Shown here one piece after another: positions 1 through 64,000 of a DNA stretch of 64,000 bases. Source of the stretch: a bacterium (GTDB lineage Bacteria > Actinomycetota > Acidimicrobiia > Spongiisociales > Spongiisociaceae); assembly GCA_028821235.1 (NCBI GenBank), contig JAPPGV010000081.1, forward strand, positions 1 to 64,000, written 5' to 3'. A model generated the notes under the pieces. That model was not told the DNA's origin. It saw only the letters and a list, made by a program, of their open reading frames with translations, and ran no database searches. Made by a program: the position numbers and the translations under genes. Positions within the stretch are counted from its first letter, which is position 1, and every line of letters starts with the position of its first letter.

Positions 1-7
1 CCAGGGT

Positions 8-76
8 GGGGAAATTCGCTGACCAACTCTGGGGAATTTCGCTGATCGCCATCAATCGGGGATTGCCGCTTTGACC
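8..76. repeat. Three short direct repeats at the left edge, possibly an IS21-like element end
   Basis: Three imperfect copies of GGGGAAATTCGCTGACC-like sequence begin at about 8, 31 and 58. Copies 1 and 2 differ at only a few positions; copy 3 is more diverged and overlaps the end of the neighbouring minus-strand gene. Multiple short direct repeats inside the termini are known for IS21-family elements, so the element body could lie left of the window. No transposase is visible here, so the assignment is inference. Confidence 0.3.
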
Positions 77-648
77 TCTCTCGCAAGTGATCGGTACGTA
101 CACGGTCGCGCGAGCTTCCGCAGTGGGTTGAGACCGATCGATTTCTGTGCGGGAAGTTCGCTCTCGGGCACCACGAGGAACTCCCACTGGGAAGCCGTGC
201 GGTGATCCGCGAAAGCCTCGTCCGACTCGCCGTGCCAGGCGAAGACGTATGCATCGGCAGATCGTCCGCCCTCGGAGGGGAAGCTGTGATACTCACCTCG
301 GGCACACCTCAACCAGTCCCACTCACGAACGGAGATGTCGAACCGCGGGCTCGCCTCCGTTTTCGCAGATGACGGTCCGGACCAACTCTGGAGAGCGCTC
401 GACTGCTTGACCTCGACCCGAGCACCCGTCTCGGGGTGCTCGACGTCCCAGGCGTCCCACGTCTCGGTGAGACGCCAGCGCGGGTCGGCGCTCTGCATAA
501 TCAGTTCCACGAGGCATTCCACGTAGTCGGCCCGCTCGACGTTGTTGATCAGCGGCCGGTCGTAGACATGTTCCGCCACCCTTCGCATGACCAGATCGGT
601 GATCTGGCGCTGGGTAACGAACTCGTGAAAGGATCGGTCGCTCCACAT
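52..648 (-). CDS. Hypothetical protein with possible PD-(D/E)xK nuclease motif
   Basis: A 198-residue protein I cannot assign to a named family. Residues 68-81 contain an Asp, ten residues, then Glu-Val-Lys inside a hydrophobic strand (around VEVKQSS), which is the spacing of a PD-(D/E)xK restriction-endonuclease-like core. The next part is rich in Trp and charged residues. The C-terminal codons overlap the third copy of the edge repeat, so a mobile-element insertion may have changed the tail. No methyltransferase or partner is visible, and the sequence to the left is missing. A restriction-type or other DNA-acting role is inference only. Confidence 0.55.
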   Translation of the reverse strand: MWSDRSFHEFVTQRQITDLVMRRVAEHVYDRPLINNVERADYVECLVELIMQSADPRWRLTETWDAWDVEHPETGARVEVKQSSALQSWSGPSSAKTEASPRFDISVREWDWLRCARGEYHSFPSEGGRSADAYVFAWHGESDEAFADHRTASQWEFLVVPESELPAQKSIGLNPLRKLARPCTYRSLAREVKAAIPD

Positions 649-715
649 CTGGATGACTCACCTCTTTGGCCTCCCTGCGGGAGCTTATCGAACCGGACCA
701 GTCGCGGCGCCCGCC

Positions 716-721
716 TAGACT
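716..721 (+). promoter_or_regulatory. -10 hexamer TAGACT upstream of M24 peptidase
   Basis: TAGACT lies 11 nt before the ATG at 733. No ribosome-binding site fits in between, so the transcript is probably leaderless or nearly so. This, and the absence of a good RBS further upstream, supports the start at 733 over the longer open frame. Confidence 0.4.
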
Positions 722-732
722 GGCGCCCGGAC

Positions 733-1878
733 ATGAGCACCATCGCATTCGACCACCGCGCCCGGCGTCTCGCCCTTGACGTCGTGCTCGAAGAGGCGGG
801 AGTCGATCTGGTGTGGCTCCCGATCGGCGCCGACCTCGAGTACCTGACGGGTATCCAGCGGCGGGTACCCACCTTCGGTGACGTCAACTACGCCCACGGC
901 TGGGTGGCCGGAGCGTTTCTTGCGCCCGGTCGGGATCCTGCCTTCATCCTGCCTCGCAACTACGTCGAGTTCGACCTGCCGGAAGGGGTTCCGGGCGAGG
1001 TGGTGAGCGTGAGCGAGATGGACGATGGGCACGCCCTGTTCTCGCGGGTAGCCCGGTCCTTCCCTTCACCGCGAACGCTGGCTGTCGGCGCCCGCACCTG
1101 GGCTTCCGCAACGATGAACCTCCTCGAGGAGTTGCAGAGTCCGCAGTTGGCCAACGCCAGCCGCCTGGTCAACCGTCTGCGGCGGATCAAGAGCCCCGAG
1201 GAACTGGAACTGCTGCGCCGTGCCTGCTACGTGGCGGACGGAGCGATGGAGGAGACCAAGGCCCGTATCTCGAGCGGAGTCACCGAGTTGGAACTGGCCG
1301 AGGAGGTCAACTACCACCTGCTCCGCCTCGGATCCCGTACCTGGTCGTTCGACACCGCGGTGTGGGGAATGGGTCCCGGCGACGACCGGGACGCCAACGT
1401 CCGGCTCTCCCAGCAGGAGGTGCGCCCGGGCGTGGGCCTGTCCTTCGACTTCGGCGCGGTGGTCCAGGGCTACTGCTCGGACTTCGGCCGGACCATCCGG
1501 ATCGGCGATCCGGACGACGAGTACCGCCGCGTGTACGAGGTGGTCATGGCCGCCCAGCAGGCCGGCATGAAGGCCGCCCGGCCGGGCGTCAAGGCCTCCG
1601 AGGTCCACCGGGCTACCCGGCAGGTGATCGTGGACGCGGGATACGGGGACTGGTTCCGCCACCGGACCGGCCACTGCATCGGCCTCGACGTCCACGAGGA
1701 GCCGTTCATCTCACCGGAGGACGACACCCCCCTCGAAGCCGGCATGACCTTCACCATCGAGCCGTCGGTCTTCTGGCCGGGCCGGGTTGGAGTCCGCGTC
1801 GAGGACATCATCCTCTGCACTGAGGAAGGCGGCGTCAAGCTCAACGAGCATCCCACCACCATGTCCGTCCGCGACTAA
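733..1878 (+). CDS. M24 family metallopeptidase (Xaa-Pro aminopeptidase-like)
   Basis: A 381-residue protein with an N-terminal creatinase-type domain (about 1-145) and a C-terminal pita-bread M24 catalytic domain (about 150-381). All five metal ligands of the family are present: Asp in SFDFG (about 239), Asp in CSDFGRT (about 250), His in RTGHCIG (about 314), Glu in TIEPS (about 341) and Glu in RVEDI (about 357). It should therefore be a genuine dinuclear-metal peptidase or prolidase acting on short peptides or modified amino acids in the cytoplasm. The ATG at 733 follows a TAGACT -10 element. It is the only one of four M24 proteins in this window with the complete metal set. Confidence 0.88.
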   Translation: MSTIAFDHRARRLALDVVLEEAGVDLVWLPIGADLEYLTGIQRRVPTFGDVNYAHGWVAGAFLAPGRDPAFILPRNYVEFDLPEGVPGEVVSVSEMDDGHALFSRVARSFPSPRTLAVGARTWASATMNLLEELQSPQLANASRLVNRLRRIKSPEELELLRRACYVADGAMEETKARISSGVTELELAEEVNYHLLRLGSRTWSFDTAVWGMGPGDDRDANVRLSQQEVRPGVGLSFDFGAVVQGYCSDFGRTIRIGDPDDEYRRVYEVVMAAQQAGMKAARPGVKASEVHRATRQVIVDAGYGDWFRHRTGHCIGLDVHEEPFISPEDDTPLEAGMTFTIEPSVFWPGRVGVRVEDIILCTEEGGVKLNEHPTTMSVRD

Positions 1879-1963
1879 CCCGGTCGGTGCCATCCCGAGC
1901 CGGTCCGGAATCGGCTCCGGGAGGATGCTCTCATAGATCCTGCATGCCCCGTACCCGGCGTGA

Positions 1964-2722
1964 TTACCGCAACGTGGCGGGTCTCAGCAGGTCCGCAGAG
2001 GGACGAACATCGGCAGATCCCTCGAGCACCTCTAGGGCAATGGTCAACGCGGCGGAGTTGCTCGTGACAACGGGTCGTTCCAAACGATCCTCCAGCGTTT
2101 CCCTGCTCTCCATCCCTCGGAGGTTTGTGCAGGACACGAACAACACATCGAACTCGCGCGGGTCCGCATGCCGCTCGACGAATGCCACGATCTCGTCAGG
2201 CCGAAGCCGACCAATGGAGATATTGTCGACAAGAGACATCCCGACGATGGATCTCACGGAAACACCACGCTCCGTCAGGGTCCCCGCTATAGCCACGTTC
2301 AGTTCGTCTATGTAGGGGGTAACAACCGCGACGCGGGCGTCGCCGTACCGACCGAGAACGCGGCCAACGGCTTCATTCGTGCTGATGACGGGCGCACCGC
2401 CGGACTCCTGAAGTTCCTCCACAAAGCGCTCCTCACCTGCCTTCCCGAGAAGGGCTGCCGCGCTGGTGCAGGAGAAGACGATTGCGTGCATGTTCGCTGT
2501 CGCCAGGTCGGCGGCCGCTTGAGGCACGAACGATTCCAACATTGCCCTCTCGGCGGATGCCGTTGTTTCTTCTAGGTAGGCGCGCGCAGTATGGACGGTT
2601 ACACCGCCTGGTACAGACCGCGTGAAGTCAGGCTCCGCAACAGTGTTGGACGAGGGGACGATGAGGCCCAGACGCCGTGGGAAGGCGGATGCCTCGCGTG
2701 CTGCTTCTGCCACTTCTCCCAC
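1964..2722 (-). CDS. Maleate isomerase / Asp-Glu racemase-family protein
   Basis: A 252-residue protein with the N-terminal PSSNTVAEPDF signature of maleate cis-trans isomerase and arylmalonate decarboxylase relatives. Two catalytic-type cysteines are seen, in VFSCTSA (Cys85) and FVSCTNLRG (about 197), one in each half of the pseudo-symmetric fold. Members isomerise maleate to fumarate, racemise aspartate, glutamate or hydantoins, or decarboxylate malonates; the sequence does not tell which. Given hydantoinase-type genes nearby, a hydantoin-racemase or maleamate-pathway role is possible. It is transcribed toward the M24 gene at 733 and ends 85 bp from it. Confidence 0.8.
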   Translation of the reverse strand: MGEVAEAAREASAFPRRLGLIVPSSNTVAEPDFTRSVPGGVTVHTARAYLEETTASAERAMLESFVPQAAADLATANMHAIVFSCTSAAALLGKAGEERFVEELQESGGAPVISTNEAVGRVLGRYGDARVAVVTPYIDELNVAIAGTLTERGVSVRSIVGMSLVDNISIGRLRPDEIVAFVERHADPREFDVLFVSCTNLRGMESRETLEDRLERPVVTSNSAALTIALEVLEGSADVRPSADLLRPATLR

Positions 2723-2878
2723 GATCGGTCACGCTATCCGAAGTGCCATACCTGGGCAAGACGCGAGGGTCGACCATCGCCTGTGGCAAGACTCGCCGAC
2801 GAAGGCGTACCCGCAGGGCACACAGCGGGCCCGCATCGTGTGTCGGTGGCGGAATCACCTACATCAGGGCGGTGCCGA

Positions 2879-3961
2879 CTAGCCAGGGCGGGCGGCGTAC
2901 CAGGGGTCGATGGCTTGACTGATGATCTCCCGGCGCTGGTCAGCCGGGAGGAAGGCGCCCTCCATGGCGTTGGTGGTCAGCCGGTGCACCTCGGGCCAGG
3001 ACCAGCCGAAGGCCTGGCAGCAACGGTCGAACTCGCCCGGCAGCGAGACCCCGCTCATGAGCCGGTTGTCGGTGTTGACAGTCACGTGAAAGCCCAGGTC
3101 GAAGAGCCGGCCGATCGGATGGGCAGAGATCGAGGGGACGGCGCCGATGTGGACGTTGGAGGTCGGGCATTGCTCAAGAGGGATGTTCCGGTCGCGCAGC
3201 TCGGCGGCGAGCGAACCGAGCGCGCCGTCCTCCCCGAGGTCGTCGACGATCCTGATCCCGTGGCCGATCCGCCGGGCTCCGCAGGTGTGTAGGGCTTCCC
3301 GTATCGAGTCGAGGCCGTCCGCCTCGCCGGCGTGGATGGTGTAGGGCATTCCCGCCCGTCGCAGCAGATCGAACGCCGCCAGGTGATCGGAAGGCGGGTG
3401 ACCGGCCTCGGCACCGGCGATGTCGAAACCCGCCACCCCCCTATCCCGATACCTCAGCGTCAGCTCGGCCGCCTCGAGACTGTGGGGACCGGTCCTCATA
3501 GCGCACACCAGCAGGCCCATCCGGATGCCGCGACCGTCGCTCCCGTCCCGGAGACCGGCCAGCGCGGCCTCGACCACCCGGTCGAGCGACATGCCGCCCT
3601 CGGTGTTCAACTCGGGGGCGAACCTGACCTCGGCGTAGACCACGCCGTCGGCCGCCAGGTCCTGGGCGCATTCGGCCGCCACCCGGTACACGGCCCCTTT
3701 CGTCTGCATGACGCCGAGGGTGTGGCGGAACATCTCCAGGTAGAGATCGAGGCTGCGGCGGCGAGCGCCCTCCTGGATCCGGGCCGCCAGCTCCTCCGGG
3801 TCCTGGGTGGGGAGGCCCCGGTAACCGGTCTCCCTGGCGAGATCGACGATCGTGGAGGCGCGCAGACCGCCGTCGAGGTGGTCATGGAGCACCACCTTGG
3901 GCGCCTGCCGCAGCCGCTCGAAGCTCGGGATACCGCCGGGTAGGGGGGTCTCTACGGGCAT
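2879..3961 (-). CDS. add: Adenosine deaminase family protein
   Basis: A 360-residue zinc hydrolase that would convert adenosine (or a related 6-aminopurine) to inosine and ammonia. Visible motifs are the N-terminal metal pair HDH (residues 26-28), HAGE (about 214) with the proton-shuttling Glu, RIGHG, and a C-terminal VNTDN with the metal-binding Asp. In classical enzymes the last motif reads NTDDP, so the second Asp is Asn here and substrate specificity may differ. Length is normal for the family. It heads in the same direction as the amidohydrolase genes to its right, 72 bp away. It fits with the nucleoside transporter and phosphorylase at 22-26 kb. Confidence 0.87.
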   Translation of the reverse strand: MPVETPLPGGIPSFERLRQAPKVVLHDHLDGGLRASTIVDLARETGYRGLPTQDPEELAARIQEGARRRSLDLYLEMFRHTLGVMQTKGAVYRVAAECAQDLAADGVVYAEVRFAPELNTEGGMSLDRVVEAALAGLRDGSDGRGIRMGLLVCAMRTGPHSLEAAELTLRYRDRGVAGFDIAGAEAGHPPSDHLAAFDLLRRAGMPYTIHAGEADGLDSIREALHTCGARRIGHGIRIVDDLGEDGALGSLAAELRDRNIPLEQCPTSNVHIGAVPSISAHPIGRLFDLGFHVTVNTDNRLMSGVSLPGEFDRCCQAFGWSWPEVHRLTTNAMEGAFLPADQRREIISQAIDPWYAARPG

Positions 3962-4033
3962 CCGGCGAGGATACCGGTGGAGAGGTTCTGCCCAGGCGTC
4001 CAGGGCACCATCCCGCCCGGACGCAGTCAGGGG

Positions 4034-5419
4034 CTAGCCGGCGCCTTGGGTTTCGCGGACGTGTTGGGGAGGGCCGTCCGGCCTGACCAACCGCCCCCCG
4101 CTTTCCCCTATCACCCGGCCGGCCTCGAACACGGTGCGTCCCCGTGAGATGGTGGTGAGCACCTTGCCCCTGAGTTCCATCCCGTCGTAGGCCAGGCCGC
4201 TCCCGCCCGAGCGGGCCAGGAACTCTGATGAACGGACCGTGCGGGTTGCCTCGGGATCCACCAGTACCAGGTCGGCCTCTGATCCCGGCGAGACGGTGCC
4301 CTTGCGGGGGTAGATGCCGTACAGCTTGGCCGGGTTGGCGGTCATCACCTCCACCGCCCGGGCGAGCGGGAGTCGCCCGCTCAGGCCCGCATCCAGCATC
4401 GCCGGGACCAGCATCTCCAGGGAGGGAATCCCCTGCCCGGACTCGGCATAGGCGGCGGCCGCCTTCTCCTCCGGAGTGAAGGGAGCGTGGTCGGACGCCA
4501 CCACCGATAGCGAGCCGTCCGCCAGCGCATCCCACAGGTAGGCGGGATCCTCCCTCGGGCGCAGAGGGGGCGCCACCTTGACGAAGTTGCCGAACTCGGG
4601 AATTGCCGACTCGTCGAGAAGCAGGTAGTGGGGGCACGACTCGGCGGAGAGATCCACGCCGAGACCCTGGGCCGCCTGGACCTCTTCCATGGCGAGGCGG
4701 GAGGTGATGTGGACGATATGGGCGGGCGCACCCAGATCCCGGACGATGGTCGCCACCAGGCCCACCGCCACCGCCTCGACCAGCGGCGGGCGGGCCGGGT
4801 GTCCGAACCGGTCCAACTCCTCCCGGAAGAGTTCGATCATCTGCTGGCTCTCGGAGTGAACGGCACACCTCAATCCGGTGGCCGCCACCGCGCGGATACA
4901 CTCGAAGATGCGCTCGGGAGCTCCTGCGCAGAGACCCTCGAACTCGTCGACTCGCTCCGGCGGCGGGTGGTGGGTGAACAGCTTGAACGCGATCGCCCCG
5001 CATTCGGCCATCGCCTCCGCCCGGGCCGGATCGCTGAATCCGGCGCCCGAGTAGAGGGCGAAGTCGATCAAGCTCTCGGCCTCCCCGATCTCGCGGCGGG
5101 TCTCGAAAGCCTCCGGAGTACTGCACGGCGGGTTGGAGATCGGCATCTCGAACAGGGTGGTCACCCCAGAGGATGCCGCCGCCCGGGATTCGGAGGCGAA
5201 AGTGGCTCGCTCGGGATGGCTGGGCGCCCGGCAGTGGAAGTGGGCGTCCACCGCGCCGGGAATGACCAGCAGGCCAGAGGCGTCAATCTCGCCACGAGCC
5301 GGGCCGAGACCACCCCGAGGGGCGACCTCGACGATGCGATCGCCCTCCAGGCCAACATCGGCTGGACGAGAACGGCCATCGCTGACCACCGTCCCCCCGA
5401 CGATCCTCAGGTCGAGCAT
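4034..5419 (-). CDS. Dihydropyrimidinase / allantoinase-type cyclic amidohydrolase
   Basis: A 461-residue amidohydrolase starting MLDLRIVGGTVVSDG. Ligands of the binuclear metal centre are visible: HFH in DAHFHCRAP, a probable carboxylated Lys in AFKLFTHH, His in VHSES, His in IVHITS, and Asp in ASDHAPFTPEEK. The last motif is typical of the allantoinase/dihydroorotase/hydantoinase branch. It probably opens a cyclic amide ring such as a hydantoin or dihydropyrimidine. The open frame extends 38 codons further upstream, but that would run into the preceding gene; the ATG at 5419 leaves a 28-bp gap and begins with the usual beta-strand of the family. It lies in the same run as the amidohydrolase at 5448. 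Confidence 0.85.
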   Translation of the reverse strand: MLDLRIVGGTVVSDGRSRPADVGLEGDRIVEVAPRGGLGPARGEIDASGLLVIPGAVDAHFHCRAPSHPERATFASESRAAASSGVTTLFEMPISNPPCSTPEAFETRREIGEAESLIDFALYSGAGFSDPARAEAMAECGAIAFKLFTHHPPPERVDEFEGLCAGAPERIFECIRAVAATGLRCAVHSESQQMIELFREELDRFGHPARPPLVEAVAVGLVATIVRDLGAPAHIVHITSRLAMEEVQAAQGLGVDLSAESCPHYLLLDESAIPEFGNFVKVAPPLRPREDPAYLWDALADGSLSVVASDHAPFTPEEKAAAAYAESGQGIPSLEMLVPAMLDAGLSGRLPLARAVEVMTANPAKLYGIYPRKGTVSPGSEADLVLVDPEATRTVRSSEFLARSGGSGLAYDGMELRGKVLTTISRGRTVFEAGRVIGESGGRLVRPDGPPQHVRETQGAG

Positions 5420-5447
5420 GTTGTGCGCTGCCGTCGGCTCTGGTTGC

Positions 5448-6692
5448 TTATGCCCGCCGGTATCCGATCTCGGGTCCGGGACCCCAGCGGGTGCCCATGC
5501 CCTCGATATCCCGCCCCACCTGGGTGTAACCACCCTCGGACGAGAAGGCCATCTGCCCTCGCACGAAGACCCGCCTGACGTCCTTCATGTGGTCCAGCGA
5601 GTCCAGCGGATCACCGCCCACGGCCACCACGTCAGCCGTCTTCCCGGCTTCGAGACTGCCCAACTCGTCCTCGAGACCGAGCAGCTTGATACCCCGGCGG
5701 GTGATCGAGTTCAGCGCGTCCAGATTGTCGGGGCAGACCCCGATCTCGACCATGAACTTGAGCTCCTCGGCAATGGCGTAGTGAGGGACCACCGGGCTCC
5801 CGGCATCGGTTCCGAAAACGATCGGGATCCCCGCCTTGGCCGCGGCCACGTTTCCCGCGAAGCGGCTCTTGTCGGCCATCTGATCCTTGCGGCGCTCCAC
5901 ATCGGATTCGGTCATGCCGAAGTCCCGGCCGAACTTCACCTGCTGCACGAGCGGGGAGAAGGTGGTGACGATGGGGACGCCCTTCTCGACCATCTTGTCG
6001 ATGGTCTCCGGGGTCATCGACCCGCCGTGCTCCACGCAGTCCACACCGGCGTCCACCACCCGGGAGATGGCCTCGTCGAAGGTGGCGTGGGCGGTGACCA
6101 TCATGCCGTTTTGGTGCGCCTCCTCGACCATCGCCCGGAGTTCGTCCATCGTGAACTGCACCTCTTCGTGGGAGCCCATGATCTTGATCCAGGTGGCACC
6201 CGCCTTGAACTGCTCGCGGATGGCCTTGCGGACCCCGTAGATTCCGTCGGCTTCGCGGCAACACCACCAGGTGTGGCCACCGGTGGTGCAGATGGCCCGG
6301 CCGTTGGGGAACAGGCGGATCCATGGCGCCCAGCCGTTGTCGATGGCCGTCTTGGCGTCGATGTTGGCGTGGTTCATGCCCAGGTCGCGGATGGTGGTCA
6401 CCCCGGCGGACAGATGTCGATGGATGTTCATCACCGCCTTCATGGCGTTGACAGCGGGCGACTCGTTGGCCTGCATCTCGAGGTCGTGGGTGCCGTCCCA
6501 CCCCAGGTGAACATGACAGTTCACCATGCCGGGCAGCAGGTGCATGCCGGAGACATCCACCACGTTGTCGCCGTTCGCGGCCGCGGCGGCGCCCACCGAG
6601 GCGATCTGCTCGCCTTCGATGACCAGATCCTGTTGCGTGGAGGGCCCTCCGTCGAGGTTGACTACCACTCCGCCTTTGAGAATTGTGCGCAC
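5448..6692 (-). CDS. Amidohydrolase family protein (imidazolonepropionase/prolidase-like)
   Basis: A 414-residue metal-dependent hydrolase. It begins with the small beta-domain (MRTILKGGVVVNLDGG), followed by HVH in NCHVHLGWDG (about residue 60), a Lys in WIKIMGSHEE, His in TAHATF, His in VEHGGS and Asp in VFGTDAGSP. This set is that of the amidohydrolases annotated as imidazolonepropionase-like or Xaa-Pro dipeptidase-like, which act on amide bonds of cyclic imides, dipeptides or aryl amides. The true substrate cannot be read. The gene is 25 bp downstream of the barrel protein at 6718 and 28 bp upstream of the next cyclic amidohydrolase, so the three are likely co-transcribed. Confidence 0.83.
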   Translation of the reverse strand: MRTILKGGVVVNLDGGPSTQQDLVIEGEQIASVGAAAAANGDNVVDVSGMHLLPGMVNCHVHLGWDGTHDLEMQANESPAVNAMKAVMNIHRHLSAGVTTIRDLGMNHANIDAKTAIDNGWAPWIRLFPNGRAICTTGGHTWWCCREADGIYGVRKAIREQFKAGATWIKIMGSHEEVQFTMDELRAMVEEAHQNGMMVTAHATFDEAISRVVDAGVDCVEHGGSMTPETIDKMVEKGVPIVTTFSPLVQQVKFGRDFGMTESDVERRKDQMADKSRFAGNVAAAKAGIPIVFGTDAGSPVVPHYAIAEELKFMVEIGVCPDNLDALNSITRRGIKLLGLEDELGSLEAGKTADVVAVGGDPLDSLDHMKDVRRVFVRGQMAFSSEGGYTQVGRDIEGMGTRWGPGPEIGYRRA

Positions 6693-6717
6693 GGTTGGTT
6701 TCCTTTCCTGGGTCCGA

Positions 6718-8100
6718 TCAGATCTTTCCGAGCCGGCGCAGGGCGTTGCCCACCGCGGCCAGGTTGGTGAGGGTCAATTCCGAGTAGTTGCGGGAGATCA
6801 TCACACCGCCCGCTCCCCCGTCGAACGAGGCTTCCACCATCGCTTCGCAGTCTGCGGGAGAGATGTCCCGGGCCACCGTCTCCACACCGAGGCCTATGCC
6901 GGGGTAGACGGCCACTTCGGGACCTACCGCATCCACGTAGCGGCGGGTGAAGTCGGCCACGTACTGCGGGCTGAAGCCGGCCGGAGGGAGGTCCTCGAAG
7001 GCCGCCTCGTCCAGGCCGAGAATCTTGTAGAGGATGGGGGTCCACTCCGACGGCGACGCGTCGCCGAGGATGGTCTGGCACAGGTTGGTCACGAACTTGG
7101 CGAACCGCGCCCCGCCCGGGGCGTTGTAGAACACCGGCTTGAGCCAGTCGGCGTACAGCTTGTACTCGGCGGGATCGTGCGCGGCCCGTAGCAAGGGGTT
7201 GAAGGTGTTGATCATCTGCCAGATCCCCAGGCCCACCTGGTAGCGGTCGCCGAAGTAGCGCACCGTCCCCGATATCTCCCGGTAGAGGTCCTTGTGGCCG
7301 TCCCACCACAGCTTCTGCCACTGGGAGACCTCCGGGTACTCGAAGAGGTGGCGGAGGAAGGTGATCAGCTTGCCGTCGGGAGGCTGGTACCCGCCCCGCA
7401 CCGAGGTCAGGTAGTCGGAGATCCTCCGGTAACCCTCGGCCGCCCGTCCGGCATCGATGTTCCGCCGGTGGCCTTCGGCCCGGCAGTGGACACAGAAGCA
7501 GGTGGGGACCTCGTTGCTGACGATCATGGAGGAGAGCGGGTCCTCCCGCTCGATGCCCCACATGATGCCGTCCAGGTCGTACTCGTTGAGCCAGTTGTCG
7601 ACCACCCCGAACCACCAGTTCCGGTAGTTCGGGTTGTACAGGCAGGGGCGGCTGGCCCGCCGTCCCCACGCGTCCACCTCGATGACCTGGGCGAACCCCG
7701 GCTGCCAGAGCGGCTTGGGGTTCTTGTGGGACGTCTCGCAGTAGTACGGGAACACTTCCATACCACGCTCCCGGGCGGCGGGGATCACGTCACCCAGGAT
7801 GTCCAACCCCTCGTAGAGGGGGTCCGGAGCGGTGAAGTCCTTGATCGAGGTGCCGTGGTAGTACCTGGGATCGGGAGGGAAGAAGGCGCCGCCCTGCAGG
7901 TGGTCGGGCTCCTGCCCGCCGTGATCGGGGAAGTCGTTGCTGCCGGAACGCCCCGCGTTTCCCCGGGCCCAGGACAGGGCGGAGATGAAGATGGCGTTCA
8001 CCCCGGCCTTCTCCACGAAGATGTCGAGCGTCTCCTCGATGCCCTCGTCGATGAAGCTGATCCCACCCACCTGCATGCCGACGAAGGTACGGTCGCTCAT
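6718..8100 (-). CDS. Putative TIM-barrel glycoside hydrolase-like protein
   Basis: A 460-residue protein without signal peptide. The pattern of strands ending in acidic or aromatic residues (FISALSW, VFPYYCE, LDGIMWGIERED, VYPGIGLG) resembles hypothetical glycosidase-like TIM barrels (GHL families), where Glu/Asp at strand ends would be catalytic. A CFCVHC motif in the middle could bind metal or form a disulfide. Its stop overlaps nothing, but its start ATG overlaps the stop of the dehydrogenase gene by 4 bp (ATGA), so translation is coupled. In an operon of amide and amino-acid enzymes, a sugar-amide or aminosugar substrate is conceivable. I do not recognise a characterised homologue. Confidence 0.6.
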   Translation of the reverse strand: MSDRTFVGMQVGGISFIDEGIEETLDIFVEKAGVNAIFISALSWARGNAGRSGSNDFPDHGGQEPDHLQGGAFFPPDPRYYHGTSIKDFTAPDPLYEGLDILGDVIPAARERGMEVFPYYCETSHKNPKPLWQPGFAQVIEVDAWGRRASRPCLYNPNYRNWWFGVVDNWLNEYDLDGIMWGIEREDPLSSMIVSNEVPTCFCVHCRAEGHRRNIDAGRAAEGYRRISDYLTSVRGGYQPPDGKLITFLRHLFEYPEVSQWQKLWWDGHKDLYREISGTVRYFGDRYQVGLGIWQMINTFNPLLRAAHDPAEYKLYADWLKPVFYNAPGGARFAKFVTNLCQTILGDASPSEWTPILYKILGLDEAAFEDLPPAGFSPQYVADFTRRYVDAVGPEVAVYPGIGLGVETVARDISPADCEAMVEASFDGGAGGVMISRNYSELTLTNLAAVGNALRRLGKI

Positions 8101-9074
8101 GTCACACCTCCATTCCTGCGGCGGATGACCCTTCCGGCAGAACCCAGCTCCAGGGCCACGTTGTCGCCGGCGGGTGTTCCGGCGGTGTGGGGGGTCATCA
8201 ACAGGTTGGGCGTGTCACGCAGAGGACTGTCGGGCAGGATCGGCTCCCACCAGAAGACATCCAGCGCGGCGCCGGCCAGATGGCCGCTGTGCAAGGCTGC
8301 TATCAGGGCGTCCTCATCGACCAACCGGCCCCGAGCGGTGTTCACGAAGAACGACCCCTCGGGCATGAGGGCGAACTCGCGGGCGCCCATCATCTTCTCG
8401 GTCTCGGGCGTGAACTTGTTGTGGAGCGAGACGCAGTGCGACTCGGCCAGCAGCTCGTCGAAGGGGAGGTAGCGGACGCCCAACTCCTGCTCCTCCTCGG
8501 GTGAGAACCGGTTGCGCTTGTAGTAGACGACATCCACGCCGAACGCGACCAGGAGCTTGGCCGCGACCCGTCCGATCTGGCCGATCCCGACCAGACCCAC
8601 CGTCTTGCCCAGCACCGCCTCGAACAGGTCCAGACCCACCCAGTTGTACGAGTAGTTGAGCTGGTCGGTGACGAACGGTTCCATCCCGTCCACGACCACC
8701 CCGTCCATGAGGCGACTGTGGGCCGTAGGAAGCCGCTTGAAGAGCGCCAGTATGAGCATCACGGCGTGCTCCGCCACGCTGGTGGGCCCGGGAGACGTGA
8801 CGGCCTCGGTCCAGGCTCCCATGGACTCACAGACCTCTCCGGAGACGCCAGCGCCCCCCGACTCGATGGTCACCACTCCCCGGAGTGAGGACAGGGAGGC
8901 GAGCCGGCTGCCGTCAACGCCCTCTTCCCGGAGCACCAGGTAGTCGGCCTGGCCGATGGTCCCGGCTCCGAGGGCGTCGGTGAGCACCGTGGCGCCGTCG
9001 GGGAGGGCCCTCCGTAGGGCCTCCACCTGGGCGGGAGTGAACTCCTCGACCAGGGCTACCTTCGGGCCGCTCAT
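8097..9074 (-). CDS. D-isomer-specific 2-hydroxyacid dehydrogenase family protein
   Basis: A 325-residue NAD-dependent dehydrogenase of the phosphoglycerate/formate dehydrogenase superfamily. The Rossmann glycine motif is GLVGIGQIG, followed by the NTARGRLVDEDAL segment and the catalytic His in MTPHTAGTP near the C-terminus. It would interconvert a 2-hydroxyacid and a 2-oxoacid, which suits its coupling to an aminotransferase: its ATG overlaps the aminotransferase stop codon by 4 bp. Many frames extend upstream through the aminotransferase in another phase, so the MSGPKVALVEE start at 9074 is preferred by this overlap and by homology to the family N-terminus. Confidence 0.86.
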   Translation of the reverse strand: MSGPKVALVEEFTPAQVEALRRALPDGATVLTDALGAGTIGQADYLVLREEGVDGSRLASLSSLRGVVTIESGGAGVSGEVCESMGAWTEAVTSPGPTSVAEHAVMLILALFKRLPTAHSRLMDGVVVDGMEPFVTDQLNYSYNWVGLDLFEAVLGKTVGLVGIGQIGRVAAKLLVAFGVDVVYYKRNRFSPEEEQELGVRYLPFDELLAESHCVSLHNKFTPETEKMMGAREFALMPEGSFFVNTARGRLVDEDALIAALHSGHLAGAALDVFWWEPILPDSPLRDTPNLLMTPHTAGTPAGDNVALELGSAGRVIRRRNGGVT

Positions 9075-10267
9075 CGGCCGCTCCGGCAGTCGTTCCACAG
9101 ACGCCCGAAGCGCTCGAGAGCCTCGGCCAACTGGTCCCTGGGCGCCAGGTAGGAGATCCGGATGTACTTGCGGGCTCCCTCGGCGAACACGTTGCCCGGT
9201 GAGAACAGGATCCCGTAGTCCACCGCCTTGTCGGCGAATTCGACCGCGTCCAACCCGGACCCGGAGATGTTGGCGAAGAAGTAGAAGCCGCCCTTGGGCT
9301 CGCCGTACGTGACGCCCAGCTCGTCGAAGGCGTCCCGCATCATCGCCCGGCGCAGGTGGTACTCCTCCATCATCTCGGCCATGAAGTCCTGCGGCCCTTC
9401 CAGCGCGGCGAGGGCGCCATGCTGGGAAGGCAGGGAGGTGGAGATACTGAGCGAGTGGCGCGGCTCCGTGGCGGCCAGGATGTAGTCGGCCGGGCCCGCC
9501 ATGTAGCCGACCCGGAAGCCGGTCATGCTGTAGGCCTTCGAGAAGCCGTTGATCGTGATGGTCCGATCCCACATGTCGGGCAGGGTGGCGAAGGAGATGT
9601 GCTCGAAGCCGTCGTAGACCACCTTCTCGTACAGCTCGTCGGAGATCACCACCAGGCCGGGATGGGCCCGCACCACGTCGGCGATCGCCGACAGCGTCTC
9701 GGCGGTGATCACCCCGGCGGTCGGATTGTTGGGGGTCACCAGCACCAGGAGCTTGGTGCGGTCGGTGATGGCCGCCTCGATAGCCTCGGGCTTGAGCTCG
9801 AAGTCCTCCTCCTCGACCGTATCGACGTAGACGATGTGCCCGCCCGCCATGATGATGTTGGCCGGATAGGCCATGTAGTGGGGGGTGGCGAGGAGCACCT
9901 CGTCGCCGGGGTCGAGCAACGTCTGGAGGCTCACCGCCATCGATTCCTGCGCACCGGCGGTAACCAGGATCTCGGAAGCGGCGTCGTACTCGAGGTTGTT
10001 GTCCTCCTTGAACTTGCGGGCGATGGCCTCGCGTAGCTCGATCATCCCGCCCGGAGGGGTGTAGCCGACATGCCCGGTGTCCAGACATCGCTTGGCGGCC
10101 TCGATTATGTGGGCAGGGGTCGGAATGTCCGGCTCCCCCCGCACCAGGCGGATTATGTCATCGCGGCCTTCCACCCTCCGCATGATCTGGAAGTAGGGCG
10201 ACTCGTGGCCACCCCGGATCCGCAGGGTGCGCTCCGCCAGCCGTTGTCTCAGTGTGCTCTGGCTCAT
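9071..10267 (-). CDS. Class I/II pyridoxal-phosphate aminotransferase
   Basis: A 398-residue fold-type I PLP enzyme. Motifs include NNPT in the PLP pocket, the DELYEKVVYDG segment, and the Schiff-base lysine in INGFSKAYSMTGFRVGYM. C-terminal Arg in YIRISYL would bind the substrate carboxylate. It transfers an amino group between an amino acid and a 2-oxoacid. The ATG at 10267 (MSQSTLRQRLAERTL) is preferred over a start 37 codons upstream because the extra residues are low-complexity. It is translationally coupled to the 2-hydroxyacid dehydrogenase, suggesting the pathway amino acid to 2-oxoacid to 2-hydroxyacid (or the reverse). Confidence 0.9.
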   Translation of the reverse strand: MSQSTLRQRLAERTLRIRGGHESPYFQIMRRVEGRDDIIRLVRGEPDIPTPAHIIEAAKRCLDTGHVGYTPPGGMIELREAIARKFKEDNNLEYDAASEILVTAGAQESMAVSLQTLLDPGDEVLLATPHYMAYPANIIMAGGHIVYVDTVEEEDFELKPEAIEAAITDRTKLLVLVTPNNPTAGVITAETLSAIADVVRAHPGLVVISDELYEKVVYDGFEHISFATLPDMWDRTITINGFSKAYSMTGFRVGYMAGPADYILAATEPRHSLSISTSLPSQHGALAALEGPQDFMAEMMEEYHLRRAMMRDAFDELGVTYGEPKGGFYFFANISGSGLDAVEFADKAVDYGILFSPGNVFAEGARKYIRISYLAPRDQLAEALERFGRLWNDCRSGR

Positions 10268-10320
10268 AGGGACTCCATATCTGAGGCTATCGGTTCGTTC
10301 GGGAAACGGGTGGGCGGTCC

Positions 10321-11253
10321 TCAGCCGCCCAACTCGGCGTAGCGGCGCATGCCTTCCTCGATCCCCATCGGATTCCATCCCAGCTCGGCACGGGCCTTGT
10401 CGCAGGAGATGGTGGTGGCCCGGTCGGGCGTGGCATCGACCAGCATGTCGGCGCTGGGATCCACCACCACTCCGAACGAGGCCACGGCCGCGTCCAGCAC
10501 GTCCTGGAACGGGATCGGGTCACCCGAGGAGAAGGCGAAGGCGCGGCTGTTCATGCCGCCGGAGAAGAAGCGATGGGCGCCCTCGGCCACGTCGTCCACG
10601 AAGACCCAGTCGCAGCGGTCTTCGGCGCCGATGACCCGCACCGGCACCCCGTCTAGGGCGGCGTCGGCCAACTGCTTGGCTTGGGTGACGAACGGGCGGG
10701 TGTCGCGGAACTCCTCCGCAGGGCCGTACATGGACGTGGGACGGATCGCACCCGCATCGAAGCCGAACATGTCGGCATACCGGAACAGCATGATCTCGGC
10801 GGCCAGCTTGGCCGACCCGTAGAGAGAGAAACCCCCGTCCGCATCCGCCTCGGTGAGCGTCTCCTCGTCGAACTGGTTATAGACACCCGCGGAGGAGATG
10901 AAGAGGAACTTGCCCATGTTCTGCTTACGGGCGAACTCAAACGCGTTGAGGGTGCCGATGAGGTTGACGTTCACCAGCTTGGAAGGGTCCTCCTTGGCCT
11001 CCTGGATGCTCGGCGTGAGGGCGGCGGCGTGGACGATGGCGTCAACTTCCCCGGTGACCTCCGTGGACCAGGCGGCCGGATCGGCCACGTCCAGCACCAC
11101 GTACTCGAGCCGGTCGCTCGGCGTGTCCGACCGGGGGACGAACTCGTCAGCCGGGAGGATGTCCGCTGCCACCACGTGCTCTCCGCCCAGGGCGAACGCT
11201 CGGACCAGTGCCCGTCCGAAGAACCCGGCTGCGCCGGTGATCAATACTCTCAT
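10321..11253 (-). CDS. NAD-dependent epimerase/dehydratase family protein
   Basis: A 310-residue extended short-chain dehydrogenase. It shows the N-terminal GAAGFFGRALVRA dinucleotide-binding loop, a Ser in LFISSAGVY, and the YGSAK catalytic Tyr/Lys pair. Relatives act on nucleotide sugars or on small hydroxy compounds; the lack of other sugar-nucleotide genes nearby favours a catabolic sugar-acid or hydroxy-acid substrate, but that is inference. It is 53 bp upstream of the aminotransferase and on the same strand. The following 277 bp (11254-11530) hold no gene I can support. Confidence 0.85.
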   Translation of the reverse strand: MRVLITGAAGFFGRALVRAFALGGEHVVAADILPADEFVPRSDTPSDRLEYVVLDVADPAAWSTEVTGEVDAIVHAAALTPSIQEAKEDPSKLVNVNLIGTLNAFEFARKQNMGKFLFISSAGVYNQFDEETLTEADADGGFSLYGSAKLAAEIMLFRYADMFGFDAGAIRPTSMYGPAEEFRDTRPFVTQAKQLADAALDGVPVRVIGAEDRCDWVFVDDVAEGAHRFFSGGMNSRAFAFSSGDPIPFQDVLDAAVASFGVVVDPSADMLVDATPDRATTISCDKARAELGWNPMGIEEGMRRYAELGG

Positions 11254-11530
11254 CTCGACTTGCTGTTCCCTTCCCCCGCGCCCGCGCGCAGGCTCATCCA
11301 GTTGCTGTCGGTCTGCCCCCAGGCTCGGGTGTCAATGCCAGTGAACTCGGGCGGCCTGTCGATATTAGTGATCACTGGTTGGACCCACCGCGGCGATCCG
11401 GGGATACGCCTCAAGGCATGTGGCGCCGGCGAGAAGCGGCCTGCCAAGCCGGCCACCACGTAGGAAGCAGGCCGGACGATGCACCCGACCTGCTCCGAAC
11501 AGGGTTCCCTACCAGATCGCACCGAGTGGT

Positions 11531-12697
11531 CTAGGCGTCGAGGACGATCCACTCATCAGTCTGATCGACCATCCGGGTACCCCCGTCGGGACCGACCAGA
11601 ACGTTGTCGGCGATGCTGATGCCACCCAACCGGGCACCTGTCTCGGGATCCGAGAAGCCGCCGATGGCGGGGTGGAGGTTGATCATCATGTTCTCTTCCA
11701 TGATGCGGCGCTTGCCGGGCACCCACGGGGGCTCCAGCGAGTCGATGCCGATCCCGTGAGCGGTGTAGGAGTTGGAGTCCCTGGCGTCGTACCCGTACTT
11801 GTCGTAGACCCGATCGCGGGCGTCGAGGACGGTGTCGGAGTCCTCGCCCGCCTTCATGGCCTGCACGCACGCCTCGAAGCTCTCGACCCGCATTTCCCAG
11901 AAGGCCTTCTGCTCGTCATTGGGCGGCCTGAAGCTGTACACCCGGCGGACTTCCACCCAGTAGCCGAGCGGCCCGCCCCACTCGAGGTCGATGACCATCA
12001 CATCGTCCTTCTCGATCACGCCCCGGGTGCCTGGGCTGAAGCAACTGAAGGGCGCACGTCCCATGAGGGCGATTCCCTCCATGCAGCCCAGCTGGCGGGC
12101 CAGACGGTGGGCCTCGGAGAGGACGTCCACCTCCTGGACGCCCGGACGGATCTCCGCCTCGAGCGCGTTGAAGACCCGGCGCATGATATTGCCGGTCTCG
12201 ATGGTCGAGTCGATCTCCTCCTGGCTCTTGATCGCCCGCACGTCGTCGAAGAGGTCGGTAGCGTCCACCCAGTTGGCGTTGGGAAGGGCGTTCTTCATGC
12301 TGTTGTAGTCGGCCACCGAGGTGATGTCGGCCAGACCGACGATCCCGATCGTGCCGGTGGCGAGCCCATGGTCGGAGAGGATCGCGCCGATCTCGGTCCC
12401 GGCGTCGTCCGGCTGGCGGTAGTCGTTCAGCCACATGCCCTGCATGGCGTAGCCCGTGCCCCACAACGGATCCACCACGAAGGTGGCCTCGCCCCTCATC
12501 GGCAGGACCACGAAGCCGCGCCCGGCCCACTGGAAGATGTCGCTCACGTACTGGACCCGTCCCCGCACGAACTCGTCGCCCCTGCTACAGATGACGAACG
12601 CATCCATGCCGGCGCCGGCCATGGCCTCCCGGAGCACTGCGTAGCGGCGCGCGCGCTCGGCATCCGAGGTGATATGGGTTACTGGTACGTGGGTCAT
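11531..12697 (-). CDS. M24 (creatinase-like) family protein lacking metal ligands
   Basis: A 388-residue pita-bread protein. The fold is recognisable (VMVIDLEWGG, AHGIGID, INLHP, ISIADNVLV), but of the five metal ligands of true M24 peptidases only the first Asp and the His remain. The second Asp is replaced in YWVEVRR, the first Glu is His in INLHP, and the last Glu is Ala in SIADNVL. Creatinase, which cleaves creatine without a metal, also lacks this set, so an amidinohydrolase or ectoine-hydrolase-like activity is more likely than peptidase activity. Upstream are an AAGGAG-type ribosome-binding site and a probable promoter with the palindrome at 12726. Confidence 0.8.
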   Translation of the reverse strand: MTHVPVTHITSDAERARRYAVLREAMAGAGMDAFVICSRGDEFVRGRVQYVSDIFQWAGRGFVVLPMRGEATFVVDPLWGTGYAMQGMWLNDYRQPDDAGTEIGAILSDHGLATGTIGIVGLADITSVADYNSMKNALPNANWVDATDLFDDVRAIKSQEEIDSTIETGNIMRRVFNALEAEIRPGVQEVDVLSEAHRLARQLGCMEGIALMGRAPFSCFSPGTRGVIEKDDVMVIDLEWGGPLGYWVEVRRVYSFRPPNDEQKAFWEMRVESFEACVQAMKAGEDSDTVLDARDRVYDKYGYDARDSNSYTAHGIGIDSLEPPWVPGKRRIMEENMMINLHPAIGGFSDPETGARLGGISIADNVLVGPDGGTRMVDQTDEWIVLDA

Positions 12698-12725
12698 GCT
12701 GACGGGTCTCCTTACTCCTGACGGA

Positions 12726-12736
12726 CTGACGGTCAG
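12726..12736. promoter_or_regulatory. Palindrome CTGAC-G-GTCAG upstream of the creatinase-like gene
   Basis: An 11-bp palindrome with a central unpaired base sits 29 bp before the start codon at 12697. It overlaps a tandem TGACGG repeat and lies just downstream (reading minus) of a TAGAGT -10-like hexamer, so it is placed where a repressor would act. No regulator gene is adjacent. Confidence 0.3.
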
Positions 12737-12809
12737 ACTCTAGTTGTGCTGGGACCCCCTCGCGCCGGTCCTACGCTCGGCCGACGCTCCGTCCATACGA
12801 GAGATGATT

Positions 12810-12844
12810 CTGGAATATCGTACGCGACGCGAACGATATTCCAG
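12810..12844. repeat. Perfect 12-bp inverted repeat with 11-bp spacer
   Basis: CTGGAATATCGT at 12810-12821 and its exact complement ACGATATTCCAG at 12833-12844 flank 11 bp. There is no T-run after it, so it is not a typical terminator. It lies 113 bp upstream of the creatinase-like gene and about 400 bp upstream of the GIY-YIG gene. It may be an operator, or a recombination site left by the event that brought in the AT-richer island. The stretch 12698-13249 otherwise contains only a possible gene remnant. Confidence 0.55.
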
Positions 12845-12887
12845 GAAGTACGGAATTTGGGCCTGGTCAAACGACGTACCGACACGC

Positions 12888-13010
12888 ATGCCGTCCACCT
12901 TGAAATCGATGCGTATCGTATCTGCGGATCTGAACCTCGAACATCTGGTGGTGGTCCATGCCGGCCAGCATCGCTTCCCGCTCGCGGAGAGGATCACGGC
13001 AATCGGTGCG
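12888..13010 (+). pseudogene. Possible remnant of the C-terminus of a DUF4143-type AAA ATPase
   Basis: One frame reads through LNLEHLVVVHAGQHRFPLAE, which resembles the last conserved strand-turn (L.VVyPG...yPLa..i) of bacterial ATPases with a C-terminal DUF4143 domain. No upstream ATPase core, ribosome-binding site or complementary gene is present, so if real it is a decayed fragment. The match is short and from memory; a profile search is needed to accept it. Confidence 0.28.
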
Positions 13011-13249
13011 CCGAGAGCTACTGACCGGTGGGAATCCGCTCCGATATCTCTGACCGCCCGGGTGATGTGCTACCGGGCCTGCCGGAGTCATACGACCGAC
13101 GCCAGAGGACGGCACTTCCAGAGTACATAACGAATCGGATCGTGAAGATGGGTGTAGGCCTCGCGGCCGATGAGGGGCCTCGATTAGCATCAACTCCTCC
13201 GTTTGGCTTTCGCGCCAGTTCGTACGGAGTGCTGACAGGAAGGAGTCCG

Positions 13250-14125
13250 ATGGATAGAACGAGGGGGTTTTCGGTGAGGATATTCATCCCCTCTGGCGAT
13301 CCAGCGGGTCTCCGCGTTGTTGAGAAGTCGAACTGGACCGGGGTCGGCGTAGTCTTCCCAAGGTCAGTCATGCAAGAGGCACTTGACCGGGCCGAACTCG
13401 CCAGGCCGGGTGTTTACATCATCTGGGGACCCGGTAAGTCTCCAGAGATGCCCCTCGTCTACATCGGCGAAGGAGCGGAGACGGGCGCCAGGCTGTCGAC
13501 ACATGCCAAGAAGAAAGAATTCTGGACCAACGCTGCGGTCTTCGCCAGCAAGGATGCAAACCTCAACAAGGCACATATCCAGTATCTCGAAGCTCGTCTG
13601 CTGCGTCGCGCTGACGAGGAGAAGCGCTGCGAATTAGACAATGGAAACGTGCCCCAACTACCGGTGCTATCGGACGTAGACAGAGCGGATTCCGACCTGT
13701 TCTTGGACGATTTGCTGCTCTGCCTACCGGTGGTCGGGGTCAGGTTTCTTCAGAAGCCAGGTACACAAGCTCAAACCATCCACCCTCTGTTCCTGCATGC
13801 CAAGGGCATAAAGGCCCAAGGCTACGTGGACTCAAGTGGCTTTGTGGTCAGGTCTGGTTCTCAGGCAGTCAAGAAAGAAGTCCGGTCTATTCACAAGTTT
13901 CTGTCGGTTGAACGGACCGCGCTGATCGAACGTGGCGTACTGAGCACCACCGAAGACAGCGACAACTACTATACGATTACACAGGACTACACATTTAGCT
14001 CACCGTCCAGCGCGGCGGGCGTCCTGCTCGGAAGATCGGCCAGCGGCCCGTCGGAGTGGAAGGATAAGGAGGGACGAACGCTGAAGGATCTCCAAGAGGA
14101 AAGCGCCGAGGAGCTGAGCGGCTGA
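13250..14125 (+). CDS. GIY-YIG nuclease domain protein with C-terminal DUF4357
   Basis: A 291-residue protein. Residues about 40-110 form a GIY-YIG core: PGVYIIWG (G-x-Y variant), PLVYIGEG, an Arg in GARLSTHAKKKEFW, and a Glu in YLEARLLRRA. The C-terminal segment (about 245-285) with SSAAGVLLGRSASGPSEWKD matches DUF4357. Proteins of this architecture are found as accessory, possibly DNA-acting genes; the function is not established. The ATG at 13250 has a strong AGGAAGGAG site 6 bp upstream, which rules out the 74-codon extension. Base composition is lower in G+C than neighbours (30 of 60 in 13861-13920 by count), suggesting horizontal acquisition. Confidence 0.82.
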   Translation: MDRTRGFSVRIFIPSGDPAGLRVVEKSNWTGVGVVFPRSVMQEALDRAELARPGVYIIWGPGKSPEMPLVYIGEGAETGARLSTHAKKKEFWTNAAVFASKDANLNKAHIQYLEARLLRRADEEKRCELDNGNVPQLPVLSDVDRADSDLFLDDLLLCLPVVGVRFLQKPGTQAQTIHPLFLHAKGIKAQGYVDSSGFVVRSGSQAVKKEVRSIHKFLSVERTALIERGVLSTTEDSDNYYTITQDYTFSSPSSAAGVLLGRSASGPSEWKDKEGRTLKDLQEESAEELSG

Positions 14126-14138
14126 GCCTTCGCGCATG

Positions 14139-14173
14139 CTCACAGCATCGTGAGAATCACTTCAGCAAAGTGA
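14139..14173 (+). terminator. Tandem small hairpins after the GIY-YIG gene
   Basis: CTCAC/GTGAG (14139-14154, 6-nt loop) is followed by TCACTT/AAGTGA (14157-14173, 5-nt loop). They lie directly after the stop codon between convergent genes. Stems are short and lack a T-run, so termination activity is uncertain. Confidence 0.28.
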
Positions 14174-14228
14174 ACCGAGCAGCCTGACAAGAACGCCTAG
14201 CAAAGATCCACTTCGGGTACCGGGGCGC

Positions 14229-14759
14229 CTATTCCTCACCCGGGGTACGGCATGCGTCGAACGATGCCATGGCGTAGCCCAGCATGGTGTAGTAGCCGAC
14301 CAGGACGCTGAGCTCGACCACGCCATCGGTGCCTAGGTGGGATTCGATCCGGGTGAAGGTCGATGCGGACACGGATGATGCCGAGCAAAGCTCGCCGACC
14401 ATGTCCAGGATGGCGGCCTCTCTCGGCGCCAGGTCCCCCGCGTCACCGTCGAGGTGGGCGATCGCCTCGGAACTGGTCCCTTCGCGGCGCGCCAACTCCA
14501 GGTGAGTGTCCCAGACGTAGTCGCAGCCGTGAGCCCGACCGGTGGCCAGGATGGCCAGCTCCCGGTCGGCGCCGTCCAGGCCCGATTCGAAGCGGACCAC
14601 ATGGCCGAGCCGGGCGATGTGCTCCGCCTGTTCGGGGGCATGCAGCAGCACCTGGAAGGGCCTCACCAGCTCGCCCCTGCTCCCCACGATCCAGTCGAAC
14701 AGCCGAGCCTGGTCCGGATCGAGGCCGTCCTTGCGGTCGATCAGCTCTATGCGCGCCAT
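14229..14759 (-). CDS. Carboxymuconolactone decarboxylase-like (AhpD-fold) protein
   Basis: A 176-residue all-helical protein with the family pattern: a helix of the ELAILATGRAHGCDYVWDTH type, then LARREGTSSEAI. In peroxidase-type members this helix carries a CxxC pair before the His; here it reads with a single Cys (HGCDYVWDTH), so a redox AhpD role is unlikely and a carboxymuconolactone-decarboxylase-like lyase or hydrolase role is more plausible. It is alone on its strand, convergent with the GIY-YIG gene and divergent from the bicupin operon. Start ATG at 14759 follows a GGAGG-like region in the short divergent spacer. Confidence 0.8.
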   Translation of the reverse strand: MARIELIDRKDGLDPDQARLFDWIVGSRGELVRPFQVLLHAPEQAEHIARLGHVVRFESGLDGADRELAILATGRAHGCDYVWDTHLELARREGTSSEAIAHLDGDAGDLAPREAAILDMVGELCSASSVSASTFTRIESHLGTDGVVELSVLVGYYTMLGYAMASFDACRTPGEE

Positions 14760-14879
14760 CTTCCCTCCGCGCCTCGGTCAAGCGATTGCCGGACCGACCG
14801 TAGCGCCTCTTGGCCGGCAGCCTCACGGAGGGCAACCGGCGGGTAGACTCGCCGCCGATGAACGGACCGAACCCCCAAG

Positions 14880-15713
14880 ATGGTCGCTGAAACCGACCGC
14901 GTCCGCATCCTCCGGGATGAGGAGGATGCTCCTGAACTTCCCATCGTCGAGCACGGAGGCCGGGCTTGGGTGGTGGTCTGGCCGGGCCTGGACGCCCATC
15001 TGCGATCCATACACCACATCTCACTGGAGCCGGGCGGGCGAACCGTCCAACTCGAGCACCCGATGGAATCCGTCTACTACACCATGTCGGGAAGCGTGGC
15101 GGCGGCGGACAACTCCTTCGACCGGCGCCTCGACGTCCCGACCGGAGCGATGGCACACATCGGAGCCGACACGAAGTACGCGTTCGAGGCGGGCCCGGAC
15201 GGCGCCGAACTGATCGGGGGTCCCTGCCCGGCCGACGAACGGCTCTATGCCCATCTCGAGTACGAGCGGGGCTCCACCCCACCGCCGCCTGCCGGCGGTG
15301 GCCGCCTCGCGGCTCGGGGTGTCCGCGTCTTCCATCGCGACCAGCCGACCGCCATCGTCCCGATGATCGCCAGGGATGCCCGCCTGATCGTGTGGGCCGG
15401 AGTCGGCGCATACACGGCCAACATGAACTACGTGGACATGCAGGCCGGGGAGCGGAACAAGGAGCATGTACATGCCGAGTCCGAGGACACGATCTATATC
15501 CTCGACGGCAAGGGCAGCATCGAGGACCTGACCAACGACCTCCGGCTGGAGTTCGAGGCCGGGGACGTGGTTCATGTGCCGGTCGGGATCTGGCACGCCG
15601 TATCGGGAGACCGGGACGATCACGTCGAGAGCGTGGGAGGTCCGTGTCCGGCCGACTGGAACATGCTGCGAGTAGCCGGGCTCATGCCGGACGGTCCACT
15701 GGGACGGGAGTAG
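14880..15713 (+). CDS. Bicupin protein
   Basis: A 277-residue protein with two cupin barrels: residues about 35-115 and about 175-265. The second carries a fuller metal site (HVHAES with downstream His in IWHAVSG), while the first has replaced most ligands. Both repeats end in the same GGPCPAD motif, so the protein arose by internal duplication. Cupins of this kind include ureidoglycine aminohydrolase and dioxygenases; next to a carbon-nitrogen hydrolase and a cyclase-family hydrolase, an amide or ureide catabolic role is suggested. A TAGACT -10-like element lies at 14844-14849. The next gene starts 4 bp after the stop. Confidence 0.8.
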   Translation: MVAETDRVRILRDEEDAPELPIVEHGGRAWVVVWPGLDAHLRSIHHISLEPGGRTVQLEHPMESVYYTMSGSVAAADNSFDRRLDVPTGAMAHIGADTKYAFEAGPDGAELIGGPCPADERLYAHLEYERGSTPPPPAGGGRLAARGVRVFHRDQPTAIVPMIARDARLIVWAGVGAYTANMNYVDMQAGERNKEHVHAESEDTIYILDGKGSIEDLTNDLRLEFEAGDVVHVPVGIWHAVSGDRDDHVESVGGPCPADWNMLRVAGLMPDGPLGRE

Positions 15714-15717
15714 CACA

Positions 15718-16572
15718 ATGGTCAACAAGGTCTCGATAGGTCTGGTACAGATCGGGGGCGAACCCCTGGCAGTCGAGGAGAACCGCGATCTCACCGTCCG
15801 ATGGACGGAGCGCGCCTTCAATGCGGGGGCGGACATCGTGGTGCTGCCCGAGATGATCATCCACGGATACGCGTTCGACTGGCGGGCGCTGGCCGAGACC
15901 GCCGAACCGGTGGACGGGCCGACCGTCAAGCAATGGACCGCCCTGGCGGCCGAAGCAAACGGATACGTGGTGGGCGGGTTCTGCGAGCGGGACGGCGAAT
16001 CGATCTACAACACGGCGGTGGCGGTCGGCCCGGACGGAACGATCCTCCACTACCGCAAGACCCACCTGTTCGCCAACGAGAAGATCGCGTTCCACGACGG
16101 CGACCTCGGCTTCCCGGTGGCCCACACCCGGTTCGGAACGATCGGGTTGTGCGTCTGCTACGACCTACGGTTCGTCGAGGTGGTGCGGCTGATGGCCCTG
16201 AAGGGAGCCGATCTGATCTGCGTCCCGACCGCCTGGTTACCCGGCTACGACAAGGAACGCTGGGACCAGGACGGGATGTGTCCCCAGGGCAAGGGGGCGG
16301 TCCTCCAGGCCAACCTCTCCCAGGTGTACATTGCCTGCGCCTCCCAGGCCGGCCGTCACGGGGAGTTCGACTTTCTCGGCTCGTCGATCCTGGTCGATCC
16401 CTACGGCAAGCTGGCGTCCGGGCCGTTACCCGGCTCGGAGGACGCCATCAGCGTCACCGAGGTCGACCTGGGCGCAGCCAAGCGAGCGCAGGTGCGGGGC
16501 GAGTTGATCGCTCCCCGCGCTGACCGCCGCACCGATCTCTACGGGATCTGGGAGAACGGTCTGAGGTACTAG
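15718..16572 (+). CDS. Carbon-nitrogen hydrolase (nitrilase superfamily amidase)
   Basis: A 284-residue cytosolic amidase. The catalytic Glu-Lys-Cys triad is visible: Glu in VLPEMIIHGY (about 44), Lys in HYRKTHLF (about 113) and Cys in GLCVCYDLRF (about 146). The family hydrolyses amides, N-carbamoyl amino acids or nitriles. N-carbamoyl-amino-acid or beta-ureidopropionase type activity would complement the hydantoinase-like enzymes elsewhere in the window, but the sequence does not fix the substrate. It follows the bicupin gene by 4 bp and is followed 77 bp later by the cyclase-family gene. Confidence 0.88.
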   Translation: MVNKVSIGLVQIGGEPLAVEENRDLTVRWTERAFNAGADIVVLPEMIIHGYAFDWRALAETAEPVDGPTVKQWTALAAEANGYVVGGFCERDGESIYNTAVAVGPDGTILHYRKTHLFANEKIAFHDGDLGFPVAHTRFGTIGLCVCYDLRFVEVVRLMALKGADLICVPTAWLPGYDKERWDQDGMCPQGKGAVLQANLSQVYIACASQAGRHGEFDFLGSSILVDPYGKLASGPLPGSEDAISVTEVDLGAAKRAQVRGELIAPRADRRTDLYGIWENGLRY

Positions 16573-16649
16573 GCGAACTAGGTCTTGTACAGGGCCCGTA
16601 TTCCTGCTCCCTACCATCCGTCAGCAACCGATATCGGAGGTAAACCGAA

Positions 16650-17477
16650 ATGAAGCTCGTCGATCTCTCCCACCCGATAAACATTCACACTCCGGGTTGG
16701 GTCGGGTATCCCGGATCCAAGATCTATTACACCCAGACCCTGCAGACCAACCGGGTGGTGTCACAGAGGATCGAGTCTTCGCTGCATGTGGGCACCCACC
16801 TCGACGGTCCGATGCACATGGCCGACGGGGGCGGCGACATGGCCTCCCTCCCGCTCACCAAGCTCATCCACGAAGGGGTCATCGTCGACGTCTCCGACGA
16901 GGTGAGCGACTGGAGCATCATCACCCCCGAGATGATCACCTCCAAGGTGGAGGTCAAGAAGGGCGACATCCTGATCATCCACACCGGCTACCACCGCTAC
17001 TACGAGGGGAAGCCCGAGCAGGACCTGACCCGCTATTTCTGCATGCATCCCGGCGGGACCAGGGATCTGGCCGAATGGATGCTGGAGAGGGAGCTGGCGT
17101 GGTGGGGAATCGACGCCGGCTCGGGAGATCACCCCATGAACACCACCATCCGCCACATGCGACCCGACCTGACCAGGCGCTTCGAGCAGAAGGTGGGCAT
17201 GCCGGTGAGGGACTACTTCGGCGAGTACACCTACACGCACCACCGGAGCGGGCGGGAGATCACCGAGGACCTGTTCCCCCTCCACTATCTCGCCTTCCCC
17301 AAGGGCTGTATCCACGCCGAGAACGTGGGCGGCGACATCGAGAAGGTGCTCAACCAGCGATGCATCATCGGCGCCTTCCCGTGGAAGTTCGAGGGTGGCG
17401 AGTCATGCCCGTGCCGCATCATCGCCTTCTTCGACGTAGGCGACCTGTCAGTTGAGGAGATGTACCAGACCGTCTGA
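16650..17477 (+). CDS. Cyclase family protein (kynurenine formamidase-like hydrolase)
   Basis: A 275-residue metal hydrolase with the signature HVGTHLDGPMHM (about residues 48-59), in which His and Asp bind the metal, and a second conserved region WGIDAGSGDHP. Relatives include N-formylkynurenine formamidase and isatin hydrolase, which open cyclic or formyl amides. A good GGAGG ribosome-binding site precedes the ATG by 8 bp and overlaps a CCGATATCGG palindrome (16628-16637). TTGTAC (16585-16590) and TACCAT (16612-16617) may form its own promoter with a long 21-bp spacer. It likely works in the same pathway as the two upstream genes. Confidence 0.87.
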   Translation: MKLVDLSHPINIHTPGWVGYPGSKIYYTQTLQTNRVVSQRIESSLHVGTHLDGPMHMADGGGDMASLPLTKLIHEGVIVDVSDEVSDWSIITPEMITSKVEVKKGDILIIHTGYHRYYEGKPEQDLTRYFCMHPGGTRDLAEWMLERELAWWGIDAGSGDHPMNTTIRHMRPDLTRRFEQKVGMPVRDYFGEYTYTHHRSGREITEDLFPLHYLAFPKGCIHAENVGGDIEKVLNQRCIIGAFPWKFEGGESCPCRIIAFFDVGDLSVEEMYQTV

Positions 17478-17490
17478 GTGGGATCTCGCT

Positions 17491-17868
17491 CTACTTCGCG
17501 CCGGCGGGGCGGACATAGCGCCGCCGGACGATGTAGACGAGGCCGATCGCCGGAACCACCGCGAACGTGAGCGGGAGCGGCCAGTCTCCCCGCAACGTCC
17601 CCTGGCTTATCAGGACGGCCACCACGATGTCACCCGCGATGCTCACCAACAGCATCGCCAGGGTTATGCGCCGTATGAGCGGGCTGAGCCGCTCGGAGGA
17701 CACCACCACGTAGAGGAGCAGGACGGCCGCCAGCGGGTGTACCGCGCCCAGGAGGAGGCGCTCCGGTACGGACCCCCCATCGGCGAAGTTAGCCACCAGT
17801 GCGATCAGGACCGACCAAGCGAGATGCAGCGAGGCCAGGATGGTCATCGCTATGCGGAATCCTTTCAT
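17491..17868 (-). CDS. Small multi-pass membrane protein
   Basis: A 125-residue hypothetical protein starting MKGFRIAMTILASLH. It has four predicted membrane segments (about 5-25, 37-57, 63-85 and 95-115) separated by short loops, and a basic C-terminal tail (RRRYVRPAGAK) expected to be cytoplasmic. No catalytic motif is visible. The start at 17868 is chosen over an upstream one because the first 40 residues of the longer frame are not hydrophobic. It is convergent with the cyclase gene (13-bp gap). Function unknown. Confidence 0.65.
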   Translation of the reverse strand: MKGFRIAMTILASLHLAWSVLIALVANFADGGSVPERLLLGAVHPLAAVLLLYVVVSSERLSPLIRRITLAMLLVSIAGDIVVAVLISQGTLRGDWPLPLTFAVVPAIGLVYIVRRRYVRPAGAK

Positions 17869-18191
17869 ACGTACCCACTTCCTGTTCTGACGCCCGCCAG
17901 AGGATTGGCCGGGAAGACCCCTGCAAACGGTATTCAGGCTTGCCTGTGGCGCATCGGCCCACCTATCGACTCGGGTCGAGTATGGCAACCGCGCCGAATC
18001 GCTCGGCCCACGCCGTTATCAACCGGCCCGATGTGGCAAAAACGATAGCCGTTGACAACCGCCTTCGCCGCGATGACACGATCAGCCGGAGCGCTACGAG
18101 AACCCTCGCTCTCCAACTCCGCGGCCCGGAGGGCGATGCTGCCATCCGACGGGACGGTGTCGATGCCATCGGACACCAACCTGCCGGGGCT
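17869..18191. other. Intergenic stretch without supported gene
   Basis: Between the small membrane protein and the fold-back repeat at 18192 I find only short overlapping open frames without coding character. There is no clear RNA structure or palindrome. Confidence 0.4.
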
Positions 18192-18300
18192 AGGAGGGGT
18201 GCTGAAAACGCCCCGTGGACCTCACAGCAGCCGCAAACCCCTGGTCAACGTGTCGCGGGCACAACAAATCGAGGCCCATCCCCGGTTTCTCCACCCTCCT
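18192..18300. mobile_element. MITE-like fold-back element, copy 1
   Basis: A 109-bp element bounded by AGGAGGGGTGCTGAAAA on the left and, on the right, an imperfect inverted copy ending CCACCCTCCT. Read on the minus strand, it begins AGGAGGGTGGAGAAACCGGG and ends TTTTCAGCACCCCTCCT, matching both ends of the element at 41592. It carries no gene and its right edge overlaps the last codons of the phosphotriesterase-family gene, which may use it as a 3' hairpin. The parent transposon is not in this window. Confidence 0.45.
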
Positions 18301-19369
18301 ACAGGCCGAGCAGCCGCCGCGGGTTCTCGACCAGGATGCGCTCCAGCGTGGTGTCGTCCACTCCGGCGTGGGCTAGCGCGGGCACGATGTTGCGCAGGAT
18401 GTGTGCGTATCCGTAGCCCCCGTACCGGGTGAGTTGGGTCTTGTAGCAGGTGTCCTGGGACACGAGGATCTGGTCGCGGTAACCGAGGTCCAGCAGCTTG
18501 AGCAGGCCTTCGTGGCGCTGGGAGTCGTGGCTGTTGTAGCTGAAGTCGATGGAGTCGTAGTAGTTCTCCAGTCCGAAGTTGTCGAACGAGATGAACACGC
18601 CCAGGTCCGCCACGCTTCTCTGGTAGTCGAGGTTCATGTAGCCGTCCATGTGGCACATGTTGATCCTCTGCGGATCGACTCCCTTCCGCAGCACGAACTC
18701 GGCAGCATCGGGAGCGATCCTGGCCCTCGCCCCGAAATAGGGATGGATGTAGAGCGGGAGGCCCGTCTGCCTCTGAGCCTCGCATGCCGCCTCGAGGACC
18801 TTCCACTCGTCTTCCTGAACCGGCTGGCTGAGCCCGATCTCGCCGATAACACCGGGCCGGATACCGGTTCCGTCGATGCCTTCGTCTATCTCGGAGAGGA
18901 TCGTCTCGGCGAGGAACCCTGAGCTCGACGTTCTCACGTGCTCCGGATGGGAGGCTTGGATGTAGAACCCGCACCCGGCGACCACGTTGACGCCGGCCTC
19001 CACCGAAACCGTCCTGAGCCCCTCCGGGTACAGCAAACGGGACGGTGGGCGGGCGCCGATCGGAGTTGCATCCACAACGGTCTTACCGCCGTACTCGGCG
19101 AATGCCGAGATCTCGGAGATGGCCAGCTCCACGTCGTCCAGGACCATGAAGTCCGGGAACTTCGAGTAGTCCCGGCGCCATTCACCGAGCATGTGAATCT
19201 CCGGTGGGCCGTGCCGGGCGTCGGGATGGTGCTCCGTATACGACTGCCGCATGTCGAGGAAGATGTGCTCGTGAACGAGCACTGTCCCGAGATCGTCGGT
19301 GGCGACCGGGCCCGTCACCGTCATGACCGTTCGCTGCGGTCCACCGGCGGCTAGCCCACCCGACGTCAT
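18299..19369 (-). CDS. Phosphotriesterase-family metal hydrolase
   Basis: A 356-residue TIM-barrel hydrolase. Metal ligands are visible: HEH in VLVHEHIFLD (HxH), Glu in GVIGEIGLS as the bridging carboxylate, His in YIHPYF, His in NMCHMDGY and Asp in VSQDTC. The bridging residue is Glu rather than carboxylated Lys, as in phosphotriesterase homology proteins, so a lactonase or esterase activity is as likely as phosphotriester cleavage. The ATG at 19369 (MTSGGLAAGG) has GGGAGG 7 bp upstream, which favours it over the start 11 codons earlier. The final codons overlap the fold-back repeat. Confidence 0.82.
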   Translation of the reverse strand: MTSGGLAAGGPQRTVMTVTGPVATDDLGTVLVHEHIFLDMRQSYTEHHPDARHGPPEIHMLGEWRRDYSKFPDFMVLDDVELAISEISAFAEYGGKTVVDATPIGARPPSRLLYPEGLRTVSVEAGVNVVAGCGFYIQASHPEHVRTSSSGFLAETILSEIDEGIDGTGIRPGVIGEIGLSQPVQEDEWKVLEAACEAQRQTGLPLYIHPYFGARARIAPDAAEFVLRKGVDPQRINMCHMDGYMNLDYQRSVADLGVFISFDNFGLENYYDSIDFSYNSHDSQRHEGLLKLLDLGYRDQILVSQDTCYKTQLTRYGGYGYAHILRNIVPALAHAGVDDTTLERILVENPRRLLGL

Positions 19370-19573
19370 AGAGGAGCCTCCCGTCGATGCGGATACCGGC
19401 AATGCGGCGTTGGAATAAAGAGCAGGGTCATCTCCGTTTGGAAGTTACTCGGACGGAACCGGGAACCTCGTCGATTGCCGAGGGGAGGACGCCTCCGGCT
19501 GTGCGATGCCGCTCTTCCCCCGCGCCGTAGTGAGCCGCTAACCCCGCACCTCTGCAGGTAGCGAGGCCCGCAG

Positions 19574-19609
19574 GGGGCGTCCCGTCGTTAGAACGCTCCG
19601 GGACGCCCC
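19574..19609 (-). terminator. Hairpin terminator after the periplasmic-binding protein gene
   Basis: GGGGCGTCCCG (19574-19584) and CGGGACGCCCC (19599-19609) form a perfect 11-bp GC-rich stem with a 14-nt loop, starting 17 bp past the stop codon of the minus-strand gene at 19626. There is no T-run, as often seen in actinobacterial terminators. Confidence 0.6.
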
Positions 19610-19625
19610 GCGGTCCGGGATCTTG

Positions 19626-21956
19626 TCAGCGGATGCTGTCAACCAACTCGTACTCGCCCTCCGAGTTGATCACGGTCAGGTAGACCGCATCAGAACCCTG
19701 GTTGTCACCTGGTCCGAATTGGAGCGAGACTCCGCCTATGTCTATGGACCCGGACGCACCTGTGACATCCAGGAAGCACGCCCGGCTGAGGTCGGCGCCG
19801 CAAGCCCTCAGACGTTCGATGGCGAGCCGTCCGGCTAGATAGCCCTCGAGGGAGACGAATCCCGGGTCGGCATCCGGATCGACGCCGGACAGTGCGGCGC
19901 GGTACTCGGCCAGGACCGAGACGTCGTCCCCGCCGGGCAACGGCACCACCTGCGTCACGTAGATCCCCTCGCCGGCAGCACCCAGTTCGGTCGCGAGAGC
20001 TTCACTGCCGACGAACGACACGGCCATGAAGATCGTTTCGGGTCCCAGGTCCTCGCGCAGCTTCTCGATGAGCCGCGCCGCCGGGCGGTAAGCGCCGATG
20101 ATGATGACCGCGTCCGGCTGCTTGTCGGCGATCCGGAACGCCGCGGACGTGACAGCCTCCGTGTTCCGCCGGTAGTACCAGGAAGCCACCAACTCCAGGC
20201 CATGAGCCTCCACCGCCTGCTCTACCCCTGTCAGACCGTCAACACCATCAGAGTCGTTCTGGTAGAGCACCGCCACCCTCGTCTTCCCGGCAGCGGCCAG
20301 TAGCTCCGCCATCTTCTGAGTTTCCTGGTGGTATGAGGCACGGATGTTGAGAACATTGCTCAGCTCGCCGACGCGCAGCAGCTGCGCACCGGTGAAGGGT
20401 GCTACGAACGGCACGCCCGATGCGCGTGCCAGCGGGGAGGCTGCCCGAGAGGTTGGTGTTCCCACCGCTCCGATCAACCCGAAGACCTGATCGTTCTCGA
20501 TCAGACGAAGGGTTTGCCCGAACGCAGCATCGCTCTCGTATCGGTCATCTCTGGTCACAAGCCTCAGCTGGCGTCCGTGCACTCCTCCTGCGTCGTTCGC
20601 CTCTTTGAACGCCGCCTGGATGCCCAGCTGCATACCCAAGCCCAACGCTGCGGAAGGTCCGGTGAGGGCCGCTGACTGACCGAACAGTATCTCGCTGTCG
20701 GAGATGCCGGGATCATCCGGGCTCACCGTTGGAGCCGTTGGGATGGGTGGCACACGCAAACCCTGGGCTTCCTTACCCAACGCGTCAACCTGAGTCAAGA
20801 GCTGCCTCAGAACGTTCTCGCTGTCCTCTATCAGAGCACGTTCCTGCTCCACCAGCTCAAGACGCTCCTCCAGCCGTTCGAAATAGTCATCCCCTTCGGT
20901 TCCGGCATCACGCAGGTTCTCGGCCAGATTCAAGACGACATTGTTCAGTCCAGCGAAAGAAGACGCTCGAAGGTGGTTGATGTCAAGATCAATTCTGTGG
21001 GCTACCGAGTCAAATGACTCCTGAAGCCGTGCTACGTGTGTGGGATCTTGCATAAGGCTTGCCACCAGCAGAAGCGTATGCCCCAAGACCGTGTTGTTCG
21101 CCAGGCTATCGGTGGCGCTGTAATCCAGCAGATTCTGCCTAGTGAGTACCGTTGAACCGGTATGTCTATCCTCAGGAAGGTTGGTCACTAGGCCATAGAA
21201 TTGTCTGTCCGTACTGGCGGTGACAGCTGGGAATAGGGCAATAGAGTTAGCACGAGTCAACTCGGCTCGGCTCTTTTGCTCCGCCTGCAATCTGAGTAAC
21301 AACTGGCCCCTTCCACCTTGAATAGACTCGACATTGGTGATGAGCCTATTGGCCAGGGACTTGATGTGATCAACTCGGTCACTATTACTCTTCTTGTTGA
21401 GGATCCCCAGTTGTTGAGTTATAGCGGCCTTGTGTCGGAAGATGAGCGTCCCGTCTTGAGTGAGTGATTCCCGTGTCATACCGGCATTAGTCGGTACAGT
21501 CCCTACACTACTCAACGAGTGGGCATGGTTCGCTATAGACAATGCAGCGGACTGCAATTGGACGATGTCGTACACATCCATGGTGCCATCGGAACCCGCC
21601 AACTTCAACGTAGCCCAACCAGACCAACTAGGACTAGTCGATTGGCCAAACTTGCTGCCGACGCCAAACGCATAGACGGTTCCAGGCGCAAGGTTCTTAA
21701 GCGTTAGCGTGTAATCATCCTCGCCGCGTTCGGCGATGTCGATGGACTCAATATAATCCTGCCATGGTCCTCCGAGGCGCTGGAGGAGCGTCGCGGCGTT
21801 CACATTCATCCAGCGAACGCTGTAGCCGGTGGCCCCCGGCACTGCGTCCCATGTTATGAGAGCCTCCCCGGGTTCATCTCCGTCGACTACCGAAAAGTTA
21901 ACATGTGCCGGCAGAGTCGTATGGGCGCCGACCGGGTTGGCCTGCCCCATTAACAA
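19626..21956 (-). CDS. Chimeric Fn3 / periplasmic-binding (Peripla_BP_6) protein, signal peptide out of frame
   Basis: A 776-residue protein. Residues about 15-115 form a fibronectin type III-like domain (WDAVPGATGYSVRW, LKNLAPGTVYAFGV). Residues about 130-410 are helical, with a coiled-coil stretch near ERLEERLELVEQERALIED. Residues about 420-770 are a type I periplasmic-binding domain of the branched-chain amino acid class (FGQSAALTGPSAALGLGMQLG, YQNDSDGVDGL). No permease or ATPase gene is adjacent. The frame begins with TTG and a stop lies two codons upstream; a hydrophobic signal sequence exists in another frame (see 21945-22014), so the gene is probably frameshifted. The 5' half is AT-rich (25 G+C of 60 at 21361-21420 by count) compared with the GC-rich 3' half. 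Confidence 0.8.
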   Translation of the reverse strand: MLMGQANPVGAHTTLPAHVNFSVVDGDEPGEALITWDAVPGATGYSVRWMNVNAATLLQRLGGPWQDYIESIDIAERGEDDYTLTLKNLAPGTVYAFGVGSKFGQSTSPSWSGWATLKLAGSDGTMDVYDIVQLQSAALSIANHAHSLSSVGTVPTNAGMTRESLTQDGTLIFRHKAAITQQLGILNKKSNSDRVDHIKSLANRLITNVESIQGGRGQLLLRLQAEQKSRAELTRANSIALFPAVTASTDRQFYGLVTNLPEDRHTGSTVLTRQNLLDYSATDSLANNTVLGHTLLLVASLMQDPTHVARLQESFDSVAHRIDLDINHLRASSFAGLNNVVLNLAENLRDAGTEGDDYFERLEERLELVEQERALIEDSENVLRQLLTQVDALGKEAQGLRVPPIPTAPTVSPDDPGISDSEILFGQSAALTGPSAALGLGMQLGIQAAFKEANDAGGVHGRQLRLVTRDDRYESDAAFGQTLRLIENDQVFGLIGAVGTPTSRAASPLARASGVPFVAPFTGAQLLRVGELSNVLNIRASYHQETQKMAELLAAAGKTRVAVLYQNDSDGVDGLTGVEQAVEAHGLELVASWYYRRNTEAVTSAAFRIADKQPDAVIIIGAYRPAARLIEKLREDLGPETIFMAVSFVGSEALATELGAAGEGIYVTQVVPLPGGDDVSVLAEYRAALSGVDPDADPGFVSLEGYLAGRLAIERLRACGADLSRACFLDVTGASGSIDIGGVSLQFGPGDNQGSDAVYLTVINSEGEYELVDSIR

Positions 21957-22014
21957 TGGCTAGTACAACCATAATAGCAATAACTACCGTAGACCTGGAT
22001 GCCACGCGACTCAA
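21945..22014 (-). other. Out-of-frame signal peptide for the preceding gene
   Basis: Reading minus from TTG at 22014, with GGGGGAGG 5 bp upstream, the frame encodes MSRVASRSTVVIAIMVVLAIVNG, a typical basic-hydrophobic signal sequence. After the GGGG run (CCCC on the plus strand, 21945-21948) it continues out of phase with the large gene and soon stops. Removing one G gives ...VNGQANPVGA then HTTLP, a plausible cleavage site joined to the Fn3 domain. This is either a sequencing error, an inactivating mutation or homopolymer-based phase switching. Confidence 0.6.
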
Positions 22015-22026
22015 TTCGCCCTCCCC

Positions 22027-22332
22027 CTATCGATGCCGGGTCAGGGACCAGAGTATCACGGACACTCCTACGGCGCCGAATAGTGTGCTGGGCCAATGCG
22101 GGGTTTTGGCGGCTTGGTGGGTTGGGTGTCTTGGGTGGTATTGGGTCGGGTTGTCGCCGGGGTGGTCTACTGTCGATAGGGTGCGGTCCCGGGCTACCTG
22201 CTGTGTTATCCGCCGGCGGCCTGGCCGGTCCGGGTCGGCTTCCACGTCTTGTCCCGTGACCACACCCAACAGGTCCACAGCGTCCGCCTGGTCTTGGTCC
22301 GGTTCCAGGCGCCGTCGCACCAGCCCCATCAC
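22027..22332 (-). CDS. Hypothetical small protein with C-terminal membrane anchor
   Basis: A 101-residue open frame. The first 60 residues are highly charged (RRLEPDQDQADAV, DPDRPGRRRITQ), followed by a Pro/His/Thr-rich linker (about 56-80) and a single hydrophobic segment near the C-terminus (STLFGAVGVSVILWSL) ended by basic residues. Its stop codon lies 12 bp before the TTG and directly in front of the ribosome-binding site of the signal-peptide frame at 22014, as in an operon. No family recognised. The start is uncertain: GTG 22332 or ATG 22329. Support is the anchor-like architecture and the tight spacing; the frame could still be fortuitous. Confidence 0.4.
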   Translation of the reverse strand: MMGLVRRRLEPDQDQADAVDLLGVVTGQDVEADPDRPGRRRITQQVARDRTLSTVDHPGDNPTQYHPRHPTHQAAKTPHWPSTLFGAVGVSVILWSLTRHR

Positions 22333-22458
22333 ATGTCGTGGTCGCTGAGGGCCAGGTGAATGGACGTGAAGAATGTATAAAACCCCCGGTTTCTCCGACG
22401 GCGGGTGCCTCCTTCAAATAAGCTTCCACGGGAAGCGCTAGACGGGAGGCGATAGAGC

Positions 22459-23061
22459 ATGAGCGCGATCAAAGACGGTCTCCGATTCAAGACAGCTTTC
22501 ACGACAACGGCATGGGTACTCATCCCGGTGGCTATCGGGATCAACCTCATCGGGAGGTTCTTCACCCAGACCTTGAACCTGCCCCTGTTCCTCGACACCA
22601 TCGGCACCACCATGGCGGCCTTCCTGGCGGGGCCGTGGGTAGCGGCGGTCGCCGGAGTGCTCACGAACCTGGTGATCGGACTCACGCTCGAGGCGACGTC
22701 GATCCCCTTCGGGATCGTGAACGCGGCCATCGGAATCGTGGCCGGCGTCATGGCGGCACACGGCTTCCTTCGCTCTACGGGCAAGATCATCGTGATGATG
22801 CTCTGCCTGACCGCGATCACCATCATCACCGCCATGCCCCTCGTGGTTCTCGTGTTCGAAGGCGTTTCAGGATCCGGCGTCGATGCCGTTACCGGCTTCT
22901 TCGCGGCTTCCGGGAGGAACATGGTCGAGTCGGTGCTCGGTCAGCAGTTGCTCACGACACCGGGCGACAAGGTGCTGACAGTGCTCCTGGCATTCGCTCT
23001 GATCAAGGGCGTCCCGCAGCGTTACCGGCCTCCGTTCGGCCGAGAGGTCATACCGTTCTGA
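22459..23061 (+). CDS. ECF transporter S component (substrate-specific subunit)
   Basis: A 200-residue integral membrane protein with about five or six hydrophobic segments and the typical S-component features: a basic N-terminus, LPLFLDTIGTTMAAFLAGPW near the first third, and a conserved small-residue helix GPWVAAVAGVLTNLVIG. S components bind a vitamin or small metabolite and dock on the T/A/A' energising module, whose genes follow immediately. The downstream nucleoside phosphorylase suggests a nucleoside or nucleobase ligand. A GGGAGG site precedes the ATG. No known riboswitch is recognisable in the 126 bp before the gene. Confidence 0.85.
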   Translation: MSAIKDGLRFKTAFTTTAWVLIPVAIGINLIGRFFTQTLNLPLFLDTIGTTMAAFLAGPWVAAVAGVLTNLVIGLTLEATSIPFGIVNAAIGIVAGVMAAHGFLRSTGKIIVMMLCLTAITIITAMPLVVLVFEGVSGSGVDAVTGFFAASGRNMVESVLGQQLLTTPGDKVLTVLLAFALIKGVPQRYRPPFGREVIPF

Positions 23062-23124
23062 CCCGCTAGTGGTCTGCCTGTGAACATCGGCGTCCCTCGG
23101 GGCGGAACGCCATGAGGGGCGCCG

Positions 23125-23976
23125 ATGGCTAGCAGAGCACGCCGAGTTGTTCCGCAGACAGACCAACACGGCCATACTGGTGTAGTGGAAACCGACACGG
23201 CCACCTGGTCCCCGGCTCGGGTCGCCGAGCTATACGAGATCGGGAACACCTGGCTTCACCGGGCCCATCCCCTGACCAAGCTGGCCGCGGTGCTTCCACT
23301 ATCGGTGGCAGGATTTGCCGGTGACACCGTACTGGTACCGGCCATCCTCCTGGCAGCGGCGGTGCTGACCCTGGTCGTGTCCCGCCTCGGCATCATCGCC
23401 CTCAAGTCCCTCCGGCTGATGGCACCTATGACATTCGCCCTGGTCGTGATCCATGGGATAGTCCGCCCGTACGACGCGGAGCCTCTGGTGGCTTGGGGCC
23501 CCATCTCGGTCAACGCCGGCGGCTTGGCCCTTGCCGGGACGACCGCGGCGCGGATAGCAGTGTTCGTCATCGCGGTGACCGCCGCGATGACGACCGTCCA
23601 CCCCAAGATCTTCGCCACCGCTCTCATCCAGCGGGGCGTGTCGCACAAGCTGGCCTACGCCTACCTGGCGGGAGCTGAGTTGATCCCGGAGATGAGGCTC
23701 CGGGCCACACAGATTCTCGAGGCTCAGCAGTCCCGCGGCTTCGACACGAAGGGGAGCCTGCCAAGGCGCCTCAGGACTCTGTTCGCATTGCTCAAACCGC
23801 TGCTGGTGAGTTCGCTGATCGGGGTCGAGATGAGGACGCTCGCCCTGGAGTCCCGCGGGTTCTCCCTGCCCGGCCGGCGGACCGCCGCAGTCGCGGTCCG
23901 GGAGAGGGGAAGGCTGCTCCAGAGGAGCCTGCTCCTGGCCTCGATCCCTCTGCTCGTCCTGGCGGTCATCTGGTGA
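23125..23976 (+). CDS. ecfT: ECF transporter T component (transmembrane coupling subunit)
   Basis: A 283-residue protein with four to five membrane segments in residues about 55-160 and a C-terminal membrane helix, separated by a long cytoplasmic helical region. The coupling helices carry two Arg-Gly motifs in QQSRGFDTKGS and LESRGFSLPG, matching the two ARG-like motifs that contact the ATPases. The N-terminal 20-30 residues are poorly conserved, and a GTG start at 23185 is an alternative. It follows the S component by 63 bp and its TGA overlaps the GTG of the first ATPase gene. Confidence 0.88.
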   Translation: MASRARRVVPQTDQHGHTGVVETDTATWSPARVAELYEIGNTWLHRAHPLTKLAAVLPLSVAGFAGDTVLVPAILLAAAVLTLVVSRLGIIALKSLRLMAPMTFALVVIHGIVRPYDAEPLVAWGPISVNAGGLALAGTTAARIAVFVIAVTAAMTTVHPKIFATALIQRGVSHKLAYAYLAGAELIPEMRLRATQILEAQQSRGFDTKGSLPRRLRTLFALLKPLLVSSLIGVEMRTLALESRGFSLPGRRTAAVAVRERGRLLQRSLLLASIPLLVLAVIW

Positions 23977-24881
23977 GCGGCGCCGGCCTACCGGAATCCG
24001 CGAGCCTGACCGCCTCCACCTTCGCCTCCTTCGAGGAGTTCACATTCACCTACGACACCGCCTCCGAGCCAACACTGACGAGGTTGACTCTCGGACTGCG
24101 TGCTGATCAGCTCACGCTGATCTCCGGGCCGTCCGGAGGTGGCAAGTCGACGCTGGCCCGGGTGGTGGCCGGGTTCATCCCGCGACCGCTCGGGGGAAGT
24201 TTCGAGGGTACGGCACGGGTGCTGGGGCATGATGTGGAGAGCGCTCCACCACACGCGCTCACCGAGTCGGTCGGTGTCGTGTTCGACAACCCGTTCGATC
24301 AGCTCACGGCCGCCACGAGCACGGCGTTCGACGAGGTCGCCTACGCCTTGGAGAACGAGGGCCTCCCGCCGGACGAGATCGCGGCAAGAGCACTGGAGGC
24401 CCTGGAGAGCGTGGGACTGGCCGAGATGACCGGTCGGCACCCCCGCCGCCTGTCGGGTGGCCAATCACAGCGGCTGGCCATTGCCTGTGCTCTGGCCCAG
24501 AGGAAGCCGATCCTGGTTCTTGACGACCCGACTTCCCAACTCGATCCCACCGGTAGGGAGGAGGTCGTCTCGTTGGTCAGGACGCTCCGGGATGCGGGCA
24601 CCACAGTCGTCCTGGTGGCGCAGGACCTGGGCCACTGGCTCGAGATGGCGGATCGGCTGGTCATCCTGGATGAAGGTCGGGTGACCGCCGACGGCCATCC
24701 GGCAACGCTGCTGGCCGACCCTCGCCTCCTCGCGGGAACGATCCTGGTTCCCCGCTGCGTCGCCGTCTGGGCCGACCTGCGCCGGCGCGGGATCGCCCTG
24801 GGCGACACTCCCCCGCTGACCACCGACCAGCTGGTCAGCTCCCTTCGGAACCTTGGTAGGGAGCGGGAGCCGACTCCGTGA
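23973..24881 (+). CDS. ECF transporter ATPase EcfA-type subunit 1
   Basis: A 302-residue ABC ATPase beginning with GTG that overlaps the stop codon of the T-component gene. Motifs: Walker A GPSGGGKST (about residue 53), Q-loop VFDNPFDQL, signature LSGGQSQRLAIA, Walker B ILVLDDPTSQLDP and an H-loop region in VLVAQDLGHW where the switch residue is shifted. It hydrolyses ATP in a heterodimer with the next gene product to drive substrate release from the S component. Its end overlaps the next gene by 4 bp (GTGA). Confidence 0.92.
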   Translation: MSGAGLPESASLTASTFASFEEFTFTYDTASEPTLTRLTLGLRADQLTLISGPSGGGKSTLARVVAGFIPRPLGGSFEGTARVLGHDVESAPPHALTESVGVVFDNPFDQLTAATSTAFDEVAYALENEGLPPDEIAARALEALESVGLAEMTGRHPRRLSGGQSQRLAIACALAQRKPILVLDDPTSQLDPTGREEVVSLVRTLRDAGTTVVLVAQDLGHWLEMADRLVILDEGRVTADGHPATLLADPRLLAGTILVPRCVAVWADLRRRGIALGDTPPLTTDQLVSSLRNLGREREPTP

Positions 24882-25687
24882 TCCACCTGAGCGAAATCCG
24901 GTACACGTACCCGAAGGGAGGAGCAGAGGCGATCCGGGGAATCAGCCTGGACGTGTCCATGGGCGAGACCCTGTTCGTCCTGGGCCATAACGGGGCCGGC
25001 AAGTCGACGATGCTCCGCTTGTTCAACGGGCTGCTCAAGCCCGGTTCGGGGACGGTCACCGTAGACGGGACCGACACGAGGGAGGTGAGGCCCGCCCAAC
25101 TCTCGCGAACCGTGGGGCTGGTGTTCCAGAATCCTGACGCGCAGCTGTTCCGGGACCGGGTCTCCGAAGAGGTGTCCTTCGGCGCCGAGAACGGCTCGGG
25201 AGACGACGACGCCACCGAGCGCCACGAGCGAGCGATGGCCCTGCTCGACCTCGAGTCGGTCGCGGACCACAATCCCTACGACCTGACGCTCTCGTGGCGA
25301 AAGCGGGTTGCCATCGCGTCAGTGGTGGCCATGGGGACTCCCGTCCTGGTGCTCGACGAACCAACCGGCGGGCAGGACGCAGACGGGACCCGTGTCCTCA
25401 CCGACCTCATCTCCGACACGCGCCGCCGCGGCCACGGCTGCGTCGTGGTCACCCATGACGTTGATCTGGCCTTCGACTGCGCCGACCGGGTCGTCGTGCT
25501 CCGCGACGGCAAGATCCATCTGGAAGGCAGTCCGATGTCGGTGCTCGGAGACCCGCTCCTCCACTTGGCGGGGGTAGAACCCTCCACCATGCATCAGATC
25601 TCCGGTGGCATCGGGTTGGACCCGCCGGCGCGCGGGGTTGATGAGCTGGAAGAATATCTCGAAGGCGCAGGAGGTCGGACCCCATGA
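24878..25687 (+). CDS. ECF transporter ATPase EcfA-type subunit 2, degenerate signature
   Basis: A 269-residue ABC ATPase starting with GTG. Walker A is GHNGAGKST (about 34), the Q-loop is VFQNPDAQLF, Walker B is VLVLDEPTGGQD and the H-loop is VVVTHDVD. The ABC signature reads LTLSWRKRVAIASV in place of LSGGQ, so one of the two ATP sites in the EcfA heterodimer would be degenerate, as seen in several asymmetric ABC transporters. It is coupled by 4-bp overlaps to both neighbours, showing that the phosphorylase that follows belongs to the same operon. Confidence 0.92.
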   Translation: MIHLSEIRYTYPKGGAEAIRGISLDVSMGETLFVLGHNGAGKSTMLRLFNGLLKPGSGTVTVDGTDTREVRPAQLSRTVGLVFQNPDAQLFRDRVSEEVSFGAENGSGDDDATERHERAMALLDLESVADHNPYDLTLSWRKRVAIASVVAMGTPVLVLDEPTGGQDADGTRVLTDLISDTRRRGHGCVVVTHDVDLAFDCADRVVVLRDGKIHLEGSPMSVLGDPLLHLAGVEPSTMHQISGGIGLDPPARGVDELEEYLEGAGGRTP

Positions 25688-26475
25688 AGCATGATCCGCT
25701 GAGCACCGACAGGCCTCAGCACCACATCCGTTGCCTGCCCGGTGACGTCGCCGAACGGGTGCTCCTGCCGGGCGATCCCAAGCGAGCCGAGTTGATCGCG
25801 GGCCTTCTCGACGATGCCCGCCACGTCGCCACCAATCGCGAGTACACCACCTATACGGGGACGTACGGGGGCATGCCGGTGTCCGTCACGTCTACCGGTA
25901 TCGGCTGCCCGTCTGCGGCCATCGCGATCGAAGAACTCACCAGCGTGGGCGCCAAGACCCTCATACGAACCGGGACCAGCGGGTCGATGAGTCCCGACGT
26001 GGGGCCGGGTGAGGTGATCGTCGGTACGGCCGCGATCCGGGAGGAAGGAACCGGAACGTCCTACCTCCCGATCGAGTTCCCGGCCGTGGCCGACCTCGAT
26101 CTGACCTACTGCCTGCGGGCGGCGGCCGAGGCGCTCGGGCTTCCGGTTCGGGTGGGGGTGCTCCACTCGAAGGACTCCTTCTACTCCCACCGTGACCCGG
26201 ACCGGCTCCCGGTGGCCCAGGAGATGAGGGGCAAGCGGGCGGCCTGGACGGCGGGAGGCGCCCTGGCTTCGGAGATGGAGACGTCCACGCTCTTCGTTCT
26301 CGGATCCATGCTCCGGGTCAGGACCGGATCCATCTGCCTGGTGGCCAGCTCGCAGGACGCGTCCACCCGGCTGACCCCCGAAGAATCGGAACGCTTGGTC
26401 GAGAAGGTGGTGACAGCCGCGCTCGACGCCCTGGTCCTCGACGAATCGAACGCCACGGGAGGCAGCACTCGATGA
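25684..26475 (+). CDS. Nucleoside phosphorylase (uridine phosphorylase-like)
   Basis: A 263-residue enzyme of the trimeric/hexameric purine nucleoside and uridine phosphorylase family. Motifs include LLPGDPKRAELIA at the phosphate site, TSTGIGCPSAAIAIEEL, and RTGTSGSMSPDVGPGEVIV. The C-terminal SEMETSTLF contains the Glu-Met-Glu that binds ribose. It would cleave a nucleoside with phosphate to a base and ribose-1-phosphate. The ATG overlaps the stop codon of the ECF ATPase gene by 4 bp, so uptake and phosphorolysis are produced together; this is the best clue that the transporter imports nucleosides. Confidence 0.9.
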   Translation: MKHDPLSTDRPQHHIRCLPGDVAERVLLPGDPKRAELIAGLLDDARHVATNREYTTYTGTYGGMPVSVTSTGIGCPSAAIAIEELTSVGAKTLIRTGTSGSMSPDVGPGEVIVGTAAIREEGTGTSYLPIEFPAVADLDLTYCLRAAAEALGLPVRVGVLHSKDSFYSHRDPDRLPVAQEMRGKRAAWTAGGALASEMETSTLFVLGSMLRVRTGSICLVASSQDASTRLTPEESERLVEKVVTAALDALVLDESNATGGSTR

Positions 26476-27476
26476 CCACACGAATCGATGTCCACACCCA
26501 CTTCTACCCCACGTCCTACCTGGCCGGCCTGGAGAAGCGACGCGAGATGCCGCGCGTCTACCGGGACGGCGAGATCCGGCGTTTCGTGATCTTCCCGGAG
26601 GAGGAAGCCGACCCGCGCATCGGTCGCCCCATCGAGGACGGCTGGTGGACGATCCCCGGCAAAGTCGGCTTCATGGACGAGAACGCCATCTCACGATCGG
26701 TCATCTCGCTCGGCAACCCCTGGATGGAGCCCTTCGAGGGACAGCACGGAGTCGAGCTCACGAGGGTGGTCAACGACGAGTTGGGCACGCTGGAGGAGAG
26801 GACGGAGGGCCGGCTGGTCGGCCTGGGCGCCCTTCCCGCCACCGGCGTCCCGGACGTGTTGAACGAGATCGAGGCCATAGACGCCCACCCCAGCCTGCGC
26901 GGGATCGTGACCGGCCCGAGGATCGCCCACTTCCGGCTTGACGACCCGGAACTGGAACCGGTCTGGGCGGCACTCGAGTCCCGGCAACTCCCCTTGCTGT
27001 TGCACCCCCAGGACGGCATCGCCCTCGACCTCCTGGAAGGATACGGACACGTGCTACCCGTGGGGGTGGGATTCCCGATGGAGACCACCGCGGTGGTGAG
27101 CCGGCTCGTTTTCGGCGGCGTCCTCTACAACCACCCCGATCTCAAGATCATCGTCTCCCATGGTGGTGGAACGCTGTCGGCCCTGGTAGGGCGACTCGAC
27201 GCCGCCTGGCGATCGGACGAGATCGGCCGGACCAGACTTCCGGAACTCCCGTCCAAGTCAATCGCCCGGCTATACATCGACGCCATCACGTACGCCGCCG
27301 GCCCGTTCCAAGCCTCGATTGCCATGGTCGGGAGCGACCGGGTCATGTTCGGCACCGACCATCCCTTCTCGATCGAGGATGCCGGAGCCACGATGGACGC
27401 CATGGAGACGGTAGACGAGACGACCCGAGACTCGATCTTCGCCGGCAACGCGTCGGCTCTCTTCGACCTGACCTAG
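26472..27476 (+). CDS. Amidohydrolase family 2 protein (decarboxylase-like TIM barrel)
   Basis: A 334-residue metal-dependent hydrolase of the ACMSD/gamma-resorcylate-decarboxylase group. It starts with the HTH metal motif in IDVHTHFYP, has His in LLLHPQDG, the ISHGGG motif in LKIIVSHGGGTLS, and the final Asp in MFGTDHPF. Such enzymes hydrolyse or non-oxidatively decarboxylate aromatic and heterocyclic acids. Coupled by a 4-bp overlap to the phosphorylase gene, it may act on the released base or its degradation product. It is the last gene of the six-gene ECF operon; no clear terminator follows within the 126-bp gap. Confidence 0.86.
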   Translation: MTTRIDVHTHFYPTSYLAGLEKRREMPRVYRDGEIRRFVIFPEEEADPRIGRPIEDGWWTIPGKVGFMDENAISRSVISLGNPWMEPFEGQHGVELTRVVNDELGTLEERTEGRLVGLGALPATGVPDVLNEIEAIDAHPSLRGIVTGPRIAHFRLDDPELEPVWAALESRQLPLLLHPQDGIALDLLEGYGHVLPVGVGFPMETTAVVSRLVFGGVLYNHPDLKIIVSHGGGTLSALVGRLDAAWRSDEIGRTRLPELPSKSIARLYIDAITYAAGPFQASIAMVGSDRVMFGTDHPFSIEDAGATMDAMETVDETTRDSIFAGNASALFDLT

Positions 27477-27565
27477 GGATCGAACCGACGCTCTAACCGC
27501 CCGCCAAACCTACTCAGAGCTGTATACGACGGATGCGGTCCGCTCGAGGCTCAAACAGCAGCTCG

Positions 27566-27593
27566 GTTAACGGTGGGCTGCTGCCGTTAGCAT
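27566..27593 (+). promoter_or_regulatory. Inverted repeat and -10 hexamer TAGCAT before the helicase fusion gene
   Basis: TAGCAT (27588-27593) lies 9 nt before the ATG at 27603, giving a probable leaderless transcript. It is overlapped by an inverted repeat, GTTAACGG (27566-27573) and CCGTTAGC (27584-27591), matching at 7 of 8 positions, and by CAGCAGC/GCTGCTG (27556-27583). The placement would suit repression of the gene. Confidence 0.4.
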
Positions 27594-27602
27594 CGCCGGG
27601 CT

Positions 27603-30600
27603 ATGCCTTCAATGCCGGAGTTCGTGGTCTTCGATCTGGAGACTAACGCCGATCGACCGGATTCGGCAGAACACGAGATCATCCAGATAGGTGCGGTTCG
27701 CGCCGGGCCCGCGGGCGAGATAGACAGCTTCGAAACTCTGGTGCGGCCGGATCGGAAGTTGCCGGAGCGGATCACCCGGTTGACCGGCCTCGTATACGCC
27801 GACCTGGCCGGCGCTCCTGCGCCCGAGGAGGCCCTACGGCAATTCTTCACCTGGGTGGGCGACCGCCCGATGATCGCCCACAACGGGCTGGGCTACGACT
27901 TCGTGGTGCTCGACGCCTCCGCACAAGCAGCCGGCCTCAAGGCGCCGTCCGGGCGCCGGCTCGACTCCCTGGACCTCGCCCATCTGGTCCACCCGCGGGC
28001 GGGTGCGGGCATCCGGGGATCGGACGGGAGCTATCCCCCGGCCGGACGGGGATTGGACGACCTCGCGGCTCTCTACCGGATCCCGGGCCGGGACAACCAC
28101 GATGCCCTGGTGGATGCACGCATGGCCCACGGGATAGTGCTGGGCCTTCTGGAGGAACTCGGCCGGCCCACGCCCGGCCGCCGGTTGCAGCGCCGGGTCC
28201 TCGGTCTGGTCGGGCATCCCTGGGCCGGCTTCGTCACCGTACCCGGACAGACCGTTGCCCTCCACGAAGCGGTCCCCCGACCAACTCCGCTAGTGCCCAT
28301 CGAACCCACCCGCGAGTTCGACATCAAGAAGGTCGTGGCGGCGTTCCTGGAGGGAGGCGTCCTCATGACCGCCGGAAGAACGCCGCGTCCCCAGCAGGCG
28401 GTGATGGCCGGCATGGTATCCAGGGCGGTCTCGCGCTCGGGATCGCGAGCGATGATCGAGGCGCCAACCGGAACCGGTAAGACCCTCGCCTATCTGGTCC
28501 CCGCCATCGAGATGGCTCGGGCCTCCGGCCTGAAGGCGGTGATCACCCCCCATTCGCGGGTGCTGCAGGACCAGATTCTGGCCACCTTGGAGGAGCTCGA
28601 AACCCAGATCGGGCCGTTCTCCAAGGTGATCATGAAGGGTCGGGAGAACTACATCAGCCTCAAGGCTCTGGACGCCGAGTTGACCGGCCTGGAGGAGGAG
28701 ACCGATCAGATTCCCATCCACCAGGAGACCGGCCTGGCATTGGCGATCATCTGCGGCTGGGTGGCGCAGACGCCGAGCGGGGACTGGGCTGACCTTCGCA
28801 CCGCGGCCATCAAGGGCCGGCTGGCGTCGCTGCGACTCCTCCGCTGGAAACTGCGCGTCGCCGACCCGCCCGGCCCGGTGCGCGACCCTGTCGACGCGCT
28901 GGATTTCTGCCGCCGCGCCCGCGATGCGCTCCGGCTTTGCCACGTGGCGATCCTCAACCACGCCCTGCTCGCCTCCGACCCGGGTCTCGGGGATGGCTTC
29001 AACCTCATCATCGACGAGGCCCACGACCTGGAGGACTCGGTAACTGCCGCCGCCAGCCGGATCGTGACCGGCGAAGAGCTCGAGCGCTTGTGCGTGGCCG
29101 TCTGGGACCGAGAGCAGCGCCGCGGGCTGGCGGCCAGGCTGGCGTCCGCCACCGGAGCCGGCCTCGGAGACCGCAAGATCGCGGCGATACGGCGAGCGGC
29201 CGACCATGCCCGCGCCGCGGTCGAGGCGTTCGGGCTTCCTCTCACCGAATACCTGAGAGATCGGACCGGCGTCACCCGTGAGGAGGCCGCTCGCTACGGC
29301 GCCTCCTACCGGATCCGTCGGGGTGTCGACACCCGCCACCCTTCCTACAGAACGGTCATCCAGCGGGAGCGGGCCATGCGCAACGGTCTCCGGAGGCTGG
29401 TCGACAGCCTCGACGACTTCGTGGTCCCGAAGGAGCTGCGCGGCCGCTACCGGCGGTACGCGCTTGAGGACGAGATCGCCCGGCTGGGCCGGGAGCTACT
29501 CGAGGCGGAGAAGCTGGTCGGCGCCGTGCTGTGGGCCTCGACCGACCTGCGCCTCTTCGATGATGAAACGGATCCCGGCACGACGGAGTGGATCAACATC
29601 GCCGAGGTCTCGTTCGCCAGCCCGGCATCGGCGACGGAGGAAACCGGAGAAGAGGACGAACCCGAGGATGGCAGTTGGCTGTGGGCTCTCCGGAGAGTCC
29701 CGCTCTCCGTGGCCGGCATGCTGTCGGATCTCTGGAAGCGCAGCCACTCGACCGTGCTCACCTCGGCAACGCTGCGGAGCGGGAACAGCTTCGACTACTT
29801 GATCAGGCGCCTCGGCATCGGCTCGGCCCGCACCGAGGTGCTCGACTCCCCCTTCGAGAGGCTCCCCGAACAGCATCTGCTGCTGCTCACGGACTACCTG
29901 CCCGCTCCCAGGGGCAGCCTGATGGACCGCTTCACCGAGACGGAGGCGCGCGAGATCCCGCGGTTGTGCGTGGCCAGCGGCGGGGGCGCCATGGCCCTGA
30001 TGACAGCCCGGGCTCGGCTCCATTACGTCCGGGACCACGCCCGGACCCACCTGGCGCCCCTGGGACTTGAACTCCTCGCCCAGGGAGACGAGTCCTCCCC
30101 CGCCTTGGTGGAGCGCATGAGAACCGATCGGTCCGCCTCGTTGCTGGGTCTGAGATCGTTCTGGGAGGGGGTGGACGTTCCCGGAGAGGCATTGCGCCTA
30201 CTGATCATCGAGAAGATCCCGTTCGACTCGATCGGCGATCCCGTGGTGGCCGCCCGGACGGACCTACTCGAGCGGCAGGGCGAGGACCCGTTCGCCCGGT
30301 ACATAGTCCCGAGGGCCGCCATCGCGTTCGCCCAAGGAGTGGGGAGGCTGATCCGCACCATTGACGACGAGGGGGTCACCGTGGTGCTCGACAACCGGCT
30401 CCGGCGCCCGGTCAGCTACCGGGATGTGCTGCTCGGGAGCCTCTCCGGACCTCCTACGAGGAGAGACATCAACACTCCCGAACAGGCCTACCGGGCGATC
30501 ACCGACCACCTTCGGATCAATCTCGATGACCGGAGGCGAGAACGAATCGACACCATTCCCGGTGTCCGCACCCTCTCCCAGAGCGCTCTCGAGGTCTCAG

Positions 30601-32705
30601 CCGGTGCACCACTCGACCGGGAGGCCGTGGAGGATCGCTTGGAAGCTGCACGCCAGTGGCTGGGCTTCGAGGCCTGGCGGCCCGGACAGCACGAGATCAT
30701 GACCCGGTTCATCGAGGGTGAGGACGTGGTGGCGGTGCTTCCCACCGGATCGGGCAAGTCGGTCACCTACCAGATACCCGCTCTCCTCTCTCCTGGCGTG
30801 ACGCTGATCGTCTCCCCGCTGATCGCCCTCATGAGGGACCAAGTCGACAACCTGCGAGCGAGAGGGATTACCGAGGCGGCTGCCATATACGGCGGGATCG
30901 GCCAGGCCGAGCAGCGCGACATCCTCCGCGCCGCGGCAGCCGGCTATGTCAAGCTGCTCTACGTCAGTCCGGAACGGCTGTGGTCGCCGATGTTCCGATC
31001 CTGGCTGGAGAAGGTGGACATCAGGAGGATCGCCGTGGACGAGGCCCACTGCATCTCCCTGTGGGGCCACTCCTTCCGGCCCGAGTACGCCGTTATCCCG
31101 CGCGCGCTCTCCGCTATCAGCAATGAACGGCTGCCCGTGCTGGCGGTGACCGCCACCGCCACACCGAAGGTCCTCGACGACATATCCAACCTCCTGGAAC
31201 TCCCTGACCCCGCCCGTCTGTCCGGTTCCGCGAACCGGCCCGAGATCCGCTACTTCGTGGAGCGATGCGTGAACACGCGGGATCGCGATCTCCGCATCGC
31301 CGAGGTGGTCGAGGCGTTCCGCCGGAAGAGCGCCATCGTCTACGTCCCGACCCCCAAGGACGCCACCCGGCTGTCCGCCCTCCTGCGCATCTTCGGGCAC
31401 CGGGTGCGCCCGTACAGCGGCGCGATGGAATACACCGAACGGGAACACACCGAGGACGCCTTTCGCCACGGTGAGATCGACGTGGTGGTGGCCACCAAGG
31501 CCTTCGGGCTGGGGATCGACAAGCCGGACATTGCCCTGATCGTGCATCTCGAGATGCCGGCCTCCATCGAGGAGTACGTACAGGAGACCGGCCGGGTGGC
31601 CCGAGGCGCCCGTGACGGCACCGGACCGGAGACCGGCACGGCCGTGCTTCTGGTCACCCCCCGGGACTGCCGTATCCATGAGTATTTCATCCGTTCGTCC
31701 GTCCCGGAACTCGACACCGTCTACGAGGTGTTCCAGGGCCTGCGCCCCGGTCTGAACTTCATCGATCCGGCACCGCCGACCGAGCGGCCGGATGGCCGGG
31801 ACGGGGAGAGGGATCAGACCAAGGCGCTGGCCCTGCACTATCTCGACGGGATCGGCGCCGTCCGGAGGCACCGGGACTTCGTGCTCCGGGGCCGGGTGAC
31901 CCTTGTCGAGGACACGTGGCCGCGATTCGACGAGTACCGACGCCGTATTCCGGAACGGGCCGGAAGGGCCGGAAAGGTGCTGCGGATCGCCGAGCGGGTG
32001 GGAGGCGAGTACCAGTGGCAGTCGTGGCAGGACCGCCTCGGCATGACGCCCCGGGAGATCGAAACGGTGCTCCTGGAGCTGCAGAAGGCGGATGTCTGTG
32101 ACTTCACGGGTTGGAGGTTCGGATGGGTCTTCGATCGCCCGGACGGCGTGGAACCCGACCGGCCCCGCCTCCGCGAGCTGTTGGTCAGCCAGCGCGAGTC
32201 GGTGGAACAGCGGGCGATCAGAGCCCGAGAACTGGCCCGCGGTGCTCCCGATTGCCGGCGGCGCGAGATGCTGGCCTACCTGGGCGAGCGCGAGCCGGGC
32301 TTCGACACCTGCGGCGGATGCGACGCTTGCACGCCCAGCCTCCCCCGCCCGTGGGAGAGGATCGAGATACATACCGATCAGGTACAGGAGGCCGTCCAGG
32401 AAACCGCCACCCTCAGCATCCTGATCCTGGTCGACAGCGTCTCGCGAGGGCAGTGGTCCCGGACCAACCTCGTCCGGACGCTGCGGGGTGACGGCGGAGG
32501 ACCGCACCCGCTCCATCGAAACCTGACACTGAACAGCTGTTTCGCGCAACTAGCGATGCTGACCACCCAGCAGATACAAGACCGGATCGATGAACTGATC
32601 GACGAGGGCATACTGGAAACGGCCAAGCCGCGGGATCGTAACTACGAGACGTTGCGGCTGACCGACCGGGGTCGCCAGGTGGTACGAGGGCGCTACGCCA
32701 GGTAA
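27603..32705 (+). CDS. DEDDh exonuclease - DinG-type helicase - RecQ helicase fusion
   Basis: A 1700-residue, three-part DNA-processing protein. (1) Residues about 5-175: DnaQ-like 3'-5' exonuclease with VFDLETN (Asp11, Glu13), HNGLGYDF, and the final NHDALVDAR His/Asp pair. (2) About 250-980: XPD/DinG-type SF2 helicase with Walker A APTGTGKT (about 285), IIDEAHD (about 468), FWEGVDVPG and QGVGRLIRT (about 910). Its Fe-S cysteines look lost: the usual NYLC reads NYIS. (3) About 1005-1690: RecQ-type helicase with LPTGSGKS (about 1046), VDEAHCISLWG (about 1145), TATATPKV, QETGRVARG (about 1327), zinc cysteines CRRREM...CGGCDAC (about 1550-1575) and a winged-helix tail; no HRDC seen. No stop or frameshift interrupts it. 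Known pairings include DnaQ-DinG; joining to RecQ is unusual to me. Confidence 0.92.
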   Translation: MPSMPEFVVFDLETNADRPDSAEHEIIQIGAVRAGPAGEIDSFETLVRPDRKLPERITRLTGLVYADLAGAPAPEEALRQFFTWVGDRPMIAHNGLGYDFVVLDASAQAAGLKAPSGRRLDSLDLAHLVHPRAGAGIRGSDGSYPPAGRGLDDLAALYRIPGRDNHDALVDARMAHGIVLGLLEELGRPTPGRRLQRRVLGLVGHPWAGFVTVPGQTVALHEAVPRPTPLVPIEPTREFDIKKVVAAFLEGGVLMTAGRTPRPQQAVMAGMVSRAVSRSGSRAMIEAPTGTGKTLAYLVPAIEMARASGLKAVITPHSRVLQDQILATLEELETQIGPFSKVIMKGRENYISLKALDAELTGLEEETDQIPIHQETGLALAIICGWVAQTPSGDWADLRTAAIKGRLASLRLLRWKLRVADPPGPVRDPVDALDFCRRARDALRLCHVAILNHALLASDPGLGDGFNLIIDEAHDLEDSVTAAASRIVTGEELERLCVAVWDREQRRGLAARLASATGAGLGDRKIAAIRRAADHARAAVEAFGLPLTEYLRDRTGVTREEAARYGASYRIRRGVDTRHPSYRTVIQRERAMRNGLRRLVDSLDDFVVPKELRGRYRRYALEDEIARLGRELLEAEKLVGAVLWASTDLRLFDDETDPGTTEWINIAEVSFASPASATEETGEEDEPEDGSWLWALRRVPLSVAGMLSDLWKRSHSTVLTSATLRSGNSFDYLIRRLGIGSARTEVLDSPFERLPEQHLLLLTDYLPAPRGSLMDRFTETEAREIPRLCVASGGGAMALMTARARLHYVRDHARTHLAPLGLELLAQGDESSPALVERMRTDRSASLLGLRSFWEGVDVPGEALRLLIIEKIPFDSIGDPVVAARTDLLERQGEDPFARYIVPRAAIAFAQGVGRLIRTIDDEGVTVVLDNRLRRPVSYRDVLLGSLSGPPTRRDINTPEQAYRAITDHLRINLDDRRRERIDTIPGVRTLSQSALEVSAGAPLDREAVEDRLEAARQWLGFEAWRPGQHEIMTRFIEGEDVVAVLPTGSGKSVTYQIPALLSPGVTLIVSPLIALMRDQVDNLRARGITEAAAIYGGIGQAEQRDILRAAAAGYVKLLYVSPERLWSPMFRSWLEKVDIRRIAVDEAHCISLWGHSFRPEYAVIPRALSAISNERLPVLAVTATATPKVLDDISNLLELPDPARLSGSANRPEIRYFVERCVNTRDRDLRIAEVVEAFRRKSAIVYVPTPKDATRLSALLRIFGHRVRPYSGAMEYTEREHTEDAFRHGEIDVVVATKAFGLGIDKPDIALIVHLEMPASIEEYVQETGRVARGARDGTGPETGTAVLLVTPRDCRIHEYFIRSSVPELDTVYEVFQGLRPGLNFIDPAPPTERPDGRDGERDQTKALALHYLDGIGAVRRHRDFVLRGRVTLVEDTWPRFDEYRRRIPERAGRAGKVLRIAERVGGEYQWQSWQDRLGMTPREIETVLLELQKADVCDFTGWRFGWVFDRPDGVEPDRPRLRELLVSQRESVEQRAIRARELARGAPDCRRREMLAYLGEREPGFDTCGGCDACTPSLPRPWERIEIHTDQVQEAVQETATLSILILVDSVSRGQWSRTNLVRTLRGDGGGPHPLHRNLTLNSCFAQLAMLTTQQIQDRIDELIDEGILETAKPRDRNYETLRLTDRGRQVVRGRYAR

Positions 32706-32732
32706 CGCGCCGGTCCGGAGCAGGCATCCTCG

Positions 32733-32738
32733 TAAGAT
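32733..32738 (+). promoter_or_regulatory. -10 hexamer TAAGAT before the SF1 helicase gene
   Basis: TAAGAT lies 9 nt before the ATG at 32748 with no ribosome-binding site between, so this gene probably has its own leaderless transcript besides any read-through from the fusion gene 42 bp upstream. Confidence 0.4.
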
Positions 32739-32747
32739 GTCCGACCC

Positions 32748-34562
32748 ATGGCGTTCCTGATCCCCGAGAACATTCCCAGCCGGTCCAGCGTGCCCGATCG
32801 GCTCCGGCATGTGGCGCGGGCGGCGCGCGACTTCCTGCCCGACGAGACCACTGTCTGGCTCGAGGCGAAGGATGACAAACCGCCGTACCTCTTGGTGCTG
32901 GACCCGGGCGCCGGGATCGTTCTCCTGGAAGCGCCACGGACGCCCAGACCGGGCCGGAGGCCCCGTTGGATGCGCCAAGTCCTGAGAGAGGAGACGATCG
33001 TCTCCATAAGGGAGGACATCGCCGAGCGCGCCGGAGAGTTGCGATCCCGGATCGACCGGTCATTGGTCCGTTCGTTGCCGGTCTGCCATGTGGTGGCGTT
33101 TCCCGACCACGACCGGCCGGTCGATGGATTCGAGCCTTCCGACAACCAGGCCGTCCTGCTGGGATCCGATATGAACGAGACCCGCATGCGTGCGTCTATC
33201 AGGCGGATGCTGGGGGCCGAGGTCGCCTCTCCTTTGAGCGAGCAGGAGGAGAACCGGGTACGCGCCGAGATAAACCCTCGCGTGGTCATCGATCCGCAGG
33301 TGCTCGGGTCGGAACCGGAGCGCGGCCAAACCCTGCCCCTGTTCCAGGAACCCGACGTGGCTCCGGAGGACATCATCCGGGTCATGGACCGCCGGCAGGA
33401 AAGGCTGGCCGAGCATATGGGCTGGGGGTACCGGATGCTGCGCGGTGTGGCCGGGAGCGGTAAGACGCTGGTGCTGACCCACCGGGCCCGCTTCCTGCAT
33501 GACACCTCCCCGAACTACCGCATCTTGGTGCTGTGCTACAACCGGCTGCTGGCCAACGCCCTCGAATTGATGGTCGGCCGGAGCGACCGCATCACCGTGA
33601 GGAACGTAGACCGGCTGGCGTACCGCCTGGCAGGAAGGCCCGGCAGGCCGGGCAGGCTCGACTTCGAGGAGCAAAGGCGGCGGGCGGTCGGAGCCGCCAA
33701 CCGGCTGCCCGACTCCCGCCGGTACGACATCGTCATGGTCGATGAGGCCCAGGACTTCGATCATGCCGGCCTCGACCTGGCATACGCGATGCTCAAGGCG
33801 TCGCGGCGGAACCTCCAGCCCACCAGTCTCGATCTACGCTCCTACCAGGCCGGGCACCTCGTCCTGGCGCTGGACAGCGCCCAGAACGTCTACAGGCGGA
33901 GCATGACGTGGAACCCGCCCGAGATGACCGCCCGCGGACGCACCACGATCTTCCGGCGCAACTACCGCAACACGCGACAGATCCTGGATCTCGCCTGGGA
34001 CTTCCTGGATGGATCCGCAACCGGGCGATCAACCGGGAGACCCGAGGAGGAGTGGTTGATCCGACCCGAGGCGAGTTACCGGCAAGGACCCGCTCCCAGA
34101 GTTCTCGAGTGCGGGAACCTTCGGGACGAAGCCCGGGCCATGGCTTCCGAAGTGGTGCGCCTCTTCTCCGAAGGGGTCGATGCCAAGGACATCGCCGTCA
34201 TGTACGGACACCGGGACCTCCAGGACGAGCTGTGGGACGAGTGCCGGAGACAGAACCTTCCCTATTTCCACATCCAGCACAAGGACCGCAAGCCTTCCGA
34301 GGACCGCAGGGACCTGGCCATGAGCGTCCACGACAGAGTCCGGGTGTCGACCATCCACGGCCTCAAGGGGCTCGAGTTCAGCCGGATCGTGATCGGCGGC
34401 GTCAACCAGGTCTACGCCCATGATGTACCGGAGGGGGAGCAGACGGACGCCGCCAAGCGGCTCGTCTACGTGGGCATGACGAGGGCAATGGACGAGTTGG
34501 TGATCACCTACTCGGGCCATGGCAAGATCGGGCCCGCCCTCCGTAACGCCGCGCGAACGTAG
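32748..34562 (+). CDS. Superfamily 1 (UvrD-like) DNA helicase with NERD-like N-terminus
   Basis: A 604-residue protein. Residues about 1-190 contain YLLVLDPGAGIVLLEAP, which resembles the strand pattern of nuclease-related (NERD) domains, although the catalytic Lys position is Pro; this part is probably a degenerate NERD-like module. The helicase core has Walker A GVAGSGKTLVLTHRA (about 235), motif II VMVDEAQDFD (about 329), FRRNYRNTRQI, HGLKGLEFSRIV (about 534) and YVGMTRAMDELVI (about 574). It would unwind DNA 3'-5' using ATP. It lies 42 bp after the exonuclease-helicase fusion on the same strand, making a functional pair likely. The nuclease-domain call is inference. Confidence 0.87.
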   Translation: MAFLIPENIPSRSSVPDRLRHVARAARDFLPDETTVWLEAKDDKPPYLLVLDPGAGIVLLEAPRTPRPGRRPRWMRQVLREETIVSIREDIAERAGELRSRIDRSLVRSLPVCHVVAFPDHDRPVDGFEPSDNQAVLLGSDMNETRMRASIRRMLGAEVASPLSEQEENRVRAEINPRVVIDPQVLGSEPERGQTLPLFQEPDVAPEDIIRVMDRRQERLAEHMGWGYRMLRGVAGSGKTLVLTHRARFLHDTSPNYRILVLCYNRLLANALELMVGRSDRITVRNVDRLAYRLAGRPGRPGRLDFEEQRRRAVGAANRLPDSRRYDIVMVDEAQDFDHAGLDLAYAMLKASRRNLQPTSLDLRSYQAGHLVLALDSAQNVYRRSMTWNPPEMTARGRTTIFRRNYRNTRQILDLAWDFLDGSATGRSTGRPEEEWLIRPEASYRQGPAPRVLECGNLRDEARAMASEVVRLFSEGVDAKDIAVMYGHRDLQDELWDECRRQNLPYFHIQHKDRKPSEDRRDLAMSVHDRVRVSTIHGLKGLEFSRIVIGGVNQVYAHDVPEGEQTDAAKRLVYVGMTRAMDELVITYSGHGKIGPALRNAART

Positions 34563-34646
34563 GACGAACTCGCCACTCGGGAACAGTTAGCTCGTCGGCC
34601 AATCCTGTCAAGTAGGTTGCAGTTTCGTGTGACGCCGATGTGCGGA

Positions 34647-34691
34647 GTGATCGGATTTGGTAGATCGAATCGATTCGATCTTGGAGATCAC
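34647..34691. promoter_or_regulatory. Operator-like perfect 20-bp palindrome upstream of the SDR operon
   Basis: AGATCGAATCGATTCGATCT (34662-34681) is a perfect palindrome. It is nested in a wider inverted pair, GTGATC (34647-34652) and GATCAC (34686-34691). It ends 21 bp before a TAGGAT -10 hexamer at 34703-34708, thus covering the -35 region of the promoter for the gene at 34742. This is the typical position of a repressor or activator site; the regulator gene is not nearby. Confidence 0.6.
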
Positions 34692-34702
34692 GCCCCATCT
34701 CC

Positions 34703-34708
34703 TAGGAT
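34703..34708 (+). promoter_or_regulatory. -10 hexamer TAGGAT of the SDR operon
   Basis: TAGGAT is followed after 18 bp by the ribosome-binding site AGGAGGG (34727-34733) and the GTG start at 34742. Confidence 0.4.
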
Positions 34709-34741
34709 CGTCGGGCCGGCTGTGGCAGGAGGGCGTCTGAC

Positions 34742-35542
34742 GTGATTGAAGAGCGGTTCTCGATGGCCGGGCGGCGTGCATTGGTGACCGGTGGCGGTGG
34801 GGGGTTCGGTAGGGCCTTCTGCCGGATCCTGGCCGAGGCCGGCGCCGAGGTCATCCCGGTCGACATTGATCGGTCCGCCGCCGAGGAGACCGCCTCGCTC
34901 GTATCAGGGGGCGGTGGCCGGGCCTGGGCGATCGAATGTGACGTGGCGGATGCGACCGCTGTCGAGGCGATGTCCGAACGGCTGGCGGAGGCCGGCCCGG
35001 GCTTGGACGTGCTGATCAACAACGCCGGCAACTCCCCTCCGTCCAGGCGGGTGGCCGACATCCCCGTCCAGGAGTGGGACGACGTGATCGCGGTCAACCT
35101 GCGGAGCGCGTTCCTGTGCACCCGAGCGCTGATACCGATGATGCTGGCCACCGAGAGCCCGTCCATCGTGAACATCGCCTCGGTGCTCGGGATGCGGGGC
35201 TTCCATCCGGACGTCATCTCCCAGGCCGGATACGCCGCCTCCAAGGCAGGCATGATCGGACTCACCCTCCAGACCGCGGCCGACTACGGGGAGTTCGGGC
35301 TGCGCGCCAACGCCGTAGCCCCCGGCTGGCACCTCGGCACCAACCTGAGCAAGCGGGCCGGTAACTTCGCCACCCCCGAACAGGAGGCGAGCCTCCGGCG
35401 CACCATCCACGAGCGGATACCGCTCCAGCGAGCCTCCACCGCCGAGGAGCTCGCTCCCCTGGTCCTCTACCTGGCCAGTGACGCCTCCCGGTTCGTGAGC
35501 GGGGCGGTCATGACCCACGACGGCGGCTGGACGGCCATATGA
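34742..35542 (+). CDS. SDR family oxidoreductase
   Basis: A 266-residue classical short-chain dehydrogenase. It has TGGGGGFGRAF for NAD(P) binding, NNAGN, a Ser in VNIASVLG, the YAASK catalytic Tyr/Lys pair and a normal C-terminal region ending VMTHDGGWTAI. Asp in PVDIDRS after the second strand suggests preference for NAD(H). The start is GTG with AGGAGGG 8 bp upstream; an ATG seven codons later is less well placed. It is controlled by the palindromic operator just upstream and is translationally coupled to the next SDR gene by a 4-bp overlap. The substrate is unknown. Confidence 0.88.
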   Translation: MIEERFSMAGRRALVTGGGGGFGRAFCRILAEAGAEVIPVDIDRSAAEETASLVSGGGGRAWAIECDVADATAVEAMSERLAEAGPGLDVLINNAGNSPPSRRVADIPVQEWDDVIAVNLRSAFLCTRALIPMMLATESPSIVNIASVLGMRGFHPDVISQAGYAASKAGMIGLTLQTAADYGEFGLRANAVAPGWHLGTNLSKRAGNFATPEQEASLRRTIHERIPLQRASTAEELAPLVLYLASDASRFVSGAVMTHDGGWTAI

Positions 35543-36306
35543 CGACCGCAGGCGGCGCCCTGGAGGGCCGGACGGCGATCGTGACCGGAGCGGCCCAGGG
35601 AATCGGCAGGAGGGTGGCCGAGCGGTTCGCCGACGAAGGGGCCTGGGTGGTCATCGCCGACATCCAGGGTGACCTGGCCCATGAGGTGGCCGACTCCATC
35701 CTCGGTAACGGAGGCAGGGCGCTGGCCATCCGGACCGACGTGGCGGATGCGGAGAGCGTGGCCCGCATGGCCGAACGCACCCGGAGGACAGTCGGCACGG
35801 TCGACATCCTGGTGAACAACGCCGCCGATATGGCAGGGCTTCGCCGGCAGCCATTCGACAGGATCACCGAAGCGGAGTGGGATCGGACGATGGCCGTCAA
35901 CGTAAAGGGCCTGTGGCTGATGGTCCGAGCCGTGGCCGGGGGTATGCGGGAGGCCGGATACGGAAAGATCATCAACATGTCCTCCGATCTGGTGTTGTCG
36001 GGAGTGCCCGGAATGGCGCATTACGTGGGTTCTAAGGGCGCGATCTGGGCGCTGACCAGAACCCTTGCGCACGAGCTGGGACCCGACGGGATCAGGGTGA
36101 ACGCGGTGGCGCCCGGCTTCACCGAGACCGAATCAGCTCTCCGCCTCGGTGGGGATGCGCCGGTGCGGAGCATCGCCCGGCGGGCGCTTCCCAGGGCCGA
36201 GACACCTGACGACCTCACCGGCACGATGCTCTACCTGGCGTCTGCGGACTCGGACTTCGTGACCGGCCAGTTGATCGCCGTGAACGGAGGATCCGTCCTC
36301 CATTGA
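35539..36306 (+). CDS. SDR family oxidoreductase
   Basis: A 255-residue short-chain dehydrogenase. Motifs are TGAAQGIGRRV, NNAAD, a Ser in INMSSDLV, and YVGSKGA as the Tyr/Lys active site. The C-terminal TGQLIAVNGGSVL is typical. Asp in IADIQG predicts NAD(H) use. It is clearly a different SDR from the preceding one and shares its operon by an ATGA overlap; the pair may carry out successive oxidations of a hydroxylated compound. The next gene is on the opposite strand, 46 bp away. Confidence 0.88.
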   Translation: MTTAGGALEGRTAIVTGAAQGIGRRVAERFADEGAWVVIADIQGDLAHEVADSILGNGGRALAIRTDVADAESVARMAERTRRTVGTVDILVNNAADMAGLRRQPFDRITEAEWDRTMAVNVKGLWLMVRAVAGGMREAGYGKIINMSSDLVLSGVPGMAHYVGSKGAIWALTRTLAHELGPDGIRVNAVAPGFTETESALRLGGDAPVRSIARRALPRAETPDDLTGTMLYLASADSDFVTGQLIAVNGGSVLH

Positions 36307-36352
36307 CGCCTCCTCCCGTCCGTCCGGGACCGAGGAGTCATCCGTCGAATGC

Positions 36353-37165
36353 TCAGAGATGCAAGAGCCGGGCCAGATTGTTCCCCATGATGGCTTCCAT
36401 GTCCGATTCGCTCAGGTTGATCCCGAGCGGACCGTCCCTGGTGAGGGTCTCGATTATGCGTAGCTGGCTGTATGGATCCTGCACCGGGCAGTCGCTGCCG
36501 AACACCATGCGGCCGGCGCCGATCGCGAGGACCGCTTCGGCAACCCTCGGCTGATGGCCCCACCCGGTCTCCAGGTACACGTTGTCGCAGTGGCGAGCCA
36601 CATTGATGGCGTCGTCCGCGTACCCGATCTTCTGGGTCCCGAGATGAGCCAGGATCACCGTCGTGCCCGGATGGTCGGCGGCCAAGGGCTCCATCAGTGC
36701 CGGGACCGCGAACGGTGGATCGCCCGTGTGTATCAGGACCGGAATGTCCAGCAGAGCGGCCTCCTCCAGAACCGGATCGGTGAATTCGCGGGCCTTGGGC
36801 CAGTAGGCGTGAGCGGTCGGGTGCAGCTTCACCATGCGAAACCCGTCCTCGGCCACCAGCCGCCTCAGTTCGGCCAGGCCGGCGTCCACACCCAGATGAG
36901 GATTGAGCATGAATGTCCCCACGAGCCGGTCGGGGTACTTGCGAACCGCTTCGATCACCGGCCTGTGCTGCTCACGGAAGCTGAGATCGGCCCGCTGGGT
37001 GGGACCCAACATCGGCATGACCGCCGCCCGGTCGATCACCCGGGAGCCACCCGGTATCGGGAGCTTCTCGTCCATGATGGAGATCAGGTCGTCGGCTGTG
37101 AACGGAGGCCAGCCTCTGGTCGGATCCGGATCGTCACTGAGATGCACATGTCCGTCTACGATCAA
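36353..37165 (-). CDS. Amidohydrolase family 2 protein
   Basis: A 270-residue TIM-barrel hydrolase of the amidohydrolase_2 type. It has the HVH motif in VDGHVHLSD at the N-terminus, His in LIHTGDPP, His in VILAHLGTQK, and the terminal Asp in MVFGSDCPVQ. It is shorter than the homologue at 26472 but has the key residues. Relatives are hydrolases or decarboxylases of carboxylated rings and lactones. An ACCTCC-complementary ribosome-binding site lies just before its ATG in the divergent spacer, which also contains the promoter of the M20 gene. Confidence 0.82.
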   Translation of the reverse strand: MIVDGHVHLSDDPDPTRGWPPFTADDLISIMDEKLPIPGGSRVIDRAAVMPMLGPTQRADLSFREQHRPVIEAVRKYPDRLVGTFMLNPHLGVDAGLAELRRLVAEDGFRMVKLHPTAHAYWPKAREFTDPVLEEAALLDIPVLIHTGDPPFAVPALMEPLAADHPGTTVILAHLGTQKIGYADDAINVARHCDNVYLETGWGHQPRVAEAVLAIGAGRMVFGSDCPVQDPYSQLRIIETLTRDGPLGINLSESDMEAIMGNNLARLLHL

Positions 37166-37180
37166 CCGTCACCTCCGGCG

Positions 37181-37295
37181 CGCCATGTTACGGCTCCGGC
37201 CCCGCGGATCGCTCAGCGGGTAGCATGCGGCACCGTGCCCGACCTCCGAGCAGCCGCCCAGCACCTGTACCCGGACCTGGTCGACCTGCGCCGAA
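37181..37295 (+). repeat. Promoter and 5' gene segment duplicated at 50381-50495
   Basis: These 115 bp, covering the promoter and first 20 codons of the M20 gene, recur at 50381-50495 with four mismatches by direct comparison and no gaps. This copy is the intact parent because the gene continues. Confidence 0.85.
37221..37226 (+). promoter_or_regulatory. -10 hexamer TAGCAT of the M20 gene
   Basis: TAGCAT lies 8 nt before the GTG start at 37235 with no ribosome-binding site, as expected for a leaderless transcript. The same hexamer and spacing are kept in the duplicate at 50421. Confidence 0.42.
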
Positions 37296-38431
37296 TGCTC
37301 CACCGATTCCCCGAGCGAGGCAACCACCTCCCCGAGACCCGCCGGATCGTGCTCGAAGCACTCGAAGGCCTACCCCTCGACATCGTGGCGCACCAGACCA
37401 CCAGCGGGATCGTGGCGGTACTGGAGGGTGACCACCCCGGCCCGGTCACCCTGCTCCGGGCCGACATGGACGCCCTCCCGGTGACGGAAGAGACCGGCCT
37501 GGAGTTCGCCAGCCTCCACGACGGGTTCATGCACGCCTGCGGGCACGATCTGCACACCGCCATGCTGGTCGGGGCGGCCCGGGTGCTGTCCTCCATGAAG
37601 TCCGACCTGGCAGGCACGGTGCTGTTCATGTTCCAGCCCGGCGAGGAAGGCTTCGCCGGGGCGCGGTTCATGCTCGAGGAGGGTCTGCTCGACACGGCGG
37701 AAGACCGGCCCTCGGGCGCCTTCGCCATCCACGTCAACACCTGGACCCGCACCGGCATGGTGCTCCACCGCAAGGGCCCGCAACTCGCTTCGGACGACGA
37801 GGTCCGGGTCACGATCCGGGGCAAGGGAGGCCACGCCTCCGCCCCCCACCTCTCCTACGATCCGATTCCGGTGGCCGCGGAGATCGTCCTCGCCACGCAG
37901 ACCGCCATCACCCGCCGGATCAACGTCTTCGATCCGGGCGTGATCACCTTTGCCACCGTCGACGCCGGGACCACCCACAACGTGATCCCCGAGACCGCCC
38001 TGCTGGTCGGAACGATCCGAGCCGTCTCCGACAGCACCCGCCTCCAACTTCACGCCCTGATCGAACGGGTGGCCCCGAACATCGCCGCGGCCCACGGCGT
38101 GGAGGCCGAGGTCGAGATCGACCTGGGATATCCCGTAACCGTCAACGACCCCGACCACACCACCTGGGTGGACACCGTGGCCCGGAACACGTTGGGCGAC
38201 GACCACGTGGTATGGATGGATTCGCCGTTCATGGGCGCCGAGGACTGGGGATTCGTGCTGCAGGAGGTACCCGGGACCATGTCGTTCCTCGGGGCGTGCC
38301 CTCCCCAGCTGGAACCGGGCCGGGCAGCCGGCCTCCACTCCAACCGGGCCGTGTTCGACGAGGAGGCGATGATCAGCGGCACGGCTCTGCACGCCGCAGT
38401 GGCCCTCTCGCGCGCGATGAGCGAGGAGTAG
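37235..38431 (+). CDS. M20 family amidohydrolase (N-acyl amino acid / hippurate hydrolase-like)
   Basis: A 398-residue dinuclear-metal hydrolase. Visible motifs are LRADMDALPV (metal Asp), HACGHDLHTAML (metal Cys/His region), FQPGEEGFAGARFM (catalytic Glu), the lid dimerisation domain about residues 185-300, and the closing MGAEDWGF with a metal ligand before the C-terminal helix. The group hydrolyses N-acyl amino acids, IAA-amino acids or carbamoyl derivatives. The GTG at 37235 is chosen because it follows a -10 hexamer and starts the first helix of the family; the open frame upstream overlaps the divergent gene. Confidence 0.88.
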   Translation: MPDLRAAAQHLYPDLVDLRRMLHRFPERGNHLPETRRIVLEALEGLPLDIVAHQTTSGIVAVLEGDHPGPVTLLRADMDALPVTEETGLEFASLHDGFMHACGHDLHTAMLVGAARVLSSMKSDLAGTVLFMFQPGEEGFAGARFMLEEGLLDTAEDRPSGAFAIHVNTWTRTGMVLHRKGPQLASDDEVRVTIRGKGGHASAPHLSYDPIPVAAEIVLATQTAITRRINVFDPGVITFATVDAGTTHNVIPETALLVGTIRAVSDSTRLQLHALIERVAPNIAAAHGVEAEVEIDLGYPVTVNDPDHTTWVDTVARNTLGDDHVVWMDSPFMGAEDWGFVLQEVPGTMSFLGACPPQLEPGRAAGLHSNRAVFDEEAMISGTALHAAVALSRAMSEE

Positions 38432-38608
38432 GAGACAACGCCGCTGAACCGGCGCGGCGTAGCAGTACATGCCGCGGTCGGGACGGCTTCAAGTGGCAGG
38501 ACGTTTCCCTCCCGGCTCTACACTCTCGCGGGTGAACAGCCCCACGTACACATTGCGCTACCGGACGTCGGAAAGAGTCTTGAAGCCGACCAGTAGAGAA
38601 CGGGATTG

Positions 38609-39469
38609 ATGGTTCGCTTCCGTCCGAAGAGAGCTCCGAAGCCCGCAACGGACGGCACCGACCCGTCCGGTGACGGTCGGGCAGGGCATCCGGCCGTGCT
38701 CGTAGACGGCGTCACCAAGATCTACAACGAGGATACGCCTCAGGCGCTCCTGGCGCTGGATGACATCAGCATGCGCGTCGACCAAGGCGAGGTGGTGGCC
38801 CTCCTGGGGCCGAGCGGTTGCGGCAAGAGCACCCTGCTGAAGATGATCGGCGGCCTCTACCCGGCCACCGGCGGGCGGATCCTCGTCGACGGTGTTCCGG
38901 TGACCGAGCCGGGCGAACTCACCGGCATGATGTTCCAGAAGCCCGTCCTGTTCCCGTGGCTCAAGGTGGTCGACAACGTGCTGTTGCCCGTGCGCACCCA
39001 CGGCGCCAAGCGGTCGGAGTTCCTCGACCGGGCCAACGACCTGATCGCCCTGGCAGGACTCCAGGGCTTCGAGCAACGCTATCCGTGGGAACTGTCGGGT
39101 GGCATGCAGCAGCGGGTCGCGATCTGCCGGATGCTGATGGGCGAACCGAAGGTGCTCCTGCTCGACGAGCCGTTCGGGGCGCTGGACGAGATGACGCGCG
39201 AGTACATGGACCTGGAGCTCAGGCGCATCATCATCCAGCAGAATCGGAGCGCCCTGCTGGTCACCCACAACCCGCTCGAGGCCGCATTCATCGGCGACCG
39301 GGTGGTGGTGATGACACCGCGCCCGGGCAAGATCGCCGGGGAGGTGGCCGTCCCGCTGGGCAAGGACCGCTCGGAGGACCTGCTGGCTTCTGACGAGCTG
39401 AACGTGTACATCCGGGAAGCCCGTTCCCTGCTCGAGCTGGCCAAGGACAGCATGGGACGCCCCCTGTGA
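38609..39469 (+). CDS. ABC transporter ATP-binding protein (NitT/TauT-type)
   Basis: A 286-residue ATPase of the nitrate/taurine/sulfonate importer class. Walker A GPSGCGKST (about 71), Q-loop MFQKPVLFPW, signature LSGGMQQRVAIC, Walker B VLLLDEPFGALD and H-loop LLVTHNPLEA are all intact. Residues 1-30 are a poorly conserved, basic extension. It overlaps the permease gene by 4 bp and together with the lipoprotein at 40365 forms an importer; the neighbouring hydrolases suggest a nitrogen heterocycle or pyrimidine-like ligand. Confidence 0.9.
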   Translation: MVRFRPKRAPKPATDGTDPSGDGRAGHPAVLVDGVTKIYNEDTPQALLALDDISMRVDQGEVVALLGPSGCGKSTLLKMIGGLYPATGGRILVDGVPVTEPGELTGMMFQKPVLFPWLKVVDNVLLPVRTHGAKRSEFLDRANDLIALAGLQGFEQRYPWELSGGMQQRVAICRMLMGEPKVLLLDEPFGALDEMTREYMDLELRRIIIQQNRSALLVTHNPLEAAFIGDRVVVMTPRPGKIAGEVAVPLGKDRSEDLLASDELNVYIREARSLLELAKDSMGRPL

Positions 39470-40257
39470 GCGAGCGGGCCAAGTCGGCGTTGACGTTCCT
39501 GGCCTCCCTGGTGGTGATCCTGGGTGTCTGGGAGTACGTGTCGCGGAGCGGCGGGGTCAACCCGATCGTGGTGCCGGCGCCCTCCTCGATCATGGCGGCC
39601 ATCTGGTTCGTGATAACCAACCTGTTCAGCAACCTGGCCTACTGGAAGGACACCTGGATCACGCTGTACGAGATCGTGTTCGGGTTCCTGCTGGGTTCGG
39701 GAACGGCCATCGTGATCGGCTCTCTGGTCGCCGAGTTCGCCACCGCGCGCCGGATCGTGATCCCTTACACCATCGCCCTCAACTCGACGCCCAAGATCGC
39801 CATCGCCCCCCTGTTCGTGATCTGGTTCGGATTCGGGGCGATGCCGAAGATCCTCATCGCGGCGGTCATCTGCTTCTTCCCGGTGTTCGTCAACACGGTC
39901 ACCGGCCTGCAATCCACCGAGGAGGAGGAACTGGAGTTGATGGCGTCGATCCGGGCCTCCCGCTGGCAGACGTTCCTGCGGCTCAAGCTCCCCCGCTCCG
40001 CCCCGTTCGTGTTCGCCTCGCTCCGCACCGCCATGGCCTTCGCCGCGATCGGGGCGGTCATCGGCGAGTTCGCCGGCGCCCAGGACGGGCTGGGGTTCCA
40101 GATCGAGTTCGCGGCGGCACGGCTCGAGACCGCCCGGCTGTTCGCCTTCCTGTTCGTCGTGTCCGTCCTCGCCTACCTGCTCTACTCGCTGATCGCCTAC
40201 ACGGAGCGCAAGGTCATCTTCTGGTCGGCGACCACCAGGATGCAGCGCCTCCAGTAG
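39466..40257 (+). CDS. ABC transporter permease (NitT/TauT-type)
   Basis: A 263-residue inner-membrane permease with about six hydrophobic segments. The cytoplasmic EAA-like loop is present as ELELMASIRASRWQTFLRLKLPRSAPF (about 150-176), which contacts the ATPase. It starts with GTG overlapping the ATPase stop by 4 bp. Length and topology are standard for the BPD_transp_1 family. It is followed by a strong bidirectional hairpin terminator. Confidence 0.9.
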   Translation: MSERAKSALTFLASLVVILGVWEYVSRSGGVNPIVVPAPSSIMAAIWFVITNLFSNLAYWKDTWITLYEIVFGFLLGSGTAIVIGSLVAEFATARRIVIPYTIALNSTPKIAIAPLFVIWFGFGAMPKILIAAVICFFPVFVNTVTGLQSTEEEELELMASIRASRWQTFLRLKLPRSAPFVFASLRTAMAFAAIGAVIGEFAGAQDGLGFQIEFAAARLETARLFAFLFVVSVLAYLLYSLIAYTERKVIFWSATTRMQRLQ

Positions 40258-40313
40258 CGGTCCGGCCGGCCGAACCGTCCACGAATTCCTCCACGGTTCC
40301 GACCTGGGTAAGC

Positions 40314-40341
40314 GGAAGGGCCGCCGGATGGCGGCCCTTCC
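40314..40341. terminator. Bidirectional hairpin terminator between convergent transporter genes
   Basis: GGAAGGGCCGCC (40314-40325) and GGCGGCCCTTCC (40330-40341) form a perfect 12-bp stem with a GGAT loop. It lies between the permease stop at 40257 and the stop of the convergent substrate-binding protein gene at 40365, so it can end both transcripts. Confidence 0.75.
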
Positions 40342-40364
40342 GTGTGCTTCGGCTTGACGGCCGA

Positions 40365-41450
40365 TCAGGCCGACGTGGCGGCGTCCCGCTCCGCCTGCTT
40401 GTCGAAGTCGTTGATGGTGTCGATGAACTCGTTGGTGTACACCGACGTGGGATCGAAGCCATCGCCGAGGGTGCCCCGTGATGCCAGCAGGTCGATGTAG
40501 GCCGTCCACGAATCCGGACGGTTCCAACCCAGCCGGTTGCCGGAGTCCTCGTACGGCAGCTGCCGCTTGATGCTCTCCTCGATGGCCAGCTTGTCGAACC
40601 CTTCGGGATCGCCCACCTGATCGGGGCGGGAGGCGGCGATCGCGTCCAGGCCGGCTCTCGGATCGGCGTGGGTGTACTCCGCCGCCCGGGCGATCGGCCG
40701 CAGCAAGCACTCGACAAGGCCGGGATCGCTATCGATGAGCTCTTGCTGGACCACGATGCTGGCGCCGTTGAGCAACCCGAACTCGCCCAGATCGAACTCG
40801 TTCAGGTCAACTTCGAAGCCCAACTCGATCACGTTGAAGTAGTCGGAGAAGTAGGCCACGATCCGGTCGCTGTCGAAGGCGGCGGCCGTTGTCCCGCCGG
40901 CCCCGGTCTCGATGATCTCCACATCCGCCTCCGGGTCGATGCCGGCGGCCGCCAGCATGCTCTCGAAGAACGGGACCTCGCCGGCGGTGGCCTCCGACAC
41001 ACCGAGGGTTTGACCGGCGAAAGACTCGATAGTGGTGAAGGACGATCCTGCGGGCGTCACCAGTGCGTAGATGAGCCGGTTCTGGAGTACGAAGACCACC
41101 TTGAGGTCTTCGCCCAGAGCGACGGCGTCCACGATCGGGCCGGGGTCGGCCAGACCGAACTCCACATTGTTGGCCACCACCTGCTGAACCACCGACGCGC
41201 TGCCGTCGGCGAACTCGATGTTGACCGAGATGCCCTCTTCCTCGTAGTAGCCGAGCGACTCCGCTACGAAGATCGAGTAGAAGGGTACGGCGAACGGGAA
41301 GGGAAGGAGGAACGTTGTCTCACGCAACTCGCCGTCGACCGCGCAACCGGCGCCGGACGATTCGGCATCGTCCCCTTGGCAGGCGGCCGCTACGAGTGCG
41401 AGGCTCAGAAGCGCTGCCACCAGACCCGTCCGTCTCGAAATCCTTGTCAT
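40365..41450 (-). CDS. ABC transporter substrate-binding lipoprotein (NMT1/THI5-like)
   Basis: A 361-residue lipoprotein. The N-terminus MTRISRR...LALVAAACQGDD is a signal sequence with lipobox AAAC, so Cys is about residue 24. The mature part is an NMT1-type periplasmic-binding fold (AESLGYYEEEGISVNIEF, FGLADPGPIVDAV, GQTLGVSEAT). Members bind nitrate, sulfonates, or thiamine and pyrimidine precursors. The ATG at 41450 has GGAGGGTGG upstream; the longer frame of 76 extra codons lacks a signal. Unusually, it faces the ATPase/permease operon rather than belonging to it. CGGGACGTCCCG at 41515-41526 lies upstream and could be an operator. Confidence 0.88.
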   Translation of the reverse strand: MTRISRRTGLVAALLSLALVAAACQGDDAESSGAGCAVDGELRETTFLLPFPFAVPFYSIFVAESLGYYEEEGISVNIEFADGSASVVQQVVANNVEFGLADPGPIVDAVALGEDLKVVFVLQNRLIYALVTPAGSSFTTIESFAGQTLGVSEATAGEVPFFESMLAAAGIDPEADVEIIETGAGGTTAAAFDSDRIVAYFSDYFNVIELGFEVDLNEFDLGEFGLLNGASIVVQQELIDSDPGLVECLLRPIARAAEYTHADPRAGLDAIAASRPDQVGDPEGFDKLAIEESIKRQLPYEDSGNRLGWNRPDSWTAYIDLLASRGTLGDGFDPTSVYTNEFIDTINDFDKQAERDAATSA

Positions 41451-41591
41451 ATACCACCCTCCCTGGGTCGGCGATCGGTGTATCGGTCCCCGAAGCGTAC
41501 ACCGCTCAACGGAACGGGACGTCCCGGGTTTGATCCACCCGGACGATCTTCGGGAATGAGGATCGGGGCTAACCTGCGAAGGGTCGCCGCT

Positions 41592-41694
41592 AGGAGGGTG
41601 CTGAAAAAGACGGGGATTGGTTGGCCCGCGATCTTGTGATCCGGGGGTTCGTCGCCGACCTGCGGGCCAACTGGACACTTTTCAGTACCCTCCT
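41592..41694. mobile_element. MITE-like fold-back element, copy 2
   Basis: A 103-bp element with terminal inverted repeats AGGAGGGTGCTGAAAA (41592-41607) and TTTTCAGTACCCTCCT (41679-41694), matching at 15 of 16 positions. Inside is a second pair, GTTGGCCCGC and GCGGGCCAAC, so the single strand folds into one long hairpin. There is no open reading frame. It makes up most of the 317-bp gap between the lipoprotein and RidA genes and is related to the element at 18192. Confidence 0.6.
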
Positions 41695-41767
41695 CGATCG
41701 CGGGCGCCGCCCGGTCGGCGAATCCTCGCCCCCCGAACGGTGGCCGGATGCGAAAGAGGAGGTCTAA

Positions 41768-42169
41768 GTGGGCCGGAAGGCGATCAACAGCCCTAATTAC
41801 CACGTTCCTATCGACGGCTTCGCCCAGATCATCGCCGCGGAGCCGGACAGTTCGACCCTGTACGTGAGCGGGCTGACCTCCCGGACCGCTGACGGAACGA
41901 TCGTGGGCGTCGACGACATGGCGGCCCAGGCGCGCCAGGTGCTGGTGAACATGGCCAACGTACTGGATTCCGCCGGCGCCACCATGGACGACGTGGTCCA
42001 GATCCGGACCTACGTCACGGACATCACGCTATGGGGCGTGATCGAGCCCGTGTGGCGCGAGCGCTGGGGCGACGTGTGGCCGGCCTCCACGCTGGTGCAG
42101 ATCGAGCGCCTGTTCGACCCCAGGCAGATGATCGAGATGGAGGCGATCGCCCGAATCGGGGGTTCGTGA
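41768..42169 (+). CDS. RidA family (YjgF/YER057c) protein
   Basis: A 133-residue protein with the RidA fold (SGLTSRTADGTIVG, DDVVQIRTYVTD). The last motif contains the conserved Arg that in active members deaminates imine intermediates. RidA proteins detoxify or process enamines and imines released by PLP and pyrimidine-degrading enzymes. It starts with GTG after an AGAGGAGG site. It is the first gene of the Mo-hydroxylase operon, with 20 bp to the next gene, fitting an aminoacrylate- or imine-hydrolysing step as in some pyrimidine routes. Confidence 0.9.
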   Translation: MGRKAINSPNYHVPIDGFAQIIAAEPDSSTLYVSGLTSRTADGTIVGVDDMAAQARQVLVNMANVLDSAGATMDDVVQIRTYVTDITLWGVIEPVWRERWGDVWPASTLVQIERLFDPRQMIEMEAIARIGGS

Positions 42170-42189
42170 TCCGTGCCCCGGAGTAGCCG

Positions 42190-43062
42190 GTGAGGCCGGC
42201 GCCTTTCAGATACTTCGCCCCGGACTCTCTGGAGGAGGCACTCTCGCTCCTGCGCGGGTACGGGGAGGAGGCCAAGATACTGGCCGGTGGTCAGAGCCTG
42301 TTGCCGCTGATGGCGTTCCGCCTGGTCAGACCGGCGGTCCTGATCGATCTACGTAACATCGCGGAACTCGGCCGCTACCGCCTTGACGGCAACCGGCTGA
42401 CAATCGGATCCATGGTCACCCATCGGGCCATCGAATTCGACGAGCGGCTGACATCCAGGTGTGACATGCTGGCGGAGGCCCTCGACGTCTTGGGCCACGC
42501 CGCCATCCGCAACGTCGGCACGGTCGGCGGGAGCCTTGCCCACGCCGATCCCGCGGCGGAGTGGCTCGCCGTCGCGCTGGCACTGGAAGCGCGAGTAATG
42601 GTCGCCGGACCCCGCGGCACTCGCAGCGTGGCGGCGGAGAACTTCGCCACCGGATGGATGGCCAGCTGCCTGGCTCCCGACGAGATACTGACCGAAGTGC
42701 GCCTGGACATGCCCGGACCGGGCACCGGTTCCGCATTCGAGGAGGTAGCCAGGCGCCACGGAGACTTCGCCGTGGTCGGCGCGGCGGCCGCGGTCACGGT
42801 GGCGGACGAGGCGATCGAGAGCGTCCGGATTGCCCTGGCCGGCGCCGCGTCCACGCCTATCCGCACCGCGCGGGCCGAAGCCCTCCTGGCCGGCAGCGTC
42901 CCGTCGGCCAAGGACCTGGAAGCAGCCGGCGAGGCGGCCGCCTCCGATACCGATCCGGTAGCCGATCTGCACGGGAGCGAGGACTACAAGCGGCACCTGG
43001 CCCGGGTGTTGACCCGCCGCGCCGTGGAGCGTGCCTATCGCCGGGCGCTGGAGCGGCCATGA
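42190..43062 (+). CDS. Molybdenum hydroxylase FAD-binding subunit (CoxM/XdhB-like)
   Basis: A 290-residue FAD subunit. The N-terminal ILAGGQSLLPLM is the first FAD-binding loop, with TVGGSLAHADPAAEW as the second and a C-terminal CO-dehydrogenase flavoprotein domain. It passes electrons from the iron-sulfur subunit to an acceptor. It starts with GTG; the stop codon overlaps the ATG of the small subunit gene by 4 bp. Gene order medium-small-large is typical of CO-dehydrogenase-like and xanthine-dehydrogenase-like operons. Confidence 0.93.
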   Translation: MRPAPFRYFAPDSLEEALSLLRGYGEEAKILAGGQSLLPLMAFRLVRPAVLIDLRNIAELGRYRLDGNRLTIGSMVTHRAIEFDERLTSRCDMLAEALDVLGHAAIRNVGTVGGSLAHADPAAEWLAVALALEARVMVAGPRGTRSVAAENFATGWMASCLAPDEILTEVRLDMPGPGTGSAFEEVARRHGDFAVVGAAAAVTVADEAIESVRIALAGAASTPIRTARAEALLAGSVPSAKDLEAAGEAAASDTDPVADLHGSEDYKRHLARVLTRRAVERAYRRALERP

Positions 43063-43544
43063 CCTTCGAGCTGCACACGATCCGCCTGACCGTCAATGGT
43101 GCCGCTGTGTCGGTTCAGGTGGAGTCGCGCCAGACTCTCGCCGGGGCACTGCGGGACCAGTTGGGCCTCACCGGGACCAATCTCGGGTGCGAGCACGGAG
43201 TGTGCGGAGCGTGCACGGTGCTCCTTGACGGCCGGACGGCCCGCTCATGTACGTTGCTGGCGGTCCAGGCTCAGGGCCGGTCGGTCACCACGGTGGAAGG
43301 TCTGGCCGCAGAGGGCGAGCGTCTGCATCCCGTCCAGCAGGCCTTCGCCGAGCACCATGCGCTCCAGTGCGGGTTCTGCACGCCGGGCTTCCTGCTGACC
43401 ACGATCGAGTACCTCGACGAGGCGCCCGCGAACGACTCCGAAGCCATCCGGCAACGGTTGTCAGGGAACCTGTGCCGATGTACCGGCTACCACAACATCG
43501 TCGCCGCCGTGAAGGACCTCGTCCGCCGCCAGGCCGCGCCATGA
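43059..43544 (+). CDS. Molybdenum hydroxylase [2Fe-2S] subunit (CoxS/XdhC-like)
   Basis: A 161-residue iron-sulfur subunit. The plant-type ferredoxin cluster is GCEHGVCGACTVLLDG followed by Cys in SCTLLA; the second cluster is QCGFCTPGF and LCRCTGYHNI. It carries electrons from the Mo cofactor to FAD. It is coupled to both neighbours by 4-bp overlaps (ATGA at each end). The many longer open frames across this region are shadows. Confidence 0.95.
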   Translation: MTFELHTIRLTVNGAAVSVQVESRQTLAGALRDQLGLTGTNLGCEHGVCGACTVLLDGRTARSCTLLAVQAQGRSVTTVEGLAAEGERLHPVQQAFAEHHALQCGFCTPGFLLTTIEYLDEAPANDSEAIRQRLSGNLCRCTGYHNIVAAVKDLVRRQAAP

Positions 43545-45889
43545 GGCAGGTCGGGAAGCCACTGGCCCGGCGCGAGGACGAACGGCTCCTCCGAGGGCAG
43601 AGCAGGTACCTGGCCGACCTGGCGTTCGGGGACCTGCTCGAGGCGATCGTCATCAGGAGTCCGTTCGCCAGGGCCCGTATCCTGTCGATCGACCCGACCG
43701 CCGCGCTCGCCGCCGACGGCGTGGTTGCGGTGTTCACCGCCGAGGATCTCGTGGACGTCGAGCCTGCTCTGACCCGCCAGTTCTACTCGCTAACGCCCGC
43801 CTTCGTGGAGCGTCACGACGTGTTCCTGGGGCCATACCGGGAGCCGATCCTCGCCTCCGGACGGGTGTCACGGGTGGGTGAGCCGGTGGCCCTCCTCGTA
43901 GCCACCGATCGCGCGACCGCCGAGGACGCCGCAGAACTGGTGGAGGTGGACTACGAGCCGATGGACCCGATCGTCGACCCGCTCGAAGCCATGGCACCCG
44001 GCGCCGATCCGGTAGCGTCCGACGTGCCCGGCAACGTCCAGGCGTCGTTCCGGATCAGGGCCGGTGATCCCGGTCGCGCCGCAGCAGCGGCCGATCGAAC
44101 GGTGAGCGGCCGATTCCGGATCGGCCGCTCGGTGGGATCACCCATCGAGAACCGGGGCGCGGTGGGCGTACCGGCCACCGGTTCCGAGCCGCTGACGGTC
44201 TGGTCCACCACCCAGATACCCCATCTCCTCCGCTCCTACCTGGCCGACTTCCTCCGGTGCGGCGAGGAGGATCTACGGGTGGTGGCGCCCGCCATGGGCG
44301 GGAGTTTCGGCGGGGGCATATATGCGGAGGAGCTACTGGTGGCGTTCGCCGCCCGAGCGCTGGAGGGGCCGGTCCGGTGGCTGGAGGACCGCCGCGAGAA
44401 CCTGGGCAACGCCCGCCACTCCCGCGACCAGATCATCGACGCCCGGCTGGCCTACGACCTCTCGGGGGGGTTCCGGGCCCTCCGCCTGCGCATCGTCCAG
44501 GACTGCGGCTCGGCCAACCTCTTCGGCCTGACCCTGCCGTTCAACATCGCCTCCCACGCCCGGGGCCAGTTCGCCATCGACCACTTCGATGCGGAAGGGC
44601 TGTGCGTCCTCACCAACAAGACCCGGAACACGCCGGTAAGGGGCGCCGGGCGCCCGGAGGCCACCTTCGTGCTCGATCGGCTGGTGGACATGGCCGCCGA
44701 CGACCTGGGTGTCGACCCGGCGGAATTGCGGCGGCGCAACCTGATCCCCGCCGGTGAGATGCCGCGGGACATGGGCATGCTGTATCGGGACGGAGCGCCC
44801 ATGGTGTACGACTCGGGCGACTTCCCGGACCAGCTCCGCACCGCGCTCGAAGCCTCCGGATACTGGGAGAAGCGCAGGTCGATCGGCGGAGCCGGTGAGG
44901 GCAACCGCGCCCGCGGCATCGGTATCTCGTCGCATGTGGAGGCCACCGGACTGGGTCCCCACGAGACCGCCCGCCTTGAGATCGACGACTCGGGCAGAGT
45001 GGTACTCACCTGCGGGTCCAACCCGCACGGCCAGAGCCATGCCACCACCCTGGCCCAGGTGGCAGGCGACGCCCTCGGTGTTCCCTATGACCGCATCGAG
45101 ACCCGTTTCGGGGACACCGGGCTCCTGGAGCGAGGGGGCGGCACGTTCGGAAGCCGGAGCGCCGTCACGGCAGGCTCGGTCGTCCACAGCGCGGCTATCG
45201 AGCTGCGGCGACAGATCCTCGAGCTGGCGGGCGAACTTCTCGAATGCGACCCGGCCGACCTCGACATCCGGGACGGCCTCGTGAGTCCCCGGGGCGTGCC
45301 CGGCATCGCGCTGGGGTTCCCCGAGTTGGCCGCCGCCCGCGACCGCAACGACGGTGACGGATCCAGGCTGAGTGCGCGTGACGAGTTCGTGCCCCCCACG
45401 GTCACCTTCGGATCGGGAACCCACGTCGCATCGGTGACCGTGGACCGGGAGACCGGTGTCGTCAGCCTGACCGGTTACGTGGTGGTGGACGACTGCGGCA
45501 CCGTGCTGAACCCGATGGTGGTGGACGGCCAGCAACACGGCGGGGTGGCCCATGGGATCGGAAACGCCCTCCTGGAGGAAGCGGTGTACGACGGGGATGG
45601 ACAACTCCTGTCGGGAACCTTCATCGACTACCTGCTCCCCACCGCCGCGGACGTCCCCGACATCGAGGTGATCCACCGGCCCCATCCCACCCCGCTCAAC
45701 ATTCTGGGCGTGAAGGGGGCCGGGGAGGGCTCGACCGCCTCCGCACCCGGCGCCATCGCCAACGCGATCGTGGACGCACTCCGACCGGTGCGGATCGAGA
45801 TCAACGAGCTACCGATCACCCCCCAGCGCCTGGTGGAGCTGATCCGGGCAGCAGAGGCCGGGCAGGTGGCCGGCCCGGCCGGAAATTAA
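43541..45889 (+). CDS. Molybdenum hydroxylase large subunit (xanthine dehydrogenase/CoxL family)
   Basis: A 782-residue molybdopterin-binding subunit. The aldehyde-oxidase a/b hammerhead domain is N-terminal (PLARREDERLLRGQ, about 5-115). Mo-cofactor regions include MGGSFGGG, RGAGRPEATFVLDR and the terminal KGAGEGSTASAPGAIANAI with the catalytic Glu. The AYxCSFR loop of true CO dehydrogenase is not present, so it is an XDH-type hydroxylase of an N-heterocycle or aldehyde rather than CO dehydrogenase. The following hydantoinase-type gene 39 bp downstream suggests hydroxylation followed by ring opening. Confidence 0.93.
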   Translation: MRQVGKPLARREDERLLRGQSRYLADLAFGDLLEAIVIRSPFARARILSIDPTAALAADGVVAVFTAEDLVDVEPALTRQFYSLTPAFVERHDVFLGPYREPILASGRVSRVGEPVALLVATDRATAEDAAELVEVDYEPMDPIVDPLEAMAPGADPVASDVPGNVQASFRIRAGDPGRAAAAADRTVSGRFRIGRSVGSPIENRGAVGVPATGSEPLTVWSTTQIPHLLRSYLADFLRCGEEDLRVVAPAMGGSFGGGIYAEELLVAFAARALEGPVRWLEDRRENLGNARHSRDQIIDARLAYDLSGGFRALRLRIVQDCGSANLFGLTLPFNIASHARGQFAIDHFDAEGLCVLTNKTRNTPVRGAGRPEATFVLDRLVDMAADDLGVDPAELRRRNLIPAGEMPRDMGMLYRDGAPMVYDSGDFPDQLRTALEASGYWEKRRSIGGAGEGNRARGIGISSHVEATGLGPHETARLEIDDSGRVVLTCGSNPHGQSHATTLAQVAGDALGVPYDRIETRFGDTGLLERGGGTFGSRSAVTAGSVVHSAAIELRRQILELAGELLECDPADLDIRDGLVSPRGVPGIALGFPELAAARDRNDGDGSRLSARDEFVPPTVTFGSGTHVASVTVDRETGVVSLTGYVVVDDCGTVLNPMVVDGQQHGGVAHGIGNALLEEAVYDGDGQLLSGTFIDYLLPTAADVPDIEVIHRPHPTPLNILGVKGAGEGSTASAPGAIANAIVDALRPVRIEINELPITPQRLVELIRAAEAGQVAGPAGN

Positions 45890-45928
45890 GGTGGGAGCAC
45901 ATCCCGCCGGACCGTCAAGGAGCCCTGC

Positions 45929-47317
45929 ATGCCCGCATTCGATCTTGCCATCGTCGGTGGTTCCGTTTGGACCGCCCAGGGATTCACCGACCGGACGGAC
46001 ATCCTGGTCCGGGGCGAGCAGATCGCCGAGCTACGGCCGGCAGGGGCATCCCCGGTAGACGCGACGGAGGTCGTAGACGCTACTGACCGGCTGGTGATAC
46101 CGGGCTTTATCGACACCCACACCCACCAACGGGATCCCGGCTTCACCCACAAGGAAGACATCACCAGCGCCACCCGGGGAGCGGCGGCGGGCGGCGTGAC
46201 CACCACGGTCGGGATGCCCAACGTCAACCCGCCCACCACCACTCCGGAGCTCTACGGGGCCCTGATCGAGGACCAGTCCCGGCGGGCCGTGGTCGACTTC
46301 AACCACAACCCCTCCCCCACCAACGTGGAGGCGGTGGCCGAGATGGCGGCGATGGGAGCGCTCGGTTTCAAGGTCTTCATGGTGGTCGACGCCGCCCGCA
46401 GCTACCCGCACATGCCCGGCCTGGGCGTTCACAAGCACGACGATCTGGTTCGCATCATGGAAGCGGTGGGAGCGACCGGCCGACCACTGATGGTCCATCC
46501 CAACGACCAGGCCGTGCTGGGGATCATCGAACACGCCCACTTCGAGGCCGGCAAGATGGATCCCGAGTCGTACTCCAAGGCCGAGTGGATGTATGACGGG
46601 ATGGTCTGGAACAGCGGGGTGGCGACGCTGATCGAGCTCAACCGCGGGGTGGGTGGACCGCTGCACGTGCTCCACATGATGTCGGATCGGACCGTGGAGC
46701 TCATCCGCCGAGCCAAGGCCGACGGGCAGGACGTGACCTCCGAGGTCAACGCATTCGGGCTGTTCCACAGCGACTGGGACGAGATCGCTCCCATGGGTCC
46801 CCTGGCGATCGGGCGGTGCCTCAAGCCGGAGTGGCGGGCATCGCTATGGGAGGGGATCGCCGACGGCACCATCGACGTGCTCGGAACCGACCATGCCCCC
46901 CATACCCTGGAGGAGAAATCCACCGGCTGGGACAACATGTGGGCCACTCCCACCGGCACCCCGCAGCTCCAGCACTACCTGATGAAGCTGCTGGACTCCT
47001 CGCACCGGGGCCTCATCTCCCTCGACAACGTGGTGCGGATCGGTTCGCACAATCCGGCTCGACGCTTCGGCCTGTACCCGCGCAAGGGCACCATCGAGGT
47101 GGGATCGGACGCCGACCTGGTGGTGATCGACTACCACGCCGAGCACACGGTCACCCGGGACGAGGTGCTCTCGAAAGCCGGATACTCCGGGTACGAAGGC
47201 CAGACGCTCAAGGGAGTTCCGATCCTGACCACCGTGCGGGGCGCCATCGTGGCCCGCGACGGAGTGGTGACCGGGAAACCCGGATACGGGCAGTTCGTAG
47301 GTCCGGTCGCGTCCTGA
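45929..47317 (+). CDS. Dihydroorotase/allantoinase/hydantoinase-type amidohydrolase
   Basis: A 462-residue cyclic amidohydrolase. Motifs: DTHTHQRDPGFTHKED (HxH), LGFKVFMVV with a probable metal-bridging Lys, His in MVHPNDQ, His in LHVLHMMSD, and Asp in LGTDHAPHTLEEK. Overall it is closest in feel to the allantoinase/hydantoinase branch. An AAGGAG site precedes the ATG. It likely opens a ring made by the Mo hydroxylase encoded just upstream (purine, pyrimidine or hydantoin), in the same operon (39-bp gap). It differs from the homologue at 4034. Confidence 0.88.
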   Translation: MPAFDLAIVGGSVWTAQGFTDRTDILVRGEQIAELRPAGASPVDATEVVDATDRLVIPGFIDTHTHQRDPGFTHKEDITSATRGAAAGGVTTTVGMPNVNPPTTTPELYGALIEDQSRRAVVDFNHNPSPTNVEAVAEMAAMGALGFKVFMVVDAARSYPHMPGLGVHKHDDLVRIMEAVGATGRPLMVHPNDQAVLGIIEHAHFEAGKMDPESYSKAEWMYDGMVWNSGVATLIELNRGVGGPLHVLHMMSDRTVELIRRAKADGQDVTSEVNAFGLFHSDWDEIAPMGPLAIGRCLKPEWRASLWEGIADGTIDVLGTDHAPHTLEEKSTGWDNMWATPTGTPQLQHYLMKLLDSSHRGLISLDNVVRIGSHNPARRFGLYPRKGTIEVGSDADLVVIDYHAEHTVTRDEVLSKAGYSGYEGQTLKGVPILTTVRGAIVARDGVVTGKPGYGQFVGPVAS

Positions 47318-47325
47318 GGCTCCGC

Positions 47326-48399
47326 CTACGCGAAGTTGGGGGCCACCTCTTCCTGGAACCGCGTCCATTGCTCGATCAGATGATCCAGCGTGTGGTAGAT
47401 GAACTTCATCTCGAAGGCGGTGCAACCCGACTCGATGTAGCGGCCGATCTCCTCACTCACGTCATCAGGTGACCCGATCAGGGATGCCGCCCAGATGGCG
47501 TCGAGTGTGTCGGTGCGCTCCTCCGGCGACAGGTGATGGCCGGTGGTTCCTGCGTAGCCCTCTTCGAAGGCCAGCATGGTGGGCTCCGCCTCGGCCCTGG
47601 CCTGCTCCATGGTGTCGGCCAGGTACACCTGAATCTCGGTGCCGGCGGTGAACTTCTCGGGATCACGACCTCGAGCCTCCATGCGCCGATGGATGTCGGC
47701 GATGGCCGCCGGGAACTGGGGCGGGGTGATCCAGAATGACAGCCACCCGTCGGCATAGTCGGCGATCATCTCCAGCGACTTCTCCGCCGATCCGCCGATC
47801 CAGATGGGCGGGTACGGCTTCTGAACCGGCTTGGGATAAACCTCGGCATCCTCGAAGTTGGCGAACTCGCCGCGGAAGGTGGCCTTGTCCTGCGTCCAGA
47901 CCTCGCGCATGGCCTCGAATACCTCTCGGGTGTGACGAACCTTGCTGCCCCGCCAGATGCCCATCACCTCGAACTCGACGTTGTGGGTGCTCTTCGGGGC
48001 CCCCTGGCCGATCCCCAACTCGAGCCGGCCGTTGCTCAGGACATCGATGTTGGCGATCTGCTTGGCCGTTCCCAGCGCCTCCCGGTACGGCAGGCACAGG
48101 ACCGCCAGGCCGAGGCGGATGTTCTCCGTGATCCCGGCGATGTAGGCCAGGTTGGTCAACGACTCCATGAACAGAGGCTGGTAGTCGTCACGAGCAGCGG
48201 CTTCCCAGAAGGTCTCCCGGGAACCGCACGAGATATGCACCGAGTCGAGCAGTTGGTTCCACACGTAATAGTCATGGACCCAGAGGGTTTCGAAACCGAG
48301 GCGGTCGGCCTCCACCGACGAACGGTGGAGAGCGTCCACCCCTGACAAGGGACCTGCGCATGTGACTCGCACACCGAAATGCGGCTGCTTGGACGCCAT
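47326..48399 (-). CDS. LLM class F420/FMN-dependent oxidoreductase
   Basis: A 357-residue luciferase-like monooxygenase family TIM barrel. Typical features are LGFETLWVHDYYVWN near the N-terminus, IRLGLAVLCLPYREALGTAKQIANIDVLSNGRLELGIGQG and PYPPIWIGGSAEKSLEMIADYADGW. Members use F420 or FMNH2 to oxidise or reduce small organic molecules. The start MASKQPHFGV at 48399 is preferred; the longer frame has a non-conserved arm. It is convergent with the hydantoinase gene, 8 bp between stops, and perhaps is part of the same pathway, as in uracil-ring-opening by RutA-like enzymes, but that is inference. Confidence 0.86.
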   Translation of the reverse strand: MASKQPHFGVRVTCAGPLSGVDALHRSSVEADRLGFETLWVHDYYVWNQLLDSVHISCGSRETFWEAAARDDYQPLFMESLTNLAYIAGITENIRLGLAVLCLPYREALGTAKQIANIDVLSNGRLELGIGQGAPKSTHNVEFEVMGIWRGSKVRHTREVFEAMREVWTQDKATFRGEFANFEDAEVYPKPVQKPYPPIWIGGSAEKSLEMIADYADGWLSFWITPPQFPAAIADIHRRMEARGRDPEKFTAGTEIQVYLADTMEQARAEAEPTMLAFEEGYAGTTGHHLSPEERTDTLDAIWAASLIGSPDDVSEEIGRYIESGCTAFEMKFIYHTLDHLIEQWTRFQEEVAPNFA

Positions 48400-48617
48400 G
48401 GTTCTCCGATCTCGATTCTCTGGTGTGGACGTGAGAGGCGGCCACGGCCCGGCCACCCTCACCATGAGATTAGCCATGGTGTCCTGATCCGTTAGTCGGT
48501 GACACCCCGACGCGGGCCGGCCCGCCTTCGATCAAACAGGACCCCCGACTCGGACAACCGGAGAGACGGTCCAGAGTTAACCGTTACAGGAACGAACAGG
48601 TCAACACCCCACCCATG

Positions 48618-48648
48618 GGCGCCCGCGCCGGACGCGCGGTCGGGCGCC
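48618..48648 (-). terminator. GC-rich hairpin after the DEAD-box helicase gene
   Basis: GGCGCCCG (48618-48625) pairs with CGGGCGCC (48641-48648), with further complementary bases inside. It lies 48 bp beyond the stop codon of the minus-strand helicase gene. No T-run. Confidence 0.35.
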
Positions 48649-48695
48649 GCCTCGAGGCGACCCGCTGAGAGTCAGGCGCGCCGGCGGGATTCAGG

Positions 48696-50012
48696 TCAGC
48701 TTCTCGCCCGGGCCGGTGCCCGCCTGTTGCGATTCTTGGATGCCGGCCGTTGGCGGTTGCTGCGCGGGTGACGAGACCGGCTCCTGCTGGTCGGACGTCC
48801 CGGACCTCCGTTTTGCCTCCTGCGGGCCGCGGGTTGCCGGCTCGGATCGACGGGAGCCCTGCGGGGTTTGCGACGGCGGACCCTCCCATCGAGCGGCTGG
48901 ATGGCGGTGAGGTCCACATCGGTGACCGGCTGCCGCAGTCCCAGCCGGCGTTGCATGTGTCGGAGATCTCCGACCTGATCGGGTGGGACGAGCGAGACCA
49001 CGATGCCGTCCTTGCCGGCTCGGGCGGTGCGGCCTGACCTGTGGAGGTAGGCCTTGTGATCGGCGGGAAGGTCGTAGTGGATGATGGCGCTGACATCCTC
49101 GACATGGATGCCTCGTGCGACGACATCGGTAGCGACCAGCGCCTGCACCCTTCCGGAAGCGAAATCCTTCAGCGCTCTGGTGCGCTGGTTCTGGTTCCGC
49201 CCGCCGTGGATCGCCGCGGTCAGGATGCCTGTCCGACTGAGTTGACGGGCTACCCGATCAGAGCCGCGGCGGGTTCGGCAGAAGACGATCGTGGGTCCCG
49301 CGGCATCGATCGTGCGGGCACTGACCTCGATACGGTTCGTCCTGTCCACATGCCAGAACACATGGTCCGCATCGACGACGTCGGGCGTCCCCTGTCCTAT
49401 TTCGTGCCGTACAGGGCGGTGCTGGTAGTCGCGGGTTAGTGAGGCGACTTCGCGGTCCAGCGTGGCGGAGAACAACATCGTCTGCCGCTTGGCCGCGGTC
49501 TGGTCGAGCAAGCGCCGGACAGCGGGGATGAACCCCATATCGGCCATGCGGTCGGCCTCGTCTATGACGATGATCTCGACCGCGGAGAGCTCGGCCACAC
49601 CTTGATGGATCAGGTCTTCGAGGCGCCCGGGGCACGCCACCAGTATGTCTACGCCGCTGCGGAGGGCCCTGACCTGGGGGCCGTAACCCACGCCGCCATA
49701 GACGACTGCCACGCGGACCTTCCCAGAGAAGGAACGAAGCTCGGTTGCTATCTGATCGGCGAGTTCGCGGGTAGGGGCCAGCACGAGCCCTTTGGGCCTG
49801 CGCGGTTCGGCACGGCCTACTCTGGCCACGAGGGGAATCCCGAAGGCCAGAGTCTTGCCCGAGCCGGTGGGAGCGCGACCGCACACGTCGCGGCCCCTAA
49901 TTGCGTCGGCCAGAGTGGCTGTCTGGATCTCGAACGGTCGGGTGATACCGCGCCGGGCAAGAGCCTGGCCTATGGGTTTGGGTACGCCCAGTTGGGCGAA
50001 TGTGGGGGGCAT
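48696..50012 (-). CDS. DEAD-box RNA helicase (RhlE-like)
   Basis: A 438-residue ATP-dependent RNA helicase. Motifs are present in order: Q-motif around FEIQTATLADAI, APTGSGKT, PTRELADQ, IDEADRM, SATL in FSATL, HGGRNQNQR, ATDVVARGIHV and HRSGRTARAG. Residues after about 370 form a basic Arg/Pro-rich tail typical of RNA-binding extensions in RhlE and CsdA relatives. It is probably a cold-inducible or ribosome-assembly helicase. The leader region to 50380 is long and gene-free, which is usual for such genes, but no specific RNA element is recognised. Confidence 0.92.
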   Translation of the reverse strand: MPPTFAQLGVPKPIGQALARRGITRPFEIQTATLADAIRGRDVCGRAPTGSGKTLAFGIPLVARVGRAEPRRPKGLVLAPTRELADQIATELRSFSGKVRVAVVYGGVGYGPQVRALRSGVDILVACPGRLEDLIHQGVAELSAVEIIVIDEADRMADMGFIPAVRRLLDQTAAKRQTMLFSATLDREVASLTRDYQHRPVRHEIGQGTPDVVDADHVFWHVDRTNRIEVSARTIDAAGPTIVFCRTRRGSDRVARQLSRTGILTAAIHGGRNQNQRTRALKDFASGRVQALVATDVVARGIHVEDVSAIIHYDLPADHKAYLHRSGRTARAGKDGIVVSLVPPDQVGDLRHMQRRLGLRQPVTDVDLTAIQPLDGRVRRRKPRRAPVDPSRQPAARRRQNGGPGRPTSRSRSRHPRSNRQRPASKNRNRRAPARARS

Positions 50013-50380
50013 TGGTCTCCTTGACCCGCGTGACGCGGGCTTCTCATGGGTTCGGTGGCGCCTCGATGCGGCGATGCCTCGATGGGGCGGTAAAGAAGAG
50101 CGGTCTTCTCAGGATTGGTTCACGATGACTGGAAGAACCAAGACCCGTCTGCGAACCCACCAACCGGCCTAGTAGCCGGATCGCGGACGAGGATACCACA
50201 TCTGGGAGCGCCGTCCCGACCGCGATGACCACCGGACGCGGGAGCATCGAGTTGCCTCGCTATTGGCGGAAGTGAATGTTGTGGCGACGTCACCCTCGCC
50301 CGGTCCTCGGCAGCGCGCCCTGCGCAACGCCTGACGAACGTGGGAGAGAGTGAACTCCATCCGTTCCTCGCCGGCCTGCC
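50013..50380. other. Intergenic stretch, probable helicase leader
   Basis: No gene is supported here. Reading from the helicase, the region could be its 5' leader. A small inverted repeat, AGAAGA-GCGG-TCTTCT (50094-50109), is the only structure I see. Short open frames in several phases have no coding character. Confidence 0.4.
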
Positions 50381-50495
50381 CGCCATGTTACGGCTCCGGC
50401 CCCCCGGATCGCGCAGCGGGTAGCATGCGGCACCGTGCGCGACCTCCGAGCAGCCGTCCAGCACCTGTACCCGGACCTGGTCGACCTGCGCCGAA
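50381..50495 (+). repeat. Duplicate of the M20 gene promoter and 5' end (copy of 37181-37295)
   Basis: 115 bp with 4 mismatches to 37181-37295 and exactly colinear, including the TAGCAT -10 hexamer (50421-50426) and GTG (50435). Flanking sequence to each side is unrelated, so only the promoter and about 20 codons were copied. It likely supplies the promoter for the dehydrogenase gene at 50583. Confidence 0.85.
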
Positions 50496-50572
50496 GGCTT
50501 CGCCGTGGCGCGTCAGATGGTGCTGGAATGGCCCTACGGCCGGTAGGTAGACCATCGAGTGCTTGGTCGTGA
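50435..50572 (+). pseudogene. Truncated 45-codon copy of M20 amidohydrolase N-terminus
   Basis: Starting at GTG 50435 the frame gives 20 codons nearly identical to the start of the M20 protein (DLRAAVQHLYPDLVDLRR), then 25 unrelated codons to a TGA at 50570-50572. Translation, if it occurs, would end 10 bp before the GTG of the alcohol dehydrogenase gene, so it could act as a leader peptide with coupled translation. More likely it is just a remnant of the duplication. Confidence 0.55.
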
Positions 50573-50582
50573 GGGGTAAGGC

Positions 50583-51584
50583 GTGAGGGCGGTCGTTGCC
50601 ACGGGGCCCGGAACGCTCGATACAGTGGATGTTCCCTGCCGGAGCGAGAAGGATACGGTGGCGGTCCGGCTCGAGCGGGCGGGGATTTGCGGGACCGACC
50701 TGAAGATCCTGGATGGCGCCATGCCCACCCGCTATCCCCGGATCCTCGGCCATGAGGTGGTGGGAACCGTAGAGCGGACCCCATCCGGAGCGCGGCTCTC
50801 TGCTGGAACCAGGGTGCTCGTGAATCCGAGCGTGAACTGCGACGCCTGCTACCTGTGCGAGAACGGCCAGACGCATCTCTGCCGCCGCGGTGGGCTGCTG
50901 GGGCGGGATTTCGACGGTGTGTTCGCGGAGACCATCGGGGTCCCGGAACGATTCCTCCATGCGGTGCCCGAAGAAATCGCCCTGGACGACACCGGACTCC
51001 TGCAGGTCCTGGGCACGGTCGTCCACTCCCAGGAGAGCGTCCCGGTCTCGTCAGAGACGCTGGCGGTGGTGGTCGGCCTGGGAGTGTCCGGTCTCCTGCA
51101 CCTCCAGTTGCTGAGAGCAAGAGGTGCGGGCCGTGTCATCGGAGTCACCCGGTCGCGACGGAAGCTGGATCTGGCCAGAAGTCTGGGCGCTCATGCCGTG
51201 GCCACCCCGGACGAGGCGGTCGCGGCGGTGACCGAGATATCAGATGGCAGGGGCGCCGATCTGGTGGTGGAGGCTGTGGGAACCGAGGCCACGGTTCTCC
51301 AGGCGATCGAGCTATGCGGGTACGGCGGCCATGTGGTCGTCTATGGCACGGTGACCGGTAGAGGGGGAAAGCTGCCGTTCTACCAGCTGTACCTCAAGGA
51401 GCTCACCTTGCATTTCCCGAGAGCCGCCCGGCCTGCCGACTACAACACCTCCATCCGCATGGCGGAGCAGGGCCGGATGGAACTCGCCCCGCTGATCACC
51501 GCCCGCTTCCCCTTGGAGCAAGCCTCCGCCGCCTTCGCCGCAGCCAGGAGCGGGAACCACCTCAAGGTCCTCCTGACGCGCTAG
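50583..51584 (+). CDS. Zinc-dependent alcohol dehydrogenase (MDR superfamily)
   Basis: A 333-residue medium-chain dehydrogenase. Catalytic zinc residues are Cys in GICGTDLK and His-Glu in GHEVVG; the structural zinc lobe is CDACYLCENGQTHLC. The NAD(P) site is in VVGLGVSGLLHLQLL. Such enzymes oxidise polyols, sugars or amino alcohols; threonine- or sorbitol-type dehydrogenases are close in feel. GAGGGG lies 7 bp before the GTG start. The gene sits right behind the duplicated M20 promoter segment, suggesting that its expression now depends on it. Downstream the next gene has its own TATGAT hexamer at 51688-51693. Confidence 0.88.
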   Translation: MRAVVATGPGTLDTVDVPCRSEKDTVAVRLERAGICGTDLKILDGAMPTRYPRILGHEVVGTVERTPSGARLSAGTRVLVNPSVNCDACYLCENGQTHLCRRGGLLGRDFDGVFAETIGVPERFLHAVPEEIALDDTGLLQVLGTVVHSQESVPVSSETLAVVVGLGVSGLLHLQLLRARGAGRVIGVTRSRRKLDLARSLGAHAVATPDEAVAAVTEISDGRGADLVVEAVGTEATVLQAIELCGYGGHVVVYGTVTGRGGKLPFYQLYLKELTLHFPRAARPADYNTSIRMAEQGRMELAPLITARFPLEQASAAFAAARSGNHLKVLLTR

Positions 51585-51720
51585 CTCCCTCACGGCCGGG
51601 CCGCTTGTCGACCAGGAACTCCCATGTCATGACACCGCGGGTCAAGCTGTCCCGCCCCTGCCAGGCGGTCTGCCGGGAGGTGATCGGTATGATCCCGACC
51701 AATCGACCAGAGAAGAGGAT

Positions 51721-52959
51721 ATGCGGGAGGCTTTCGGGGTCCTGAGCACGGACTGGAAGGAAGGCATCAACTGGGACGCGGTCCGCAAGTGGCGGTTGGC
51801 GCGGGCCCACGAGGCCATGAAGCGCCACGGCCTGGGCGCCATGCTCCTCTTCTACGACGAGAACATGCGCTACGTGTCGTCCACGCTCACCCCGGGGTGG
51901 AACCGCCTCAAGCCCGGACTCCGTTACGTGGTGCTGATAAGGGACCGGCCTCCGATCGTCTACGAGCAGGGTGACATCGGATTCCATCTGGAAGTACACA
52001 GTCCGTGGATCCCCAAGGAGAACATCCGGTACTCCTACGCCTGGATAAAGGGCGCGGTGGGCCCTGCCTCCACCCAGCAGGTCGACAAGTTCACTCGGTC
52101 CCTCATCAGCGATCTCGAGGCGGCCGGAGTCAAGGACGAGCCTCTGGGAGTCGACTTCATCGACATCAACCTGGTACAGGCCTTCGAGCGGCACGGGATC
52201 GAATGGACCGACGGAATGAGCCCGATGATGGAGGCCCGCGCCATCAAGAGCCCCGACGAGGTCAAGGCGTTCTCCATGGTGGGTTCGATCTGCGACTACA
52301 TCCACTACGAGATCACCAACTTCATCAAGCCGGGAATGACCGAGAACCAGGTGGCGGCATTCGGGTTCGAGAAGCTGTACTCCATTCCGGGCATGGAGGA
52401 CGTGGAAGACGTGATCGTGTCGTCCGGTCCCAATGCCTGGCCCAACTGGCGGAACTTCTCGGACCGGATGATCCGTCCCGGAGAACTGGTCATCGTCGAC
52501 CTCGCCGCCCTCACCTGGAACGGGTTCAAGAGTTGCGTGTACCGGACCTACTGCGTGGGGGGCAGGCCGACCGCCGAGATGCAGCGGGTCTACGACGAGG
52601 CTCACGGATGGCTCTGGGATTCCATCGAGGCCACGGGACCGGGTGTCACCACCGCAGACGTCGCCTCCAAGTGGCCGAGCGCGCAGGAGGCCTGGGGATA
52701 CGAGGAGGAAGACCAGGCTGCCGCCAACCTCTGGGGGCACGGGCTGGGCCTGGCCCAGTACGACCCACCGGTGATCTCACGCATCTGGTCGCTGGACCAT
52801 CCCGTCGAGATCCAACCGGGCATGACCTTCGCCCTGGAAACCCAGCACGGAAAGCTCCACGAGTTCGGCGTTCGTCTGGAGGAGATGCTCTACGTGACGG
52901 AGACCGGAATCGAGATGGTCTCCACCTACAAGTCTCACGAGATCATCGTCGTGGACTGA
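51721..52959 (+). CDS. M24 family (creatinase/Xaa-Pro-like) protein
   Basis: A 412-residue M24 protein starting with ATG after an AGAGAAGAGGA site. The catalytic domain keeps the first Asp (VIVDLAAL), His (GHGLGLAQYD), and both Glu (ALETQ, RLEEM), but the second metal Asp is replaced in KSCVYRTY. It is thus intermediate between true metallopeptidases and metal-free creatinase types. It resembles the protein at 55628 strongly in these motifs (SCVYRTY versus SCYYRTF, GHGLGL in both). It is followed 2 bp later by the PEP-utilising gene, with which it should be co-transcribed. Confidence 0.85.
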   Translation: MREAFGVLSTDWKEGINWDAVRKWRLARAHEAMKRHGLGAMLLFYDENMRYVSSTLTPGWNRLKPGLRYVVLIRDRPPIVYEQGDIGFHLEVHSPWIPKENIRYSYAWIKGAVGPASTQQVDKFTRSLISDLEAAGVKDEPLGVDFIDINLVQAFERHGIEWTDGMSPMMEARAIKSPDEVKAFSMVGSICDYIHYEITNFIKPGMTENQVAAFGFEKLYSIPGMEDVEDVIVSSGPNAWPNWRNFSDRMIRPGELVIVDLAALTWNGFKSCVYRTYCVGGRPTAEMQRVYDEAHGWLWDSIEATGPGVTTADVASKWPSAQEAWGYEEEDQAAANLWGHGLGLAQYDPPVISRIWSLDHPVEIQPGMTFALETQHGKLHEFGVRLEEMLYVTETGIEMVSTYKSHEIIVVD

Positions 52960-52961
52960 CC

Positions 52962-54653
52962 ATGCCCCGGGCAGCCCGGTTGGTGTGGCTCGACGACGCC
53001 GAGGCAAGGAACGCCGCTCTGGTCGGCGCCAAGGCAGCCCGGCTTGCAGAGGCTCGGAGGCAGGGCTTGCCGGTTCTCGACGGTTTCGTGGTGCCGGTGG
53101 CTGCGTCCGCCGCCGCCGTCGGAAAAGGGGTTGCCGTGCTCGGGTCCCGGCGCAACTCCGGAGCAGCCCGAACCGCCGTCTTCGGCCACGGGGCCGCAAG
53201 CCTCGCCTCGGAACTTGCCTCGGCCGCCGGGAAGGTGGGAGAGAGCCTGGTGGTGCGATCCTCCAGCCGCGCCGAGGCCGAGGGGATCTGGGCTGGCGCC
53301 TTCGCAACCTATGTGGGCCTCCGACCCGACGAGGTGGCCGTCGGGGTGATCGGGTGCTGGGCATCCATCTTCAACCCGGAGGCCTTGAGGAGGGCGGAGA
53401 TCGCCGGCATGGAGCCGGGCGACATCGGGATGGGGGTCCTCGTACAGCCTGAACTGGCGCCCGCCTGCGGCGGGACCGCCACGGCGGGAGAGACGGGCAA
53501 GGTCACGGTGGTGGTGACGCCGGGACACCCGGGAGCCATCCGCGCCGGCCGGCAGCCGGGCGAGGTGGCGGTGGTAGCCGGAGACGGCACGGTCCAAGCC
53601 GGGGACGGCTCCCGGTGGAACTCCGACCTGGGCCGCGTCGCCCTCCTGGCGCGGCAGGCGAGCGAGCGACTGGGTTGTCGCCACATCGAGTGGGCGAAGG
53701 GCTGGAACGGCGACATCTACCTGCTCCAGGCACAGCCGGCGGCTCGCGTCCGAGAGGGGGCCGTTACGCCGCCGGCGCCCCGACCGTTGGGAGGAGGAGA
53801 CCCGTACCTCCGCCGCCTGGTCCGGATGATGGTCCGCTATCCGGGCCCGGTGGGCGAACGCTGGGTCTGGCCATGGGCGATCGGCATCGATCTCCCTGAT
53901 CCCATCGCTGATGAGGGCGCGTCCAGAGCCCCTGCGGAGATTGCCGCCGACCTACGCCGGGGTGCGGCCGCACTCACAGCACAACGCTGGAGTGGGATCG
54001 GGAGCGACGCTCCCATGGAACGAGCCTGGTCAGCCCTCGGCCGGGGTGATCCGTCGTCGCTCCTAGACCTCATCCAGCGCTCCGGACCGGTCGATCCTGC
54101 CGAGGCGGCGTCACAGGTCCGGAGGCTGGCGGAACTGGCAGTGTCCCTCACCGGCACGGGAGTGATCCCGTCTCCGGGGTGGATGTGGTATGTGGACCCC
54201 GGCACCCTTGACGAACCGGAACGCGGGCCGGAAGGACTGAGCGGGCGGATCGGTCTCTCCCGATGGGACCCGTTCATCTACGGCGTCGCCGTTTCCCAGG
54301 GCAACAGCATCTCCGGCCGTCCTGCGGCATCGGGATGGGGCGCGGGGCGCCTCATATCCGTCCGAACCGCAGACGATGCCGCCCGGCTCAGCCCAAGGAG
54401 CGTGATCGCGGCACGCCAACCCATCGGCAATCTGGCGCCCCTGCTATGGAATGCGGCGGGTCTCATCACCTCCGACGGCGGTCCCGGCGCCCATCTCTTC
54501 GAAGTCGCTGAGTGGCTCGGGGTCCCTGCCGTGTGCGGGGCGGACATCGAAGCGTGGGCCGAGGCTGGATCCCGATGTTCGGGTCGGGAAGAGGATCTGG
54601 TCGTGGCTGTGGACGGAAGCCGCGGTCGCGTGCACGCACTTCCGGCCTCTTGA
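52962..54653 (+). CDS. PEP-utilising phosphotransferase-like protein (PEP synthase/PPDK-related)
   Basis: A 563-residue two-domain protein. Residues about 1-260 are a PPDK_N-type ATP-grasp domain: KAARLAEARRQGLPVLDGFVVP at the start, LVVRSSSRAEAEGIWAG, and HIEWAKGWNGDIYLLQAQP closing the fold. The C-terminus has a mobile phosphohistidine domain, TSDGGPGAHLFEVAEWLGVPAVCG, with His about 510. The large PEP-binding barrel of PEP synthase is missing, so it resembles the compact rifampin-phosphotransferase-type layout, where an ATP-derived phosphate passes to an acceptor through His. The middle (about 290-470) is unassigned. The acceptor is unknown. It lies 2 bp after the M24 gene. Confidence 0.8.
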   Translation: MPRAARLVWLDDAEARNAALVGAKAARLAEARRQGLPVLDGFVVPVAASAAAVGKGVAVLGSRRNSGAARTAVFGHGAASLASELASAAGKVGESLVVRSSSRAEAEGIWAGAFATYVGLRPDEVAVGVIGCWASIFNPEALRRAEIAGMEPGDIGMGVLVQPELAPACGGTATAGETGKVTVVVTPGHPGAIRAGRQPGEVAVVAGDGTVQAGDGSRWNSDLGRVALLARQASERLGCRHIEWAKGWNGDIYLLQAQPAARVREGAVTPPAPRPLGGGDPYLRRLVRMMVRYPGPVGERWVWPWAIGIDLPDPIADEGASRAPAEIAADLRRGAAALTAQRWSGIGSDAPMERAWSALGRGDPSSLLDLIQRSGPVDPAEAASQVRRLAELAVSLTGTGVIPSPGWMWYVDPGTLDEPERGPEGLSGRIGLSRWDPFIYGVAVSQGNSISGRPAASGWGAGRLISVRTADDAARLSPRSVIAARQPIGNLAPLLWNAAGLITSDGGPGAHLFEVAEWLGVPAVCGADIEAWAEAGSRCSGREEDLVVAVDGSRGRVHALPAS

Positions 54654-54756
54654 GCAGACGCCGCCGTTCGAGCGTGACCACCAACCGGTAGGCTGGAAAC
54701 CCGAGCCGGCAATCGCGCCGGCTAGCTCACCACACCGACCCGACGACGGGAGAAGG

Positions 54757-55647
54757 ATGCCGGCTATCGATGCGGTCCGTTCCATGCTCTTCGCCCCTGG
54801 GGACCGCCCGGATCTGATCATCAAGGCCGCGAGGTCGGACGCTGACGCGGTGATCGTCGACCTGGAGGATGCTGTGGCCGCCGGCGCCAAGGACGCCGCC
54901 CGCGCCAACCTCGCCGCCTGGCCCGGGCCCGACAGCGCCCTCCCCCACTTCGTTCGCATCAACGGCTTCGGCTCGGAGGCGATGTGGAAGGACCTGGTGG
55001 CCGCCGTAGAGGCAGGAGCCGAAGGCGTGATCATTCCAAAGGCCGCCAACAGGGAGGTCATGCTCAAGGCGTGCGGCGCCCTGAGCGGGCTGGAGGCAGC
55101 AGCCGGACGGCCTGAGGGCTCGATCACCCTCATACCGATGATCGAGACCGCGCAGGGAGTGCTGAACGCGGTCGAGATCCTGGATGGCTGCCGGCGCGTC
55201 CAGGCGGTCATGTTCGGTAGCGGCGAGCAGGGCGACCTGGTGGCCGATCTCGGAGTGGAGTGGGAACCGGCGGGAACGGGCCTGGCCTATGCCCGATCCC
55301 GCGTGCTCCTCGCCGCGAGAGCAGCCGGCATCCCGCATCCGATAGACGGCGTGTTCATGGACTACCGCGATCAGGAGGCGCTACGCACCGAGAGTCGGCT
55401 GGCCCGCCGCTCGGGGTACGTAGCCAAACTCGCCATCCATCCCGCTCAGGTGGAGGTGATCAACGAGGTCTTCACGCCCACTCCCGACGAGGTAGCCCGC
55501 CATCGTGCGGCCCTGGAGGCGTTCGACCGGGCCGAAGCAGAGGGGACGGGCTCGGTGGCCGTCGACGGCCGGATGGTGGATCGCGCAGTGGCCAGGACAG
55601 CCCGAGCAGTCCTAGCCCGGGCGCGCTCTAGTAGTCGATTACCGTGA
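54757..55647 (+). CDS. HpcH/HpaI aldolase/citrate lyase family protein (CitE-like)
   Basis: A 296-residue TIM-barrel lyase beginning MPAIDAVRSMLFAPGDRPDLI, typical of CitE and malyl-CoA lyase-like enzymes. Metal ligands are probably Glu in VDLEDAV and Glu in PMIETAQG plus Asp in the GEQGDLVADL segment (Mg2+ site). It would cleave or condense a 3-hydroxy(di)acid CoA ester. There is no CoA transferase beside it, so it may be a stand-alone thioesterase or lyase like CitE-like stand-alone proteins. A TAGGCT hexamer at 54689-54694 and a GGAGAAGG site precede the ATG. The end overlaps the convergent M24 gene by 20 bp. Confidence 0.85.
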   Translation: MPAIDAVRSMLFAPGDRPDLIIKAARSDADAVIVDLEDAVAAGAKDAARANLAAWPGPDSALPHFVRINGFGSEAMWKDLVAAVEAGAEGVIIPKAANREVMLKACGALSGLEAAAGRPEGSITLIPMIETAQGVLNAVEILDGCRRVQAVMFGSGEQGDLVADLGVEWEPAGTGLAYARSRVLLAARAAGIPHPIDGVFMDYRDQEALRTESRLARRSGYVAKLAIHPAQVEVINEVFTPTPDEVARHRAALEAFDRAEAEGTGSVAVDGRMVDRAVARTARAVLARARSSSRLP

Positions 55648-56899
55648 TATCGTCCACCGGCCAGCGGGTGAGGACTTCGGCGCCCTTCTCCCGGACCACG
55701 ATCATCTCCTCCACCCGCATCCCGTAACGGCCGTCGGGCTCCTGGGTCTCGACGGCCATCGTCATCCCCTCCAGGATCTCGATCGGGTGATCCACCGAGA
55801 TCCCCCTCCAGATCAGGGGACGTTCGTAGAGTTGGAGCCCCAGACCATGCGCCCACTGGTTCGTGGTCATCTGCCAATAGTGCTCGGCCCCGTACCAGTC
55901 CATGCGCTCGCCCTCACGGTCAGGGAAGTGCATCGCCACCTCACCGGTGGTCACGCCGGGGCGGATGGCCTCGATCACGTCATACATCCAATCCCGCGCC
56001 CGCCGGTACGCATCATGGGAACGCTGCTTCGGCTTCCCGATGGAGAAGGTGCGGTAGTAGCACGACCGGTAGCCCTGGAAGGTGGCGCTGTAGAAGTCGG
56101 CGTACATGATGTCGCCGGGGCGAAGGATCCGGTCGGTGGTGTTCGCCTGATGCTTGGGCCAGGTGTTGGGACCACTGGTCAGGTATCCGCCCTCCACGGT
56201 GCCGCCCCTCCGCAGGATGGCCTCCACGGCTGCGCCCCAGACCTCCTGCTCCGGAACGCCGGGCTCGGCCGCCTTCTTGATGGCCATGAACCCGGCCTCG
56301 CAGATCGCCGATAGCACCCGAAGGCACTCGACCTCGTCACGGGTCTTGGTCTGGCGGGCGGTATGGAGAGCGTCCGCCGCGCCTGCGCGGATGTCGAGCC
56401 CCCGCTCGCTCAGCTTGGCCGCCAACCCCGGCTGGGTGGAGTCGATCCCGACCGGATCCCGATGGACGCCGTAATCGTGGGCCGCCTCGACGATGAGGTC
56501 CGCCATCGTGTCGGCCAGGAACTCCCGAGCCGAGGGAGACCCGCTGGCGCGCGGAACGTTGCCCAGACCGGGTGCGGCATAGCGGATGTCCGGCAGCCAT
56601 GGACAGTTGGCCCGCTCGTTGCTGGCGTGGTCGGCGGTGTCCCAGTGCACCACATCCCCGCCGGCGGTCAGGAAGCTGTAGTGATCGGCCCCCGAACCTC
56701 CCAGCATGGCCAACCCTGTCACGTAGCGGATGTTGGGGTCGTCCAGCAGCAGCACAGAACCCAACCCTGCCTCGGCGATATGCTGCTGTGCCCGTGCCTT
56801 GCGCTCATCGCGCATGCGGGCCATGTTGATCCGCTCCTCCCAATCGACCGCCATGGTCCCGAGGGTGCCTTCCATGTATGTCGGCTCGTACAGGCTCAT
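55628..56899 (-). CDS. M24 family (creatinase/Xaa-Pro-like) protein
   Basis: A 423-residue M24 protein. As in the paralogue at 51721, the second metal Asp is replaced (RSCYYRTFS), whereas the first Asp (YADFYS), the His (HGLGLQLYERP) and both Glu (AVETQ, RVEEM) are kept. N-terminal creatinase domain about 1-170. A peptidase, ectoine-hydrolase or amidinohydrolase activity are all possible. It heads the 3' end of the minus-strand operon, 23 bp downstream of the E2 acyltransferase gene. Its 3' end overlaps that of the convergent CitE-like gene by 20 bp. Confidence 0.85.
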   Translation of the reverse strand: MSLYEPTYMEGTLGTMAVDWEERINMARMRDERKARAQQHIAEAGLGSVLLLDDPNIRYVTGLAMLGGSGADHYSFLTAGGDVVHWDTADHASNERANCPWLPDIRYAAPGLGNVPRASGSPSAREFLADTMADLIVEAAHDYGVHRDPVGIDSTQPGLAAKLSERGLDIRAGAADALHTARQTKTRDEVECLRVLSAICEAGFMAIKKAAEPGVPEQEVWGAAVEAILRRGGTVEGGYLTSGPNTWPKHQANTTDRILRPGDIMYADFYSATFQGYRSCYYRTFSIGKPKQRSHDAYRRARDWMYDVIEAIRPGVTTGEVAMHFPDREGERMDWYGAEHYWQMTTNQWAHGLGLQLYERPLIWRGISVDHPIEILEGMTMAVETQEPDGRYGMRVEEMIVVREKGAEVLTRWPVDDITVIDY

Positions 56900-56922
56900 C
56901 GTGTCCCCTCCTTGCAGGTCGG

Positions 56923-58080
56923 TCAGTTTCCGGTTCGGTCCGGAGGCCCGAGGTGCGCGACGAGGGCGGCAAGGAACTTGGCGCCCTCCATCCCGTCGAA
57001 GACCCGGTGATCCCCGGTCAGCGTGAGCCGCACCGTCGGCGCCGCCACCAGCATCCCCTCAACCACTACCGGTCTGGGCTTCACGGCGCCCACGGCCAGG
57101 ATGCCGGCCTCCGGGGGGTTGATGAGAGCCGCGAACTCGTCAATCCCGGCGGCGCCCAGATTCGACACCGTGAAGGTGCCCCCCTCGAGGTCCCCGGGGC
57201 GCAGCCGTCCCTGACGGGCCGCCTGCTCGACGCGGCGGCGTTCGACTGCTGTCCGCTCCAGCGACAACGCGGCGGCGTCCGCGATGACAGGCACCAGCAG
57301 TCCGTCATCGACCGCGACGGCTAACCCGAGATTGACGACAGGGTGAACCCGGACCGAGGGTGGATCGGCCTCGACCCAGCCGGCGTTTACGGATGGAACC
57401 TCGGTCAGGGCCTGGGCGGTCGCCCACAGCAATAGGTCCGTATAGGTCGCCTTCGGCCTTCCGGCGGCCTGATCCGGCATCTCGATGACAACCTCGCGCA
57501 CGAGCCTGAACTGCGGAATCGCCGCTGATCTGGTCATACGCGCGGCAATCGACCGGCGCATTGCAGACAGCGGACCGGGCTCCCCGGCCTGAGCCTGCGC
57601 TGCCTCGTGCGCCTTCATCACATCGGCTTCGGTGACCCTCCCACCGGGTCCTGTCCCTTCCACACCGGCGGGGTCGAGGCCGAGTTCCGCCGCCCGGCGG
57701 CGGGCCAACGGTGAAACCGGCTTCCGCCGCGACCTCCCGGCCGCCGGGCGCGAGGGCCGCGCGCCCATTGAGCGCGTCTCGCGAGCCCCATCCGGCGCGG
57801 GACTCTCGGGCGGTGCCGAGTCGAGCGAGGGCGGTTGCGAGGAGGGATCGTCCGCTATCCACGCGATGGGCGCTCCGGTAGCAGCGGTAGCCTGCGTTTC
57901 CAGGAGGATGGCAACCAGATACCCGCCGACGGGGGACTCGAAAGCCACCTCGGCCTTGTCCGTCTCGATGACCGCCAGGAGTTCGCCCTCCTCGACCCGG
58001 TCGCCCAGAGACTTGAGCCACTCCACGAGGACGCCCTCGCTCATGTCCTGGCCCAGCCGGGGCATCTTCACCAGCCGCAT
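56923..58080 (-). CDS. 2-oxo acid dehydrogenase E2-like dihydrolipoamide acyltransferase
   Basis: A 385-residue three-domain protein. Lipoyl domain about 2-78 with the modified Lys in ETDKAEVAFESP (about 43). Then an Ala/Pro/Arg-rich linker and an E1/E3-binding domain about 120-160 (SPLARRRAAELGLD, GTGPGGRVTEADV). The catalytic domain from about 175 to 385 ends with GDHRVFDGMEGAKFL, retaining the active-site His and Asp. It is full length but has no E1 or E3 gene within the window, so its partner complex must be encoded elsewhere, or it works as a stand-alone acyltransferase. The neighbouring SDRs and transaminase suggest a specialised oxoacid or acetoin-like substrate. Confidence 0.9.
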   Translation of the reverse strand: MRLVKMPRLGQDMSEGVLVEWLKSLGDRVEEGELLAVIETDKAEVAFESPVGGYLVAILLETQATAATGAPIAWIADDPSSQPPSLDSAPPESPAPDGARETRSMGARPSRPAAGRSRRKPVSPLARRRAAELGLDPAGVEGTGPGGRVTEADVMKAHEAAQAQAGEPGPLSAMRRSIAARMTRSAAIPQFRLVREVVIEMPDQAAGRPKATYTDLLLWATAQALTEVPSVNAGWVEADPPSVRVHPVVNLGLAVAVDDGLLVPVIADAAALSLERTAVERRRVEQAARQGRLRPGDLEGGTFTVSNLGAAGIDEFAALINPPEAGILAVGAVKPRPVVVEGMLVAAPTVRLTLTGDHRVFDGMEGAKFLAALVAHLGPPDRTGN

Positions 58081-58112
58081 GGTCTCCCTCCCCGTCCCAT
58101 CAAGCCTTGCAC

Positions 58113-58868
58113 TTAGTGCAGCGTCCAGCCGCCGTCGGCGGTGACCACGGCGCCGGTCACGTAGCTGGCCTCATCGGAGACCAGGAACGCGATGACCGAT
58201 GCGATTTCCTCCGGTAGAGCGTGGCGGCCCATCGGCGTACCCGAGAGCATCTCCCGCCATCGGTCGGGGTCGTCCCGCCGCAGATCGGCATTCATCCCGG
58301 TAGCGGTGGCCCCCGGCGCCACCGCATTCACCCGGATCCCGTATGGAGCGGTCTCGAATGCGGCGGAGCGGGTCAGCATGGTGACGGCGCCCTTGGAGGC
58401 GGTGTAAGCGGCGTGTCCGGCAATGGGCAACACCGCCTCGATGGACCCCACGTTCGCGATCGCCCCCCGGATGCCTCCTTCGATCATGGAGGCCACCACG
58501 TCCCGCGCCAGCCGGAAGGGTGCCTTGAGGTTGATGTCGATGGTGAGATCCCAGGTCTCCCGCGAGTGCTCCAGGATCGGCTGGCGAATGAGTATCGCGG
58601 CCGCGTTGACCAGGATGTCGATGCGCCGGTCCCAGTGCCGCAGTGCGGTTTGCACCACCTCGGTACAGGCCTGCGCCAGGCTCAGGTCGGCGGTGAGGGC
58701 AACGTGCGATCCGCCAAGGCTCGCAAGCAGGTCGGCCAGGCCCGCTTCGTCCCGGTCAACACACAGCAGGTTGGCGCCGTCACCGGCCAACCGGTTGGCG
58801 GTGGCCCTTCCGATGCCGGATGCGGCGCCGGTGACGATGGCGTTCTTACCCGAGAAGCGCCCGGTCAT
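58113..58868 (-). CDS. SDR family oxidoreductase
   Basis: A 251-residue classical short-chain dehydrogenase with TGAASGIGRAT, NAAA in place of the usual NNAG, Ser in VGSIEA and YTASKGA as the Tyr/Lys pair. The C-terminal SYVTGAVVTADGGWTL is standard. Asp in VDRDEAG predicts NAD(H) binding. It lies 32 bp upstream of the E2 gene and overlaps the next SDR gene by 4 bp. Substrate unknown. Confidence 0.88.
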   Translation of the reverse strand: MTGRFSGKNAIVTGAASGIGRATANRLAGDGANLLCVDRDEAGLADLLASLGGSHVALTADLSLAQACTEVVQTALRHWDRRIDILVNAAAILIRQPILEHSRETWDLTIDINLKAPFRLARDVVASMIEGGIRGAIANVGSIEAVLPIAGHAAYTASKGAVTMLTRSAAFETAPYGIRVNAVAPGATATGMNADLRRDDPDRWREMLSGTPMGRHALPEEIASVIAFLVSDEASYVTGAVVTADGGWTLH

Positions 58869-59614
58869 AGCAGCATGTACCCCCCGTCCGCATAGACGGA
58901 CGTGCCCGTCACGTAGGAGGCGTCATCGCTGAGGAGGAAGGAGACACACGTTCCGATTTCCTGTGGCTCCCCCAGGCGGCCGATGGGAATCAGCTTCGGA
59001 GCTTCCCGCCGGTAGATGTCCGGCGTCATCTCGGTGTCCACCGAACCGGGGCTGACCGCGTTTACCCGGATACCGAAGGGACCCAGTTCCAATGCCAGGA
59101 CCTTGGTTACCGACAGAAGGCCTCCTTTCGAGGAGGCATAGGGAACCTGGTCGGGATAGGCGATGGTGTCCTCGGCCGAACTGATGTTGACGATCGCCCC
59201 GGTCAAGGCGTTCCGGACCCAGTAGCTCGCCACCTCTTGGCACAGGAAGAAGACAGCCGTGAGGTTGGTCTCGATCATGTCATCGAGGTTGCGGTCGGGC
59301 TGGTCCCAGAAGGGAACGAAGATGTTGAGCGCCGCGTTGTTGACCAACCCGTCGATCCGGCCGAAGCTGTCGAGGGCCGAGCGTAGAAGCAGGGACGGTG
59401 TACCGGGGTCCTTCAGGTCGGCCACCACCACCGTCCCCGAACTCCCGGCCTCTTCGACCAGTTCCCTGGTTCGCTCCAGGTCTGCGCCGGTGCGGGACGT
59501 GACGACCAACCGGTATCCGCGCTCGGCGAGGGTGACGGCGATCCCCCTTCCGATCCCCCCGCCTGCTCCGGTGACGATGGCGACCGGTGCGTCGGAGGAA
59601 GGCCCGGCGCCCAT
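58865..59614 (-). CDS. SDR family oxidoreductase
   Basis: A 249-residue short-chain dehydrogenase: TGAGGGIGRGI, NNAAL, Ser in VNISSAED and YASSKGGL as catalytic residues. The Thr-Ser-Arg after the second strand (VVTSRTG) suggests NADP(H). The start MGAGPSSDAP at 59614 is preferred to one 40 codons earlier because it gives a TGATG overlap of 1 bp with the stop of the transaminase gene. It forms a coupled pair with the SDR at 58113 and together they may process the transaminase product. Confidence 0.88.
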   Translation of the reverse strand: MGAGPSSDAPVAIVTGAGGGIGRGIAVTLAERGYRLVVTSRTGADLERTRELVEEAGSSGTVVVADLKDPGTPSLLLRSALDSFGRIDGLVNNAALNIFVPFWDQPDRNLDDMIETNLTAVFFLCQEVASYWVRNALTGAIVNISSAEDTIAYPDQVPYASSKGGLLSVTKVLALELGPFGIRVNAVSPGSVDTEMTPDIYRREAPKLIPIGRLGEPQEIGTCVSFLLSDDASYVTGTSVYADGGYMLL

Positions 59615-60966
59615 CAGGAGACCATTCCCATCACGGTGTCGAGCACCTCGGCGAGGCGATCGACATCCGCCTCGGTGTGACCGTAGGACACCACACCGGG
59701 GTGGACGGGCGGCCACAGCACACCATGCGCGCACAGGCCGAGCAGGACCGCGGCCGTCAGGACCGGGTCGCCGGCCAGCACCTCCCGCCGGTTGCTGGGA
59801 GGCGTCTCGGTGAAGTGCAGCTGGAAGATCGAGCCGAAGCCGGTCATGTGTCCCACTCCGTGGGAGTCGAGAACCTCCTGGAGGGTGCTGATCAGCCGGG
59901 CGCCGAGATGGTCGACGTGTTCCAGGACCGGCTCGCGCTCCAGCACATCCAGGACCGCCATCCCGGCCGCCAGGGACACGGGATTACCGGTGAAGGTACC
60001 CGAATGGAAGATGTGGGTGCCCCCGGCCTGCGCCGAGGGGCCGAGTACCGCCTCCATGATGTCGGCCCGGCCTCCCATCGCCGAGAGGGGCAGCCCGCCG
60101 CCGATGGCCTTCCCGAGACACGACAGATCCGGCGTGACGCCCAGGTACTCGGGCGCGCCGCCGACGCCGAGGCGCAGGCCGGTGACGACCTCGTCGAAGA
60201 TCAAGACGATCCCGTGTCTCGTGGTGAGTTCGCGCACCGCCGCGGCAAACCGGCGATCCGCCACCACCGCCCCGCCGGTGGAGAACGCCACCGGCTCCAT
60301 CACCACCGCGGCCAGTTCGCCCGCGTGCGCCTCGATCAGGGCGGCGGCGTTCTTCGCGTCGTTGTAGGGAAGCAGTAGGACCTCGTCCGCGATGCGGGGT
60401 GGAACGCCGGCCGAGTCCATGACCGGTCGGGGACGGCGCGCCGAGCCCGCCACCTGCCGAGACCCCGAAGAAACCAGGAAATAGTCGTCCGAGCCGTGGA
60501 AGTTGCCCTCGAACTTGCCGTAGCGGGTCTTTCCGGTGAAAGCTCGCGCCGCCCGGAGCGCCGTCCGGACCGCTTCCGACCCGGTGTTGGCGAACCGGAG
60601 GCGCTCCAGGTAGGGCATGAGGCTCCGCAGCCGCTCCGCGAACCGTGCCTCGACCGGTGTGGGGGCCAGGACGGTTGCCAGCCGCCCGATCTGTTGCCTG
60701 ACCGCTCGCACTACCTCCGGATGGCAATGCCCGAGGAGTGACGACCCGGCGCCCATGAGGTAGTCGGCGTAGTCGTTCCCGTCGACATCGGTCACGTGCC
60801 CGCCCCGGCCGCCCGACAGGACCACCGGATAGGGCTCGTAGAACTTGGCGGCGCCCGACACCCCCATGGGGAGGACGCCGCCGCTCTCCCGCCAGGAGAC
60901 GCTCGAACCCGGGGTCCGTTCGCGGTACAGCGCCTCGACCTTCCGGCGGAAGGGCTCGATGTCCAT
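59614..60966 (-). CDS. Class III aminotransferase (glutamate-1-semialdehyde aminomutase-like)
   Basis: A 450-residue PLP enzyme. GAGSSLLGHCHPEVV near the N-terminus, the FANTGSEAVRTALRAAR segment, LIFDEVVTGLRLG (PLP Asp) and LGKAIGGGLPL with the PLP-binding Lys match GSA aminomutase-like transaminases. It moves an amino group between or within substrates carrying terminal amines; being in a catabolic operon and not near haem genes, it is unlikely to serve haem biosynthesis. ATG at 60966 is just 2 bp after the TAG of hydantoinase B (TAG-TG-ATG); a GTG at 60969 overlapping the stop is also possible. Confidence 0.88.
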   Translation of the reverse strand: MDIEPFRRKVEALYRERTPGSSVSWRESGGVLPMGVSGAAKFYEPYPVVLSGGRGGHVTDVDGNDYADYLMGAGSSLLGHCHPEVVRAVRQQIGRLATVLAPTPVEARFAERLRSLMPYLERLRFANTGSEAVRTALRAARAFTGKTRYGKFEGNFHGSDDYFLVSSGSRQVAGSARRPRPVMDSAGVPPRIADEVLLLPYNDAKNAAALIEAHAGELAAVVMEPVAFSTGGAVVADRRFAAAVRELTTRHGIVLIFDEVVTGLRLGVGGAPEYLGVTPDLSCLGKAIGGGLPLSAMGGRADIMEAVLGPSAQAGGTHIFHSGTFTGNPVSLAAGMAVLDVLEREPVLEHVDHLGARLISTLQEVLDSHGVGHMTGFGSIFQLHFTETPPSNRREVLAGDPVLTAAVLLGLCAHGVLWPPVHPGVVSYGHTEADVDRLAEVLDTVMGMVS

Positions 60967-60968
60967 CA

Positions 60969-62735
60969 CTACCTGCCGGCCAGCATGGCCTCACGGCGCA
61001 TGCGGGTCCCATCCTCATCGAGACGGCCCTCGTTATCGATCACCACGCCGTAGTCCTCGAAGGCGCTCCGAACGGATACGTAGCCGTACTCGACATCTCG
61101 CACCACCGCGGCCGGGTCACGCTCCAGTGGATCACCGTAACCTCCGCCACCCGCGGTCTCCTGGGCCACCACCTGGTGGTGTGTCAGGGGAACCATTGAC
61201 TTCTTGGCCCCGAACTCCGGGGCGGCGGGACGCTCGTCCGGGGTTCCGGGGTCGAGGCGGTACCGGGCAGGCGCTCCGTTGTGGCCCCCGAAGAGGCCAT
61301 AGGGGGGAACCCGCACCCGGTTGCCCAGCACCGAGAGTTCACCCGAGGGGGCAAGAAGCCGGTAGTCACGGCGCACCGACAGCCCGCCCCGCCACTTCCC
61401 GGGTCCTCCCGAATCCCGGCGGAGCTCGTAACGGTCGATCCGAAGCGGGTACTTCATCTCGATCGCCTCGACCGGCAGGTTCCACGTGTTGCCCACGATG
61501 GAGTAGATGGCGCTCTGCCCATCCCGGCCCTCGGCGCCACCCCATCCACCCTCGGGGTACTCGTACAGCACGAAGCGCTCGCCGTCCTCTCCGAAACCGC
61601 TCAGGAACAGGTTGTTGGACGATCCCTGGTCGGCGGCCATCAGGCGGACCGGCTTCTGGATGTCACGGGGGATCTCGGCAAGCGCTCGGTACACCGCGTT
61701 GTGGATGACCGACACGATCTCGTTGCCGCCGGTGCAGGCCGCCGGAAAGCGCGGGTTCACGATCGTTCCCTCAGGAGCGATGATCTCGACCGGTCGGTAG
61801 CACCCCGAGTTGGGGGGAATGGTCGGGTCGGTGGCAGCCTGGATGGTCATGTAGACGCCGGAGGCCGTGTAGCCGAGCACGCTGTTGAGCGGACCCTCGA
61901 CCTGCGGATCGGTACCGGTGAAGTCTACCACCACCCCGTCCCCGCGCACCTCCACGGTAACCCGTACCGTCCGGGGGACATCGGTGATGCCGTCGTTGTC
62001 CATGGAGTCCTCGGCGCGGTAGCGGCCGTCAGGCCACCCGGCGATCACCGAGCGGATGCGCCGCTCCGAGTTGTCCATCTCGATGGCCATGCACCGCTCC
62101 ACGGTGTCGAGGCCGTAGCGTTCCACCAGGTCCACCACCCGCCGGCGGGCGGTCAGGTTGGCCGAGACCTGGCTCAGGAGGTCGGAGCGCATGTTCTTCG
62201 GGAGGCGCACGTTGGCCAGGATCATGTTCATGATCTCCTCGTCGATCCGGCCTTCCTTGATGATCTTGACCGGAGGGATGCGGAGGCCCTCCTGGTAGTT
62301 CTCCCGTGCCTGGGCGTAGAAGCTGCCCGGCACCGTGCCTCCCACATCCAGGTGGTGGGCGCGGTTGGCTCCCCAGCCGATCAGGTCACCCTCGTAGAAG
62401 ATGGGTGTGACCAGCGTGACGTCCGGAAGATGGGAACCACCTCGGAAGGGGTCGTTGAGGATGATGGAGTCTCCGGGGCGGAACCTGTCCACCCCTACCT
62501 CGTCGATCGCGTAGCTGACCGAGTAGGGAAGGGATCCCAGGTGGATGGGCAGGAACTCCCCATGGCTCACCAACTCGGTCCCGGCGTTGAAGATCCCGCA
62601 GGAGTAGTCGTTGCCCTCGTTGAAGATCGTCGAGCTCGAGGTCTGCCGCATGGTGATGCCCATCTCGCGGGCACCGGCGGCCAGGCCGCTGGCAACCACC
62701 TCTACGGTGACCGGGTCCACCTCGCGCCCCTTCAT
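60969..62735 (-). CDS. hyuB: Hydantoinase B / oxoprolinase family subunit
   Basis: A 588-residue HyuB-type subunit. It starts with DPVTVEVVASGL and AREMGITMRQTSSS, then EFLPIHLGSL, RPGDSIILNDPFRGGSHLPDVTLV and YRRGG-like Gly-rich closing segments (AQETAGGGGYGDPLERD). It works with HyuA in ATP-dependent or ATP-independent hydrolysis of hydantoins, 5-oxoproline or N-methylhydantoin, or as an acetone/aryl-ketone carboxylase-like unit. It overlaps the HyuA gene by 4 bp (ATGA), so both subunits should be made in equal amounts. The transaminase gene follows directly. Confidence 0.92.
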   Translation of the reverse strand: MKGREVDPVTVEVVASGLAAGAREMGITMRQTSSSTIFNEGNDYSCGIFNAGTELVSHGEFLPIHLGSLPYSVSYAIDEVGVDRFRPGDSIILNDPFRGGSHLPDVTLVTPIFYEGDLIGWGANRAHHLDVGGTVPGSFYAQARENYQEGLRIPPVKIIKEGRIDEEIMNMILANVRLPKNMRSDLLSQVSANLTARRRVVDLVERYGLDTVERCMAIEMDNSERRIRSVIAGWPDGRYRAEDSMDNDGITDVPRTVRVTVEVRGDGVVVDFTGTDPQVEGPLNSVLGYTASGVYMTIQAATDPTIPPNSGCYRPVEIIAPEGTIVNPRFPAACTGGNEIVSVIHNAVYRALAEIPRDIQKPVRLMAADQGSSNNLFLSGFGEDGERFVLYEYPEGGWGGAEGRDGQSAIYSIVGNTWNLPVEAIEMKYPLRIDRYELRRDSGGPGKWRGGLSVRRDYRLLAPSGELSVLGNRVRVPPYGLFGGHNGAPARYRLDPGTPDERPAAPEFGAKKSMVPLTHHQVVAQETAGGGGYGDPLERDPAAVVRDVEYGYVSVRSAFEDYGVVIDNEGRLDEDGTRMRREAMLAGR

Positions 62736-64000
62736 GGCAACTCAACCACGATCGACCCGGTGGCATGTACCCGAGCCTCGCCCAGGGGGAGGTAGGTCGT
62801 GGAGTCCAACTGCTGGATGATGCAGGGGGTGTCCACGGTGTGGCCGGGCCGGAGGTCCTCCCGGTGATAGATGGGCACGGCCGTCTCCTGCCCCAGAACC
62901 GAGACCACCCGGCGCCGAGTACGAGGCTCGGCCCTCCCCGACGCGGTGCCCTCCCCTCCGAGACGCGGCTTCGGGGTGTGTCCCAGCCCGGTGAGCCGCA
63001 CGTTCACGAGATCGACCATGTCATCGGCGAGCGCATGGCCATACCTGGTCTCGTGAGCCGTGTGGAAATCGGCCACGGCTTGCCCCATCGTCGAGGGATC
63101 CGGACGGATCGAGGACAGGGGGACGTTGAGCTCGTAGGCCTGGCCGGCGTAGCGCATGTCGAGGCTGGCTTGGAGCCTCCGCATCTCGGGCGGGATACCG
63201 TCCTCCTCCAACTCCCGTTGCGCCTCCGCGGCCATCGTGGACAAGGCCTCTCCCAGTTCGGAGGAGGGAAGCCGGGTCATGCGAGCGCGCAGGGTGGCGA
63301 CCAGATCGTGGCGAACGTCGGACGAGAGGATGCCCAGCGCAGAGTTGCAGCCCGGGATGGGAGGGATGACCACCCGGCGCAGGGCCAGTTCCTCGGCGAT
63401 GTGCACTCCGTGGGTGGGACCGGCGCCTCCGAAGGGCACCAGGGCGAAGTCGCGAGGGTCCCGCCCGCGTTCTATGGAGACGGTCCGCAGCGCATGCATC
63501 ATGTTCGCGTTCACCAGCCGGATGATCCCCACGGCCGCCTCGGTCACGGACAGCCCCAGCGGCCTGCCCACATGCGTCTCGACGGCGCGAGCCGCGAGGT
63601 CCAGGTCCGGGTTTATCTCGCCACCCAACCGGTACTCGGGGTCGTACACGCCGAGGAGCAGGTTGGCATCGGTGACCGTGGGAAGCTCGCCGCCCCGGCC
63701 GTAGCAGGCCGGGCCGGGATCGGAACCTGCTGAATCCGGCCCGACGGACATCCTCCCGAACTCGTCCACCTTGGCGATGCTCCCGCCGCCCGCTCCCACG
63801 GTGTGGATGTCGAGGGTCGGGTATGAGACGGCATAACCGCCGATCTCGAAGTCAAGCCTCGTGTCGGGCTCGCCGTTGGTTATGCCCGCTACGTCGCAGC
63901 TCGTTCCGCCCATGTCGAGCGTGAGCAGGTTGGCCTCACCGAGCAGCTCGCCGAGATAGGCGGACGCCATCACTCCCCCGGCCGGTCCGGATAGAAGGGT
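62732..64000 (-). CDS. hyuA: Hydantoinase A / oxoprolinase family subunit, partial (5' end beyond window)
   Basis: The C-terminal part of a HyuA-type subunit. The frame stays open to the right edge (the 9 codons before 63973 read TLLSGPAGG, a conserved HyuA segment), so the N-terminal half lies outside. Visible are NLLTLDMGGTSCDV (ATP-binding fold), GAGGGSIAKVD, GPDSAGSDPGPACYGRGG, PTVTDANLLLG and FGGAGPTHG, all typical. With HyuB it hydrolyses cyclic amides such as hydantoins or 5-oxoproline. It is the first visible gene of a seven-gene coupled operon running down to 55628. Confidence 0.92.
   Translation of the reverse strand, partial: TLLSGPAGGVMASAYLGELLGEANLLTLDMGGTSCDVAGITNGEPDTRLDFEIGGYAVSYPTLDIHTVGAGGGSIAKVDEFGRMSVGPDSAGSDPGPACYGRGGELPTVTDANLLLGVYDPEYRLGGEINPDLDLAARAVETHVGRPLGLSVTEAAVGIIRLVNANMMHALRTVSIERGRDPRDFALVPFGGAGPTHGVHIAEELALRRVVIPPIPGCNSALGILSSDVRHDLVATLRARMTRLPSSELGEALSTMAAEAQRELEEDGIPPEMRRLQASLDMRYAGQAYELNVPLSSIRPDPSTMGQAVADFHTAHETRYGHALADDMVDLVNVRLTGLGHTPKPRLGGEGTASGRAEPRTRRRVVSVLGQETAVPIYHREDLRPGHTVDTPCIIQQLDSTTYLPLGEARVHATGSIVVELP

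Follow-up and report, generated by a model that had tools for sequence, protein, structure and literature searches.

RecQ and UvrD are classical families of DNA repair helicases, and human WRN carries a 3'-5' exonuclease and a RecQ helicase on one chain. A DnaQ-DinG-RecQ 'three-domain fusion' has been noted in Thermus thermophilus HB27 (Omelchenko et al., 2005; PMC1274311), and the architecture of the protein described here has thus been known since 2005, though unstudied. For a named system of this architecture the open-access literature yields only that paper, and literature searches found no functional study of the fusion, no earlier description of it from Actinomycetota and no report of a mobile two-gene cassette or, in Thermales, of linkage to three further genes. 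The ExoDinG proteins (e.g., SaDinG of S. aureus and DinG of B. subtilis) combine an N-terminal DEDDh exonuclease with a DinG helicase that lacks iron-sulphur cysteines; RecQ is not mentioned in the survey of DinG-like proteins that covers them (Cheng, 2025; PMC11981726). In SaDinG the nuclease can be held back by ATP, and unwinding survives the lack of these cysteines (PMC12345164). Furthermore, Hna of Sinorhizobium meliloti is a DinG-like helicase-nuclease with abortive-infection activity, whose nuclease is restrained by ATP and released by a phage SSB (PMC13381803).

The present fusion is encoded in a 64,000-nucleotide stretch of DNA from Acidimicrobiia (Actinomycetota), referred to as the window, in which all genes and domains given below lie on the plus strand. 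A single ATG-initiated frame of 1,700 codons (27603-32705) runs without an internal stop, and its ORF, Pfam and NCBIfam matches and alignment bear out the preliminary description of one uninterrupted 1,700-residue protein with DEDDh exonuclease, DinG and RecQ parts. The DEDDh 3'-5' exonuclease module (27624-28127, residues 8-175) is matched over its whole length by Pfam RNase_T at 75 bits against a cutoff of 24. The DinG/XPD-type SF2 helicase module (28371-30473, approximately residues 257-957) is recognised by ResIII at residues 261-347 and by Helicase_C_2 at residues 787-944 (120 bits); its best DinG-type NCBIfam matches, PRK08074 and dinG_rel, are both under their equivalog cutoffs. The RecQ helicase core (30639-31682, approximately residues 1013-1360) matches DEAD (1026-1193) and Helicase_C (1237-1334), and the third module exceeds the cutoff of the RecQ subfamily model TIGR00614 (300 bits, cutoff 219.8) but falls short of the 640-bit cutoff of the canonical RecQ equivalog TIGR01389 (375.9 bits). 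It is followed by a RecQ-type zinc-binding segment (32208-32333; Cys 1551, 1570, 1573 and 1576), to which RecQ_Zn_bind is a marginal match (residues 1536-1577, 25.8 bits against a cutoff of 25). A divergent winged-helix or RQC-like C-terminus (32415-32693) is assigned tentatively, as the RQC match (residues 1639-1697, 18.7 bits) lies under the cutoff of 23 and the helices and strands of the predicted model are compatible with such a fold. Sequence matches in the PDB are RecQ, WRN, BLM and DinG proteins. The genome from which the window comes encodes no other protein of this kind, the remaining matches being weaker ones to helicase cores.

To examine the motifs, an alignment was made of ten full-length proteins, drawn from Acidimicrobiia, Thermus and Deinococcus. 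The DEDDh residues (D11, E13, D99, H166 and D171) are invariant, as are Walker A (289-294), DEAH (471-474) and motif VI (approximately 911-918) of the DinG module and Walker A (1047-1053), DEAH (1146-1149) and motif VI (1327-1334) of the RecQ module, including the motif VI arginines of both helicases. The four zinc cysteines are invariant in this alignment and across 21 sequences. The full set of motifs that had been claimed for each part was therefore found, with the exception of the winged helix, which is divergent and sub-threshold in Pfam. Structure models were built on 12-13 actinobacterial sequences, and the AlphaFold model of the RecQ side (residues 986-1700) has a mean pLDDT of 83 and a pTM of 0.79 and is best matched in the PDB by catalytic cores of RecQ.

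As judged from comparison with four relatives, every module of the fusion is under purifying selection, with pN/pS values of 0.16-0.42 for the exonuclease, DinG and RecQ-core modules, 0.35-0.50 for the zinc/winged-helix part and 0.44-0.70 for the two linkers. This selection argues against an artefact of sequencing or assembly and against a chance fusion without function, as do the eight intact full-length homologues found in Acidimicrobiia and the Thermus plasmids with an identical module order. An artefact might be suspected from two relatives in which the large gene is broken (G690, locus L117, and the second copy of G013, locus L045), one frame change lying near residue 370 and the other between residues 497 and 529, due to either decay or assembly error. 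However, a chance or assembly fusion is excluded by the presence of full-length intact homologues of 50-83% identity in separately assembled genomes, and such an origin is barely credible.

Comparison with the described proteins places the fusion next to several families. The 'REC_DNA' fusion of HB27 was taken here to be WP_011174436.1, the protein that fits, and it shares with the window's protein the three modules, their order and the catalytic motifs, at approximately 29% identity in a full-length alignment. The Thermus copies have clustered cysteines in DinG and, downstream, three genes that do not resemble UvrD, whereas the window's copy has no such cysteines and a UvrD-type partner. The four cysteines between helicase motifs I and II that would indicate a DinG iron-sulphur cluster are not present in the window's copy; actinobacterial DinG modules have 0-3 cysteines there, and clustered cysteines occur only in the copies from Thermus and Deinococcus. 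When trees were built for the RecQ and DinG modules, each resolved one actinobacterial and one Deinococcota group, and a single origin was not rejected (p-AU 0.48 and 0.10). The fusion carries the DEDDh residues and DinG helicase motifs that characterise ExoDinG proteins and, like them, has an N-terminal exonuclease and lacks the iron-sulphur cysteines, but SaDinG and B. subtilis DinG possess neither a RecQ module nor a UvrD partner. With bacterial RecQ it shares an SF2 core above the RecQ-subfamily cutoff and the four zinc cysteines, although the window's module is under the equivalog cutoff, has a divergent RQC and an extra region between core and zinc segment, and is fused at its N-terminus. 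The RecQ core is also similar in sequence to that of WRN, which lacks a DinG motor and can serve as an analogy only. Hna resembles the fusion in its DinG-like motor without an iron-sulphur cluster and in its 3'-5' single-stranded-DNA exonuclease activity; however, its nuclease is of the PD-(D/E)xK type at the C-terminus and it has no RecQ module, whereas that of the fusion is a DEDDh domain at the N-terminus (PMC13381803). No Pfam match to a PD-(D/E)xK nuclease was found at the C-terminus of the fusion, which is RecQ-type.

No PADLOC model describes the fusion system, its matches to the fusion being to shared helicase and nuclease cores. The labels DpdF, type IV DinG, PsyrT and GajB were rejected on this ground. 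Specifically, type IV CRISPR CasDinG was set aside given the lack of csf or cas genes in an insert of only two genes and a PADLOC match limited to the DinG core, and Gabija given that no GajA nuclease lies alongside.

The second gene of the insert begins 42 bp downstream of the fusion and encodes an SF1 UvrD-type helicase of 604 amino acids (32748-34562; Pfam UvrD_C and UvrD-helicase). A UvrD-type gene follows the fusion directly in 13 of 13 actinobacterial loci with a readable downstream gene, with gaps of 0-98 bp and in mostly unrelated neighbourhoods; G332 gives no reading, its contig ending within the fusion gene. The first ~200 residues of the partner (tentatively 32748-33362) are NERD-like in the order of helices and strands in the model and in the kinship of the protein with NERD-UvrD helicases, whereas no Pfam NERD match was found in the partner protein. 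Where the catalytic E-x-K would be expected, the window's partner has E-A-P, and none of the 12 aligned partners has E-x-K there; the NERD-like domain is thus probably dead. The partner belongs to the broad group that includes the NERD-UvrD helicases (PADLOC C3a187, RTasNERD-Hel) and GajB of Gabija, but differs from those systems in its lost NERD lysine, in the absence of GajA or a reverse transcriptase, and in its pairing with the fusion. The cassette of G534 is directly adjoined by a second NERD-UvrD helicase, in which E-x-K is intact (EAK; L116:12811-14532). A separate 1,815-residue protein of G001 (L046:3010-8457, minus strand) combines on a single chain a helicase of the RecQ type at 290-621 with one of the UvrD type at 1107-1593, which supports a functional pairing of the two modules; its N-terminal DLET motif may mark a divergent DEDD exonuclease.

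The two genes occupy a segment of approximately 7.2 kb (27515-34691, boundaries approximate) between an amidohydrolase gene (26472-27476) and a short-chain dehydrogenase gene (34742-35542), and its limits are set where homology to three congeners (G002, G003 and G008) breaks off and resumes. In these congeners the site is empty, the flanking genes adjoining at a distance of ~127-129 bp. Among the ten genomes of the genus, the dehydrogenase gene is present in all and the amidohydrolase gene in nine. A DEAD-box helicase gene occupies the same junction in G005 and G007, and in G006 the contig ends there. From this comparison the junction (27476-34742) looks like an insertion hot spot, and no convincing terminal repeats were found at the cassette ends. 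The cassette lies in other surroundings in G004, G009, G003, G011, G010/G013, G689, G534 and G690. In G003, where the junction is empty, the flank gene is 95% identical to that of the window while the cassette, sited elsewhere, is only ~50% identical, and G013 holds two divergent cassette copies; both observations suggest horizontal transfer. Comparison of the genomes thus shows the fusion and UvrD-type gene to behave as an accessory cassette moving between genomic sites and lineages. The partner gene, insertion boundaries and mobility go beyond what the preliminary description had covered.

The distribution of the cassette is patchy. It is present in five of the ten genomes of the window's genus, and among the other five, four lack any RecQ or DinG match at E<=1e-20, which indicates that the fusion is dispensable. 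Beyond the window's own genome, the fusion was found in 1 of 396 genomes of a phylum-wide sample; in a class sample 18 of 375 genomes gave a match, six of them to the exonuclease-DinG part only. The survey covered Actinomycetota and plasmid-borne Deinococcota, and one scan across all genome contigs gave close relatives only. The same three-domain order, which the preliminary description had proposed to search for across genomes, was recovered in about a dozen of the sampled Actinomycetota genomes and in 22 Deinococcota plasmid records (21 Thermales and one Deinococcus), with the fusion annotated as two pieces in the SG0.5JP17-16 plasmid record. Neither phage records nor IMG/VR contigs contained a match to the three modules together. 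Hence the earlier statement that no described example was known does not hold, and the architecture, although already described, is common only in the window's own family. Two apparent split fusions (G046 and G051, DinG beside a helicase) were dropped since the second gene encodes an RhlE-like DEAD-box helicase. The genes of genus g264 (L118-L123) were also rejected as fusions, as they match residues 3-955 only and have no adjoining RecQ; they encode exonuclease-DinG proteins of ~1,000 amino acids without a RecQ or UvrD partner, lie in a conserved neighbourhood and cluster in the tree close to the DinG modules of the fusions.

In Thermales, the fusion is followed in 21 of 21 records (loci L008 and L124-L130 among them) by three conserved genes of ~260, 180 and 510 amino acids, of which the first two encode coiled-coil proteins and the third a protein with no known domain. 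The 510-residue gene and the Thermales fusion occur in precisely the same set of 21 plasmid records. The fusion and the three genes apparently form an unreported four-gene cassette. Its surroundings vary with species and plasmid site, and in some records include CRISPR (type I-C or III-B), brxL/BrxL, VapBC and transposase genes; on pTT27 of HB27, WP_011174436.1 is situated between type I-C cas genes and type III-B cmr genes. In T. oshimai a relative of the window's partner, likewise of the UvrD type, lies directly upstream of the fusion, and another UvrD-type helicase gene lies upstream of it in Deinococcus actinosclerus. A plasmid recQ of HB27, which we infer to be the fusion, was classed as 'Highly Permissive' and as shell-genome in Tn-seq (PMC13140390).

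The preliminary description had left the function between repair of DNA and antiphage activity; that the gene behaves as an accessory one speaks for the latter. Based on sequence comparison and analogy, the fusion-UvrD cassette appears, at slightly better than an even chance, to be a horizontally moving helicase-nuclease with an anti-phage or anti-plasmid role rather than a housekeeping repair enzyme. This preference rests on its site-hopping, on its plasmid or island neighbours (CRISPR, BrxL, PemK, DarG-like macrodomain, GmrSD and Fic) and on the analogy with Hna. At the other actinobacterial loci, the neighbours comprise a PemK toxin, a DarG-like macrodomain protein, GmrSD, the second NERD-UvrD helicase, Fic and IS110, and the PADLOC models mads_3 and mads_8 were matched among them; this is a listing of neighbours rather than a measure of enrichment. 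Against defence, the window's insert holds only its two genes between metabolic flanks, PIN and toxin-antitoxin-like genes are likewise found beside some of the stand-alone exonuclease-DinG genes in g264, and the nearest studied enzymes, the exonuclease-DinG proteins of S. aureus and B. subtilis, serve crosslink or replication-stress repair.

An accessory repair or replication-stress enzyme is a substantial, though minority, possibility. Here, the exonuclease-DinG part would clear crosslink or R-loop intermediates as in Bacillota, RecQ and UvrD would remodel stalled forks, and the cassette would be lost and regained as it is useful only in some habitats. The membership of RecQ and UvrD in repair families fits such a role, as does MrfAB, in which an SF2 helicase and a DEDDh exonuclease form a mitomycin repair pair. 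In addition, exonuclease-DinG mutants of S. aureus show sensitivity to mitomycin C and to formaldehyde (PMC12345164), and B. subtilis DinG acts on R-loops and in replication stress (PMC12525004). However, repair would not readily account for a patchy, site-hopping distribution with empty sites, for related genomes that survive without any RecQ or DinG, for a Thermus copy on a dispensable megaplasmid, or for strictly linked partners that differ between two phyla. A role in plasmid or island maintenance or in DNA uptake, such as the destruction of incoming linear DNA or of competing plasmids, is unlikely: the Thermales copies do reside on megaplasmids, and bipolar end processing by a helicase-nuclease would suit incoming linear DNA, but the actinobacterial copies are found on long contigs, which reach 3.0-3.6 Mb in G011 and G689, and the insert is without plasmid genes.

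Members of these families have characteristic polarities, DinG moving 5'-3' and RecQ 3'-5', with DEDDh exonucleases digesting single-stranded DNA 3'-5'; RecD and RecB are motors of opposite polarity that travel in the same direction along a duplex. The two ATPase sites of the fusion, the one in the partner and the exonuclease residues are all intact, and it may fairly be inferred from the sequence that unwinding and degradation would be coupled, as the preliminary description had suggested. Under the defence reading, the DinG motor would run 5'-3' on one strand and the RecQ motor 3'-5' on the other, and both motors of the single chain would travel the same way along the duplex, as in RecD and RecB. 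The DEDDh site would trim the exposed 3'-ended strand, while the UvrD-type partner, its NERD domain apparently dead, may load or drive the complex. The nuclease might be gated by ATP and by the status of single-stranded DNA, as in Hna and S. aureus DinG.

Somewhat less than an even chance is given to the wider proposal of an unnamed anti-phage or anti-plasmid family around exonuclease-DinG-RecQ, spanning Actinomycetota and Deinococcota, whose partners would differ by clade (either a UvrD-type helicase or a module of three genes with coiled-coil proteins) and which would act as a RecBCD-like bipolar SF2 helicase-nuclease. A fusion mentioned in passing twenty years ago lies at the heart of a mobile cassette in both phyla, each of which has its own strictly linked partners. 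Should it be an immune system, it would represent a helicase-nuclease of new design, in which one chain bears motors of both polarities. A direct test is feasible in T. thermophilus HB27, a genetically tractable strain whose megaplasmid can be cured and for which transposon libraries exist and phages are known. Another RecQ pairing was observed in G011 and G013 (L047 and L048), where proteins of ~1,250-1,280 amino acids carry an N-terminal zinc-ribbon-like segment and a RecQ-type helicase, and each gene is followed by a similar gene of ~189 amino acids.

Follow-up and report, generated by a model that had tools for sequence, protein, structure and literature searches.

Why does the start of an M20 amidohydrolase gene recur directly in front of an alcohol dehydrogenase (ADH) gene? 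The question arose in a window of 64,000 nucleotides from an uncultured actinobacterium of the class Acidimicrobiia, where the initial annotation had read the second copy as a promoter duplicated and placed before the ADH gene. A short repeat that resembles a copied promoter can also be the scar of a duplication followed by gene loss, and the gene order of relatives tells the two apart. We compared the window with the rest of its genome bin (3.6 Mb in 162 contigs, the window sitting on a contig of 179 kb) and with nine genomes of the same genus, the three named ones among them being Acidimicrobiia metagenome-assembled genomes. Features are listed in Table 1.

Table 1. Features around the two M20 5′ ends, numbered from the first base of the window.
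Feature	Position	Strand	Basis or content
Copy 1: 5′ end of the intact M20 gene, with its upstream region, promoter, and first ~24 codons	37175..37305	+	Direct comparison, own-genome search
Putative −10 TAGCAT, copy 1	37221..37226	+	8 nt before the M20 GTG, leaderless-type
Intact M20 amidohydrolase gene, GTG start	37235..38431	+	PF01546, E 1.7e-38; TIGR01891 above cut-off
Cassette separating the intact M20 gene from the helicase gene	38558..48477		ABC transporter, RidA-like, molybdenum hydroxylase-like subunits, allantoinase/hydantoinase-like, LLM gene
DEAD-box helicase gene	48696..50012	-	PF00270, E 3.6e-45
Conserved region upstream of the helicase gene, left flank of copy 2	50013..50377		~100% to G007, 93% to G005 and G006
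Copy 2: 5′ stub of a second M20 gene (main reading)	50375..50505	+	Matches the M20 5′ end only
Putative −10 TAGCAT kept in the stub	50421..50426	+	Alignment of relatives
Chimeric ORF, 45 codons	50435..50572	+	~23 codons of M20, followed out of frame by the phosphatase tail and the leader
Phosphatase remnant (DSP/PTPase-like), last 11 codons and stop	50510..50546	+	Identity to G006
Zinc-dependent medium-chain dehydrogenase (ADH) gene	50583..51584	+	PF08240, PF00107

Two copies of one M20 5′ end

The repeat itself is real. Direct comparison of 37181–37295 with 50381–50495 gave mismatches at exactly four of 115 positions, and the ungapped match widens to the limits given in Table 1, with 93 per cent identity over 131 nt. 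The longest exact run common to both copies is 38 nt. When the genome was searched against itself, the second copy scored E = 4.7e-51, which is far beyond chance. As the initial annotation had claimed of its flanks, the sequences on either side of copy 1 are unrelated to those around copy 2. Its description of the copy as a −10 element plus twenty codons needs a correction in the second part: a putative −10 is present, and about 23–24 M20 codons are recognizable before the break in copy 2, near 50505. The start codon in both cases is GTG (at 37235 and 50435).

Across the whole bin there are two copies only, both of them M20 5′ ends, so the widespread short repeat that the initial annotation had named as a threat to its own reading did not turn up. 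Length alone would suit a short dispersed repeat element of the REP or MITE type; with two copies where such an element calls for many, and with each copy at the start of an M20 sequence, we rejected this explanation, the chance of which is next to nil. A mobile, plasmid- or phage-borne origin was also rejected, as we found no plasmid match and no exact match of the 22-nt core in viral contigs.

The initial annotation had proposed looking for the copy in related strains. A genome-collection scan for the ADH gene found no second strain of this species. In the relatives, the segment was found by DNA in eight of the nine genomes, where it sits at the 5′ end of a complete M20 gene; the ninth (G009) also has an M20 gene, and G001 holds one further match of 29 nt. 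The M20 orthologues of the nine relatives are 78–95 per cent identical.

Aligned with these sequences, the four differences within the 115-bp stretch divide into one change in copy 1, two in copy 2, and a fourth that is unassigned. Both of the copy 2 changes alter amino acids (P2R and A8V). Three bases near the break are common to the two copies and absent from all nine relatives, which suggests a duplication within this lineage, or gene conversion. Copy 1 is as distant from its counterpart in G003 as it is from copy 2, with seven differences in 96 for each pair.

The right flank holds the end of a phosphatase gene

Immediately beyond the break, the sequence from 50510 to 50582 is 100 per cent identical to G006:C19:2631–2703, where a complete phosphatase ORF of 217 aa ends and the ADH leader follows. 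The phosphatase is of the DSP/PTPase kind (PF22785/PF22784), and the gene order on this contig of G006 is SDR1, M20, phosphatase, and then the ADH orthologue. About 1.77 kb separates M20 codon ~23–24 from the last eleven phosphatase codons in G006, while in our genome no more than about 5 nt lie between the last recognizable M20 base and the phosphatase tail. The break joins parts of two genes that, judging from the relatives, would have stood apart in the ancestor. The stop of the resulting chimeric ORF sits 10 nt before the ADH start, and the ADH gene itself is 92–93 per cent identical in G003 and G006. In G001 M20 comes first and ADH last, with a partial phosphatase broken up by other sequence between them; the sequence upstream of ADH differs among G001, G003, and G006.

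This gene order bears on the copied promoter. On that account, a segment of about 130 bp from the M20 gene was duplicated alone and inserted before the ADH gene, bringing M20 regulation with it, and the copy does include the promoter and start codon, lies in the same orientation, and ends shortly past the start. However, the insertion must by chance have landed where relatives have M20, again in the same orientation, and directly beside the 3′ remainder of the gene that comes after M20 in those relatives. We saw neither a target-site duplication nor a mobile element. Promoter capture by duplication also calls for a site that lacks the promoter in relatives, whereas both G006 and G001 have M20, together with its promoter, upstream of ADH. 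We consider the copied promoter very improbable. What survives of the initial annotation's promoter capture by duplication is that M20 sequence was apparently duplicated, given the three derived bases common to the two copies; the copying of a promoter segment to ADH finds no support, since G006 has a whole M20 gene and phosphatase upstream of ADH.

The left flank also borders M20

In G005, G006, and G007, the helicase gene neighbours SDR1-M20. The match to the helicase-upstream region breaks off at an identical base in all three, with SDR1 following 40 bp on and then M20. Left-flank sequence, SDR1, and M20 all lie on one contig in G005 and G007; in G006, the helicase lies on a contig that ends inside SDR1, and SDR1-M20 on another that begins inside it. 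In our genome as assembled, the helicase-upstream region passes straight into M20 upstream sequence, without SDR1. Given this helicase side and the right flank in G006, both flanks of copy 2 border M20 territory in relatives. Two points count against the reading favoured below. With no SDR1 between the helicase region and the stub, it has to assume two deletions or more, and the stretch immediately before the stub's promoter resembles the amidohydrolase-M20 arrangement of G003 and G002, not that of G006.

The order in G003, pieced together across two contig ends that match the window at 47298 and 47332, is M20, cassette, LLM, ADH. There no helicase intervenes between the LLM gene and the phosphatase remnant and ADH that directly follow it, which makes the helicase and stub look like an added block. 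The helicase region with its attached M20 5′ fragment might, then, have moved as one unit into a phosphatase gene that was already eroded. Such a move needs a separate break in M20 and erosion of the phosphatase, both ending at the same point, and G003 and our genome retain opposite ends of the phosphatase. We regard it as unlikely.

The contig itself could also be at fault, joining different strains in the metagenome assembly so that the stub and the intact gene were never in one cell. Two tracts, 24948–26447 and 49193–50377, are 99.5–100 per cent identical to G007, another species of the genus, and their neighbours mostly 88–95 per cent; the second tract runs up to the left junction, and such identical tracts permit strain switching during assembly. 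The contamination estimate for the bin is 4.99 per cent. Against this, an assembly error through the repeat is unlikely because the copies share at most 38 exact bases, too few to confuse an assembler at usual word sizes. The right junction is tied to real sequence of a relative, both copies carry the same derived bases, and even in a chimera copy 2 would still be an M20 stub in some strain. A chimera is decidedly unlikely overall, and recent recombination is the simplest cause of the G007-identical tracts.

Variable gene blocks around the locus

Other parts of the neighbourhood vary as well. The ten-kb cassette, whose gene names come mostly from sequence resemblance (the LLM gene by PF00296), lies downstream of M20 here and in G003 and upstream of SDR1 in G004, and it appears to be a movable gene block. 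ADH and the genes downstream of it, from 50583 to 64000 and on to about 74000 (about 20 kb), form an accessory block that is present in G003 and G006 (95–97 per cent) and absent from G005 and G007. In G003 (L059, G003:C98), about 51 nt of the phosphatase 5′ end remain at 80 per cent identity, followed by the ADH leader. The decay of the phosphatase there appears to be independent of its decay in our genome.

A second M20 gene probably reduced to its 5′ end

The reading that best accommodates these observations, with a probability that we put at roughly 0.8, is that a second M20 gene, once complete, stood before the phosphatase and ADH genes and that its body was deleted, leaving copy 2 as its 5′ end. 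Only part of the intact gene is homologous to the stub, and relatives keep an intact gene at the same place. From the homologies, gene orders, and junction positions we infer the following order of events. M20-bearing sequence would have been duplicated in this lineage, giving an intermediate with two complete M20 genes. One deletion would have brought the start of the second M20 gene up against the helicase upstream region. Another, of about 1.8 kb when scaled on G006, would have taken that gene from codon ~24 on, together with all of the phosphatase but its last eleven codons, and left an out-of-frame join. Copy 1 would have stayed as the working M20 gene, and the old M20 promoter would have been left about 150 bp upstream of ADH, with the 45-codon chimeric ORF between them. 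Tandem duplication of the region or recombination with another strain, each with subsequent deletions, yields the observed order.

A probable leftover promoter upstream of ADH

TAnCAT, exactly 8 nt, and a GTG or ATG start codon were found at all eleven M20 5′ ends, the stub included, in ten of ten genomes. Sequence further upstream of TAnCAT differs between arrangements. In mycobacteria, promoters carry an ANNNT motif, commonly TANNNT, at −6 to −13, and roughly one transcript in four is leaderless (PMC6448022). The M20 5′ ends have what is expected of leaderless genes, namely a TANNNT −10 at a fixed short distance from the start codon. Because this spacing is kept in every M20 5′ end and fits the mycobacterial pattern, the stub probably still carries a promoter. 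To this extent the promoter content ascribed to the copy by the initial annotation is borne out, as the putative TAGCAT is present in the stub. A consensus scan found no standard sigma-70 promoter or terminator in 50340–50620, though such a scan is uninformative for GC-rich actinobacteria.

With this probable promoter so close upstream, and only the chimeric ORF in between, ADH may be read from it as a by-product of the deletion. Any such effect on expression is one that we infer from position. If ADH does use the stub promoter, then the deletion drew ADH closer, and no promoter was copied to ADH. One could go further and propose that selection favoured losing the second M20 gene and the phosphatase because ADH thereby came under the M20 promoter, that translation of the leaderless chimeric ORF is coupled to that of ADH, and that the locus, rebuilt differently in each relative, is a hotspot of promoter rewiring by deletion. 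We consider this extension speculative and rather unlikely.

Discussion

Several known systems resemble this locus in part. Work on deletion-born gene fusions describes promoter capture that is localized around deletions, and one of its fusions involves an out-of-frame fragment; those fusions were detected between isolates of known species, and one was shown to be expressed (PMC12803068). As in those cases, a deletion here would join the start of one gene to the end of a distant one and could alter local transcription. Unlike them, our case is deduced from relatives of other species, involves a duplicated gene, and is known from sequence alone. It is also like a truncated pseudogene after gene duplication, in which a redundant copy is lost by deletion and a short 5′ end is left, but unlike the usual pseudogene the remnant probably keeps a promoter and faces an intact gene downstream. 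In gene activation by tandem duplication, it is the duplication that switches the gene on and that is selected for (PMC11111574). ADH may likewise have come under new transcription after a rearrangement, which in our case is a prediction, but the juxtaposition would be by deletion, and selection is not part of the case. Last, the genus-wide arrangement of TAGCAT, 8 nt, and GTG resembles leaderless actinobacterial promoters (PMC6448022) and is consistent with transcription starting at the start codon.

Under the duplication and deletion favoured here, then, the stub is a gene remnant of an ordinary kind, situated where the genome of this Acidimicrobiia bacterium is variable. If ADH is expressed from the leftover promoter, the locus would be a naturally occurring example, from an uncultured group of actinobacteria, of a deletion that changed gene regulation.
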